This document shows positions 1-38,202 of a DNA stretch of 38,202 bases, piece after piece (position 1 is the first letter of the stretch; the number at the start of each line of letters is the position of its first letter). The position numbers were made by a program, and so were the translations under genes. The notes beneath the pieces are model-generated. The model was not told the origin of the DNA. It was given only the letters and a program-made list of their open reading frames with translations, and did no database searches. Source of the DNA: Verrucomicrobiota bacterium (lineage in GTDB: Bacteria > Verrucomicrobiota > Verrucomicrobiia > Limisphaerales > SIBE01). The stretch covers positions 1-38,202 of the forward strand of contig VHCZ01000031.1 in assembly GCA_016871535.1 (NCBI GenBank). Direction: 5' to 3'.

Positions 1-7
1 GAGAGGA

Positions 8-640
8 TTAATTCCTTGCACAACGGTCCTTTCGATCTTGGAGCGCTGCCAACAGGAGTGCCGCCGATCGGTGACTCCACATAAACGGAAGCGTCACATA
101 ACACAATTTATGTGCTTCGGCACATAAGTTGTGGGCGAAGATGGCGGCGGCGGCACGGTCGGCGATTACGTCGGCGAAGACTTCGCGGGGATGAACTTGG
201 CTGCGGTCGAGCAGGCCAACGGTGACGATACGTTTTTCGATGACTTCGTTTGCGCCGTTGAGGGAGATGCAGACAAAATGCTCTTGCTGCTTGCCGGCAA
301 TCTGTTGAATCACGTCGAGAGCGAGAATGTCTTCCGTGCCGGTAATCTTAACGGCGTCGCCTTTGGCGAAGCGGCGGGCGATTTCAAAGGCGGCGAGTAG
401 CTGATAGCTCTTGGCTTCGCCCATGCCGTGAATCGCCGTCAGGTCGGATTCGGCAAGCTGGCCTTTCTTGTCCGCCAAGATGCGGGAAATCTTCTGCGAC
501 ATGGCGCGGACATCGTGACCTTTGATGCCGCGACCAAGAATCACCTGAACCAGTTCTTCGTTTGTCAGCGCAGTTGCGCCTTTGAGCCGCAGCTTTTCGC
601 GTGGCCGGTCTTGCTCCGCTAGTTCCTGCATCGTCTTCAT
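8..640 (-). CDS. radC: RadC-like protein, JAB/MPN domain truncated
   Basis: RadC/UPF0758-family protein of 210 aa. The N-terminal helix-hairpin-helix part (about residues 1-90, with RPREKLRLKG and IHGMGEAKSYQLLAAFE) and the start of the JAB/MPN metal-binding domain (HPREVFADVI...AAAAIFAHN) are recognisable. Family members continue from HN with H-P-S-G and a downstream S-x2-D that complete the JAMM zinc site. Here the sequence changes right after HN to unrelated residues (LCAEAHKLCYV) and stops about 40 codons later, so the zinc site is incomplete. The break falls on a palindrome (93-126), which suggests a rearrangement or insertion junction. The ATG overlaps the hsdM stop (ATGA), so the gene is the last member of the type I restriction operon. 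RadC-like genes near mobile DNA and defence loci are common, but the family's biochemical role is unsettled. Probably inactive as a JAMM enzyme. Confidence 0.8.
   Translation of the reverse strand: MKTMQELAEQDRPREKLRLKGATALTNEELVQVILGRGIKGHDVRAMSQKISRILADKKGQLAESDLTAIHGMGEAKSYQLLAAFEIARRFAKGDAVKITGTEDILALDVIQQIAGKQQEHFVCISLNGANEVIEKRIVTVGLLDRSQVHPREVFADVIADRAAAAIFAHNLCAEAHKLCYVTLPFMWSHRSAALLLAALQDRKDRCARN
93..126. repeat. Palindrome at the radC break point
   Basis: Inverted repeat with arms CACATAA/TTATGTG, inside a slightly longer match CAAtTTATGTGC-TTCG-GCACATAAgTTG. Further CACATAA copies lie just outside at about 79-86. The arms begin exactly where the RadC homology stops. It could be a mobile-element end or recombination site; no recombinase gene is in view, so this is inference. 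Confidence 0.5.
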
Positions 641-2232
641 TGCTTTAACGCGGCTAGACCGGTAGCGATTTCGGTTTGGGCGTCCTCGATGATCTTCATC
701 AACTCGCCGGGCGTGCGCTTGTCGGAAAGATCGGGTGCGTTCTGGTTCGTGGCTTTGAGGTCGTAGTTCTTGGCGCGGATTTCTTCAATGGTGACGTACC
801 AGCTTCGTTCGCTGATTCTGCCGGGATCGTCGGGTGGCAACGCGAGGCGCTGGAAGAAGTCGGCGAAATCGTCGAAGAGCATCGGGTTGCTCTTGTTGAC
901 CTTGCGCGGCTTGAACGCGGGCGTCAGCGTCATGTCGTAATACCAGACGCGCTTCGTCTCCTCGCCTTTGGTGAAGAACAGCAAGTCGGTCTTCACGCCC
1001 GCGCCGGCATTGACGAAAACGCCTTGTGGCAGGCTGATGATGCACCAGAGATTGCATTCATCCAGCAGCTTCCGCTTGGTCTGCTTGTAGGCTGCCGTCT
1101 TGGTGTGGAACAGCACGCCTTCATCAATCACCATCCCGCATGTTCCGCCCTCGGCCAGCGCGTTGATGATGTGCTGGAGGAAAAGAATCTGCGCCTTGCC
1201 GCACTTGTAGTCGAAATGCTGCTGTGCGTCCTTGCCTTCCTTGCTGCCGAACGGCGGATTCGTGAAGATGTAGTCGAACTGCGCCGGCGCGCCCGTGAAC
1301 AAATCCCCATACGTCTCCGCCCGCGTCAGCGTGTTGCCGTGCCAGATGCGCGGCAGGTCAACGCCGTGCAACACCATGTTCGCCAGCGCAATCGGGATCG
1401 CTTCCGCCGCGTCCTCCCGCGCCCACAACGTCTCCGTCTTCAACTCCTGAATCTGCGTCGCCGTCGGCTGCTGCGCCATCAGATGCTTGAACGTCTCGAT
1501 CAAAAAGCCGCACGTCCCGGCGCACGGGTCATACACCGACCGCCCCAACTGCGGGTTCACCGTCTTGACGATCACCCGGATCACCTCGCGCGGCGTGAAA
1601 AACTGCCCGCCGTCGTTCTTCTTCTCGCCGAGGCTCGGCAACAGGCTTTCCAGCGCCTGCGACATCGGGAACATGTGCTGTTCGCTGACCTGCGCCTCGC
1701 TCAACGCATGCACCCGGTCCAGCGCGTCCTGCAAGTTCGTCTCGCTGGCCAACACTGTCCGCTCCTTGTTGCGGAAGATTTCGGCGATGACTTTCTGCTT
1801 GTTCGTCGCGTTCCCGTTCTCGCCCAGCTTCTGCAAATGGGAGAAAAGCTCGCCGTTGACGAACTTCAGGTAATCGCCCAGCGTCGAACCGTCGCCCGTC
1901 AACTCCGCGCGCCGCCAGCCGGGCGCGTGCGTGGCCTTCAACTCCGCCGCCGGTTTCTTGTGGTCAAACGGCGCAGCCCAATCTCGCCACCGATACGGCG
2001 CGCAGAGCGACGGCGTGAACGCCGTGCCGAGTGCCGCCGCCTTCTGCGCTTCGGCTTCCTCCATCAAATCGAGGTAACGCAAGAAAAACATCCACGTCAG
2101 TTCCGGCACATACAACCGCGCGCCCTTGGCCTTGTCCCGCCGCAGGATGTTGTTTATGGACTTGACCGCCTTGTCCATGTCCGCTGGCGAGCGGACGACG
2201 ACGAAACCCTTCTTTGTGTTTTTCTTTGCCAC
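637..2232 (-). CDS. hsdM: Type I restriction-modification system, M subunit (N6-adenine methyltransferase)
   Basis: Modification subunit of 531 aa, a usual length. It transfers methyl groups from S-adenosylmethionine to adenine N6 at the site chosen by HsdS, and also forms the core of the restriction complex. Visible motifs are the N-terminal helical HsdM_N region (about 20-150), GGQFFTPREV at about 208-217, SAM motif I as DPCAGTCGF (235-243, a variant of the usual DPACGTGGF) and the catalytic NPPF at 325-328. The start codon is GTG, 5 nt after the hsdS stop, and its TGA overlaps the ATG of the radC-like gene, so it is co-transcribed and probably translationally coupled. Long open frames on the opposite strand are a GC-rich codon-phase artefact. 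Confidence 0.96.
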   Translation of the reverse strand: MAKKNTKKGFVVVRSPADMDKAVKSINNILRRDKAKGARLYVPELTWMFFLRYLDLMEEAEAQKAAALGTAFTPSLCAPYRWRDWAAPFDHKKPAAELKATHAPGWRRAELTGDGSTLGDYLKFVNGELFSHLQKLGENGNATNKQKVIAEIFRNKERTVLASETNLQDALDRVHALSEAQVSEQHMFPMSQALESLLPSLGEKKNDGGQFFTPREVIRVIVKTVNPQLGRSVYDPCAGTCGFLIETFKHLMAQQPTATQIQELKTETLWAREDAAEAIPIALANMVLHGVDLPRIWHGNTLTRAETYGDLFTGAPAQFDYIFTNPPFGSKEGKDAQQHFDYKCGKAQILFLQHIINALAEGGTCGMVIDEGVLFHTKTAAYKQTKRKLLDECNLWCIISLPQGVFVNAGAGVKTDLLFFTKGEETKRVWYYDMTLTPAFKPRKVNKSNPMLFDDFADFFQRLALPPDDPGRISERSWYVTIEEIRAKNYDLKATNQNAPDLSDKRTPGELMKIIEDAQTEIATGLAALKQ

Positions 2233-2237
2233 GGTTG

Positions 2238-2852
2238 TTAGTCCGCTTTGAAGTCGAAATGCTGAAGCATAGTGGCGCGCTCAAGTGCCGTAGCTGCCTC
2301 AAGCTGACGTTCTGCGTGAACTTGAATGCGCTTGATTTGGGCATACCGGCGGGCGACTTCTTTTTGCACTCCATCAGCCCCTTCTTCCGGTAGGGGAAAT
2401 GGAACGTCGAGAATGTGGTGAGGACGAATCGCGGAATAGTTGAGAGCGCCTTGAATGTCCTTTTGGATGCGCTTCGTCAGAATGCCGGAACTGATGAAGC
2501 ACTGGAGAAACCCCGGCAGCACCTTGCTCTGGTCGATGTCGTAGAGAAAGTAGTGCCCGCTGACAATTGCACCGTCGAGTTCCGGCGGGACAATGCCGAA
2601 GCCGCCGAACTTGGCGTCGATTTCCGCCACTAAGAATTGATCCTTCCCGATTAGCTGTTGCTCCTTCGTCTTTATCAACGCACCCTTCATACGGCAGCGA
2701 GGAACAACGCCCTTCCCGTGCAGTTTCACGGTCACAAGCTGATACTCTTGGTCGTCCGCGATGGTGAAGAACTTCGGCGCGGGCGTCAGGAACTCACCCA
2801 TTGTTGTCCAACGCCAGCCTGCCGGAAGCGGTGGTTTCGCGGCGGACTTCAC
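2238..2852 (-). CDS. hsdS: Type I restriction system specificity subunit, half-size (one TRD)
   Basis: Restriction endonuclease S subunit, 204 aa, about half the usual 400-450 aa. It has one target recognition domain (about 8-150: LPAGWRWTTMGEFL at the start, a central ..YSAIRPHHILDVPFPLP segment typical of the TRD end) followed by one helical spacer (about 160-200, QKEVARRYAQIKRIQVHAERQLEAA shown here only by position 164-188). There is no second TRD. Half-size S subunits are known to work as dimers that read palindromic split sites. The GTG start overlaps the hsdR stop (GTGA) and hsdM follows 5 nt after its stop, so the operon is tightly packed and no frameshift or remnant of a second TRD is seen. 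Confidence 0.88.
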   Translation of the reverse strand: MKSAAKPPLPAGWRWTTMGEFLTPAPKFFTIADDQEYQLVTVKLHGKGVVPRCRMKGALIKTKEQQLIGKDQFLVAEIDAKFGGFGIVPPELDGAIVSGHYFLYDIDQSKVLPGFLQCFISSGILTKRIQKDIQGALNYSAIRPHHILDVPFPLPEEGADGVQKEVARRYAQIKRIQVHAERQLEAATALERATMLQHFDFKAD

Positions 2853-5260
2853 GCCAACAACCTCACCTTCGTTTCCTGAATCAACGTGTCCGGCTTGACC
2901 GGCAGGCCGGTCAGCGCGTTGAAATCCACGCCCTCGACCTCAAACACTTTCGGCGTCTCCAATTCCTCGATGCCGTTCTTCTCGAATTGCCGGGCCATGT
3001 TGACCAGCACGGCGCTCGTGCGGTCGGGGAAATCTTTCAGCCATTGCTTGTTCTTGTAGGAGAATGCGGCGGCGCGTTCGGGGCGCGATTTGGGCGGCAG
3101 GCCGTAGCCAAGTTCCGACAGCACGTCGAACAGGTCGCACTCCTGTTCGTTTTCCAGTTCGCGCACCAGTCGCACCGCCGCTTCGCCGCCGGGCAGGCCG
3201 CGCAACAGGCCGTGCCGCCGGTCGGGAGCGACCCACACTGAGCGGAGCGCATCCACGCTCGGCGCTTCCTCGACCAGCCGGGCGGCGAGCCGTTGCTTGT
3301 ATTCTTCGTACGGCACGAGCACATCTTTGCCGTCTTCCTGGCAGAGGATGGAACGGCCTTTCGATTCGCCCACGCCATCAATCTTCACGGCGAATTGGCC
3401 GCCGGGAACGCGGATGATTTTCGTTTCCGTCGGCGGCTTGCCGGTGCCTTCGGTGCCGGTCTCCGCGCCGCCGACTTCGCCGCCGCCGCTATCGTCACCG
3501 GGCGGTTGCGTGGGCTTGTAACGGCTGGTGAATTCCTCGCCGAACAGGCGCGTGCAGTTGGTGTAGTCGTAGAGGCGGAACATGGCTTTCGAGCCGCGCG
3601 GTTCGCCTGTGCGCGTGCCGCGTCCGACCATCTGGTAGAAGCTGATCGGCGATTCGAGGTAGCGGAAGAACACGACGTTGTCCAAGTTCGGGATGTCCAC
3701 GCCGGTCGAGAGCAGGTCAACGGTAGTGGCGATGAAATGGGAGTTTTTCGACCCGCGAAACTCCGGGATCAAGTCGCTGGCGGGCGGGCGCAGGTCGGGG
3801 TTGCCGGTGCATTGGAAGGCGTACCATTCCTTCGGCGTGCGCCGCACCTTCTGACACCACGCGGCGTAGAGGTTGTTCAGCGCAATCATGATCTGGTTGG
3901 CGTGATGATCGCGGGTGCAGAAGATGACGGTCTTCTGGTGCGGGCCGCCGGTCTCCAAGAGGAACTGGAACAGGTCTTCGGACATCGCCTTGACCCGGTC
4001 GTCGAGCATCAACTTGGCGTCGTAATCGCCGGCGGTGTACTTATCCTCGATCTCGCCCGGCTTGAGCTTGCGCCCGGTGAAGGCGTCCACGGCGGAACGC
4101 TCGACGATGTCTTCGCGGGTGATTTCCGTTTTGTCGAGGTCCACGGTGCGACGGACGACTTCGCAAGCGGCTAGGTAGCCGTCTTCCTGCCCGTCGCCGA
4201 TCGAGTATTCGTAAACCGGCTGGCCGAAGTATTGGAGGTTGTGGTTGGTGATCTCCTCATCCTTCTTCTTGCCAGCTTCGTCTTTCTTGCCGCCGCCCAC
4301 GACGATGCGCGGCGTGGCAGTCAGGCCGATGTGGATGGCATTGGGATTGTCGCGCAAGATGACGCTCCACTTCCCCCACGCGCTGCGATGGCACTCGTCA
4401 ATGATGATGTGCGAGAAAAAGTCCGGCGGGTAATTGTCCTTCCAGAACTGCGGCACGTCATCTTCGGCCGTGATGTTCAACGTCTGATACGTCGCCACGA
4501 GGATGCGGGCGTTGAGACATGGATTCGCAGTCGAAACTTCTTGGGCGTTGTCGCCGAAGATTGCGTGCATCTTCCCCATGCCTTGAATCCGCAATTCCTC
4601 GCGGTCGCACACGAACAAAGCGCGTGTGAGTTGCCGGCCTTGGGCGAGTTTGTAGAGCAACTGCGAAGCAATGACCGTCTTGCCGGTGCCGGTGGCAAGC
4701 GAGAGCAGAATCTTCTTCTGCCCCGCCGCAATGCGTTCGAGCGTCGCCCGAATCGCCGCGTCTTGGAAATACCATCGCGCCGCTTCGCCCCCCTTGTACG
4801 GCATGAGCAACGGCAACGCATTCGGATTGAGCAGATCAATCCCCTTCAACGCCTGATACCGCTGCCGCAGTTGATCGGGGGTCGGGAAAGACGTGAGTGG
4901 CTGTGCATCGCGGATGTGTTGCGTATCCTCGCCAAACTCGGCGAACAGGTGGCCGTTCGTGGAGAAATGAAACGGAACGTGATGCTTCGCCGCATCCCGC
5001 CGCGCCTGCTGAATGCCGAGTGACGGCAGCTTGTCTTCTGCCTTCGCTTCTAACAAAGCCACAGCGAGCGGAGGCTTGCCGGGGAGAATTGGCAAACAGA
5101 GCAGATAATCGGTGCGACTCGACCGCTTGACCGGCCGCCCATCAATAATGTCCGAGCCACCGGGAGTCTTCTCTTCCCGGACAAGCGCGCCCGTCCACCC
5201 GAGATCGTGCAGGATCGGGTCAATTAACTGGACGCGCGTCAGATGTTCATTCCGAGGCAT
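2849..5260 (-). CDS. hsdR: Type I restriction system, R subunit (nuclease-translocase)
   Basis: Restriction subunit of 803 aa, of the shorter EcoEI-like type. The N-terminal nuclease domain has a PD-(D/E)xK signature (Asp51 in TDYLL and Glu71-Ala-Lys73 in LLEAKAEDK). The superfamily 2 motor follows: Walker A ATGTGKT (189-195), DECH box (288-291), LTATPR at about 313 and motif VI QMVGRGTRTG at about 550. A low-complexity Gly/Glu-rich linker (about 590-620) precedes an EcoEI_R_C-type helical domain. The protein drives ATP-dependent DNA translocation and cleavage of unmodified DNA in complex with HsdM and HsdS. It is first in the hsdR-hsdS-hsdM-radC operon, with ATG at 5258-5260 and a 4-nt overlap with hsdS. 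Confidence 0.96.
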   Translation of the reverse strand: MPRNEHLTRVQLIDPILHDLGWTGALVREEKTPGGSDIIDGRPVKRSSRTDYLLCLPILPGKPPLAVALLEAKAEDKLPSLGIQQARRDAAKHHVPFHFSTNGHLFAEFGEDTQHIRDAQPLTSFPTPDQLRQRYQALKGIDLLNPNALPLLMPYKGGEAARWYFQDAAIRATLERIAAGQKKILLSLATGTGKTVIASQLLYKLAQGRQLTRALFVCDREELRIQGMGKMHAIFGDNAQEVSTANPCLNARILVATYQTLNITAEDDVPQFWKDNYPPDFFSHIIIDECHRSAWGKWSVILRDNPNAIHIGLTATPRIVVGGGKKDEAGKKKDEEITNHNLQYFGQPVYEYSIGDGQEDGYLAACEVVRRTVDLDKTEITREDIVERSAVDAFTGRKLKPGEIEDKYTAGDYDAKLMLDDRVKAMSEDLFQFLLETGGPHQKTVIFCTRDHHANQIMIALNNLYAAWCQKVRRTPKEWYAFQCTGNPDLRPPASDLIPEFRGSKNSHFIATTVDLLSTGVDIPNLDNVVFFRYLESPISFYQMVGRGTRTGEPRGSKAMFRLYDYTNCTRLFGEEFTSRYKPTQPPGDDSGGGEVGGAETGTEGTGKPPTETKIIRVPGGQFAVKIDGVGESKGRSILCQEDGKDVLVPYEEYKQRLAARLVEEAPSVDALRSVWVAPDRRHGLLRGLPGGEAAVRLVRELENEQECDLFDVLSELGYGLPPKSRPERAAAFSYKNKQWLKDFPDRTSAVLVNMARQFEKNGIEELETPKVFEVEGVDFNALTGLPVKPDTLIQETKVRLLA

Positions 5261-5888
5261 GGGCTATGTTCGCTCGCGCGCGAATCAGCCCTGTCGGATG
5301 GCTTGTCCTTACGAAGGGACGCCGTGCCTGAAACAGAAGGGGCGTGACCTAGTCACGCTCTCTCTCAGGCACGGGCGTGCCCTTCAAAGAACGCTTTCGG
5401 ACACGCCCGAGTGGGCGTGTCTTCCAGCGCCGTCTTTGAAGTCAAAATTTGCCCGTTTTGAGAGAGACAGCAGCCGAAGCTACGCGAAATGATTTTGTAA
5501 AAAGTTTTCTGGTCGTTTTGTTTTTCCGAACGAAGCGAGAATAGCCAAGCAAGCCGAGGATGCAAAGCGGGGAGTTGCGCGGCCTCACACGGCGCACCTC
5601 ATCCGGCCTGGGGTCACCTTCTCCCCATCCGATGCGGAGAAGGAAATCGAGGCGGAGAGGGAGAAGCGGTCGCATGATTGGCGTGGTTCGTCGAAGGGTT
5701 TGAGATAAACGACCGGCTCCTGGCGCCGTTCAAACGCCAGTTCGGGAGTGATGGCGGTGCTGCCCACGGGAAAGATCGGTAATCCTAAAAACCGCAGATG
5801 AACGCGGATAAACGCAGACTAGCCTCCGGTCGCCGCGAGGCAAGGATGGCTCGCAACTTGCCGGCGGGAAAGCCGGCGATACGGAAAG
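5261..5888. other. Intergenic stretch with palindromes, no gene recognised
   Basis: This 628-bp gap lies between the hsdR start and the end of exbD. It holds a nested palindrome at 5385-5445 (outer arms CTTCAAAGA/TCTTTGAAG, inner arms GACACGCCC/GGGCGTGTC), an AT-richer stretch at about 5487-5530 that may hold the hsd promoter, a dispersed-repeat-like ACCGCAGATGAACGCGGAT segment at about 5790, and a GCCGGC hairpin just downstream of exbD (about 5861-5880, no T tract). Short open frames here match nothing I recognise. Confidence 0.6.
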
Positions 5889-6311
5889 CTACCGCTTGTC
5901 CGGTGGAGGAGGAGAGATGGCGAACGACACTTTTTGAATCCCGGCTTTGCGGACCAGGTCCAGCACGTAAATGATCGATCCGTGCGTGGCGTCTTTATCG
6001 CCGCTGATATAGACGGGGATGTTCGTGTTGGCGAAGAACCGGTTCGTCAGGTAGGTGTGGAGTTCCGCGTAGGTCTTCCTGTTTTTCTCAATGTAAACGT
6101 CGCCCAGTTTGTCCACCGAGATATTGACGATGTCCGGTTTGAAGTCCCGGCTCGCCTGGGTGGCGGTCGGCAAATCCATCTTGATCGATTGCAGCTTGAT
6201 CATGGTGAGGCTCACCATCATGAACGAGGCCAGCAAAAAGAACATGATATCGATCAGCGGAATGATCTCGATCCGGGCCTTTTTGTGGGGATAGGGCGAA
6301 CCAATCTTCAT
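5889..6311 (-). CDS. exbD: ExbD/TolR-family biopolymer transport protein
   Basis: ExbD/TolR-type inner-membrane protein, 140 aa. It has a short cytoplasmic N-terminus, one transmembrane segment with the family pattern IPLIDIMFFLLASFMM (about 18-36, including the conserved Asp of the proton path), and a periplasmic domain ending in a Pro-rich tail. With ExbB it turns the proton gradient into movement of TonB. The chosen start is the ATG at 6309-6311 (MKIGSPYPHK); a longer frame could begin at a TTG at 6332, but the family normally starts only a few residues before the membrane helix. It is the last gene of a tonB-exbB-exbD operon, 102 bp after exbB. Confidence 0.93.
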   Translation of the reverse strand: MKIGSPYPHKKARIEIIPLIDIMFFLLASFMMVSLTMIKLQSIKMDLPTATQASRDFKPDIVNISVDKLGDVYIEKNRKTYAELHTYLTNRFFANTNIPVYISGDKDATHGSIIYVLDLVRKAGIQKVSFAISPPPPDKR

Positions 6312-6413
6312 GGCGAAGTCAGGAGAACGCAACGGGTGTGATCCATCAGACAGTAATTGTCAGTTTGGCGACATACGGGAGCGCACAGACCCTAAAATGA
6401 GAATTGCTGTCCA

Positions 6414-7079
6414 TCAGACCGAGCTTTCGGCGCTGGCTTGCCGGAATTCCTGGGCGTCGAATCCCTTTTGCCTGGCGGCATTGACCATCACTTCGACGTT
6501 CGTGGCCGCGGTCTCGAGCTCGAATTGCAGCCGCGCGGTCTTCTGGCTGAAAAAATTGAACGGGATGAGCGCGAAGATGGCAATGCCCAGGCCGCACGCC
6601 GTCGCGATCAAAGCTTCGCCAATGCCGCCAGTGACTTTTTCCACGGCCAGTTCGGCGCTGCCGATGGACGTGAACGAACCCATAATGCCGGTCACGGTGC
6701 CGAGCAAACCAAGCAGCGGCGCCAGCGTCACGAGCGTGTCCATGACGACGAGAAAACGCCCGGCCTTCTGCAATTCGATTCCTGCGGCGACTTGCAGAGC
6801 GCCCTGCAGCGAGGAATGAAAATGATTCAACCCGTGCCAGATCATCCGGATCACAGGATCCTCCGAGCCGCAGGCCAGCGTCGAGGCTTCGCGGAAATCG
6901 CCGCTTTCCAGCGCGGCGAGGATTTTCTCCAGCCGGTCGGGATCGCGTTTGAGGCTTTCTCGCCACCACCAAATGGCTCGCTCGCCAACGACGGCGACGG
7001 CGACAATCGTCACGACGAGGATCGGCCACATGACCGGACCACCTTTGAGGAAGAGTGAGACAACAATGTTTGCAAGCAT
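6414..7079 (-). CDS. exbB: MotA/TolQ/ExbB-family proton channel protein
   Basis: ExbB/TolQ-type protein of 221 aa. The order is typical: first transmembrane helix (about 16-36, WPILVVTIVAVAVVGERAIW), a cytoplasmic helical loop, then two further helices (about 112-135 APLLGLLGTVTGIMGSF and about 150-175 ALIATACGLGIAIFALIPFNFF). The conserved GLLGTVTGI stretch is clear. It forms the pentameric proton channel around ExbD and energises TonB-dependent outer-membrane transport. It begins 14 bp after the tonB stop, which supports one transcript. Confidence 0.94.
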   Translation of the reverse strand: MLANIVVSLFLKGGPVMWPILVVTIVAVAVVGERAIWWWRESLKRDPDRLEKILAALESGDFREASTLACGSEDPVIRMIWHGLNHFHSSLQGALQVAAGIELQKAGRFLVVMDTLVTLAPLLGLLGTVTGIMGSFTSIGSAELAVEKVTGGIGEALIATACGLGIAIFALIPFNFFSQKTARLQFELETAATNVEVMVNAARQKGFDAQEFRQASAESSV

Positions 7080-7093
7080 AGCGCGTCGGATTC

Positions 7094-7843
7094 TTATCTG
7101 ATTCGATAATGGAACGGAACCAAGTAATGGCGAGTTTCACCCGGAGACCAGCGCCAGTGGTTCTTCACCCAATCGGAAGAGTGAGAATCCAGCAGGGCGT
7201 AACCGGAAGCATCCTTGACCGTGATTGAGGCGGGCGATCCATTTGTGTCCACAATCACATAAAGCATGACGTTGCCTTCGTAGTTCCGGCGAAGCGCAAG
7301 GGACGGGTACGGGGGATCTGGGAAATAACCCTGGGACTTGCCCGCCTGGAATACAGTGGGCTTGGGGGGTGATGGCGGCTTGGGGGGGCTGGGAGGAGGG
7401 GGCGCCGCGAAACGCGCCGGAGCGAAAACGACCGGGCCCTCGACTGGCACGGCAAAACTGACCGCCGCTGGATCGGCTGCCACCACGGTCGCAATCTGCG
7501 GAGTGTCGAAGGTGACTTCCTGGTTGGGGTCCGGCTCTTGAATCTGGGGTTCCGGATTGACTTTCGGAGGCTCGACCGGAGGAGTGAAAACCACCGGAAC
7601 AATGTCCACGGGCACCTCCAGTTGTTTCGGAATGACCGGACGCGTTTTCAGTCCGATTCCACCCACCACGAGGAACAGGAAACAAATCGAATTCAGCCAG
7701 GCCAGTTTGCGGTTCTCGTCCCTCGTGGCTGCCGGGAGGCAAAGCCGCGCCAGATCAGACCGCAGCGTGTAGTCGTGCGACAGCAGCGCATGCCCCTGCT
7801 CCAGCGACGCGGCAGCTTGAGATGAACCGGAGGATGAATTCAT
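7094..7843 (-). CDS. tonB: TonB-family energy transducer
   Basis: TonB-type protein, 249 aa from the ATG at 7841-7843 (a TTG four codons upstream also opens the frame). One N-terminal transmembrane segment (LAWLNSICFLFLVVGGIGL, about 45-63), then a long Pro/Glu-rich periplasmic spacer (PPVEPPKVNPEP..., later PPPPSPPKPPSPPKP) and a C-terminal TonB domain (from about 165: YPSLALRRNYEGNVMLYV..., ending in a basic YRIR). It would carry energy from ExbB/ExbD to outer-membrane receptors; no TonB-dependent receptor lies in the window. The start overlaps the stop of a possible 36-codon leader ORF (ATGA). Confidence 0.9.
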   Translation of the reverse strand: MNSSSGSSQAAASLEQGHALLSHDYTLRSDLARLCLPAATRDENRKLAWLNSICFLFLVVGGIGLKTRPVIPKQLEVPVDIVPVVFTPPVEPPKVNPEPQIQEPDPNQEVTFDTPQIATVVAADPAAVSFAVPVEGPVVFAPARFAAPPPPSPPKPPSPPKPTVFQAGKSQGYFPDPPYPSLALRRNYEGNVMLYVIVDTNGSPASITVKDASGYALLDSHSSDWVKNHWRWSPGETRHYLVPFHYRIR

Positions 7844-7950
7844 TTCGCCGCGCAAATCCGTAAACAGCCGAGGTCGTCCAAGGCGGCCAGAACGCGGCTC
7901 AGCGCTTTGGCGAAAGGCATGCTAACCCAAATGTTGGTCGTCATTGTCAT
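7840..7950 (-). CDS. Possible 36-aa small ORF overlapping the tonB start
   Basis: A 36-codon frame (MTMTTNIWVSMPFAKALSRV..., ending CAAK) whose TGA overlaps the tonB ATG as ATGA, which would allow translational coupling. It may be a leader ORF, the tail of a lost gene, or chance. No clear Shine-Dalgarno site precedes it and I recognise no family. Confidence 0.25.
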   Translation of the reverse strand: MTMTTNIWVSMPFAKALSRVLAALDDLGCLRICAAK

Positions 7951-8237
7951 TCCAGAGGGTCAATCAGGGCGGGTTCCGTGCCTGACTGCTTCTTGCGCGC
8001 CTGTTTAATTCCCGCAAAAGAAGGTCGAGTCAAGTCATTAAAGCCTTTGGTAGAAGCCTAGAGGATGCGGCGTAGCTCTGCGATAATCGGATTCTTCATA
8101 ATTCAAATAACTTTGGCTTCATCTACGCGAATTTGGCTGGCACATGAATTCAAAATTCAAAACGGATCGCCAATTTTGATCATTCCCGTTTGGTCCATTG
8201 GAAACTATTTCGAAATTCGGATTTCGGATTTTCCACT
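7951..8237. other. Intergenic stretch, AT-richer, with A/T repeat motifs
   Basis: No gene recognised. The part from about 8140 to 8235 is AT-rich and carries GAATTC/AAAATTCAAAA and ATTCGGATTTCGGATTT runs. These resemble a dispersed repeat also seen at about 15815-15940 and 31428-31460. The tonB promoter probably lies near the left end of this stretch. Confidence 0.4.
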
Positions 8238-10823
8238 TCAGCGCTGCGCGGCGTCCCGTTCTTCTTTCTGCCACCCCGCCACTTGATCCGGGGAGGCGGC
8301 TTCCCACACCTTCGCTGTCTGATCGTCGCTGCCGGTGACAATCCGCCGACCGTCCGATGAAAAGGCTACTGAAGTGATGAAAGCGGCGTGCCCTTTGAAG
8401 GTAAGCAGTTCTCTGCCACTGACCACGTCCCAGAGCTTGGCCGTCTGATCCCAACTGCCTGTGAGGATTCGCCGGCCGTCCGGCGAGAAGGCCGCTGAAC
8501 TAATCAACCTCTTGTGTCCTTTGAGCTCGATCACTTCTTTGCCACCAGACGCGTCGCACACCGTTGCCACTAGCACGTCGCCGGCAATAACGATCCGTCG
8601 GCCGTCCGGCGAGAAAGCCACAGAGAATATCTGTGAGTTACGCCCATTGAGGCCGAACAATTCCCTACCGCTTACTGCATCCCAAACTTTGGCCCCATGT
8701 TCAATGCTCCCCGTGACGATCCGTTCGCCGTCGGAAGAAAAAGCTACGGACATGATGTTATCGGTGTGCCCCTTGAGCGTCATTAGTTCCGTCATGCTCG
8801 TCACATCCCACACCTTGGCGAGCCGATCGGAACCAGAAGAAACAACCCGCTGGCCGTCCGGCGAAAAACAGACTGAGCTAATCGTAGAAAGGTGGTCGCA
8901 CCTCACCGCCTCCTTGCCTGTGGCGACTTCCGAAAATAACAAGCCCAAACCGCCGGTAATGACGCGTTTGCCGTCCGGAGAAATAGCCACGGCATTAATG
9001 GGTCCGCCCAGCCCTTGAAGAAGGGTAAGTAGATCCTTCCCGCTGGATGTGTCTTAAACCTTGGCCGTACCATCCTCACTGGCAGTGACAATCCGGTGGC
9101 CATCCGGCGAAAAGAGCACAGACGTGATTTGACCGCTGTGCCCATTAACCGTGAGCAGTTCCCTGCCGCTGGATGTCTCCCACAACTTCGCGGTCCTATC
9201 CCAACTGCCTGTCAGAATGCGTTGCCCGTCTACCGAAAAGGCTACAGATGAGATCGGATTCGTGTGGCCCTTTAGCGTGACCAAATCTTTGCCTGCAGTT
9301 GCATCCCATACTTTGGCTGTCTGATCATCACTGCCCATCACAATCCGCTTGCCGTCTGGAGAGATGGCGACAGAGAAGATCTTACTTAAGTGCCCACGAA
9401 GCGTCTTAAGCTCTAGATGCGTTTGGCGCTGCCAGTAGAACCACTCAAATCCTCTGTCTGGGTACGCCGCTGTCTCCTCCAACAACTGCCGAACACGGCC
9501 GACATTGTTCTGTTCCCACGCCAACTGCGCCGGGTTCATGTTCGCCACGTAAAGATTTCGCTGCGCTTCCTTGCGCAAACGCTCGGAGCGAAAATAAAGA
9601 CCGGTCATTCCGACGGCTCCGATCAGCAAAGCCGCCCCCACTGCGGTTGCGCCAGCGAAGGCGACTTGGTTTCGTCGCACCATCTTCCGAAATCGATACG
9701 CCGCACTGAGCGGACGGGCCGTGATCGGTTCCAGGTTCAAGTACCGCCGAAGATCCGCTTCCAGGCCGCTGGCCGTGTCGTAGCGCCGCGTGCGGTCCTT
9801 CTCCAAACACTTCATCGCAATCCAGTCCAGGTCGCCGCGCAGCAATCGGCCAAGTGCGGCGGCTTCCATACTGCGGTTGCGGGCGATGGTCGTGCGTTGA
9901 TCGTTGTCCATCGTGGTGAGTCGCGTGGAGGGCCGTTCCGGTTCCTCCTGCGCGATGATCCGCTGAATCTCGGCAAAGCCGGCGCTGCGCAGGCGTTTCT
10001 CCGGAAAAGGCGTTGTTCCGGTCAGCAATTCGTAGAGCAGCACGCCCAACGAGTAAATGTCGCTCCGGGTATCGACATCGAGTTTGCTCATCTCGGCTTG
10101 TTCGGGGCTCATGTAAGCCGGCGTGCCGATCATCTGGCCGAGGTTGGTGAACAGCGTTTTCTCGGTGAGCTTCTGGTGCGTGGCCTTGGCGATGCCGAAG
10201 TCGATCACCATCGGCACGGGCTGGCCGTCCCGCAGCGTGACCAGCACGTTGGAAGGTTTGAGATCGCGATGGATGATCCCTTTCTGGTGCGCGTGCTCAA
10301 TGGCCTGACAAACGGGGAGGAAGAGTTCGAGGCGCTGCCGAGCGTTGAGATGATTCTTGTCGCAATATTCGGTGATGGGCACGCCGCGAACTAACTCCAT
10401 CACGAAGTAGGGCCGACCGGCGGATCAACGCGGTGCACCCTCACCCCCAACCCCGGATGGGAGAGGGCCTGCCTGCGCCGCAGTCGCGGCAGGCAGGTGG
10501 TCGGAGACCGGGTGAGGGCTCTCGGTCGCGCCGGCGTCGAACACCTTGGCGATGTTCGGATGGTCCATGAGCGCGAGCGCCTGGCGTTCGGCCTCGAACC
10601 GGGCGATGACACTCCGCGTGTCCATGCCGAGCTTGATGATCTTCAACGCCACCTGGCGCCAGACCGGTTGCTCTTGCTCGGCCAGATAGACCACGCCCAT
10701 GCCGCCTTCGCCGAGTTTTTCAAGAAGTTTGTACGGGCCGATGCGATCGCCGGGCTTTTCGGAGAGGTCGAAGACAGTTGCTCCTTGGGTATTGGCCTCT
10801 TCGCGATTGGGCTGAGCGCTCAT
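8238..10823 (-). pseudogene. Serine/threonine kinase with WD40 repeats, broken by two in-frame stops
   Basis: One continuous reading frame of 862 codons that would encode a Hanks-type kinase, one transmembrane helix (AGATAVGAALLIGAVGMTGL) and about nine WD40 repeats (SVAFSPDGRRIVTGS...TAKVWD type). The ATP loop [11 protein letters not shown] and VALKII lie near 10650-10725, HRDLKPSN near 10255-10280 and DFG near 10195. Two stops interrupt it without any frame change: TGA at 10425-10427, at the edge of an inserted repeat (10438-10518) sitting between FDAGATE and GRPYFVMEL, and TAA at 9054-9056 where every other repeat has Trp (KV-stop-D instead of KVWD). Kinase-WD40 genes of this design are common in Verrucomicrobiota and Planctomycetota. 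The otherwise clean frame suggests recent loss. Fragments 10425-10823, 9054-10403 and 8238-8990 are what an automatic caller would report. Confidence 0.85.
10438..10518. repeat. Palindromic repeat (CCCTCACCC type) inside the kinase gene
   Basis: An 81-bp element with outer arms CCCTCACCC/GGGTGAGGG and an inner hairpin (about 10470-10499, CCTGCCTGC.../GCAGGCAGG). It is in frame with the kinase but its flank supplies the TGA. It is related to the elements at 16006, 20164, 29793 and 35955. Confidence 0.8.
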
Positions 10824-10893
10824 GACGGCTGTGCCATCCTTCTCTACCAGACTGCCTGAAATGCCGCGAGAAAAACCATAAGTTTCATAAGTT

Positions 10894-10907
10894 TTGATTT
10901 ATATCAA
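10894..10907. promoter_or_regulatory. Perfect FNR/DNR-type operator (TTGAT-N4-ATCAA)
   Basis: TTGATTTATATCAA matches the FNR/ANR/DNR consensus TTGATNNNNATCAA in both half sites. It lies 71 bp upstream of the kinase pseudogene start (minus strand) and about 235 bp before a narG remnant on the plus strand, so it may be the leftover control site of a lost nar locus. FNR-type regulators respond to oxygen or nitric oxide. No fnr gene is in the window. Confidence 0.6.
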
Positions 10908-11142
10908 AGTTAGTTGCGCTGGTTGGGGTATTCGTGGGGACGATGAAGGGAAAGGCCAAAATCTTTCCGCGGATTCCGGCAGCGCGCCGCCCGATGAATC
11001 CGGCCGCCGAGCTCCGGGAGGGACGAAGCAGAGCCGGCCACACTCCGCAAAGGTCGTATTCCCGGGCAGCGACTTCACCGTTTTGACCCCCATGATCGCC
11101 GAGGCGCAACAGGCCGTTCTCGTCGAACATCCGTTGGGTCTG

Positions 11143-11277
11143 GTCTACGCCGGCGTCGTGCTGCCCGCCGCTTTCTGGTACGAGAAATACGACGTCACCT
11201 TCGGCGACAAGCACACGTTCGTGCATCCGCTCACGCCTGCGACCGATCCGCCGTGGGAAGCGAAGCACGATTGGGCA
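11143..11277 (+). pseudogene. narG: Fragment of respiratory nitrate reductase alpha subunit
   Basis: About 45 codons in one frame read VYAGVVLPAAFWYEKYDVTF, then a HTFVHPLTPATDPPWEAKHDW stretch. This matches the conserved NarG segment around VLPTATWYEKDDMNTSDMHPF and HPLSAAVDPAWE (family knowledge). Nothing NarG-like precedes or follows: residues on both sides are unrelated and the frame runs on antisense to the radical SAM gene. It is therefore a short remnant left by deletion. Its closeness to a perfect FNR-type site supports an earlier nar operon here, now replaced functionally or by chance by the NXR-type cluster 5 kb away. Confidence 0.65.
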
Positions 11278-11343
11278 CTGGCTTGTGCAGCGTCTCGTAT
11301 TCTTTGGTTTCAAATCCTCCAGGCGACCGGGGTGGCTTGCGCT

Positions 11344-13296
11344 TCAACCCCGGTACTGATGAAACATGCTGGCGAGAAGGATGATCTCCGGATGCGCCGC
11401 CGACAGTTTGGGCAGGACCACGCGGATGCGGGAACGGTAGTCCGCCAGCTTTTTCCGCAACGGCTCCAGGTCCGTGGTCCGCGTCCAATGCAGTTTGTTG
11501 AAGTCAAGCACCAGCCGGTTCCTGCTGCGGGACAGCGATTCATGGATGCGGTGCGCCAGCCCTGCGGCATCGTTGGCGGACAATGCGCCTTCCAAGCGCA
11601 GCCACACTTGTTGCTTCGCGTGCTGCAACTCTACCTGGATGGAAAAATCCGGCGAAGTGATTTTACGGTGCAGTTCTTCCCACATTTCAAACGCGCTCCA
11701 GCGCTTCTCGGGCAGGCGATAAGTGGTGCGGATCAATTTGGGATGCTGAAACCAATCCAGCTTCAAGGTCAGCGCGGACCACAAGGCCGCGCCGACGGCC
11801 ACGACGGACTTGAAGCGTTCGCCGCGCGCGGGCGGGCCCAACTCCGCGTGAATGCGCCGTTCCAAATCGCCAATCCAACGGCGCACTGCGGCGTTGGGGC
11901 CAAGCAACCGGCCCGCGAGGAACGCCGGATAGGCCCCTCGCAACTCCGCGGCGTAGTAATCGGCCTTCTGGCGCAAGACGGGATTCGGTGAGTGCCTGAG
12001 CTTTTGATAACCCAGGAGGCGCGCTTCCAAAACCCGATAGATGCTGGGCCCCAGCCGCTGAAAATCTTCATCGAAGCACCGGCGCTGAATGCCTTCGATC
12101 TGCTCCGGCGTGAGCGTCGGGTGCTTGATCATGGTGCGGAATCCGTCCGCCCGCCGGTAGAACAGGTCTTGGTCGGTCGTGTAAACGTCCTGCAAGAGAT
12201 TCTGCTTGATGATCCGCTCGTAAAACGGCGTGCCGGGCACGGGGCCGTAAATCAGAAATTGCGCCAGCGCCGGTTTAAGCTTCATCAGGCCGTCCAACTC
12301 CTGGTCCACCACGCCGGGGGTCTGGTAATCAAAGCCGACGATCATGGAGGTCAGCACCGTGATGCCGTGCTCGCGAAATTCGTTGAGAATATCCGCGATG
12401 GGCCGGCCTTGTTGTTTGGCATAGTTCGACCGCGTGCCTTCGTACCCGATCCAGAAACCGTCAATGCCCATCTCCAGGATTTCTTCCACCGTGTATTGGC
12501 TGATCGCCTTGATGCTGGAGAAGGCGAAGATCGACAGTCGCTTTCCGCCTCTGATGACACAGTCGCGAAATTCCATCGCGCGCTTTTTGTTGAGCAAGAA
12601 ATCCTCGTCCAGAATCAGGAACACCAGATTGGGGTCAAGGTCCAGGTAACGTTCGGCAACCGCGTAAATGTCCCGGCCCGTCGGCAACAACTTGATGTGC
12701 TTGCGCGAAAAGAAATGCGACGTGCAGCAGAAATCGCAACCGTTCGGGCAACCGAGGCCGGCGAAGATCTTCCCCGTGCCCGACACTTTCCAGCCGAACA
12801 CCTTGAGCCAACTCACGATCAGCGGATGCTTGTAGGGCATGGGAATCTCCGGTTCACCCAGCAACCGCCGCAAAAACGCCACGCCTTCCTCGCGGCAGAT
12901 GTAATCGCCGTACGGTTTCAGCGCGTCGTCCTTCAACACCGTGCCGTAGCCGCCGAGGACGATCTTGCTGTGGGGCGCGTGCTTGCGGATCAGGGCGACG
13001 GTCTCCTTCATTTTGTGCATCACGGCCATGAGGAACGAGACGCCCACGTAATCGTAGCCCTTCTTGAGTTCGCGGATCAGCTCGCGCCGGGAAGGGTATT
13101 GCAGCACCACGGCTGGCGCGTCGAGGTTCTCGGCGATGTATTCGAGCCCGAAATGGATGTTGACCGTGCGCGGGCTGAAGATGCCCTGCGCGCGCAGCAC
13201 CTGCCGGTAAAGGAGTTCGTAACCGACCGATGGCGCATCGCCGTATTTCGGACCCATCGGCCGGCACACACTGGTTAAAAGAACTCGTTTGCTCAT
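11344..13296 (-). CDS. Radical SAM protein with B12-binding-like N-terminus and STAS-like C-terminus
   Basis: A 650-aa protein. Residues 1-150 look like a cobalamin-binding-type Rossmann domain (YDYVGVSFLMAVMHKM, KIVLGGYGTVL) of the kind found in B12-dependent radical SAM enzymes. Cys183-x3-Cys187-x2-Cys190 (CPNGCDFC) is the [4Fe-4S]/SAM site, followed by an Elp3/MiaB-like barrel (about 175-400, with VFLILDEDFLL, FWIGYEGTRSNY, IVGFDYQTPG, PVPGTPFYERI). The last 85 residues (VWLRLEGALSANDAAGL...LVLDFNKLHW) resemble a STAS domain, an uncommon fusion. The substrate is unknown. It points away from the cytochrome genes and overlaps no neighbour; the narG remnant lies just beyond its stop. Start ATG at 13294-13296. 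Confidence 0.85.
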   Translation of the reverse strand: MSKRVLLTSVCRPMGPKYGDAPSVGYELLYRQVLRAQGIFSPRTVNIHFGLEYIAENLDAPAVVLQYPSRRELIRELKKGYDYVGVSFLMAVMHKMKETVALIRKHAPHSKIVLGGYGTVLKDDALKPYGDYICREEGVAFLRRLLGEPEIPMPYKHPLIVSWLKVFGWKVSGTGKIFAGLGCPNGCDFCCTSHFFSRKHIKLLPTGRDIYAVAERYLDLDPNLVFLILDEDFLLNKKRAMEFRDCVIRGGKRLSIFAFSSIKAISQYTVEEILEMGIDGFWIGYEGTRSNYAKQQGRPIADILNEFREHGITVLTSMIVGFDYQTPGVVDQELDGLMKLKPALAQFLIYGPVPGTPFYERIIKQNLLQDVYTTDQDLFYRRADGFRTMIKHPTLTPEQIEGIQRRCFDEDFQRLGPSIYRVLEARLLGYQKLRHSPNPVLRQKADYYAAELRGAYPAFLAGRLLGPNAAVRRWIGDLERRIHAELGPPARGERFKSVVAVGAALWSALTLKLDWFQHPKLIRTTYRLPEKRWSAFEMWEELHRKITSPDFSIQVELQHAKQQVWLRLEGALSANDAAGLAHRIHESLSRSRNRLVLDFNKLHWTRTTDLEPLRKKLADYRSRIRVVLPKLSAAHPEIILLASMFHQYRG

Positions 13297-13464
13297 TGAA
13301 TTTCAATCGAAGCATTCGGAAACGGTTGACTCGGGATTTCCGTCATAAGCATTGAAAGGACGCCAGGGTCTGCTGGAACCACTATGATGACTCCACGAGG
13401 CGTCGTTTTGATCTGGATCAAGACTTCAGAAGAAACGGCTCTCCCGCAGTCGAACATTTCCACG

Positions 13465-13549
13465 GGTAGGGCGAGTCCGTCCCGGCGAGCCGTGCTGAAA
13501 TGTCGGGAACACGTTGGATGCGGCTCGCTGAGGACAGGCTCGCCCTACC
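13465..13549. repeat. Palindromic repeat, GGTAGGGCGAG/CTCGCCCTACC family, copy 1
   Basis: An 85-bp inverted repeat beginning GGTAGGGCGAGTCCGTCCCG and ending CTCGCCCTACC, with GGCGAGCCG and CGGCTCGCTGAGG inside. The same family occurs at 22239-22322 (inside the TorD gene) and 29181-29337. It fills most of the 292-bp gap between the radical SAM gene and the cytochrome c gene; the remainder shows nothing I recognise. Confidence 0.85.
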
Positions 13550-13588
13550 GAAGTCAAACTGAGAATTGCTGACGGCGCAAAACCGCCC

Positions 13589-13915
13589 TTACTGTCGAAA
13601 CTTCTTCACGAAAGCGATCAGCGCTTTGATCTCCTCTGCATCCAGCTTCTCTTTGAAGGCCGGCATTGTGTATCCGCCGTCTTTGGCTTTCTTGCCATCC
13701 AGGAGTTGTTTTTCCATTTCGGCATCCGATGCTTTGCTTTCCTTTAGATCTTTGGCGCCGAATTTCCGGCCCACAGGCGTTCGCCCTCGGCCATCCTTGC
13801 CATGGCAGGAAGCGCACTCCTTGTTGTACAGATAGGCGACCTCTTCCTGAGAGATCGCCGCGTTTCCAATGGCCAGGCTGCCGATTGCCGCGATGATGGA
13901 GAAGGCTCGATTCAT
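13589..13915 (-). CDS. Small periplasmic monohaem cytochrome c
   Basis: A class I cytochrome c of 108 aa from the ATG at 13913-13915 (the longer frame to 13966 would place residues before the signal peptide). Signal peptide MNRAFSIIAAIGSLAIGNAAIS, haem motif CASCH in NKECASCHGKDGRG, and a likely axial Met in YTMPAF. The C-terminal helix (EEIKALIAFVKKF) is typical. The layout GKDGRGRTPVGRKFGAKDLK matches four other small cytochromes in this window (29414, 31893, 32251, 35581), so they are paralogues. It is divergent from the NxrC-like gene, and an FNR-like palindrome lies 68 bp upstream of its start. Likely an electron shuttle. Confidence 0.9.
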   Translation of the reverse strand: MNRAFSIIAAIGSLAIGNAAISQEEVAYLYNKECASCHGKDGRGRTPVGRKFGAKDLKESKASDAEMEKQLLDGKKAKDGGYTMPAFKEKLDAEEIKALIAFVKKFRQ

Positions 13916-13983
13916 TTCGATTGAGACCAGGGTACCGGTCCAACTCAGTGCGCTCAAGCTCAGCACGGCACGGTCAAATCGCT

Positions 13984-13997
13984 TTGATTCAAGTCAA
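13984..13997. promoter_or_regulatory. FNR/DNR-like operator between divergent cytochrome genes
   Basis: TTGATTCAAGTCAA differs from TTGAT-N4-ATCAA at one base. It lies 68 bp upstream of the small cytochrome c (minus) and 228 bp upstream of the chosen start of the NxrC-like gene (plus), a suitable place to control both. The rest of the 310-bp gap (13916-14225) shows no gene. Confidence 0.5.
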
Positions 13998-14225
13998 CAG
14001 TCTCTCGATGAGGTTCTTCGCTGAACAACGAAGAACAATTTTTGCAAAGACAAACGCAATTCCGGAGTAGCAGCCAGGCCATCAAAAAATGCATGGTCGC
14101 GCCAGGTCATGAGAGCGCTGGCGCAAACGATGCAAGGCAATCGACAATCGTTCGAGTCCGAAAAGGTCCATTGTTTGATAGGCATCAAAGCTGGCGGCTT
14201 GCTTCGACGTTACCTTCCTCCACTG

Positions 14226-15797
14226 ATGAGAATTGATACGTTGCTAGTCTGCCTCGCGGTGAGCGGGGTTTCTGCGACCGCCGCCGCCGCCCAGGGGAAC
14301 CGCTCCCCGGCGCCGGCCAACGGCGCTGATTTGAATCCGACACTCCGGTCTGGCCAGGCGGTTTACGACCAGCATTGCGCGGCTTGCCACAACGCGAACG
14401 GCGATGGCCACGGGCCGGCCGCGGCCTGGCTCTTCCCCAAGCCCCGGAATTTCAGCGCCGGTCTGTTCAAAATTCAATCGACACCGGCTGGCTCCCTTCC
14501 ATCCGATGAAGACCTCTACGAAAGCATTACCCGCGGACTCGGAGGAAGCTCGATGCCCGGCTTCACGTATCTCAGCGAGAAAGAGCGCCGGGATGTCGTG
14601 CAGTATGTGAAGCACCTCACGGCTGAGATTGGGCCGGACGGCAAGCGAATCAACAAATTCGAGCAAGCCAAAGCGCAAGATCAAATTGCGCCGTCGATTC
14701 CAGTGCCGCCCGAGCCGCCGCTGACCTTGGATTCGATTACGCGGGGTCAAGAGTTCTTCACGCGTTTGCAGTGCGCCGCCTGTCACGGGGAAACCGGCGC
14801 CGGAGACGGGCCGTCGGCCCCCACATTGAAGGATCGCGAAGGCATCCCGGTCATCCCTCGGGACTTCAACACCGGAGCCTTTCGCGGCGGGGCCGCGGGG
14901 CGCGACCTTTATTTGCGCATCGCCGTCGGGCTGGCGGGCACGCCGATGCTCGGATTCCCGGACGACGTGCTCAAACCGGACGAGCGCTGGGATCTCGTTC
15001 ATTACGTTCAGTCGCTGCGCCGGAAAGACATGGAGGTAAACGACATTCTGGCGCCGGAGAACGGGTTGATCAAGGTGTCGAAATCGAGGAAGGCGTTGCC
15101 GCTCGATCCAACCCACCCGGATTGGGAACGAGTCGAGGCGGCGCGTGTGCCGTTGAATCCGCTCTGGCCCGAACCCGACCCGATCCCCGCCGTAGCCGTC
15201 CGCACGCTCCACGACGGCAAGCAAATCGCCATCTTGCTCCAGTGGCGGGATGCGATTGCCAATGGCGCGCCAGTGCGCGTGCAGGACTTCCAAGATGCCG
15301 CCGCGCTGCAATTCTCGCTGAACGGGACAACGCCATTTCTCGGAATGGGCGACCCGAAAAATCCAGTCAACGTCTGGCAATGGAAAGCCGGCTGGCAGGC
15401 GGAAATCGACGGCCAACGCGAAGACGTCCACACCGAATACGCCTCGATGCACGTCGATGTCTATCCAGAAACCACGGCGCTTTACCGCACCGCCGAAGCC
15501 GCGGGAAACCTTCTCGCCCGCATTCATTCTTCGCCCATTGAAGATGCCACCGCATGGGGCTTCGGGACCATGAAATCTCAATCGCTCAAAGGCCAAAACG
15601 TCCGGGGCAAAGGCGTGTGGCGTGACGGATTCTGGAACGTGCTCTGCGTCCGCGAACTGAAGTCCAAAGAGGCGGAGGACGTGAAATTCACGCCGGGCAA
15701 ACCCGTGCCCGTCGCGTTCGCCATCTGGAATGGCCAGCAGCGCGACCGGAACGGGCGGAAGGTGATCAGCAACTGGTTCCAACTCGTTCTGGAATGA
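14226..15797 (+). CDS. Dihaem cytochrome c fused to ethylbenzene-dehydrogenase-gamma-like haem b domain (NxrC-like)
   Basis: A 523-aa exported protein (signal peptide MRIDTLLVCLAVSGVSATAAAA). Two cytochrome c domains follow, with CAACH at 51-55 (QHCAACHNANGDGHGP) and CAACH at 183-187 (QCAACHGETGAGDGP). From about 320 to the end is a domain of the ethylbenzene dehydrogenase gamma/NxrC type, with the signature FLGMGDPKNPVNVWQWKAG; Met374 is the candidate haem b ligand. In type II DMSO-reductase-family enzymes this subunit takes electrons to or from the beta subunit. Here it is fused to two c haems, so it could pass electrons directly to soluble or outer-membrane cytochromes. It is the first gene before the molybdopterin subunit. 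The ATG at 14226 was chosen because it starts a clean signal peptide. Confidence 0.88.
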   Translation: MRIDTLLVCLAVSGVSATAAAAQGNRSPAPANGADLNPTLRSGQAVYDQHCAACHNANGDGHGPAAAWLFPKPRNFSAGLFKIQSTPAGSLPSDEDLYESITRGLGGSSMPGFTYLSEKERRDVVQYVKHLTAEIGPDGKRINKFEQAKAQDQIAPSIPVPPEPPLTLDSITRGQEFFTRLQCAACHGETGAGDGPSAPTLKDREGIPVIPRDFNTGAFRGGAAGRDLYLRIAVGLAGTPMLGFPDDVLKPDERWDLVHYVQSLRRKDMEVNDILAPENGLIKVSKSRKALPLDPTHPDWERVEAARVPLNPLWPEPDPIPAVAVRTLHDGKQIAILLQWRDAIANGAPVRVQDFQDAAALQFSLNGTTPFLGMGDPKNPVNVWQWKAGWQAEIDGQREDVHTEYASMHVDVYPETTALYRTAEAAGNLLARIHSSPIEDATAWGFGTMKSQSLKGQNVRGKGVWRDGFWNVLCVRELKSKEAEDVKFTPGKPVPVAFAIWNGQQRDRNGRKVISNWFQLVLE

Positions 15798-16191
15798 CGA
15801 AGGCCGAGATCTGAATGACCAAGCCCGAAATCCGAATGACGAAGGAATTCCGAATGCCTCAATCTGAAATCAGCCCGGTGCCAACGAGGTATGGCCCTTC
15901 GGGATTTGGATTTAGTCGTTCTTTCGTCATTCGTCGTTGGACATTAATTCAGTCGCTGGGGCCGTGGGCGATCATGAAAGCAACCGGACGGTGTCCGCTC
16001 CATTTCCCCTCACCCTGGCCGTCTCCCCAAGGAGAGGGAATCACGGTTCGCACCGCGGGCCAACCGCGACGCGGCATTGGCGCCCAGCGCGGAACCCACT
16101 CCCTCTCCCCAAGGGAGAGGAACGGGGTGCGGGGGAAGGTGACGATCGAACCACCGGCGCGGCTCCACTGAAAACAGCGAAGAACCACGTT
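15798..16191. repeat. Repeat-filled gap between the NxrC-like gene and the alpha subunit
   Basis: 394 bp without a gene. The first half (about 15811-15945) is an imperfect long palindrome with GAATGACCAAGCCCGAAAT and GAATGACGAAGGAATTCCG on one side and GTCGTTCTTTCGTCATTCG on the other. The second half (16006-16140) is a CCCCTCACCCTGGCC...GGAGAGGAACGGGGTG element with paired CTCTCCCC/GGGAGAGG blocks. Neither looks like a terminator with a T tract, so read-through into the alpha subunit is possible. Confidence 0.75.
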
Positions 16192-19100
16192 ATGACATCC
16201 GACAACCTCTCACGCCGCGATTTTATCCAACGAAGCGGCCTCCTCAGCGCCGGCCTTGCCGCGGCGCAAATGCTGCCTCTCCGATTCTTGCAAGCCCAGG
16301 AAGCCGTGGCGAATCCCCTGGCGCATTATCCGAATCGCGGCTGGGAAAAGCTCTACCGCGATCAGTACGCTTACGACCGCTCCTTCTCCTGGGTCTGCGC
16401 TCCGAACGACACGCACAACTGCCGCATCACAGCCCACGTTCGCAACAGCGTGATCATCCGCATGGGCGAGGAATTTGACGTCGGCAAATACGCCGATCTC
16501 TACGGCAACAAAGCGTCGTGGAACTGGGGCAACCGCCATTGCGCCAAAGGCTACACGTTCCATCGCGTGCTCTACGGTCCGTACCGGCTGAAGCATCCCA
16601 TCGTGCGCCGCGGGTGGAAACGCTGGGCCGACGATGGCTTCCCGTATTTGACCAAGGAACTCCGCGCGAAATACAAATTTGATTCCAGGGGAACAGACAC
16701 GTTCGACCGGGTTTCCTGGGATGACGCCTTCACGCTCATCGCCAAAGGTCTGAAAGCGATTGCGGTCCGTTACAGCGGAACCGAGGGCGGCAAATTCCTC
16801 GCCGAGCAAGGCTATCCGCCGGAAATGATTGAGGAGATGGGCGGCGCCGGCACGCGCACGATCAAAATGCGCGGCGGCATGGGATTGCTCGGCGTCCTGG
16901 GCAAATACGGCATGTACCGGCTGAACAATTCGCTCGCGTTGCTCGATGTTCACGTGCGCGGCGTCAAGCCGGAGCAGGCCAAAGCGGGACGCAATTGGTC
17001 GAATTACACCTGGCACGGCGACCAGGCGCCCGGCCAGCCGTGGGTTCACGGGCTGCAGAATTCCGAATCGGATTTCAACGACCTCCGTTCTTCCAAGCTG
17101 ATCATCATGAACGGCAAGAACCTGGTCGAAAACAAAATCACCGACGCGCACTGGTTCATCGAGTGCATGGAGCGCGGCGCCAAGATCGTCGTGATCGCTC
17201 CCGAATACGGCGCGCCCTCGACCAAGTGCGATTATTGGATTCCCGTGCGGCCTTCAACCGACGCCGCGCTGTGGCTGGGCGTGACGCGATTGATGATGGA
17301 CAAGGGTTGGTACGACGAAACGTTCGTCAAGCAGTTCACCGACTTTCCGTTGTTAGTCCGATCCGACAATCTCAAGCGCCTGCGAGCTGCGGAAATCATC
17401 CCGAATTACAAAAGCGCGTTGCCAGCCGACGGCGCGAGCAAAAAGGTGCAGGGCCTGACGGACGAACAGCACGCCAAACTGGGCGACTTTATAGTCTGGG
17501 ACGCGAAGTCGAATTCGCCCAAAGCCATTCACCGCGATCTCGTCGGCCAGAAGCTCTCCGAGTCCGGCATCGACCCCGTGCTCGATGGCACGTGGAAGGT
17601 GAAACTGGTGGACGGCACTGAGGTGGAAGTGAAGACCGCCTGGACGCTCTACCGCGTTCACCTCAAAGACTACGATCTGGATGCGGTGGCGGAAATCACG
17701 GCCGCGCCGAAGGAACTCATCGAGCAACTCGCCAAAGATATCGCGACCATCAAGCCGTGCTCGATCCACCAGGGCGAAGGGATCAACCATTGGTTCCACG
17801 CGACTGAGGCCAATCGCGCCGCGTATCTACCGGTGATGCTCACGGGCAACATTGGGAAACCGGGCGCGGGCTGCCACGGCTGGGCCGGCAATTACAAAGC
17901 CGCCTTGTTCCAGGGATCGAAACTTACCGGCCCGGGCTTCAAAGGCTGGGTGGCGGAGGATCCGTTCCATCCGAACCTCGATCCGAAAGCGCACGGGCGC
18001 GATGTCGAGGCGCACGCTTACACGAAAGACGAAGAACCGGCGTACTGGAATCACGGCGACATTCCGCTCATCGTCAACACGCCGAAGGAAGGCCGCAAAG
18101 TGTTCACAGGCAAGACGCACATGCCGACGCCGACGAAGGCGATCCTGTTCACCAACGTGAACTTGATCAACAACGCCAAGTGGGCCTACGGCGTCATCAA
18201 AAACGTGAACCCAAGGATTGAACTCATCGTCTCGGTGGACATTCAGGCCACGGCCACGGTCGAGTATTCCGACTTCGCGCTGCCGGCCAATTCCTGGCTC
18301 GAATTCCAAGATTTGGAAATCACGGCGTCGTGCTCGAATCCGTTCCTGCAAATCTGGAAAGGCGGCATCAAACCGATCTACGACACCAAGGATGATCTCA
18401 CGATCCTGGCAGGCATTGCGAACGGCCTGGCCAAGGTGACCGGCGACAAACGCTTCCGCGACTACTTCAAGTTCGAGCACGAAGGCAAGCGGAGCATTTA
18501 CATCCAGCGTTTGCTCGACACCTGCACGACGACCGCGGGTTACAAGCTCGGCGATATCATGGCCGGCAAGTATGGGCCGCCGGGCGGATGTCTCATGAAC
18601 TTCCGGACTTACCCGCGCATTCCGTTTTACGAGCAGGTTCATGACAGTTGGCCGTTCTACACGGACACGGGCCGGCTCCATTCTTACAGCGACGATCCCA
18701 CCGCGATCAGTTGCGGAGAAAACTTCATCGTTCACCGCGAAGGGCCTGAAGCCACGCCGTACCTGCCCAATGTCATCGTCAGCTCCAACCCGTGGGTGCG
18801 GCCAAATGATTACGGAATTCCGCTCACGGCCGAGCACTGGGATGAACGCACGGTGCGCAACGTCAAATTGCCCTGGGCCGAGGTCAAGAATACGAAAAAC
18901 TTTCTCTGGCGCCGCGGTTTCCAGTTTTATTGCCTCACGCCCAAGTCGCGGCACAGCGTCCATTCTTCCTGGGCCAACGTGGATTGGCACTTGATCTGGA
19001 ACTCGAACTTCGGCGACCCGTATCGCATCGACAAGCGCTTGCCCAACGTCAGCGAGCATCAAGTGCACATGAATCCGCAAGCCGCGCGCGATCTCGGACT

Positions 19101-19662
19101 GAAGGATGGCGACTACGTGTATGTGGATGCGAACCCCGCGGATCGCCCGTATCTTGGCGCGACGCCTTCCGATCCGTTTTACAAGGTGAGCCGCCTGATG
19201 CTGCGGGTGACCTTCAACTCGGCCTATCCGTATCATGTCATTATGATGAAGCACGGAACGTTCATCGCGACCGAGAAGACCGTGCGTGCGCAGCAGACGC
19301 GGCCGGATGGGTTGTCGCTGACGGAGACGGGCTACATCTCGAACTTCCGGTTTGGTTCCCAACAATCCATCAACCGGAACTGGCACATGCCGATGCACCA
19401 GACCGACACGCTCTTCCACAAAACCAAAGCGTTCATGGGATTTATTTTTGGCGGTGAAGCGGACAATCACGCGATCAACACCGTGCCCAAGGAATGTCTG
19501 GTCCGCGTCACCAAAGCCGAAGACGGCGGACTGGGCGGCAAAGGCCCATGGAAGCCTGGCACGGAGGGCTTGTCGCCCGATGCGGAGAACGACGTGATGA
19601 AGAAGTATTTGGCCGGGGGCTACGGCATTGCCGGCGCGCCCACCAAAGCCGGATTCGAATAG
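16192..19662 (+). CDS. nxrA: Molybdopterin oxidoreductase alpha subunit, nitrite oxidoreductase (NXR) type
   Basis: Catalytic subunit of 1156 aa, the length expected for NxrA of Nitrospira/anammox type. It begins with a Tat signal (LSRRDFIQR, RR at 8-9), so it folds with cofactor before export. The N-terminal [4Fe-4S] site appears as Cys69-x3-Asp73-x3-Cys77...Cys117 (WVCAPNDTHNC, RHCAKG), the variant seen in NXR-type proteins rather than His-x3-Cys-x3-Cys of NarG. YTWHGDQAPG places Asp277 as the likely molybdenum ligand, which puts it in the type II DMSO reductase family. Blocks such as YGPYRLKHPIVRRGWKRW and SKLIIMNGKNLVENKI resemble NxrA (recalled family knowledge). Nitrite oxidation to nitrate, nitrate reduction, or another substrate cannot be told apart by sequence alone. 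Genes for a chaperone and a beta subunit follow. An in-frame extension upstream to 15937 is repeat DNA, not gene. Confidence 0.9.
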   Translation: MTSDNLSRRDFIQRSGLLSAGLAAAQMLPLRFLQAQEAVANPLAHYPNRGWEKLYRDQYAYDRSFSWVCAPNDTHNCRITAHVRNSVIIRMGEEFDVGKYADLYGNKASWNWGNRHCAKGYTFHRVLYGPYRLKHPIVRRGWKRWADDGFPYLTKELRAKYKFDSRGTDTFDRVSWDDAFTLIAKGLKAIAVRYSGTEGGKFLAEQGYPPEMIEEMGGAGTRTIKMRGGMGLLGVLGKYGMYRLNNSLALLDVHVRGVKPEQAKAGRNWSNYTWHGDQAPGQPWVHGLQNSESDFNDLRSSKLIIMNGKNLVENKITDAHWFIECMERGAKIVVIAPEYGAPSTKCDYWIPVRPSTDAALWLGVTRLMMDKGWYDETFVKQFTDFPLLVRSDNLKRLRAAEIIPNYKSALPADGASKKVQGLTDEQHAKLGDFIVWDAKSNSPKAIHRDLVGQKLSESGIDPVLDGTWKVKLVDGTEVEVKTAWTLYRVHLKDYDLDAVAEITAAPKELIEQLAKDIATIKPCSIHQGEGINHWFHATEANRAAYLPVMLTGNIGKPGAGCHGWAGNYKAALFQGSKLTGPGFKGWVAEDPFHPNLDPKAHGRDVEAHAYTKDEEPAYWNHGDIPLIVNTPKEGRKVFTGKTHMPTPTKAILFTNVNLINNAKWAYGVIKNVNPRIELIVSVDIQATATVEYSDFALPANSWLEFQDLEITASCSNPFLQIWKGGIKPIYDTKDDLTILAGIANGLAKVTGDKRFRDYFKFEHEGKRSIYIQRLLDTCTTTAGYKLGDIMAGKYGPPGGCLMNFRTYPRIPFYEQVHDSWPFYTDTGRLHSYSDDPTAISCGENFIVHREGPEATPYLPNVIVSSNPWVRPNDYGIPLTAEHWDERTVRNVKLPWAEVKNTKNFLWRRGFQFYCLTPKSRHSVHSSWANVDWHLIWNSNFGDPYRIDKRLPNVSEHQVHMNPQAARDLGLKDGDYVYVDANPADRPYLGATPSDPFYKVSRLMLRVTFNSAYPYHVIMMKHGTFIATEKTVRAQQTRPDGLSLTETGYISNFRFGSQQSINRNWHMPMHQTDTLFHKTKAFMGFIFGGEADNHAINTVPKECLVRVTKAEDGGLGGKGPWKPGTEGLSPDAENDVMKKYLAGGYGIAGAPTKAGFE

Positions 19663-19673
19663 GGATTGAGAAT

Positions 19674-19880
19674 ATGAAGACGAACGATTCCACGGCTCGC
19701 ACGGCGTCGAATCAGACACCAAAAGCGAGAGAGATGACGCCGAAAAACGGTTGTGAAGAAGCAGAAGAACAAAACACTGAGACGCCCAAACCCCGCTGGA
19801 CTCTGGGGCGCCGCGAGCCCGGGCCGCGGTGCCGGCGACGCGGGTTGGTGTGTGATGCCCCGCTTGGGTTGAAGAATTAA
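19674..19880 (+). CDS. Doubtful 68-aa ORF between alpha subunit and next gene
   Basis: A 68-codon frame starting ATGAAGACG 11 nt after the alpha-subunit stop. The N-terminal half is polar (MKTNDSTARTASNQTPKARE...) and the C-terminal half is Arg-rich and reads through a GC-rich segment that looks like repeat DNA. No family recognised. It may be no gene at all. Confidence 0.2.
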   Translation: MKTNDSTARTASNQTPKAREMTPKNGCEEAEEQNTETPKPRWTLGRREPGPRCRRRGLVCDAPLGLKN

Positions 19881-19881
19881 T

Positions 19882-20403
19882 ATGCCCAAAGACGAATTTG
19901 ATCCGGAAGATCCGATGGAACTTTGCGGCGTCGGTCTGGTCACGGACGAAGACACAACCGACGCGATGGCAGAGTGCTTTATCGAGGAGTTCATGCGCCT
20001 GGGTTACAACCCCAAGCAGATCCTCGCGTTGTTCCGGAACCCTTATTACATCGGCGTGAACATGGTGCTGCAGAATCTCGGCGAACCGTTCGTGCGCGAG
20101 CGGATCGCCGAGGTGTTTGCGCGTTGGGGGAAACCGGTCACCTGGCAGGCTGGAGCCGCGATCCCCCTCACCCCGGCCCTCTCCCAAGGGGAGGAGAACC
20201 CTTTGGCGTGCGGGTTCAAATCGGAAGCCCTGGCCACTTCGCCTGCGATGGAATCAATGTTCCCTCTCCATGAGGGAGAGGGCCAGGGTGAGGCGAAACG
20301 GCGCGAACTTTCATCGGAGGCCTCCGAACGGAACCAGGCGATCCCAGTTGATCCGAACATGACGGACCCGATGGGGGGCGCGATTCCTCGGTTGGATAAC
20401 TAG
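19882..20403 (+). CDS. Small conserved NXR-linked protein with an in-frame repeat insertion
   Basis: A 173-aa soluble protein. Residues 1-93 (DPMELCGVGLVTDEDTTDAM, ...FIEEFMRLGYNPKQILALFR, NPYYIGVNMVLQNLGEPFVR) look like a conserved acidic helical domain; small proteins of similar appearance are found next to molybdoenzyme genes, but I cannot assign a function. From about residue 94 the frame passes through a CCCCTCACCCCGGCC repeat (20164-20293), giving LTPALSQGEENP and FPLHEGEGQGE, then returns to a possible native tail (VDPNMTDPMGGAIPRLDN). It lies between alpha and beta subunit genes, 52 bp before the latter, so it may serve in assembly of the enzyme. Confidence 0.65.
   Translation: MPKDEFDPEDPMELCGVGLVTDEDTTDAMAECFIEEFMRLGYNPKQILALFRNPYYIGVNMVLQNLGEPFVRERIAEVFARWGKPVTWQAGAAIPLTPALSQGEENPLACGFKSEALATSPAMESMFPLHEGEGQGEAKRRELSSEASERNQAIPVDPNMTDPMGGAIPRLDN
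20164..20293. repeat. CCCTCACCCC-type palindromic element inside a coding frame
   Basis: A 130-bp element starting CCCCTCACCCCGGCCCTCTC and ending GAGAGGGCCAGGGTGAGG, so its ends are inverted copies of each other. It is read in frame as part of the small NXR-linked protein. Confidence 0.8.
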
Positions 20404-20455
20404 CCGGACACCGATTTCACGATTTAACGATTTAACCATTTAACCAGAAGATGCG

Positions 20456-21727
20456 ATGAGCAAGGTCTTAAACTGGCAACTGGGCCGCGACATGGAGTAT
20501 CCCTATGACGCGGCGTTCCCGAATTCCCAATTCGCGTTTGTCTTCAACTTGAACCGCTGCATCGGCTGCCAGAGTTGCACCATGGCGTGCAAGTCCACGT
20601 GGACGTTCTCCAAGGGGCAGGAAAACATGTGGTGGAACAACGTCGAGACCAAGCCCTACGGCGGTTATCCGCACCACTGGGACGTCAAGCTCCTCGATCT
20701 GCTCGATCAAGCCAATCCCGGAGGCCAAACCTGGAACAGCCAACCGAAGGACCTCAAAGCTCCCTACGGCCAATTCAAAGGCAAAACCATTTTTGAAGTC
20801 GCGCAAACGAACGTCAGCCCGGAAGGCGCCCAGCGCGCCCTGGGTTATCTGCCGACGGATGAAGAATGGTCCGCGCCGAATCGTTACGAGGACAATCCCA
20901 CCGGCGGCCAAAAAGGGCAGAAGGGACAGTATTTCACGGGCGGCGAGGCCTTGCCGCAGCACAAGACGTGGTTCTTCTATCTCGCGCGCATCTGCAATCA
21001 CTGCACATATCCCGCCTGCCTGGCCGCTTGTCCCCGCAACGCCATCTATAAACGGCCCGAAGACGGCATCGTCCTGATCGATCAGGAACGCTGCCGCGGT
21101 TACCGGAAATGCATGGAGGCTTGTCCGTACAAGAAAAGTTTCTATCGAGGCACGACGCGGACGAGCGAGAAATGCATCGGATGTTTCCCGCGCGTCGAAG
21201 GCCGCGATCCCGATGGCGGCGGCTTGCCGATGCAAACGCGTTGCATGGCGGCGTGCGTCGGGCACATTCGCTTGCAGGGCCTGGTGCAAATGAATTCGGA
21301 CGGCACGTGGAAAGAAGACCGCTATCACCCGCTTTACTATCTGGTGCACGTCGCGAAGGTCGCGCTGCCGCTTTACCCGCAATTCGGCACCGAACCGAAC
21401 GGCTACTATATTCCGCCGCGCTGGGTGCCTCGCGCGTACTTGCGGCAAATGTTCGGGCCGGGCGCCGACGCCGCCGTCGAGAAATACGCCAATCCCGATC
21501 GCGAACTGCTGGCGGTTCTGCAACTGTTCGGCAAGGACGCCCGGATGTGTTTCCGCTACGAGATCAAGGAAGGTCCGAAGGTGTTCGAGACCGAAATTCG
21601 CGGCAAGAAGTTCGAACTCTACAACGACACCATCATCGGCTACGGCAAGGACGGGAGGAAGATCATCGAAACGACCGTCGAGGAACCGTTGCACGTCCGA
21701 GGAGCCCAGCATGCCAACTCCATCTGA
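20456..21727 (+). CDS. nxrB: Iron-sulfur beta subunit, NXR/NarH type
   Basis: Electron-transfer subunit of 423 aa. Four cluster-binding groups are visible: Cys35/38/41/45 (CIGCQSCTMAC), Cys180/183/188/192 (CNHCTYPACLAAC), Cys213/219/223 with Tyr216 in the fourth place (CRGYRKCMEAC, the NarH-type [3Fe-4S] pattern, where NarH has Trp), and Cys240/243/263/267 (CIGC...CMAAC). Blocks such as NNVETKPYGG, RPEDGIVLIDQERCRGY, YPQFGTEPNGYYIPPRWVPR and YLRQMFGPG closely resemble Nitrospira/anammox NxrB as I recall it. It has no signal peptide, so it should be exported in a complex with the Tat-signalled alpha subunit. The TorD gene starts inside its last 17 bases. Confidence 0.93.
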   Translation: MSKVLNWQLGRDMEYPYDAAFPNSQFAFVFNLNRCIGCQSCTMACKSTWTFSKGQENMWWNNVETKPYGGYPHHWDVKLLDLLDQANPGGQTWNSQPKDLKAPYGQFKGKTIFEVAQTNVSPEGAQRALGYLPTDEEWSAPNRYEDNPTGGQKGQKGQYFTGGEALPQHKTWFFYLARICNHCTYPACLAACPRNAIYKRPEDGIVLIDQERCRGYRKCMEACPYKKSFYRGTTRTSEKCIGCFPRVEGRDPDGGGLPMQTRCMAACVGHIRLQGLVQMNSDGTWKEDRYHPLYYLVHVAKVALPLYPQFGTEPNGYYIPPRWVPRAYLRQMFGPGADAAVEKYANPDRELLAVLQLFGKDARMCFRYEIKEGPKVFETEIRGKKFELYNDTIIGYGKDGRKIIETTVEEPLHVRGAQHANSI

Positions 21728-23084
21728 AGAATTGCGGAGTGCGGAGTGCGGAGTGCGGAATGAGAGTCCGCGCTCGGTGTTCGGGAACTTCAAAACCAAC
21801 CGCGCGCCGGGTCCCCTCACGCCGGTCCACTCCAGTGGAGAATCTCCAAGGCTTTCCCCTCCCCACGAAACTGATTCAACCGCGGATTACGCGGATAACA
21901 CGGATAAAATCGCTTCTTCATCCGCGAAATCCGCGGAATCCGTGGTTAAAAAACCGATTCAAGCGTTCAATGTGCGAAACGGTTCGGAGAATTCTCTCCG
22001 TGAGGGGGAGGGGGAACACGGTGTTGGCATTGGTCTGCAGGTCGAGACACTGCAAAATTCCATCGACCGCGCATTGGCGCGGTCCTTCCTTTACCGCATT
22101 TTGGCGAAGGCGTACGAGTATCCGACGGAGGAAGGCTGGAACTGGCTCGCGCAGCCCACCGTCCAGGGCGCCTTCTGGACTTCGGTTCTGGTTTTGACCT
22201 GTGATCCATCGTTGCCGGTAACTTCTCATGAAGCGCAAGGTGGGGCGAGCCTGTCCTCAGCGAGGCGAACGGGCCGTGTTCCAGGCTCGTCGAGCGGCTC
22301 GCCGGGACGGACTCGCCCTACCGTGTCCAGGGGAGCGCCCGCGCCCGCGCGTGTTTCCGCCGGCGCGTTGCCAGCGGATGCGGTGTCCGCACCAAGGGCA
22401 GAATGCTGCCTGCCGGCGGTGCCGGACGGCGGCGAGGCGCCGCAAACCGCACGCGGGGCGCGTGCGCTCCTCGAAAGCTCTCTGAGGAACCGGGCCGGCC
22501 AATTACTCCGGCATCTGCAACGCCGGAACTTCGAGCCGTTCCTCCAGGATTACATCGCGGTCTTTGGCCACGCGGCTCGCGGTTCGTGCCCGTTGAATGA
22601 AATCGAATATGGGGATCTGAAAGCCGATCCGCTCTTCCAACCTCATCGCCTGGCGGATCTGGCGGCCTACTACCGCGCGTTCGGCCTCGAAATCACCGAG
22701 GACGCGACGGAGCGTCCGGACCACATCTGCATTGAGCTGGAATTCATGTCGGTGCTCGCCGCCAAGGAAGCCTACGCTCTCGAACACCAACTGGACGACC
22801 TCGAGTTGCCCGTGTGCCGCGACGCTCAGAAGGGTTTTCTTCGCGAGCATCTCGGCCGTTGGACCCCCGCTTTCGCGCGGCGGCTCGCGCGAGTCGCTGG
22901 AGAAGGCGTGCTCGGAGCTTTGGCGGAATTCACCCTTGAATTCATCGAGGAGGAATGCCGGCGGCTTGGCGTCGCCGCCGGAAGCGAAGATCTCCTGCTT
23001 CGTCCGGTGGATGAAGCGGACGAGAGCCTTTGCGCAAGCTGCGGAATCCGCAGTCTGCCGCCCGGAGCCACGGCGGTTACGTAG
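21711..23084 (+). CDS. TorD/NarJ-type molybdoenzyme chaperone, enlarged by repeat insertions
   Basis: A chaperone of the TorD family, which binds the Tat signal and holds the apo-enzyme for cofactor loading. The frame has 457 codons, against the usual 200-280. Native-looking parts are residues 113-165 (LQNSIDRALARSFLYRILAK) and about 250-445 (FLQDYIAVFGHAARGSCPLN, EIEYGDLKADPLFQ, CIELEFMSVLAAKEA). Residues about 8-110 come from GCGGAGTGCGGAGTGCGG and CCGCGGATTACGCGG repeat DNA, and about 178-206 from a GGTAGGGCGAG-family palindrome (22239-22322). Neither breaks the frame. The start ATG overlaps the beta subunit by 17 nt, as expected for coupling; a later internal start would drop the first insertion but I see none that is clearly better. 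Whether the enlarged protein folds is uncertain. Confidence 0.8.
   Translation: MPTPSEELRSAECGVRNESPRSVFGNFKTNRAPGPLTPVHSSGESPRLSPPHETDSTADYADNTDKIASSSAKSAESVVKKPIQAFNVRNGSENSLREGEGEHGVGIGLQVETLQNSIDRALARSFLYRILAKAYEYPTEEGWNWLAQPTVQGAFWTSVLVLTCDPSLPVTSHEAQGGASLSSARRTGRVPGSSSGSPGRTRPTVSRGAPAPARVSAGALPADAVSAPRAECCLPAVPDGGEAPQTARGARALLESSLRNRAGQLLRHLQRRNFEPFLQDYIAVFGHAARGSCPLNEIEYGDLKADPLFQPHRLADLAAYYRAFGLEITEDATERPDHICIELEFMSVLAAKEAYALEHQLDDLELPVCRDAQKGFLREHLGRWTPAFARRLARVAGEGVLGALAEFTLEFIEEECRRLGVAAGSEDLLLRPVDEADESLCASCGIRSLPPGATAVT
21732..21762. repeat. Short tandem repeat GCGGAGTGCGGAGT
   Basis: About four tandem copies of a GCGGAGT-like 8-9-mer (GCGGAGTGCGGAGTGCGGA) close to the 5-prime end of the TorD frame. 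Confidence 0.55.
21878..21947. repeat. Dispersed CCGCGGATTACGCGG palindromic repeat
   Basis: A 70-bp segment with AACCGCGGATTACGCGGATA on the left and AATCCGCGGAATCCGTGGTT on the right, related by imperfect inversion. It is read in frame within the TorD gene. A weaker relative lies near 5790. Confidence 0.65.
22239..22322. repeat. GGTAGGGCGAG-family palindrome, copy 2, inside the TorD gene
   Basis: 84 bp (28 codons) starting GGTGGGGCGAGCCTGTCCTC and ending CGGACTCGCCCTACC. The length is a multiple of three and no stop is created, so the host frame is kept. Confidence 0.85.
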
Positions 23085-23133
23085 TTGCCTTAGTGGTCGT
23101 GGACATAAATACGATGACGTTCGCGGCAAGGGA

Positions 23134-23215
23134 TTTTGCGGCCAGACAAGGCGCGAGCGACGAGCATACCCATCCGCGGTCTGTAAGGAGCGAGCCACGA
23201 AGTCTGGCCGCAAAA
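23134..23215. repeat. Variable-stem hairpin with conserved core, copy a
   Basis: Perfect 14-bp stem TTTTGCGGCCAGAC/GTCTGGCCGCAAAA enclosing a 54-nt core (AAGGCGCGAGCGACGAGCAT... to GGAGCGAGCCACGAA). The core matches those at 31509-31589, 31616-31702 (inverted), 37932-38015 and more loosely 38101-38202. It lies in the 275-bp gap (23085-23359) between the TorD gene and the HExxH protein gene. Confidence 0.8.
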
Positions 23216-23359
23216 GAACTGCCGCCCTCCGGGTTGCGCCCCATTTGGCCTGTGGCTTTGACCAAGTCCGAACATCTGGCGGTTGTGCTCCATCGCCATT
23301 CGAGTTTCGTGCTTTCGTATTCTTTCGACATTCGACGTTAGGAATCGGTCATTTCCGCC

Positions 23360-24292
23360 ATGAGGCTTCTCTTTGACGACGAATTGATCGAGAGCGTGGT
23401 CTTCCTGTGCGTGAGCGGGAAGCGCGCCGGAATTCCCGCGCTACAGATTCGCCGCTATTACCGCGAACGCGAGAGGGCCTACGCGATGTCGGATCCGGAC
23501 GAGCGGAATGCGGGTTTCGCGCGCCTTCACGCCGCGTGGTTTCACGAATGGGATCTCGACCGAGGGTTGGCTGCAGTCGCTGCGGATTTCCCGCTGTTGG
23601 AGCCATCCCTCCAGGCGATGGCGTTTCGCAAAGCGCGCAACAAATTCGAAGAGGGCGCCGATCTCTACGTGAACGCGAGCGGCGAACGCCATGGCGTTGT
23701 GGCGCTGCGAGCCGAGCGCTTCGCGCGCGACGCGGCGTTGCGGGCCTTTCTCAATCACGAACTGATGCACGTCAGCGATATGGTCGATCCGTCTTTTGGT
23801 TATGCGCGCGATGCGAGCCAGTTTGGCGAAACGGCCTCGCAGAAGCGTCTCGTTCAAGAACGCTACCGGCTGCTCTGGGACGTCACCATTGACGGCCGGC
23901 TCACGGGCCTGGGTCGCGCGACGGAGGCAGCGATGGAACGGAGGCGCGATGAATTCGAGCGCGCCTACAACTTCCTCGACGCCGATCAACGCCGCGCGCT
24001 TTTCGAGTCATTGTGGACCGGCGCTTCTCCGCGTCACCCGGCGTTGCTGGACCTGGCGCGCGATCCACGCGGCTTGAGCGGTTCGCATCGGCGGGCGCCG
24101 GGCGCGCCGTGCCCTTTGTGCGGTTTCGCGGCATTTGATTGGATTGAAGGGCCCGCGCTGAAAGAGGATACTGTGTTCGCGATCCGGAAAGAATTTCCCG
24201 CGTGGACTCTTGAGGAAAGTGTATGTCACCGTTGCGCGGAGATTTACGAAGCGCCGACCGGCCTGGAACTGCCGGCCACGGTCTGTCTCTGA
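23360..24292 (+). CDS. Uncharacterised protein with HExxH motif and C-terminal zinc ribbon
   Basis: A 310-aa soluble protein of unknown function. His133-Glu-Leu-Met-His137 (LNHELMHVSD) is a zinc-metallopeptidase-type HExxH, within a helical region (85-215) rich in Arg and Glu. The C-terminus (about 250-300) carries CPLCGF and CHRCAE pairs, likely a zinc ribbon. No signal peptide or membrane segment is present, so it is cytoplasmic. Its place between the TorD chaperone and the outer-membrane conduit genes suggests a role in maturation or quality control of the exported enzyme, but this is inference from position only. I did not recognise a named family. The start ATG is the first in frame after a stretch of repeat DNA. 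Confidence 0.75.
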   Translation: MRLLFDDELIESVVFLCVSGKRAGIPALQIRRYYRERERAYAMSDPDERNAGFARLHAAWFHEWDLDRGLAAVAADFPLLEPSLQAMAFRKARNKFEEGADLYVNASGERHGVVALRAERFARDAALRAFLNHELMHVSDMVDPSFGYARDASQFGETASQKRLVQERYRLLWDVTIDGRLTGLGRATEAAMERRRDEFERAYNFLDADQRRALFESLWTGASPRHPALLDLARDPRGLSGSHRRAPGAPCPLCGFAAFDWIEGPALKEDTVFAIRKEFPAWTLEESVCHRCAEIYEAPTGLELPATVCL

Positions 24293-24477
24293 CGGCAGTC
24301 CCGATTCGCGTGTGTGTGGCAAGACAGGAAGCAAAAGAACTCGTGACAATCGCGCGATAGCCAAAAAAAGGGTGAAGAAAAGCCAAACAATGTGCAGCCT
24401 CCTTCCAACCTCCGTGTAGCATTATCCGCAAAGACGCAGCGACGGGATCCGACACGGGAAACCAAGAACAAAAACCT

Positions 24478-25296
24478 ATGAACTCCGAAGTGAACTCTGT
24501 TCCCCCGAAAAAAAGAACCGGCCTGGCCCGATTCGGCCCGCCCAGGCGGCTGGCTGTTCTGGGCACGCTGTTGGCCGCCTCCATCCTGGTTTCGTGCGTG
24601 AGTGTCACGCGCGTCGTCGTGGCGCCGCCCAATATCCCCGGGGCCACGTTCGTCGGCTCGGAAACTTGTGCGCAGTGTCACGAGAACATTACGAAGGGAT
24701 TTCACGCCGCGACCCACGCGCGGTTGAAGGCGCCCGGCCAAAATGCGGCCAACGTGGGCTGCGAATCGTGCCACGGCCCCGGCAGCCTGCACAGCGAATC
24801 GGGCGGCGCGCACCACACGATCATCAACCCGCGGAAATCCCCGGACGCGTGTTTTCAGTGCCATCTGGACAAGCGGGGCGAGTTCAACCTGCCGCACCAT
24901 CACCCGGTCGTGGAGGGCAAGATCAGTTGCGGGGATTGCCACGATCCGCACAAAGGCGACGCCGTCATCGGCGGAGGCACGGCGCTGGCCACGGAGTTCG
25001 ACACGTGCGGTCGTTGTCATACGGCGCAACGCGGCCCGTTCGTTTTCGAGCACGAAGCCGTTCGCGAAGGCTGCACGACTTGCCACGCAGTCCACGGTTC
25101 GGTGAATCAGAGAATGCTCAAGGAACGGAATTCGATGCTGTGCATGAAATGCCATTTCCAGCAGCAGACGACGGCCGGCCGCATTGTCATCGGCGGGCAG
25201 GATCATACCACGCGGCTGCCTCGGGGCAGTTGCTGGTCGGCGGGCTGTCACGAAGCCGTGCACGGCTCACAGATTGGTTCGTCTCTCAGATTTTAA
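24478..25296 (+). CDS. Multihaem cytochrome c, MtrA/DmsE/PioA family, lipoprotein-like
   Basis: A 272-aa cytochrome. The N-terminus has a lipobox-like LVSC (Cys40) after a hydrophobic stretch (RLAVLGTLLAASILVSC), so it is probably a lipoprotein. Seven CxxCH sites are at Cys64, 95, 125, 151, 177, 199 and 222, and an eighth at 252 has the unusual spacing CWSAGCH (Cx4CH). The spacing, together with HHPVVEGKISCGDCH, CGRCHTAQRGPF, CTTCHAVHG and a final CH..VHGS, is that of the DmsE/MtrA/PioA family, which normally has ten haems and crosses the outer membrane inside an MtrB-type barrel. The next gene encodes such a barrel, 34 bp on. It likely moves electrons across the outer membrane in either direction. 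The gap before it (24293-24477) shows no gene. Confidence 0.9.
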   Translation: MNSEVNSVPPKKRTGLARFGPPRRLAVLGTLLAASILVSCVSVTRVVVAPPNIPGATFVGSETCAQCHENITKGFHAATHARLKAPGQNAANVGCESCHGPGSLHSESGGAHHTIINPRKSPDACFQCHLDKRGEFNLPHHHPVVEGKISCGDCHDPHKGDAVIGGGTALATEFDTCGRCHTAQRGPFVFEHEAVREGCTTCHAVHGSVNQRMLKERNSMLCMKCHFQQQTTAGRIVIGGQDHTTRLPRGSCWSAGCHEAVHGSQIGSSLRF

Positions 25297-25330
25297 CGGC
25301 CGCAAACTCACTAACCCAGTAGGAGCATCG

Positions 25331-27499
25331 ATGAACGCACTAGATCGGCGAGCAAACAGACGGCAGCAATTCGCTCTGGTCACTTCCGCGCTGTTCAGCG
25401 CCGGATTGATCAATTGGCCCGCCCAGGCGGCCGACCCGGGAGCCTCCGCCGCCGCGGCCGGAGACAAAAAACCCGCGCTGGAAAAGAAAGCGGACGACAC
25501 GGCCGCGGACTACCGCAACTGGTTCGACGTCTCGGCCGGCGGCGTGTTGCTGCAAGGCGACAAAGCGGCTTACCAGCGCCGATACGGGCTGCCTGGCAGC
25601 GCTTTTGGCGGCGTGGAAAGTTTTCATTACGAGCAGGACGTGGGCAAGAAGGGTCTCTTCTCCATCGAGGGGCGAGGCATCTTCGACACCGATGACTATT
25701 CGCTGAAACTCGAGTTGTCCAATCCGGAGATCGGCTATCTTCGCGCCGGATACAAGGAGTTCCGGTCTTGGTTCGACGGCAGCGGCGGGTACTTTCCCAG
25801 GAACGGCCAATGGTTCTCGATCTACGATGAAGAGTTGACGCTAGACCGTGGCGAAGCGTGGTTCGAAGGCGGCCTCACGCTGCCGGACAAACCGGAACTC
25901 ACGTTCCGATACAGCCATCAATTCCGGGATGGACGCAAGGACTCGACGATTTGGGGCGACTCCAACACCACCGGCGGAGCGGGCGCGCGCGGCATTGTCC
26001 CGGCGTTTAGAGACCTTGACGAGGAGCGGGACATTTTTGCGGCCGACGTGAAGCACAAGATCGGCAACACTGACCTCGGCGCCGGCTTGCGCTACGAATT
26101 CTCCAAGAACGACAATTCGCTCAATATTCGGCGGCGCCCCGGTGAAGCCACCGGCGATCGCGTCCTCACCCACCGCGAAGGAGTGGACACCGACCTGTTC
26201 AACGCCCACGCCTTTACAGAGACTCGGCTGAACGAGAAAGTCCTCGTCACCACCGGTTATTCGTTCACGACTCTCGATACGGATATCTCCGGCAGCCGCA
26301 TTTACGGCGCGGACTACGATCCGATCTACGACCCGCTCTTTGCGCGGCGGCAGCAGCGGGACGAAGGTTTCTTCGGTTTGACCGGCGGCGCGCAAGTCAA
26401 ACAACACGTGGGCAACTTCAATCTGATGCTCACGCCCTGGAGCGGTTGGGCCATTGTGCCGTCGGTGCGCGTGGAGAAACAGGACCTGGACGGAGTGGCG
26501 GAATTCACCGAAACGAACGTGGGCGCAGGCCCGGCGTTCGCGGCGGTCTCCGAGGGTTTGCTGAACTTGCGCGAGCGCGGATTTCTGGATGTATCGCAGA
26601 GCCTGGAAGCGCGTTACACCGGCCTCACGAACTGGACCTTTTATGCGCGAGCCGAGTTGCTCGAAGGCGAAGGCGATTTGATGGAGCGCGAACTGGAAGC
26701 GACCACAGGCGTGGTGGATCTGGTCCGGGACACGGACTCGACCCGTTTTACCCAGAAATACGTCGCCGGCGCCAACTGGTATCCGATCCGGCGCCTCAAT
26801 ATGGGGGCGCAGTACTACCATAAGATCCGGGAGAACAGTTACGACCACCTCCTCGATACGCCGGCTACCAATGCGCCGCCGTCCTCCAATCGCTATCCGG
26901 CGTTTTTCCGGGACCAGAATTTCGAGACGGACGACGTGAACGTGCGGGTGACAATGCGTCCGCTGGACAATGTGACTCTGGTCAGCCGATACGATTTCCA
27001 GCTTTCGACCATCGAGACCATCGGAGATTACCTGGCGCCGGTCCAGAGCGCCGAGGCGCGCAGCCATATTCTGAGCCAAAGCGTGTCGTGGACTCCGATC
27101 CCCCGGCTCTACTTGCAAGCGAGCCTCAATTATGTTTGGGACAAGACCCAATCGCCCACAGCCCGGTCCGTGCCCGGCACGAACCTGGTGTCGAACGTGG
27201 ACAACAGTTACTGGAATGCAACAGCCGCGGCGGGCTACGCGCTGTCGGACAAGACCGATTTGCAGGCGCAGTACTTCTATTATCGCGCGGACAACTACGC
27301 GGATGACTCCCAATTCACCCAGCCTTACGGCGTCGGCGCTGAAGAGCACGGCGTCACCGCTGCGATCATCCATCGCATTCGGAAGAACCTCGTCAGCACG
27401 GTGAAATACGGCTACTTCCAGAATCGGGACGAAACCTCCGGCGGCCACAACGACTACGAAGCTCACCTGGTTTACTCGAGCTTGCGGTACTTGTTCTAA
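25331..27499 (+). CDS. MtrB/PioB-type outer-membrane beta-barrel
   Basis: A 722-aa outer-membrane protein that would sheath the MtrA/PioA-type cytochrome encoded just upstream. The start ATG at 25331 follows AGGAG with good spacing, and the signal peptide ends near WPAQAA (the frame opens further upstream, overlapping the cytochrome gene, without a better start). The mature part has many alternating aromatic/polar strands (YRNWFDVSAGGVLLQ, YLRAGYKEFRSWFDGSGGYF, LEARYTGLTNWTFYARAEL), and the last residue is Phe (SSLRYLF), as needed for BAM-assisted insertion. Family assignment rests on the gene pair, the size and the strand pattern. No Cys-x2-Cys motif near the N-terminus is seen, unlike Shewanella MtrB. 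No surface decahaem (MtrC/OmcA-type) gene is in the window. Confidence 0.85.
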   Translation: MNALDRRANRRQQFALVTSALFSAGLINWPAQAADPGASAAAAGDKKPALEKKADDTAADYRNWFDVSAGGVLLQGDKAAYQRRYGLPGSAFGGVESFHYEQDVGKKGLFSIEGRGIFDTDDYSLKLELSNPEIGYLRAGYKEFRSWFDGSGGYFPRNGQWFSIYDEELTLDRGEAWFEGGLTLPDKPELTFRYSHQFRDGRKDSTIWGDSNTTGGAGARGIVPAFRDLDEERDIFAADVKHKIGNTDLGAGLRYEFSKNDNSLNIRRRPGEATGDRVLTHREGVDTDLFNAHAFTETRLNEKVLVTTGYSFTTLDTDISGSRIYGADYDPIYDPLFARRQQRDEGFFGLTGGAQVKQHVGNFNLMLTPWSGWAIVPSVRVEKQDLDGVAEFTETNVGAGPAFAAVSEGLLNLRERGFLDVSQSLEARYTGLTNWTFYARAELLEGEGDLMERELEATTGVVDLVRDTDSTRFTQKYVAGANWYPIRRLNMGAQYYHKIRENSYDHLLDTPATNAPPSSNRYPAFFRDQNFETDDVNVRVTMRPLDNVTLVSRYDFQLSTIETIGDYLAPVQSAEARSHILSQSVSWTPIPRLYLQASLNYVWDKTQSPTARSVPGTNLVSNVDNSYWNATAAAGYALSDKTDLQAQYFYYRADNYADDSQFTQPYGVGAEEHGVTAAIIHRIRKNLVSTVKYGYFQNRDETSGGHNDYEAHLVYSSLRYLF

Positions 27500-27906
27500 A
27501 TTTAACGCACGCCTTGACCTGGGGACCGCACGCGCCCCCGCGTGCTGTGGTCGGCGCCCTCGCCGACCACACTCTTCCGTCAAGAAATGCGATCGTCTGA
27601 TGGCGCGGCTTCTACGACTTTCCGATCGGCGAGGCTCCGGTGTATGCGTTTAGCGTAGCGCAGATTTCAATCTATCAGTATCGCCCGAAATCGTCGCGCG
27701 CCGCGACGATTCCCGGAGCGCGGACAGCCTTGTCCGCGCGCTGCTTGCCTCTGCGGACGACTCGCGGACATGGCTGTCCGCGCTCCTTTGGTTGCGGCCA
27801 CGCCGCGCTGCGCCGTATTCGCGGAATCGCATTCCGCAAAACTCCGACAAGCTCAAGGGCTCTGGAGATCGCCGTAGCGAACCGATTGCAAATCGGCCGA
27901 TCCGGG
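27500..27906. repeat. Repeat-filled gap, includes 260-bp dispersed repeat copy 1
   Basis: Holds a TGTGGTCGGCG/CGCCGACCACA hairpin (about 27548-27572) preceded by a GCACGCG/CGCGTGC hairpin, then a dispersed unit (about 27649-27905) that recurs at about 36077-36376. The unit's main hairpin is 27715-27786, with 24-bp arms beginning GGAGCGCGGACAGCC (one mismatch), followed by TTTGGTTGCGGC and CGCATTCCGCA segments shared with copy 2. No gene recognised. Confidence 0.8.
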
Positions 27907-29097
27907 TCATTCCCCTTCAGCCTGCAACAGCTTGGGGAAAACACGCCAAGCCCAGACCAGCACGCCGCCGATCCAGGCGATCGCGCCGTAGTTATAGTGG
28001 GAAACCATAATCTTCGGCCAGAAATCGCCGCTGACGCGCGTCGCCATGCCGAGCAGCATCAGGCCGACCGCGATCAGAAGCCAGCCATGGCGTTCCCGCA
28101 GCTTGGGCAGATTGCCGCTGTGGCCAAAGACAACCCGCGTGGCGACGGTGAACGTCATGACAGCAAAGCCGCCGATCAACGTCAGGTGCAGCAGGCTCAC
28201 GCGATAAGCCGGAACCAGCGCGATCAGAATAAATCCGCCGACCAGAGCGGCGAACGCGATTCGCAACGACGTGGCCAGCGCGTTGCCTGCCTCGGTTCCG
28301 CGCCTGGAAAATGGAAATTCCAGGGCGAGGTAACCCAGGGCCGTCGCAAATCGAACCGCATAGGCCGAGCGATGCCAGCCTTCGACCTCCAGGAAGAACG
28401 ACGCCACGATCACGATTCCCGCAACCAGCGCCCGGGCCGCTTTCTTCCGCCATTCGGCCGAGGGGGCGAGCATTTCGGGAAAATCATGCGAGCTCTTCTG
28501 CCCGAAGAACCGCGGCAAAATGAATGGCCCCACGCCGAGAATCGGAAGCAGCACGAATCCCTGATACGACAGCAGCCGCTGCAAGAGGACCCAGTAAGCC
28601 CCGCCTTCCTCCCCGCCGGGCTGGAACACCGCCAGCGCGGCTCCGGAAAGCGCGCACGCGAAGGCCAATCCCACGAGCACGAACCCCGGCGGCGGCGTGT
28701 CCTGGCGTTTTCTCGCGCGGTTGAGCATCAGGACCGCGAACAGCGTCAATAGCGCCAGGAAGATTCGATCTCCCCAAAGTATCTTCTGCATCGCGTAGGC
28801 CGTTACCATCGAGACGTGCAGAGAGAGAATCAGCAGGACGTTGCGCAAGCCCAGCGGCTCGGCGGATAGCATGCGCGGCAGCGCCGTGCCGAGAAATCCA
28901 AAGACGAACGCTCCGAAAAATCCGGAGGCCATGATCCGCGCGTGGCCCTGGCCCGGATAGAAGCTGCTGAATCCCCAGAAATGCAGCGGCCACAGCAAAA
29001 CCCCGGTAATCCCGGCCAGCACGCCGGTTGGGAAAAATATGCGAAACGGCTCCTGAGCCAGATCCGCAACGGTCGCGCGCCGTGATAAGCCTGCCAT
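27907..29097 (-). CDS. nnrS: NnrS-family membrane protein
   Basis: A 396-aa integral membrane protein with about 12 hydrophobic helices, read from ATG at 29095-29097 (the frame stays open upstream but only through repeat DNA). Family features are PFRIFFPTGVLAGITGVLLW at the start, HARIMASGFFGAFVFGFLGT, LPILGVGPFILPRFFG, LHLTLIGGFAVMTFTVATRV and FGHSG. NnrS is a haem- and copper-containing protein tied to nitric-oxide stress and denitrification regulons; its exact role is not settled. Its place in this cluster, opposite in strand to the rest, points to nitrogen-oxide metabolism and supports a nitrate/nitrite link for the molybdoenzyme. Confidence 0.88.
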   Translation of the reverse strand: MAGLSRRATVADLAQEPFRIFFPTGVLAGITGVLLWPLHFWGFSSFYPGQGHARIMASGFFGAFVFGFLGTALPRMLSAEPLGLRNVLLILSLHVSMVTAYAMQKILWGDRIFLALLTLFAVLMLNRARKRQDTPPPGFVLVGLAFACALSGAALAVFQPGGEEGGAYWVLLQRLLSYQGFVLLPILGVGPFILPRFFGQKSSHDFPEMLAPSAEWRKKAARALVAGIVIVASFFLEVEGWHRSAYAVRFATALGYLALEFPFSRRGTEAGNALATSLRIAFAALVGGFILIALVPAYRVSLLHLTLIGGFAVMTFTVATRVVFGHSGNLPKLRERHGWLLIAVGLMLLGMATRVSGDFWPKIMVSHYNYGAIAWIGGVLVWAWRVFPKLLQAEGE

Positions 29098-29180
29098 AGC
29101 CTGGTCTGTGTTCGCCCGCGGAGTTTCCGTAAGAGCGCTCCTGTTGCCAAGCGCGATCCGGATCCTCTTGTGAGCCTCGT

Positions 29181-29337
29181 GGTAGGGCGAGCATGTCCCC
29201 AGCGAGCCGAGGCGGCATGGACAAGTTCGTGTTGCATATGCAACATAGATTTGTCCATCGCAGCATCGCAGAGATGCGCTTGCACCGGACGTGTTCCGGG
29301 TACGTCGAGCGGCTCGCCGGGGCGGACTCGCCCTACC
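29181..29337. repeat. GGTAGGGCGAG-family palindrome, copy 3, with a nested palindrome
   Basis: 157 bp from GGTAGGGCGAG to GACTCGCCCTACC, with an extra palindrome nested inside at 29217-29258 (ATGGACAA...GTTGCATATGCAAC...TTGTCCAT). It lies between divergent nnrS and the next cytochrome gene, so promoters for both must fit around it. Confidence 0.85.
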
Positions 29338-29413
29338 TCGCCTTACCGCCTGACCTTGCCAAGGATCGTTCACCTCGATAATTTTCCGGGCGTGGTCGAT
29401 GCCGGAGATTCTT

Positions 29414-29752
29414 ATGAAAATGATTCTGAAAGCCAGTCTGGTCGCGGCGCTTTGTTGCCTCGCCGGGACGGCCCTCGCCGCTGATTCCGCCGCGCTCTGG
29501 GACAAACATTGCGCCTCTTGCCACGCCAAGGATGGAAGCGGCAACACCCGCATGGGCAAGAAGGTCGGGGTCAAAGATTATCGTGACGCGAAAGTTCAGG
29601 AAGCGTTGAAGGATGACAAAGCCTTCAAAGCGATCAAAGAGGGTCTCACCGAGAAAGGCGAGGAGAAGATGAAGCCGCTCGGGGACAAGCTCACGGACGC
29701 GGAGATCATGGAGCTGATCAAATTCCTGCGCAGTTTGAAGAAGGCTCCTTAG
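29414..29752 (+). CDS. Small periplasmic monohaem cytochrome c
   Basis: A 112-aa cytochrome from ATG 29414, preceded by GGAG at 7 nt (a start at 29399 would add five residues). Signal peptide MKMILKASLVAALCCLAGTALA, haem motif CASCH (HCASCHAKDGSGNTRMGKK), candidate axial Met in EKMKPLGDKL, Lys-rich surface. It is paralogous to the cytochromes at 13589, 31893, 32251 and 35581. It is followed by the seven-haem NapC-like gene; the same pairing recurs at 35581/36411. Likely a soluble electron shuttle between the NapC-like protein and other periplasmic partners. Confidence 0.92.
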   Translation: MKMILKASLVAALCCLAGTALAADSAALWDKHCASCHAKDGSGNTRMGKKVGVKDYRDAKVQEALKDDKAFKAIKEGLTEKGEEKMKPLGDKLTDAEIMELIKFLRSLKKAP

Positions 29753-29792
29753 GCCGCCCAAGAATCGCCAGGTCCATGAAAGGTTGTTGAAA

Positions 29793-29917
29793 CCCCCTCC
29801 TCTTCCTCCTCGCCCCGTGAGGAACAAGAGGGGAGAGGATTGAGGAGAGGGGAAAAACCAATGAAGATGGCTCTCCTCTCCCCGTCCCTCTCCTCCCTTC
29901 GCAGGGAAGAGAGGGCG
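29793..29917. repeat. CTCTCC/GGAGAG palindromic repeat between two cytochrome genes
   Basis: A purine/pyrimidine-skewed element (CCCCTCCTCTTCCTCCTCGC, GAGGGGAGAGGATTGAGGAG, then CTCTCCTCTCCCCGTCCCTC) occupying most of the 179-bp gap before the NapC-like gene. Related to the CCCTCACCCC elements. Confidence 0.65.
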
Positions 29918-29931
29918 AATTCCAAGTTGCG

Positions 29932-31413
29932 ATGACCGATTCCTCTGACAATCCACGCCACCCGCGCCTGGTGCGAAACTGGCTGAGCCTGGCGGGATTT
30001 ATTCTCGCGATTGGGAGCTTCTTCGCTTTCGTGCTGCTGTTCGCCATCGACCTGATGGCCGAGCACCGCAATCCCTACATGGGCATCCTGACCTACGTGG
30101 TTGCGCCCGGCTTTCTGATCTCGGGGATGGCGCTCGTGGCCGCGGGCGTGATCCTGCACCGGTGGCAGCTTCATAAGGCGTTGCCCGGCGCGCCGGCTCC
30201 GCGCATCACGATTGATCTGGCCCGCCCGCAGGACAAGAAACTTCTCGCGGGATTTCTGGTTGGCACGCCGATTTTCCTGCTCCTGACCGCATTCGGCAGC
30301 CATCGCACGTATCAGGTGAGCGAGTCGGTCCAATTCTGCGGCCAGGCGTGCCACACGCCGATGAAACCGGAGTTCGTCACCTACCAGAACTCGCCGCACG
30401 CGCGGGTGTCTTGCGTGGAATGCCACGTCGGGCCTGGCGCGGCATGGTATTTCAAATCGAAGCTGAACGGCGTCCGCATGCTCGCCTCCACCGTGGCCAA
30501 CAATTTCGAGCGGCCCATCAAAACGCCGATCAAGAATCTGCGCCCGGCCCAGGAGACGTGCGAACATTGTCATTGGCCGGAGAAATTCGTCGGCAACGTG
30601 GAACGCACTTACTCGCACTTTCTCGCCGACGAAACCAACACGCCCTTCACTGTCCGGATGTTGCTCAACGTCGGGGGAGGCGAAACCCGCTCCGGACGCG
30701 CCGGCGGCATCCACTGGCACATGAACCTCGGAAACAAGGTCGAGTACTTCGCCAGCGACGAACAACGGCAGGTGATTCCCTGGGTCCGGTTCACCGATCC
30801 GCAAGGGGTCGTGACGGAATACCGCACGAAGGATTTTCAAGGCGAACCCAAGCCGTTGGAGATTCGCCGTCTGGACTGCATGGATTGCCACAACCGGCCC
30901 GCCCACCATTTTCGCTCGCCGAATGAAGCGGTCGATCTCGCGATGTCCGTGGGACGAATCGATCCCCGTTTGCCGTGGGTGAAATCGAACTCTGTCGAAG
31001 TGTTGACGCGGAACTACGCGACCGAGTCCGAGGCGCTCCAGACAATCGCCGCCGTGTTGCGCGCCGCCTACACGGACTATTCCAAAATCGACTCGCTGGT
31101 GGGCGAGGTGCAGGACATTTTTCGCAACAACTTCTTCCCGGAGATGAAAGCCAACTGGCGCGTGTATCCGGACAACATCAGCCACAAGAACTGGGCCGGG
31201 TGTTTCCGGTGCCATGACGGGCGGCACAAGACGGCGGACGGGAAACGCTCCATCAAAGCGAGCGATTGCAACTCTTGCCACATCATCCTGGCCCAGGGCA
31301 GCGGTCCGCAACTCGAGACGCTGAACCCCAAGGGCCTTCCCTTCTTCCACATCGACGCCGAGTACTCCGACTTCGCCTGCGCAGAGTGCCACACCGGCGG
31401 ACTGGTCAAGTGA
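29932..31413 (+). CDS. Seven-haem NapC/NirT-like membrane cytochrome c, paralogue 1
   Basis: A 493-aa protein with three hydrophobic segments (about 17-42, 50-75 and 105-121) and then a periplasmic haem domain. Haem sites: CGQACH (Cx3CH, Cys136), CVECH (161), CEHCH (210), and CMDCH, CFRCH, CNSCH and CAECH further on. The block ESVQFCGQACHTPMKPEFVT followed by SPHARVSCVECH is NapC/NirT-like, where the first haem takes a Met ligand and touches quinol. Three N-terminal helices and seven haems differ from the single helix and four haems of NapC. It would link the quinone pool to periplasmic cytochromes. The second copy (36411-37892) has the same length and the same haem order. Confidence 0.9.
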   Translation: MTDSSDNPRHPRLVRNWLSLAGFILAIGSFFAFVLLFAIDLMAEHRNPYMGILTYVVAPGFLISGMALVAAGVILHRWQLHKALPGAPAPRITIDLARPQDKKLLAGFLVGTPIFLLLTAFGSHRTYQVSESVQFCGQACHTPMKPEFVTYQNSPHARVSCVECHVGPGAAWYFKSKLNGVRMLASTVANNFERPIKTPIKNLRPAQETCEHCHWPEKFVGNVERTYSHFLADETNTPFTVRMLLNVGGGETRSGRAGGIHWHMNLGNKVEYFASDEQRQVIPWVRFTDPQGVVTEYRTKDFQGEPKPLEIRRLDCMDCHNRPAHHFRSPNEAVDLAMSVGRIDPRLPWVKSNSVEVLTRNYATESEALQTIAAVLRAAYTDYSKIDSLVGEVQDIFRNNFFPEMKANWRVYPDNISHKNWAGCFRCHDGRHKTADGKRSIKASDCNSCHIILAQGSGPQLETLNPKGLPFFHIDAEYSDFACAECHTGGLVK

Positions 31414-31508
31414 ATCTCCTTCTTTGTTTCGGATTTGGGATTTCGGATTTCGCAATTTGGCCTTAAGGGTCCGTGCAAAAATAACTTCGGATTTTGGCGG
31501 GAGCGCCA

Positions 31509-31589
31509 CCTGGCCTGCGGCGAGGAGTGAGCGAGGGAGCATCCCCGCAGCGGTCTGTGACCGAGCGAACGACGAAGCCGCAGGCCAGG
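31509..31589. repeat. Variable-stem hairpin with conserved core, copy b
   Basis: Perfect 13-bp stem CCTGGCCTGCGGC/GCCGCAGGCCAGG enclosing a 55-nt core (GAGGAGTGAGCGAGGGAGCA... to GAGCGAACGACGAA). Lies inside the MITE-like element. Confidence 0.8.
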
Positions 31590-31615
31590 CGCCGCCCCGC
31601 CCCGAAGGGCTGGGG

Positions 31616-31702
31616 CTGTTTGGCTCTCTGGCGTTGTTGCTCGCTCCTTTCAGACCGCAGCGGGTCTGCTCGTCGCTCGCGCCTAGCCAGAGAGCCAAAC
31701 AG
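31616..31702. repeat. Variable-stem hairpin with conserved core, copy c (inverted)
   Basis: Perfect 16-bp stem CTGTTTGGCTCTCTGG/CCAGAGAGCCAAACAG. On the minus strand its core reads CTAGGCGCGAGCGACGAGCA... to AGGAGCGAGCAACAACG, very close to copy a, while the stem is unrelated. Confidence 0.8.
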
Positions 31703-31892
31703 CCTCCAGCAAAATCCGAAGTTATTTTTGCACGGACCCTAAGGCCAGGTATCCAAAAGAAGGAGATCAATTGCCAAGATTCGAGCAGCAGTCGGACGCG
31801 TCCGCCCGTAGGTTCGCGGTGTTGGGGCCAGACCAATATTGGCCATGGCCAGGACAAGAATTCTGAAAGCACATAACCATTCCGAGAGATTC

Positions 31893-32225
31893 ATGAAAAG
31901 ACTGATATTGCTAACGGGCGCTCTGCTCTTCGCCACCGTGATGACCGCGCGCGGCGCCGACGTGAAAGAGGTCTGGGACAAGAACTGCGCTTCCTGCCAT
32001 GGCAAAGACGGCAAAGGCGAAACCAAAGCGGGCAAGAAAGCCGGCGCGAAAGATCTGACTGATGCCAAGTACCAGGCGACTTTCACCGACGACCGGATGG
32101 TCAAGCAAATCAAGGAGGGCATGAAAGACAAGAACGGCAAAGAGCTGATGAAGCCTTTCGCGGACAAATTGTCCGACGAGGAGATCAAACAAATCGTCGC
32201 GTATGTCCGCGCGTTCAAGAAGTGA
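31893..32225 (+). CDS. Small periplasmic monohaem cytochrome c
   Basis: A 110-aa cytochrome from ATG 31893 (GAGAG upstream; the frame is open further 5-prime without a better start). Signal peptide MKRLILLTGALLFATVMTARGA, haem motif CASCH (NCASCHGKDGKGETKAGKK), likely axial Met in ELMKPF, and C-terminal helix EEIKQIVAYVRAF. It lies 25 bp before another member of the same family, so the pair is a tandem duplication that has since diverged. Confidence 0.92.
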   Translation: MKRLILLTGALLFATVMTARGADVKEVWDKNCASCHGKDGKGETKAGKKAGAKDLTDAKYQATFTDDRMVKQIKEGMKDKNGKELMKPFADKLSDEEIKQIVAYVRAFKK

Positions 32226-32250
32226 ACCTCAATACTGAAACTGGATACGT

Positions 32251-32583
32251 ATGAAAAAGATCATGTGGTTAAGCCTGGGCCTTCTCTGCGCGACCGCGGT
32301 TTCGACCCTCGCGGCGGATGTCAAAGAGAACTGGGACAAGCAATGCGCCAAGTGCCACGGCCCTGACGGCAAAGGCGACACCAAAATGGGCAAGAAATCC
32401 GGAGTTAAAGACTACAGCGATGCGAAGGTCCTCGCGGAATTGAAGGATGACCTCGCCTTCAAGCACGTCAAAGAAGGCATGAAGGAAGGCGACAAAACGA
32501 AAATGAAACCGTACGGGGACGTGCTGAGCGACACCGAGATCAAAGCGCTCGTCGCGTATATTCGAGAGTTTGGCAAGAAGTAA
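32251..32583 (+). CDS. Small periplasmic monohaem cytochrome c
   Basis: A 110-aa cytochrome: signal peptide MKKIMWLSLGLLCATAVSTLAA, haem motif CAKCH (QCAKCHGPDGKGDTKMGKK), candidate axial Met in TKMKPYGD, C-terminal helix TEIKALVAYIREF. It is in the same transcript as the gene 25 bp upstream. A clear intrinsic terminator follows 24 bp after the stop, so this two-gene unit ends here. Confidence 0.93.
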   Translation: MKKIMWLSLGLLCATAVSTLAADVKENWDKQCAKCHGPDGKGDTKMGKKSGVKDYSDAKVLAELKDDLAFKHVKEGMKEGDKTKMKPYGDVLSDTEIKALVAYIREFGKK

Positions 32584-32607
32584 CTGCGTTCCTCTGCCAT
32601 GCACCGA

Positions 32608-32632
32608 GGCGGGCCTTGCGCCCGCCTTTTTT
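32608..32632 (+). terminator. Intrinsic terminator after the cytochrome pair
   Basis: GGCGGGC-CTTGC-GCCCGCC stem-loop (7-bp perfect stem) followed by TTTTTT. It is the only textbook rho-independent terminator I found in the window. The rest of the gap to 32847 contains TTTAACCCATTCAACGGTTT-type repeats and no gene. Confidence 0.88.
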
Positions 32633-32847
32633 GTTTCTCAGAAGGCGGGCCATTTAACCCATTCAACGGTTTAACGATGTAACGTTGCAACGGCTTCGGT
32701 TGCGGCTTCCGCGCCGCAGTTATCTGCGGTTGAGCCGTTGGGATTGATTGCCCCGCCTGCTGCGCGTCACCAGACAAAAAAAGCCTAAACTTCAGCAATC
32801 CACACGAAGCAATCCGTGGAGCGGATGACTAGCGTTATCCCTGTTTT

Positions 32848-33300
32848 ATGCGGCTTCACATTCCTCCTCAAATCTCCCGGCTGCTCCTGCTCACGGCGGT
32901 GATCGTGACGCTCTATCTGACGGCCCGGTATTTTTTGACGCCTCAATCCTTCGGCATGTATGGCTGGTACCGCGCGGTGGCGCTCGATGAGATTGCCGCG
33001 CGGCCCACGACGTATGCCGGCCAGAAGGCCTGTGACGAGTGCCACTCGGAAGTGGTCCAGCGCCTGGCCAAATACGAACACAAAACCGTGGCTTGCGAAT
33101 CGTGCCATGGCACGGGCCAGGCGCACGCCGAGAACCCGGATGTTTCCGTCAGCAAATTGACCTACAGCCATTGCGTGCGTTGTCACGAGGCTGACCCGGC
33201 GCGTCCGAAATGGCTCAAGCAGGTCAAGTCCAAGGAGCATTACACCGGGCAGCGTTGCACGGAATGCCACGTGCCTCATCAACCGAACGAAGTTCCATGA
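32848..33300 (+). CDS. Membrane-anchored tetrahaem cytochrome c
   Basis: A 150-aa protein with one N-terminal hydrophobic segment (ISRLLLLTAVIVTLYLTARYF), which looks more like an anchor than a cleaved signal, then four haem sites: CDECH, CESCH, CVRCH and CTECH. The order and the ending CTECHVPHQP suggest a compact c3/NrfB-like cytochrome. Its TGA overlaps the ATG of the ferredoxin-like subunit (ATGA), and NrfD follows, so the three genes form a quinone-linked module in which this cytochrome would receive or donate electrons on the periplasmic side. Confidence 0.88.
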   Translation: MRLHIPPQISRLLLLTAVIVTLYLTARYFLTPQSFGMYGWYRAVALDEIAARPTTYAGQKACDECHSEVVQRLAKYEHKTVACESCHGTGQAHAENPDVSVSKLTYSHCVRCHEADPARPKWLKQVKSKEHYTGQRCTECHVPHQPNEVP

Positions 33301-34235
33301 AGAAACTCTTAGAGCTTGTTTTGAAAATGGGTGGAACGGGCTACCAGCCCGTTTTCGGCGGCAACCTGCCGCCGAAAATCGCAACGAGCCAGCGGCCAGT
33401 TCCATCCAAAGGGCATTTTCAAAGCCTGCCCTTAGGCCGTCGCAGCGTTCTGCGCGCCCTCACTGGCGCTCTGGCCGGCGCCCTCACTCTGTCCCTGTCC
33501 CGCAAAGCCAAAGCGGCGGTGCAGAAAATGTTGGTGTCATCGCACACGCCCAAAGGTTACGACCCCACCAAACACAAATGGCTCATGGCGATCGACGTGG
33601 ACCGTTGCATCGGCTGCGGGTTGTGCGTCGAAGCGTGCAAGACCGAGAACGCCGTGCCGGTCGGGCCGAATTATTTCCGCACCTGGATCGAGCGCTACGT
33701 CATTACCCGGCCGGAACCCGGCTCCGGCGAGATGCGCGGCGAGACCCTCGTCGATTCGCCCAACGGAGGGATGCACGGTTTTCCACCGAGTTTGGTGCCC
33801 AAAGAGCAAATCCTGAAATCCTTTTACGTGCCGAAGCTCTGCAACCTCTGCGAGCATTCGCCGTGTTCCCAGGTCTGCCCGGTGGGCGCGACTTTCGACA
33901 CGCCGGACGGGGCGGTGCTGGTCGATCCCAAATACTGCATTGGCTGCGGGTTTTGCATTCAAGCCTGTCCGTACGGCTGCCGGTTCATGAATCCGGTCAC
34001 GAAAACGGCCGAAAAATGTTCGCTGTGTTACCACCGGATCACTCGCGGGCTTAAGCCGGCCTGCGTGGAAGTCTGCCCGACCGAGGCCCGCGTCTTCGGC
34101 GATCTGAAGAACCCGGTGGCGAACGATCCGATCCACCGCTTCATCGAGAAGAACAAAGCGGCGCAAAGCCTCAAACCGCACCTCGGAACCGCGCCGCGCG
34201 TTCTCTACGCCGAACTGGACAAGGAAGTGCGCTAG
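33297..34235 (+). CDS. Tat-exported ferredoxin-like subunit with four [4Fe-4S] sites (NrfC/PsrB/DsrO type)
   Basis: A 312-aa protein. Twin Arg at 48-49 (LGRRSVLRALTG) with a following hydrophobic stretch marks a Tat signal. Four Cys groups: 104/107/110/114 (CIGCGLCVEAC), 182/185/190/194 (CNLCEHSPCSQVC), 214/217/220/224 (CIGCGFCIQAC) and 241/244/256/260 (CSLC...CVEVC). Partner of NrfD/PsrC-type membrane subunits, passing electrons between the quinone site and periplasmic cytochromes. The Tat signal is pushed inward because residues 11-29 come from an ACGGGCTACCAGCCCGT repeat (33336-33378); a start after the repeat would still keep the RR motif. The gene overlaps the tetrahaem stop by 4 nt, and NrfD starts 1 nt after its stop. 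Confidence 0.9.
   Translation: MKKLLELVLKMGGTGYQPVFGGNLPPKIATSQRPVPSKGHFQSLPLGRRSVLRALTGALAGALTLSLSRKAKAAVQKMLVSSHTPKGYDPTKHKWLMAIDVDRCIGCGLCVEACKTENAVPVGPNYFRTWIERYVITRPEPGSGEMRGETLVDSPNGGMHGFPPSLVPKEQILKSFYVPKLCNLCEHSPCSQVCPVGATFDTPDGAVLVDPKYCIGCGFCIQACPYGCRFMNPVTKTAEKCSLCYHRITRGLKPACVEVCPTEARVFGDLKNPVANDPIHRFIEKNKAAQSLKPHLGTAPRVLYAELDKEVR
33336..33378. repeat. Double hairpin repeat inside the ferredoxin-like gene
   Basis: ACGGGCT-ACC-AGCCCGT followed directly by TTTTCGGCGGCA-ACC-TGCCGCCGAAAA. It encodes TGYQPVFGGNLPP in frame near the N-terminus. Confidence 0.85.
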
Positions 34236-34236
34236 T

Positions 34237-35460
34237 ATGAATCACAACCTCACCAATAGCATCGTTGATATTCTGCCGCGTGTCGAAGGCTTCGCTTATC
34301 CGAACGAAGCGACCGTCCACCCGCTGTGGAGCGTTCTGATTGTCGTTTATCCGTACGTGACCGGATTGGTCGCGGGCGCGTTCATCATGGCCTCGCTCGT
34401 CCGCGTCTTCAACGTGCGGGCGCTGGAGCCGGTGTACCGCCTTTCCTTGCTCACCTCGCTTGCGTTTTTGTTGTGCGCTCCCATGCCGTTGCTCCTTCAT
34501 CTGGGACACCCGGAGCGGTGCTTCGAGATCATGATAACGCCGCATCTGAGTTCGCCGATGGCAATGTTCGGATTCGTGTACGCCTGGTACCTGATGGCGG
34601 TGTTGCTCCTGGAACTCTGGTTCGATTACCGCAGCGACTTCGTCGGGTGGTCGCGAGCGCAGGCCGGGTTGCGCGGCGTGATCTACCGCGCGTTCACGCT
34701 CGGCGTGCATGACGTTTCGGAGCCGGCGCTGCGGTTGGACGCGCGCATGGGGCGGATCATTTCCATCGTCGGCATTCCTTCGGCCTTTCTGCTCCACGGC
34801 TACGTGGGGTTCATTTTCGGTTCGATCAAGGCCAACCCGTGGTGGGGCAACGTGCTCATGCCGATCATTTTCATTTTCTCCGCGATTGTCTCCGGCATGG
34901 CGTTGTGCGTTTTCATCTACATGGTCTTGAGCTGGGCGCGGCGGGTTCCCGCCAGCACCGACTGCCTGGATACCATGGGGAAATTCCTCTTCTTCGCGCT
35001 GGTCATTGATGCGGCGATTGAGAGTCTGGATTGGATTCACCGGCTTTATTCGGCGGACGAATCGATTCACATCCTCAAATCGCTCGCGGCGGGCCGGCTT
35101 TTTTACACGTTGCTCGTCGGCCAGGCCTTCTTCGGCACGCTGGTGCCTTTGTTGCTGCTCGGCGCCGTTCAACTCTTCCGGCGGCGGCTCACGGAATCCG
35201 CACGGCATTGGATCTATTTCATTGGCAGCGTGCTGATCCTGGTGGGGGTGCTGTCCATGCGCTGGAACGTCGTCATCGGCGGCCAACTGTTCTCGAAGAG
35301 CCTGCGGGGATTCATGGATTACAAACTGGAATTCGCCGGGCACGAAGGCTGGCTGTTGTCTCTCGCGCTGCTGGCTTTGCCGTTCGTTTTACTGGGAGTT
35401 TTCATCAAGCTCTTTCTGCCTTTGGCCTCGGCCCAGACTGCGCAGGCTCAGCAGTCCTGA
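34237..35460 (+). CDS. NrfD/PsrC-type quinone-interacting membrane subunit
   Basis: A 407-aa integral membrane protein with about ten hydrophobic helices, of the NrfD/PsrC family that binds quinone on the periplasmic side and pairs with a ferredoxin-like subunit. Recognisable blocks: VYPYVTGLVAGAFIMASLVR in the first helices, APMPLLLHLGHPERCFEI (the HLGHPER-type motif of the family), FLLHGYVGFIFGSIKANPWW and VGQAFFGTLVPLLLL. No catalytic molybdoenzyme gene is attached to this pair; instead the tetrahaem cytochrome precedes it, so the module probably exchanges electrons between quinone and cytochromes. Confidence 0.93.
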   Translation: MNHNLTNSIVDILPRVEGFAYPNEATVHPLWSVLIVVYPYVTGLVAGAFIMASLVRVFNVRALEPVYRLSLLTSLAFLLCAPMPLLLHLGHPERCFEIMITPHLSSPMAMFGFVYAWYLMAVLLLELWFDYRSDFVGWSRAQAGLRGVIYRAFTLGVHDVSEPALRLDARMGRIISIVGIPSAFLLHGYVGFIFGSIKANPWWGNVLMPIIFIFSAIVSGMALCVFIYMVLSWARRVPASTDCLDTMGKFLFFALVIDAAIESLDWIHRLYSADESIHILKSLAAGRLFYTLLVGQAFFGTLVPLLLLGAVQLFRRRLTESARHWIYFIGSVLILVGVLSMRWNVVIGGQLFSKSLRGFMDYKLEFAGHEGWLLSLALLALPFVLLGVFIKLFLPLASAQTAQAQQS

Positions 35461-35580
35461 CGCTGCTCAAGAAATGAAGACAAATGGCCAAATCCGGGAG
35501 AGCGAGGGACGTCCCGGAAATCGATATTGACCGCGCAAACAGCCCGACTCAGGGCCAAAACGAAAATCACTTCACTGAAA

Positions 35581-35922
35581 ATGAACTCACGAAACAAATC
35601 GATTCTGCTCGGCATCGCGCTCCTGGGCGCGGCCCTGGCTGCAGCTCAGGCGGAGGACGTGAAGGCTCTTTACGAAAAGGAATGCGCCAAATGCCACGGC
35701 AGCGACGGCAGAGGCGACACCAAGATGGGCAAAAAGCTTGGCGCCAAGGACTACACCGATCCCGCCGTCCTGGCGAAGATGAAGGACGACGCCGCGTTCA
35801 AAGCGATCAAGGAAGGGCTGAAGGATAAAGCGGACAAGACGTTGATGAAACCCTTCACCGATCTGACGGATGATCAGATCAAGGCGCTGATTGCTTACAT
35901 GCGCGCCTTTCCGAAAAAGTGA
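35581..35922 (+). CDS. Small periplasmic monohaem cytochrome c
   Basis: A 113-aa cytochrome from ATG 35581 (the frame is open to 35527 but the signal peptide starts here: MNSRNKSILLGIALLGAALAAAQA). Haem motif CAKCH (ECAKCHGSDGRGDTKMGKK), candidate axial Met in TLMKPF, C-terminal helix DQIKALIAYMRAF. It precedes the second seven-haem NapC-like gene, repeating the 29414/29932 arrangement. The 120-bp gap upstream shows no gene. Confidence 0.92.
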   Translation: MNSRNKSILLGIALLGAALAAAQAEDVKALYEKECAKCHGSDGRGDTKMGKKLGAKDYTDPAVLAKMKDDAAFKAIKEGLKDKADKTLMKPFTDLTDDQIKALIAYMRAFPKK

Positions 35923-36410
35923 TTGGGTCCCTGGCGGTTTGGCTCAGCGTTCCCATCACCCCGGCCCTCTCCCCAGGGGAGAGGGAGACTTGATCCCCGC
36001 AGCGGGAAGAATCAGAAGCGGACAGCCAACAGGCCGCCGTGGCGAATGGAGAACCCTCTCCCTGGAGAGCGTATGTGTTTAGCTTGCCATCCGCGTAGGG
36101 CAGAGCCGCCCTCTATCAGAATGGCTCGAAATCGTCGCTGGTCGCTACGATTCTCGGAGCGCGGACAGCCTTGTCCGCGCGTTGCTTGCATCTGCGGACG
36201 ACTCGCGGACAAGGCTGTCCGCGCTCCTTTGGTTGCGGCTACGTCGCGCTGTGCCGTATCCGCCGATTTGGATTCGGCGGCGCTTCGACCCGTTCCAGAG
36301 CCCTGGAACCTCTCGAACCCCTGCGGAATGCAGTTCCGCGATACGGCAGATTACAAATCTGCGCTACGCGTGGGGCCGGGACCCAAAGCACTGTTCACCT
36401 TGATTCAATC
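35923..36410. repeat. Repeat-filled gap, includes 260-bp dispersed repeat copy 2
   Basis: First a CACCCCGGCCCTCTCCCCAG ... CTCTCCCTGGAGAG element (about 35955-36069), then copy 2 of the dispersed unit (about 36077-36376). Its hairpin at 36156-36227 has perfect 24-bp arms beginning GGAGCGCGGACAGCC. Segments TTTGGTTGCGGC and GCGGAATGCAGTTCCGC also recur. No gene recognised; an open frame through it to the NapC-like gene is repeat DNA. Confidence 0.8.
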
Positions 36411-37892
36411 ATGAACCCAGAACCCAATCCCTCCGGAGGAATCAGCCGTTCCTTATTGTTGCGCAACTGGACGAGCCTGCTCGGTCTCATCATCATTGTT
36501 GCCAGCGTATTCGCGTTCTTCCTGCTGTTCCTGCTGGATTCGCTCGCGCACTTCGCCAATCCGTACGTCGGGGTTCTGACCTATCTGGTGGCGCCGGCCT
36601 TCCTGGTCATGGGCCTGGGGTTGTTTGTTGTGGGCGTATTGCTCCGCCGCTGGAAGATAGCGCGCAGCCACGGCGTCGCTCCGCCGTTGCAGATCGATTT
36701 GGCGCGTCCCAGAGACCGGCGCATCCTTGGTGTTTTCATGGGGATTGCCGTGATCTTCCTTCTTTTCACGGCCATGGGCAGCTACCACACGTATCATTTC
36801 ACAGAATCGGTGGAGTTCTGCGGGCAGGCCTGCCACACCGTCATGCAGCCGGAATTGGTTACCTACCGGCATTCGCCTCACGCCCGAGTTTCCTGCACGG
36901 AATGCCATATTGGACCGGGCGCAACCTGGTACGTCCGCTCCAAACTCTCAGGCACCTATCAGGTCTATGCGACCTTGAAGGACATTTTTCCCCGCCCGAT
37001 TCCGACGCCCATCAAGAATCTGCGTCCGGCGCAGGAAACCTGCGAGCAATGCCACTGGCCGAAGAAATTCGTCGGCAATCTGGACCGAACCTATTCCTAC
37101 TTTCTGAGCGATCAAACGAACACGCTGCACGAAATCCGGCTGTTGCTCAAAGTCGGCGGCGGCGACCCCACCCACGGTCCGGTTGGCGGCATCCACTGGC
37201 ACATGAATGTCGGCAACAAAGTTGAATACTACGCCGCAGATCCAGCCCGGCAGAAAATCCCGTGGGTCCGGCTCACCGATCATCAAGGCGTGGTGACCGA
37301 ATTCCGTTCGCCTGGATTTACCAATACGGTGGACCCGGACGCCATCCGCGTCATGGACTGCATGGACTGCCACAATCGTCCGGCGCACATCTTCGAGTCG
37401 CCGAACTCCGCCGTGGATCTGGCCATGAAACTCGACCAGATCGATCCGGCGCTCCCGTTCATCAAGACCAACGCGGTTCATACGCTGACCCAGTGCTACA
37501 CCAATGAAACCGATGCGCTGCAGAAGATCGCGACCCATCTGGCCAATGCCTATCCCGATACCCCCCGCCTCCGGAAAACGATTCAAACCGTCCAGCAGAT
37601 TTACCGGGATAATTTCTTTCCCGAAATGAAGGCCAACTGGCGCGTGTATCCGGACAACATCGGCCACAAAGACTGGCCCGGTTGTTTTCGTTGCCATGAC
37701 GGCAAGCACACGAGCGCCGAAGGCAAGAGCATGATCAAGGCCAACGACTGCAACGCCTGCCACCTCATTCTGGCGCAAGGAAACGGCGCCCAAATTGAGA
37801 AACTGAATCCGGCCGGTTTGAAGTTCGGGCATCCGGGTGAGGAATATGACAAAGAATTTCTCTGCAGCGACTGCCACACGGGCGGGCCTTAG
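36411..37892 (+). CDS. Seven-haem NapC/NirT-like membrane cytochrome c, paralogue 2
   Basis: A 493-aa protein from ATG 36411, with three N-terminal hydrophobic segments and seven haem sites in the same order as paralogue 1: CGQACH (Cx3CH), CTECH, CEQCH, CMDCH, CFRCH, CNACH and CSDCH. Long identical or near-identical blocks (TPIKNLRPAQETCE, GGIHWHMN.GNKVEY, FFPEMKANWRVYPDNI) show duplication. Paralogue 1 ends CHTGGLVK, whereas this one ends CHTGGP with its stop inside the palindromic element that starts at 37884, so the insertion probably replaced the last residues. Role as for paralogue 1: quinol-linked electron transfer into or out of the periplasm. Confidence 0.92.
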   Translation: MNPEPNPSGGISRSLLLRNWTSLLGLIIIVASVFAFFLLFLLDSLAHFANPYVGVLTYLVAPAFLVMGLGLFVVGVLLRRWKIARSHGVAPPLQIDLARPRDRRILGVFMGIAVIFLLFTAMGSYHTYHFTESVEFCGQACHTVMQPELVTYRHSPHARVSCTECHIGPGATWYVRSKLSGTYQVYATLKDIFPRPIPTPIKNLRPAQETCEQCHWPKKFVGNLDRTYSYFLSDQTNTLHEIRLLLKVGGGDPTHGPVGGIHWHMNVGNKVEYYAADPARQKIPWVRLTDHQGVVTEFRSPGFTNTVDPDAIRVMDCMDCHNRPAHIFESPNSAVDLAMKLDQIDPALPFIKTNAVHTLTQCYTNETDALQKIATHLANAYPDTPRLRKTIQTVQQIYRDNFFPEMKANWRVYPDNIGHKDWPGCFRCHDGKHTSAEGKSMIKANDCNACHLILAQGNGAQIEKLNPAGLKFGHPGEEYDKEFLCSDCHTGGP

Positions 37893-38202
37893 GGTCTGTG
37901 CAAAAATAGCTTCCGGTTTTGGCGGGAGCGCCGCCTGTCCGGATGCAAGGCGCGAGGAGGGAGCATCCCCGTTTTGGGGCTGGGACCGACGAGCAACGCC
38001 GCAGACGGCCAGGCGCCGCCCCGCCCCGGAGGGCTGGGGCGATTTGGCTTTCTGGCTTCGTTTCTCCTCAGAGCGTGTCCGAAAATTCCGCGGGGTCCTG
38101 TTTTCGCGCCAAAGGCCGGATGGCGAGGCGCGACGAAGGAGAATATCCTCCCTGGATCTTCGACTGAGGAGCAACGAAGCCAGGCGGCCTTTGGCGCGAA
38201 AA
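37884..38202. mobile_element. MITE-like palindromic element copy 2, interrupted by another palindrome and cut by the window end
   Basis: Left end GGCCTTAGGGTCTGTGCAAA matches copy 1 at 31466. Inside is hairpin copy e (37932-38015, arms CGCCTGTCCGGATGC/GCAGACGGCCAGGCG with three mismatches), then GCGCCGCCCCGCCCC as in copy 1. At about 38077 the match to copy 1 breaks off into a different sequence (AGAGCGTGTCCGAAAATTCC). This leads to hairpin copy d (38101-38202), with perfect 17-bp arms TTTTCGCGCCAAAGGCC/GGCCTTTGGCGCGAAAA. The right end is outside the window. Confidence 0.7.

Follow-up and report, generated by a model that had tools for sequence, protein, structure and literature searches.

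A HExxH/Zinc-Ribbon Protein Gene Associated with TorD and Kuenenia-Type NXR Genes in an Order of Verrucomicrobiota: A Possible NXR Maturation Factor

Introduction

Exported molybdoenzymes must receive their cofactor before Tat export, a step whose known dedicated components are chaperones of the TorD type. In a stretch of 38,202 nucleotides from a Verrucomicrobiota bacterium of the order Limisphaerales (contig VHCZ01000031.1; hereafter, the window), a gene for a protein with a HExxH motif lies in a cluster of genes for a nitrite oxidoreductase (NXR). Is this gene a regular partner of NXR, and what might its product do there? If the role considered below is true, the step of cofactor insertion would gain a new component, a lineage-specific protein with a protease-type motif coded between the genes of the chaperone and the cofactor, and it would matter for expressing this NXR in another host.

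The HExxH Gene and Its Motifs

The features of the window are collected in Table 1. The dN/dS ratio of the HExxH gene is 0.158 between the window and locus L002 (78% identical) and 0.162 between the window and genome G388, whereas the two shifted frames of the window–L002 DNA give 1.6 and 1.8, which indicates that the frame is coding and under purifying selection; the antisense frame that was read contains internal stops. By composition, about 0.018 HExxH motifs are expected in a protein of 310 residues, and the motif and the cysteine pairs recur among homologues with identities as low as 44%. The original prediction of a 310-residue protein with HELMH and two cysteine pairs is thus borne out by the reading frame, the dN/dS ratios, and the homologues. 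The hydrophobicity of the protein is weak even at its peak (Kyte-Doolittle 1.17 over a 19-residue stretch), and its place in the cell is presumably the cytoplasm.

Table 1. Coordinates of the HExxH gene, its motifs, and the neighbouring features in the window.
Feature	Coordinates	Strand	Remarks
NxrC-like subunit joining cytochrome c domains to a haem-b (EB_dh) domain	14109..15797	+	
NxrA, Tat-signal molybdenum subunit	15937..19662	+	Listed TTG ORF exceeds the protein; signal region codons 91-114
Conserved small ORF lying between nxrA and nxrB	19882..20403	+	About first 90 residues conserved in relatives
NxrB, iron-sulphur subunit	20456..21727	+	TIGR03478 4e-75, under curated cut-off
TorD-type chaperone	21711..23084	+	Domain residues ~255-419, N-terminal extension
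Spacer between TorD and HExxH genes	23085..23359	+	First ~174 bp (23085-23258) are a dispersed genomic repeat
HExxH/zinc-ribbon protein gene	23360..24292	+	310 aa; ATG at 23360, stop 24290-24292
HELMH, residues 133-137	23756..23770	+	Glu134, His137 27/27; His133 25/27
Asp178 of LWDVTIDGRL, putative third metal ligand	23891..23893	+	25/27
First Cys pair CPLC, residues 251-254	24110..24121	+	27/27
Second Cys pair CHRC (family: CxRC), residues 289-292	24224..24235	+	27/27
DmsE-type multihaem cytochrome of conduit	24478..25296	+	NF041028 3.6e-50, TIGR03508 3.2e-46, both under curated cut-offs
Outer-membrane beta-barrel ORF of conduit	25184..27499	+	OMP_b-brl_3 1.7e-6, just over cut-off

Among the 27 homologues longer than 260 residues (numbered as in the window), Glu134, His137, Asp140, Cys251, Cys254, Cys289, and Cys292 are invariant, as are Trp173, Gly179, and Arg180. 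His133 is replaced by Ile in G389 and by Arg in G458, the HExxH motif being complete in the other 25, and Asp178 is replaced by Asn in G389 and by Glu in G469. The NxrA gene of G389 (locus L020) contains stops and its NxrB gene is split over two frames, so the loss of both candidate ligands in that genome fits a decaying system. G458 carries Arg133 and yet has an intact NXR, which does not fit decay as the explanation of ligand loss. The HExxH protein also diverges faster than NxrA, with mean distances among 19 loci of 0.444 and 0.161, respectively.

For the HExxH protein of the window, Pfam gave nothing at E up to 1 and NCBIfam a single model, a ribbon, at E 0.07, far under the cut-off of that model; no family of Pfam, NCBIfam, or PHROGs is matched credibly by the 25 members of alignment A3. 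The PDB gave no match up to E = 10 when searched with family profiles, and one match at E 1.1 with the single protein. Across Pfam, NCBIfam, the PDB, and profile comparison, no credible match to a known peptidase family was found; Peptidase_M76 was matched by one of the 25 members, at E 0.1. An unannotated PHROGs family matched by four of the 25 (best E 0.037) is regarded as chance. The TorD/NarJ models PF02613 and TIGR03482 have no match in the family, PF02613 being met by the neighbouring gene. A homology to DUF2201_N, considered for its W-x4-D pattern, was rejected at a profile probability of 0.4%, with two of 20 column-shuffled controls scoring higher; one M48 protein, compared without shuffled controls, gave a probability of 0.8%. 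AlphaFold2 models built on two-sequence alignments reached a mean pLDDT of 48.4 for the full length and 45.5 for residues 95-242, poor values that are due to the small number of sequences in the alignments; with pLDDT <50, these models place short strands before the HExxH helix, which is compatible with a zincin fold and no more.

The NXR Cluster Around the Gene

The molybdenum subunit of the window is, by its sequence, a true NxrA of the Kuenenia type: it matches 7b04_B, subunit A of the Kuenenia NXR, with 1734 bits over 1137 residues, and the next solved relatives score 194 bits and below. Its TAT_signal_seq match has E 0.0034 and 17.7 bits, against a cut-off of 16.7. The product of the first gene of the cluster matches EB_dh (5.9e-27) and Cytochrom_C (3.3e-25) in Pfam and, in the PDB, the NXR subunit C 7b04_C (2.5e-29) and 6h5l_B (5.1e-47), which we take to be a Kuenenia cytochrome. 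In other words, this gamma gene joins 6h5l_B-like cytochrome c domains to the haem-b domain of NxrC. The small protein coded between nxrA and nxrB matches no family of Pfam or NCBIfam at E up to 1. The TorD reading frame matches PF02613 at 4.6e-20, over the cut-off, and TIGR03482 at 1.4e-29, under the curated cut-off. The HExxH gene does lie between the chaperone and the outer-membrane conduit, as originally described: TorD precedes it, and the reading frames of the multihaem cytochrome and the barrel come after it.

The dispersed repeat in the spacer has at least 45 matches in its own genome, itself included (40 of the 189 first-look candidates were scored). Its insertion accounts for the gap of 275 nt between the TorD and HExxH genes in the window; their L002 counterparts have a 4-nt overlap. 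Inverted repeats also occur at 20159-20300, in the small intervening reading frame, and at 21880-21936, within the N-terminal portion of the TorD reading frame. The sequence around them is missing from relatives or aligns poorly with them, so both reading frames may carry repeat insertions.

Distribution and Co-occurrence with NxrA

A search of genome contigs (genome_contigs) returned one relative of the HExxH protein, L002, from a groundwater Verrucomicrobia MAG, and BLAST against 40 genomes, including the window's own, gave matches in nine. With the 8-row profile A1, the family was found in 35 of 320 genomes of the order. NxrA, counted at E up to 1e-100 with no more than two first-look candidates scored in each genome, is patchy: it occurs in 28 of the 320 genomes and 19 of 118 genera, and is 77-94% identical to that of the window over the matched parts (80-91% for the NxrB of the relatives in the order). 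Both the family and NxrA are present in 26 genomes (Fisher 2e-28, kinship ignored), and one more of the 35 family genomes has NxrB. The two genomes with NxrA only, G467 and G508, have it cut by contig ends.

Nine genomes have the family only. In G403 and G653, the matches cover about 55 residues of the ribbon and are regarded as chance; these two are counted in the 35. G443 carries the HExxH gene with NxrB and TorD on one 3-kb contig, and G406, G454, G459, and G480 have truncated copies. Neither NxrA nor NxrB was found in the remaining two: G453 (94% complete) has an intact copy with MOSC and MobA after it, and G502 (86% complete) has an open copy at a contig edge. Among the genomes without detected NxrA or NxrB, therefore, four of six copies are truncated, in contrast to none of 26 in the genomes with NxrA, contig-end cuts aside (Fisher 4e-4, kinship ignored; G403, G653, and G443 left out). 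The original prediction could have failed if homologues had been scattered independently of molybdoenzymes; instead, they track the NxrA/NxrB/TorD cluster, and the gene is a marker of Kuenenia-type NXR clusters in this order of Verrucomicrobiota.

In a phylum sample of 387 genomes, BLAST found the HExxH protein in the window's genome only, and the A3 profile added a ribbon match in G347 (E 9.6e-4, about 55 residues), regarded as chance. The same sample yielded NxrA from the window's genome and from G270, G349, and G267, the G349 copy being cut by a contig end. G270 and G267, from other Verrucomicrobiota lineages, have NxrA, NxrB, and TorD and lack the HExxH gene, so NXR presumably matures there without this protein. 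The proposal of a maturation or proofreading factor for NXR-type enzymes accordingly stands in its association with NxrA and TorD and is not supported in its generality. No relatives of the HExxH protein were found on plasmids or viral contigs; an NxrB search gave no match in viral contigs and 400 plasmid records, all at <60% identity.

Gene Order Across Loci

Gene order was read, with genes recognised by tblastn, in 34 loci of 33 genomes (G491 has two loci; G403 and G653 were left out). In 25 of them, the nearest gene recognised before the HExxH gene is TorD, and the upstream side of the G502 locus is unreadable. In the eight other loci (G406, G453, G454, G459, G463, G465, G480, and G483) TorD does not adjoin; in G463, G465, and G483, the HExxH gene lies away from TorD, with NxrA on another contig. 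The gap between the two genes is at most 5 nt, or they overlap, in 9 of 24 measured loci (the start in G443 being that of the alignment). The distance matrix of the HExxH protein over 19 loci correlates with those of TorD (rho 0.744), NxrB (0.726), NxrA (0.711), and NxrC (0.636); none of 2000 permutations reaches any of these values, kinship being ignored, and the loci are 19 of the 25 linked to TorD (G387, G389, G422, G443, G466, and G490 were not entered).

The downstream side is readable in 32 loci, since those of G443 and G483 end before it. Moco genes follow the HExxH gene in 13: MOSC in L018, L051, L054, L055, L063, L070, L072, L074, L077, L080, L081, and L082, within 0.4 kb in 11 loci and some 1.1 kb away in L055, with L065 having MoaD/MoaE instead. 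MobA comes after MOSC in 10 of these 12 loci (L070 holds its start only) and was not found after it in L018 and L054; in L074, L081, and L082, the island is longer and includes a TauE-like gene, MoaD, MoaE, MoeA, MoaC, and Mog. The other 19 readable loci, those of the window's genus included, have none of the searched-for Moco genes downstream.

Among the loci fetched, the only ones with conduit genes after the HExxH gene are the window, L014, and L002/L013 (a single genome); G490 has conduit genes nearby. The conduit thus accompanies the HExxH gene in the window's genus and G490 alone and is not a constant partner. The gene's supposed membership in a molybdoenzyme-conduit operon is upheld in its linkage to TorD and restricted, as regards the conduit, to these few genomes. 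G490 (L075) belongs to a different family; there, the HExxH and TorD genes stay adjacent, and the barrel and cytochrome genes of the conduit adjoin NXR, separating TorD from NxrB, with a second, distant molybdoenzyme-like gene next to them.

Possible Roles of the HExxH Protein

The co-occurrence and linkage with NxrA and TorD fit an accessory protein of NXR maturation, with G453 and the eight loci away from TorD as exceptions. On the grounds of position, co-occurrence, and decay, the HExxH protein probably serves NXR biogenesis as a dedicated factor; the correlated distance matrices and the TorD-HExxH pair kept in G490 also speak for it. Arg133 in G458, G453, the eight loci, G270 and G267, and a divergence faster than that of NxrA are points against this reading. 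Whether it is, more specifically, a cytoplasmic maturation and quality-control factor dedicated to NXR and working with TorD and the bis-MGD supply seems to us an evenly balanced matter. Coded between TorD and MOSC/MobA, the gene is well placed for the entry of bis-MGD into NxrA before Tat export. The protein would join TorD in acting on the NxrA Tat precursor as bis-MGD made by MobA goes in; the site formed by His133, Glu134, His137, and Asp178 would bind zinc in a zincin-like fold, and the C-terminal ribbon would bind a second zinc or dock on TorD or NxrA. Its likeliest act would be to clip or hold cofactor-free apo-NxrA, so that only filled enzyme is exported. A proteolytic step, proposed from the HExxH motif and Asp178, is rather doubtful, the lack of a credible sequence relation to a peptidase speaking against it. 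That a zincin metalloprotease would inspect the TorD-bound precursor, cut it if bis-MGD is missing, and so gate the Tat export of NXR is unlikely, and we know of no dedicated metalloprotease of molybdoenzyme biogenesis.

The same genomic evidence is shared by a non-catalytic co-chaperone or scaffold, with structural zinc at the His/Asp and Cys sites, that would bridge TorD, MobA/MOSC, and NxrA without cutting. The four cysteines are more constant than His133 and Asp178 (27 against 25 of 27 homologues), G458 retains an intact NXR despite Arg133, and a credible match to a peptidase family is lacking, all of which suit such a protein. On the other hand, a purely structural site would have no need of the catalytic-type Glu134, which is invariant, and the two lost ligands of G389 coincide with a broken NXR; we regard the scaffold as somewhat unlikely. 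A protein of Moco supply, acting with MOSC and MobA and not specific to NXR, is an improbable alternative, in which the CxxC pairs might be sulphur carriers, by analogy with FdhD. MOSC is next in 12 of the 32 readable loci, with MobA after it in 10 of the 12, and G453 retains HExxH, MOSC, and MobA genes where NXR was not found. Nevertheless, G454 and G480, which are without detected NXR, retain MOSC while their HExxH genes are truncated, which argues for a role tied to NXR and against a general Moco role, although G453 argues the opposite; moreover, the 19 readable loci without a Moco gene downstream include the window's genus, and 26 of 35 family genomes have NxrA and one more NxrB. Very improbable, in our view, is a passenger of the operon with an unrelated job, such as a regulatory or general stress metallopeptidase. 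Its fast divergence, its copies away from TorD in G463, G465, and G483, and its absence from both other NXR-TorD clusters read (G270 and G267) would suit a passenger, but the gene is retained in genomes that keep NXR even when it has moved, and four of six copies are truncated in genomes without detected NXR.

Relation to Known Systems

As Redelberger reportedly described in 2013, Lon protease acts as the quality control of a molybdoenzyme. The act would be the same as that proposed for the HExxH protein, the removal of immature molybdoenzyme; unlike Lon, a general ATP-dependent protease, the HExxH protein is small, tied to NXR, and provided with a zincin-type motif. The DUF2201_N and M48-type proteins share with it the HExxH motif and a later acidic residue. 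FdhE and FdhD, the accessory proteins of formate dehydrogenase, resemble it as molybdoenzyme accessories with CxxC motifs; to our knowledge, they have no HExxH, and the HExxH family differs from them in having no Pfam or NCBIfam match to either. The TorD/NarJ chaperones (with MobA) share with it neighbouring genes, a presumed cytoplasmic location, and the presumed client NxrA, and differ in that the HExxH motif and four-cysteine ribbon belong to the HExxH protein and the TorD domain is encoded separately next door. In the TorA system, according to a passage of PMC9103625, TorD interacts with MobA and the apo-enzyme and shields the latter from proteolysis.

A passage of PMC3578206, a paper on Nitrospina, lists “one putative zinc finger” protein among the genes that Kuenenia, Nitrospira, and Nitrospina share in their NXR clusters. 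Like the HExxH protein, it is of a zinc-binding type and conserved in NXR clusters with TorD, and it might belong to the same family; the passage names no HExxH. Passages of PMC8387239, PMC6606698, and PMC12342949 mention the NXR cluster or TorD and, in those parts, no HExxH protein. Among the matches listed, no title or abstract start concerns the HExxH protein, and no title is devoted to the Kuenenia-type NxrA of this order, whose NXR seems little described.

It should be mentioned that the window also contains, at 29932-37892, a paralogous pair: the reading frames at 29932 and 36171 match the same two places in L013, each place being 89% identical to one of them and 59-60% to the other. The 110-aa reading frame at 32251 matches L002 at three places and L013 at four.
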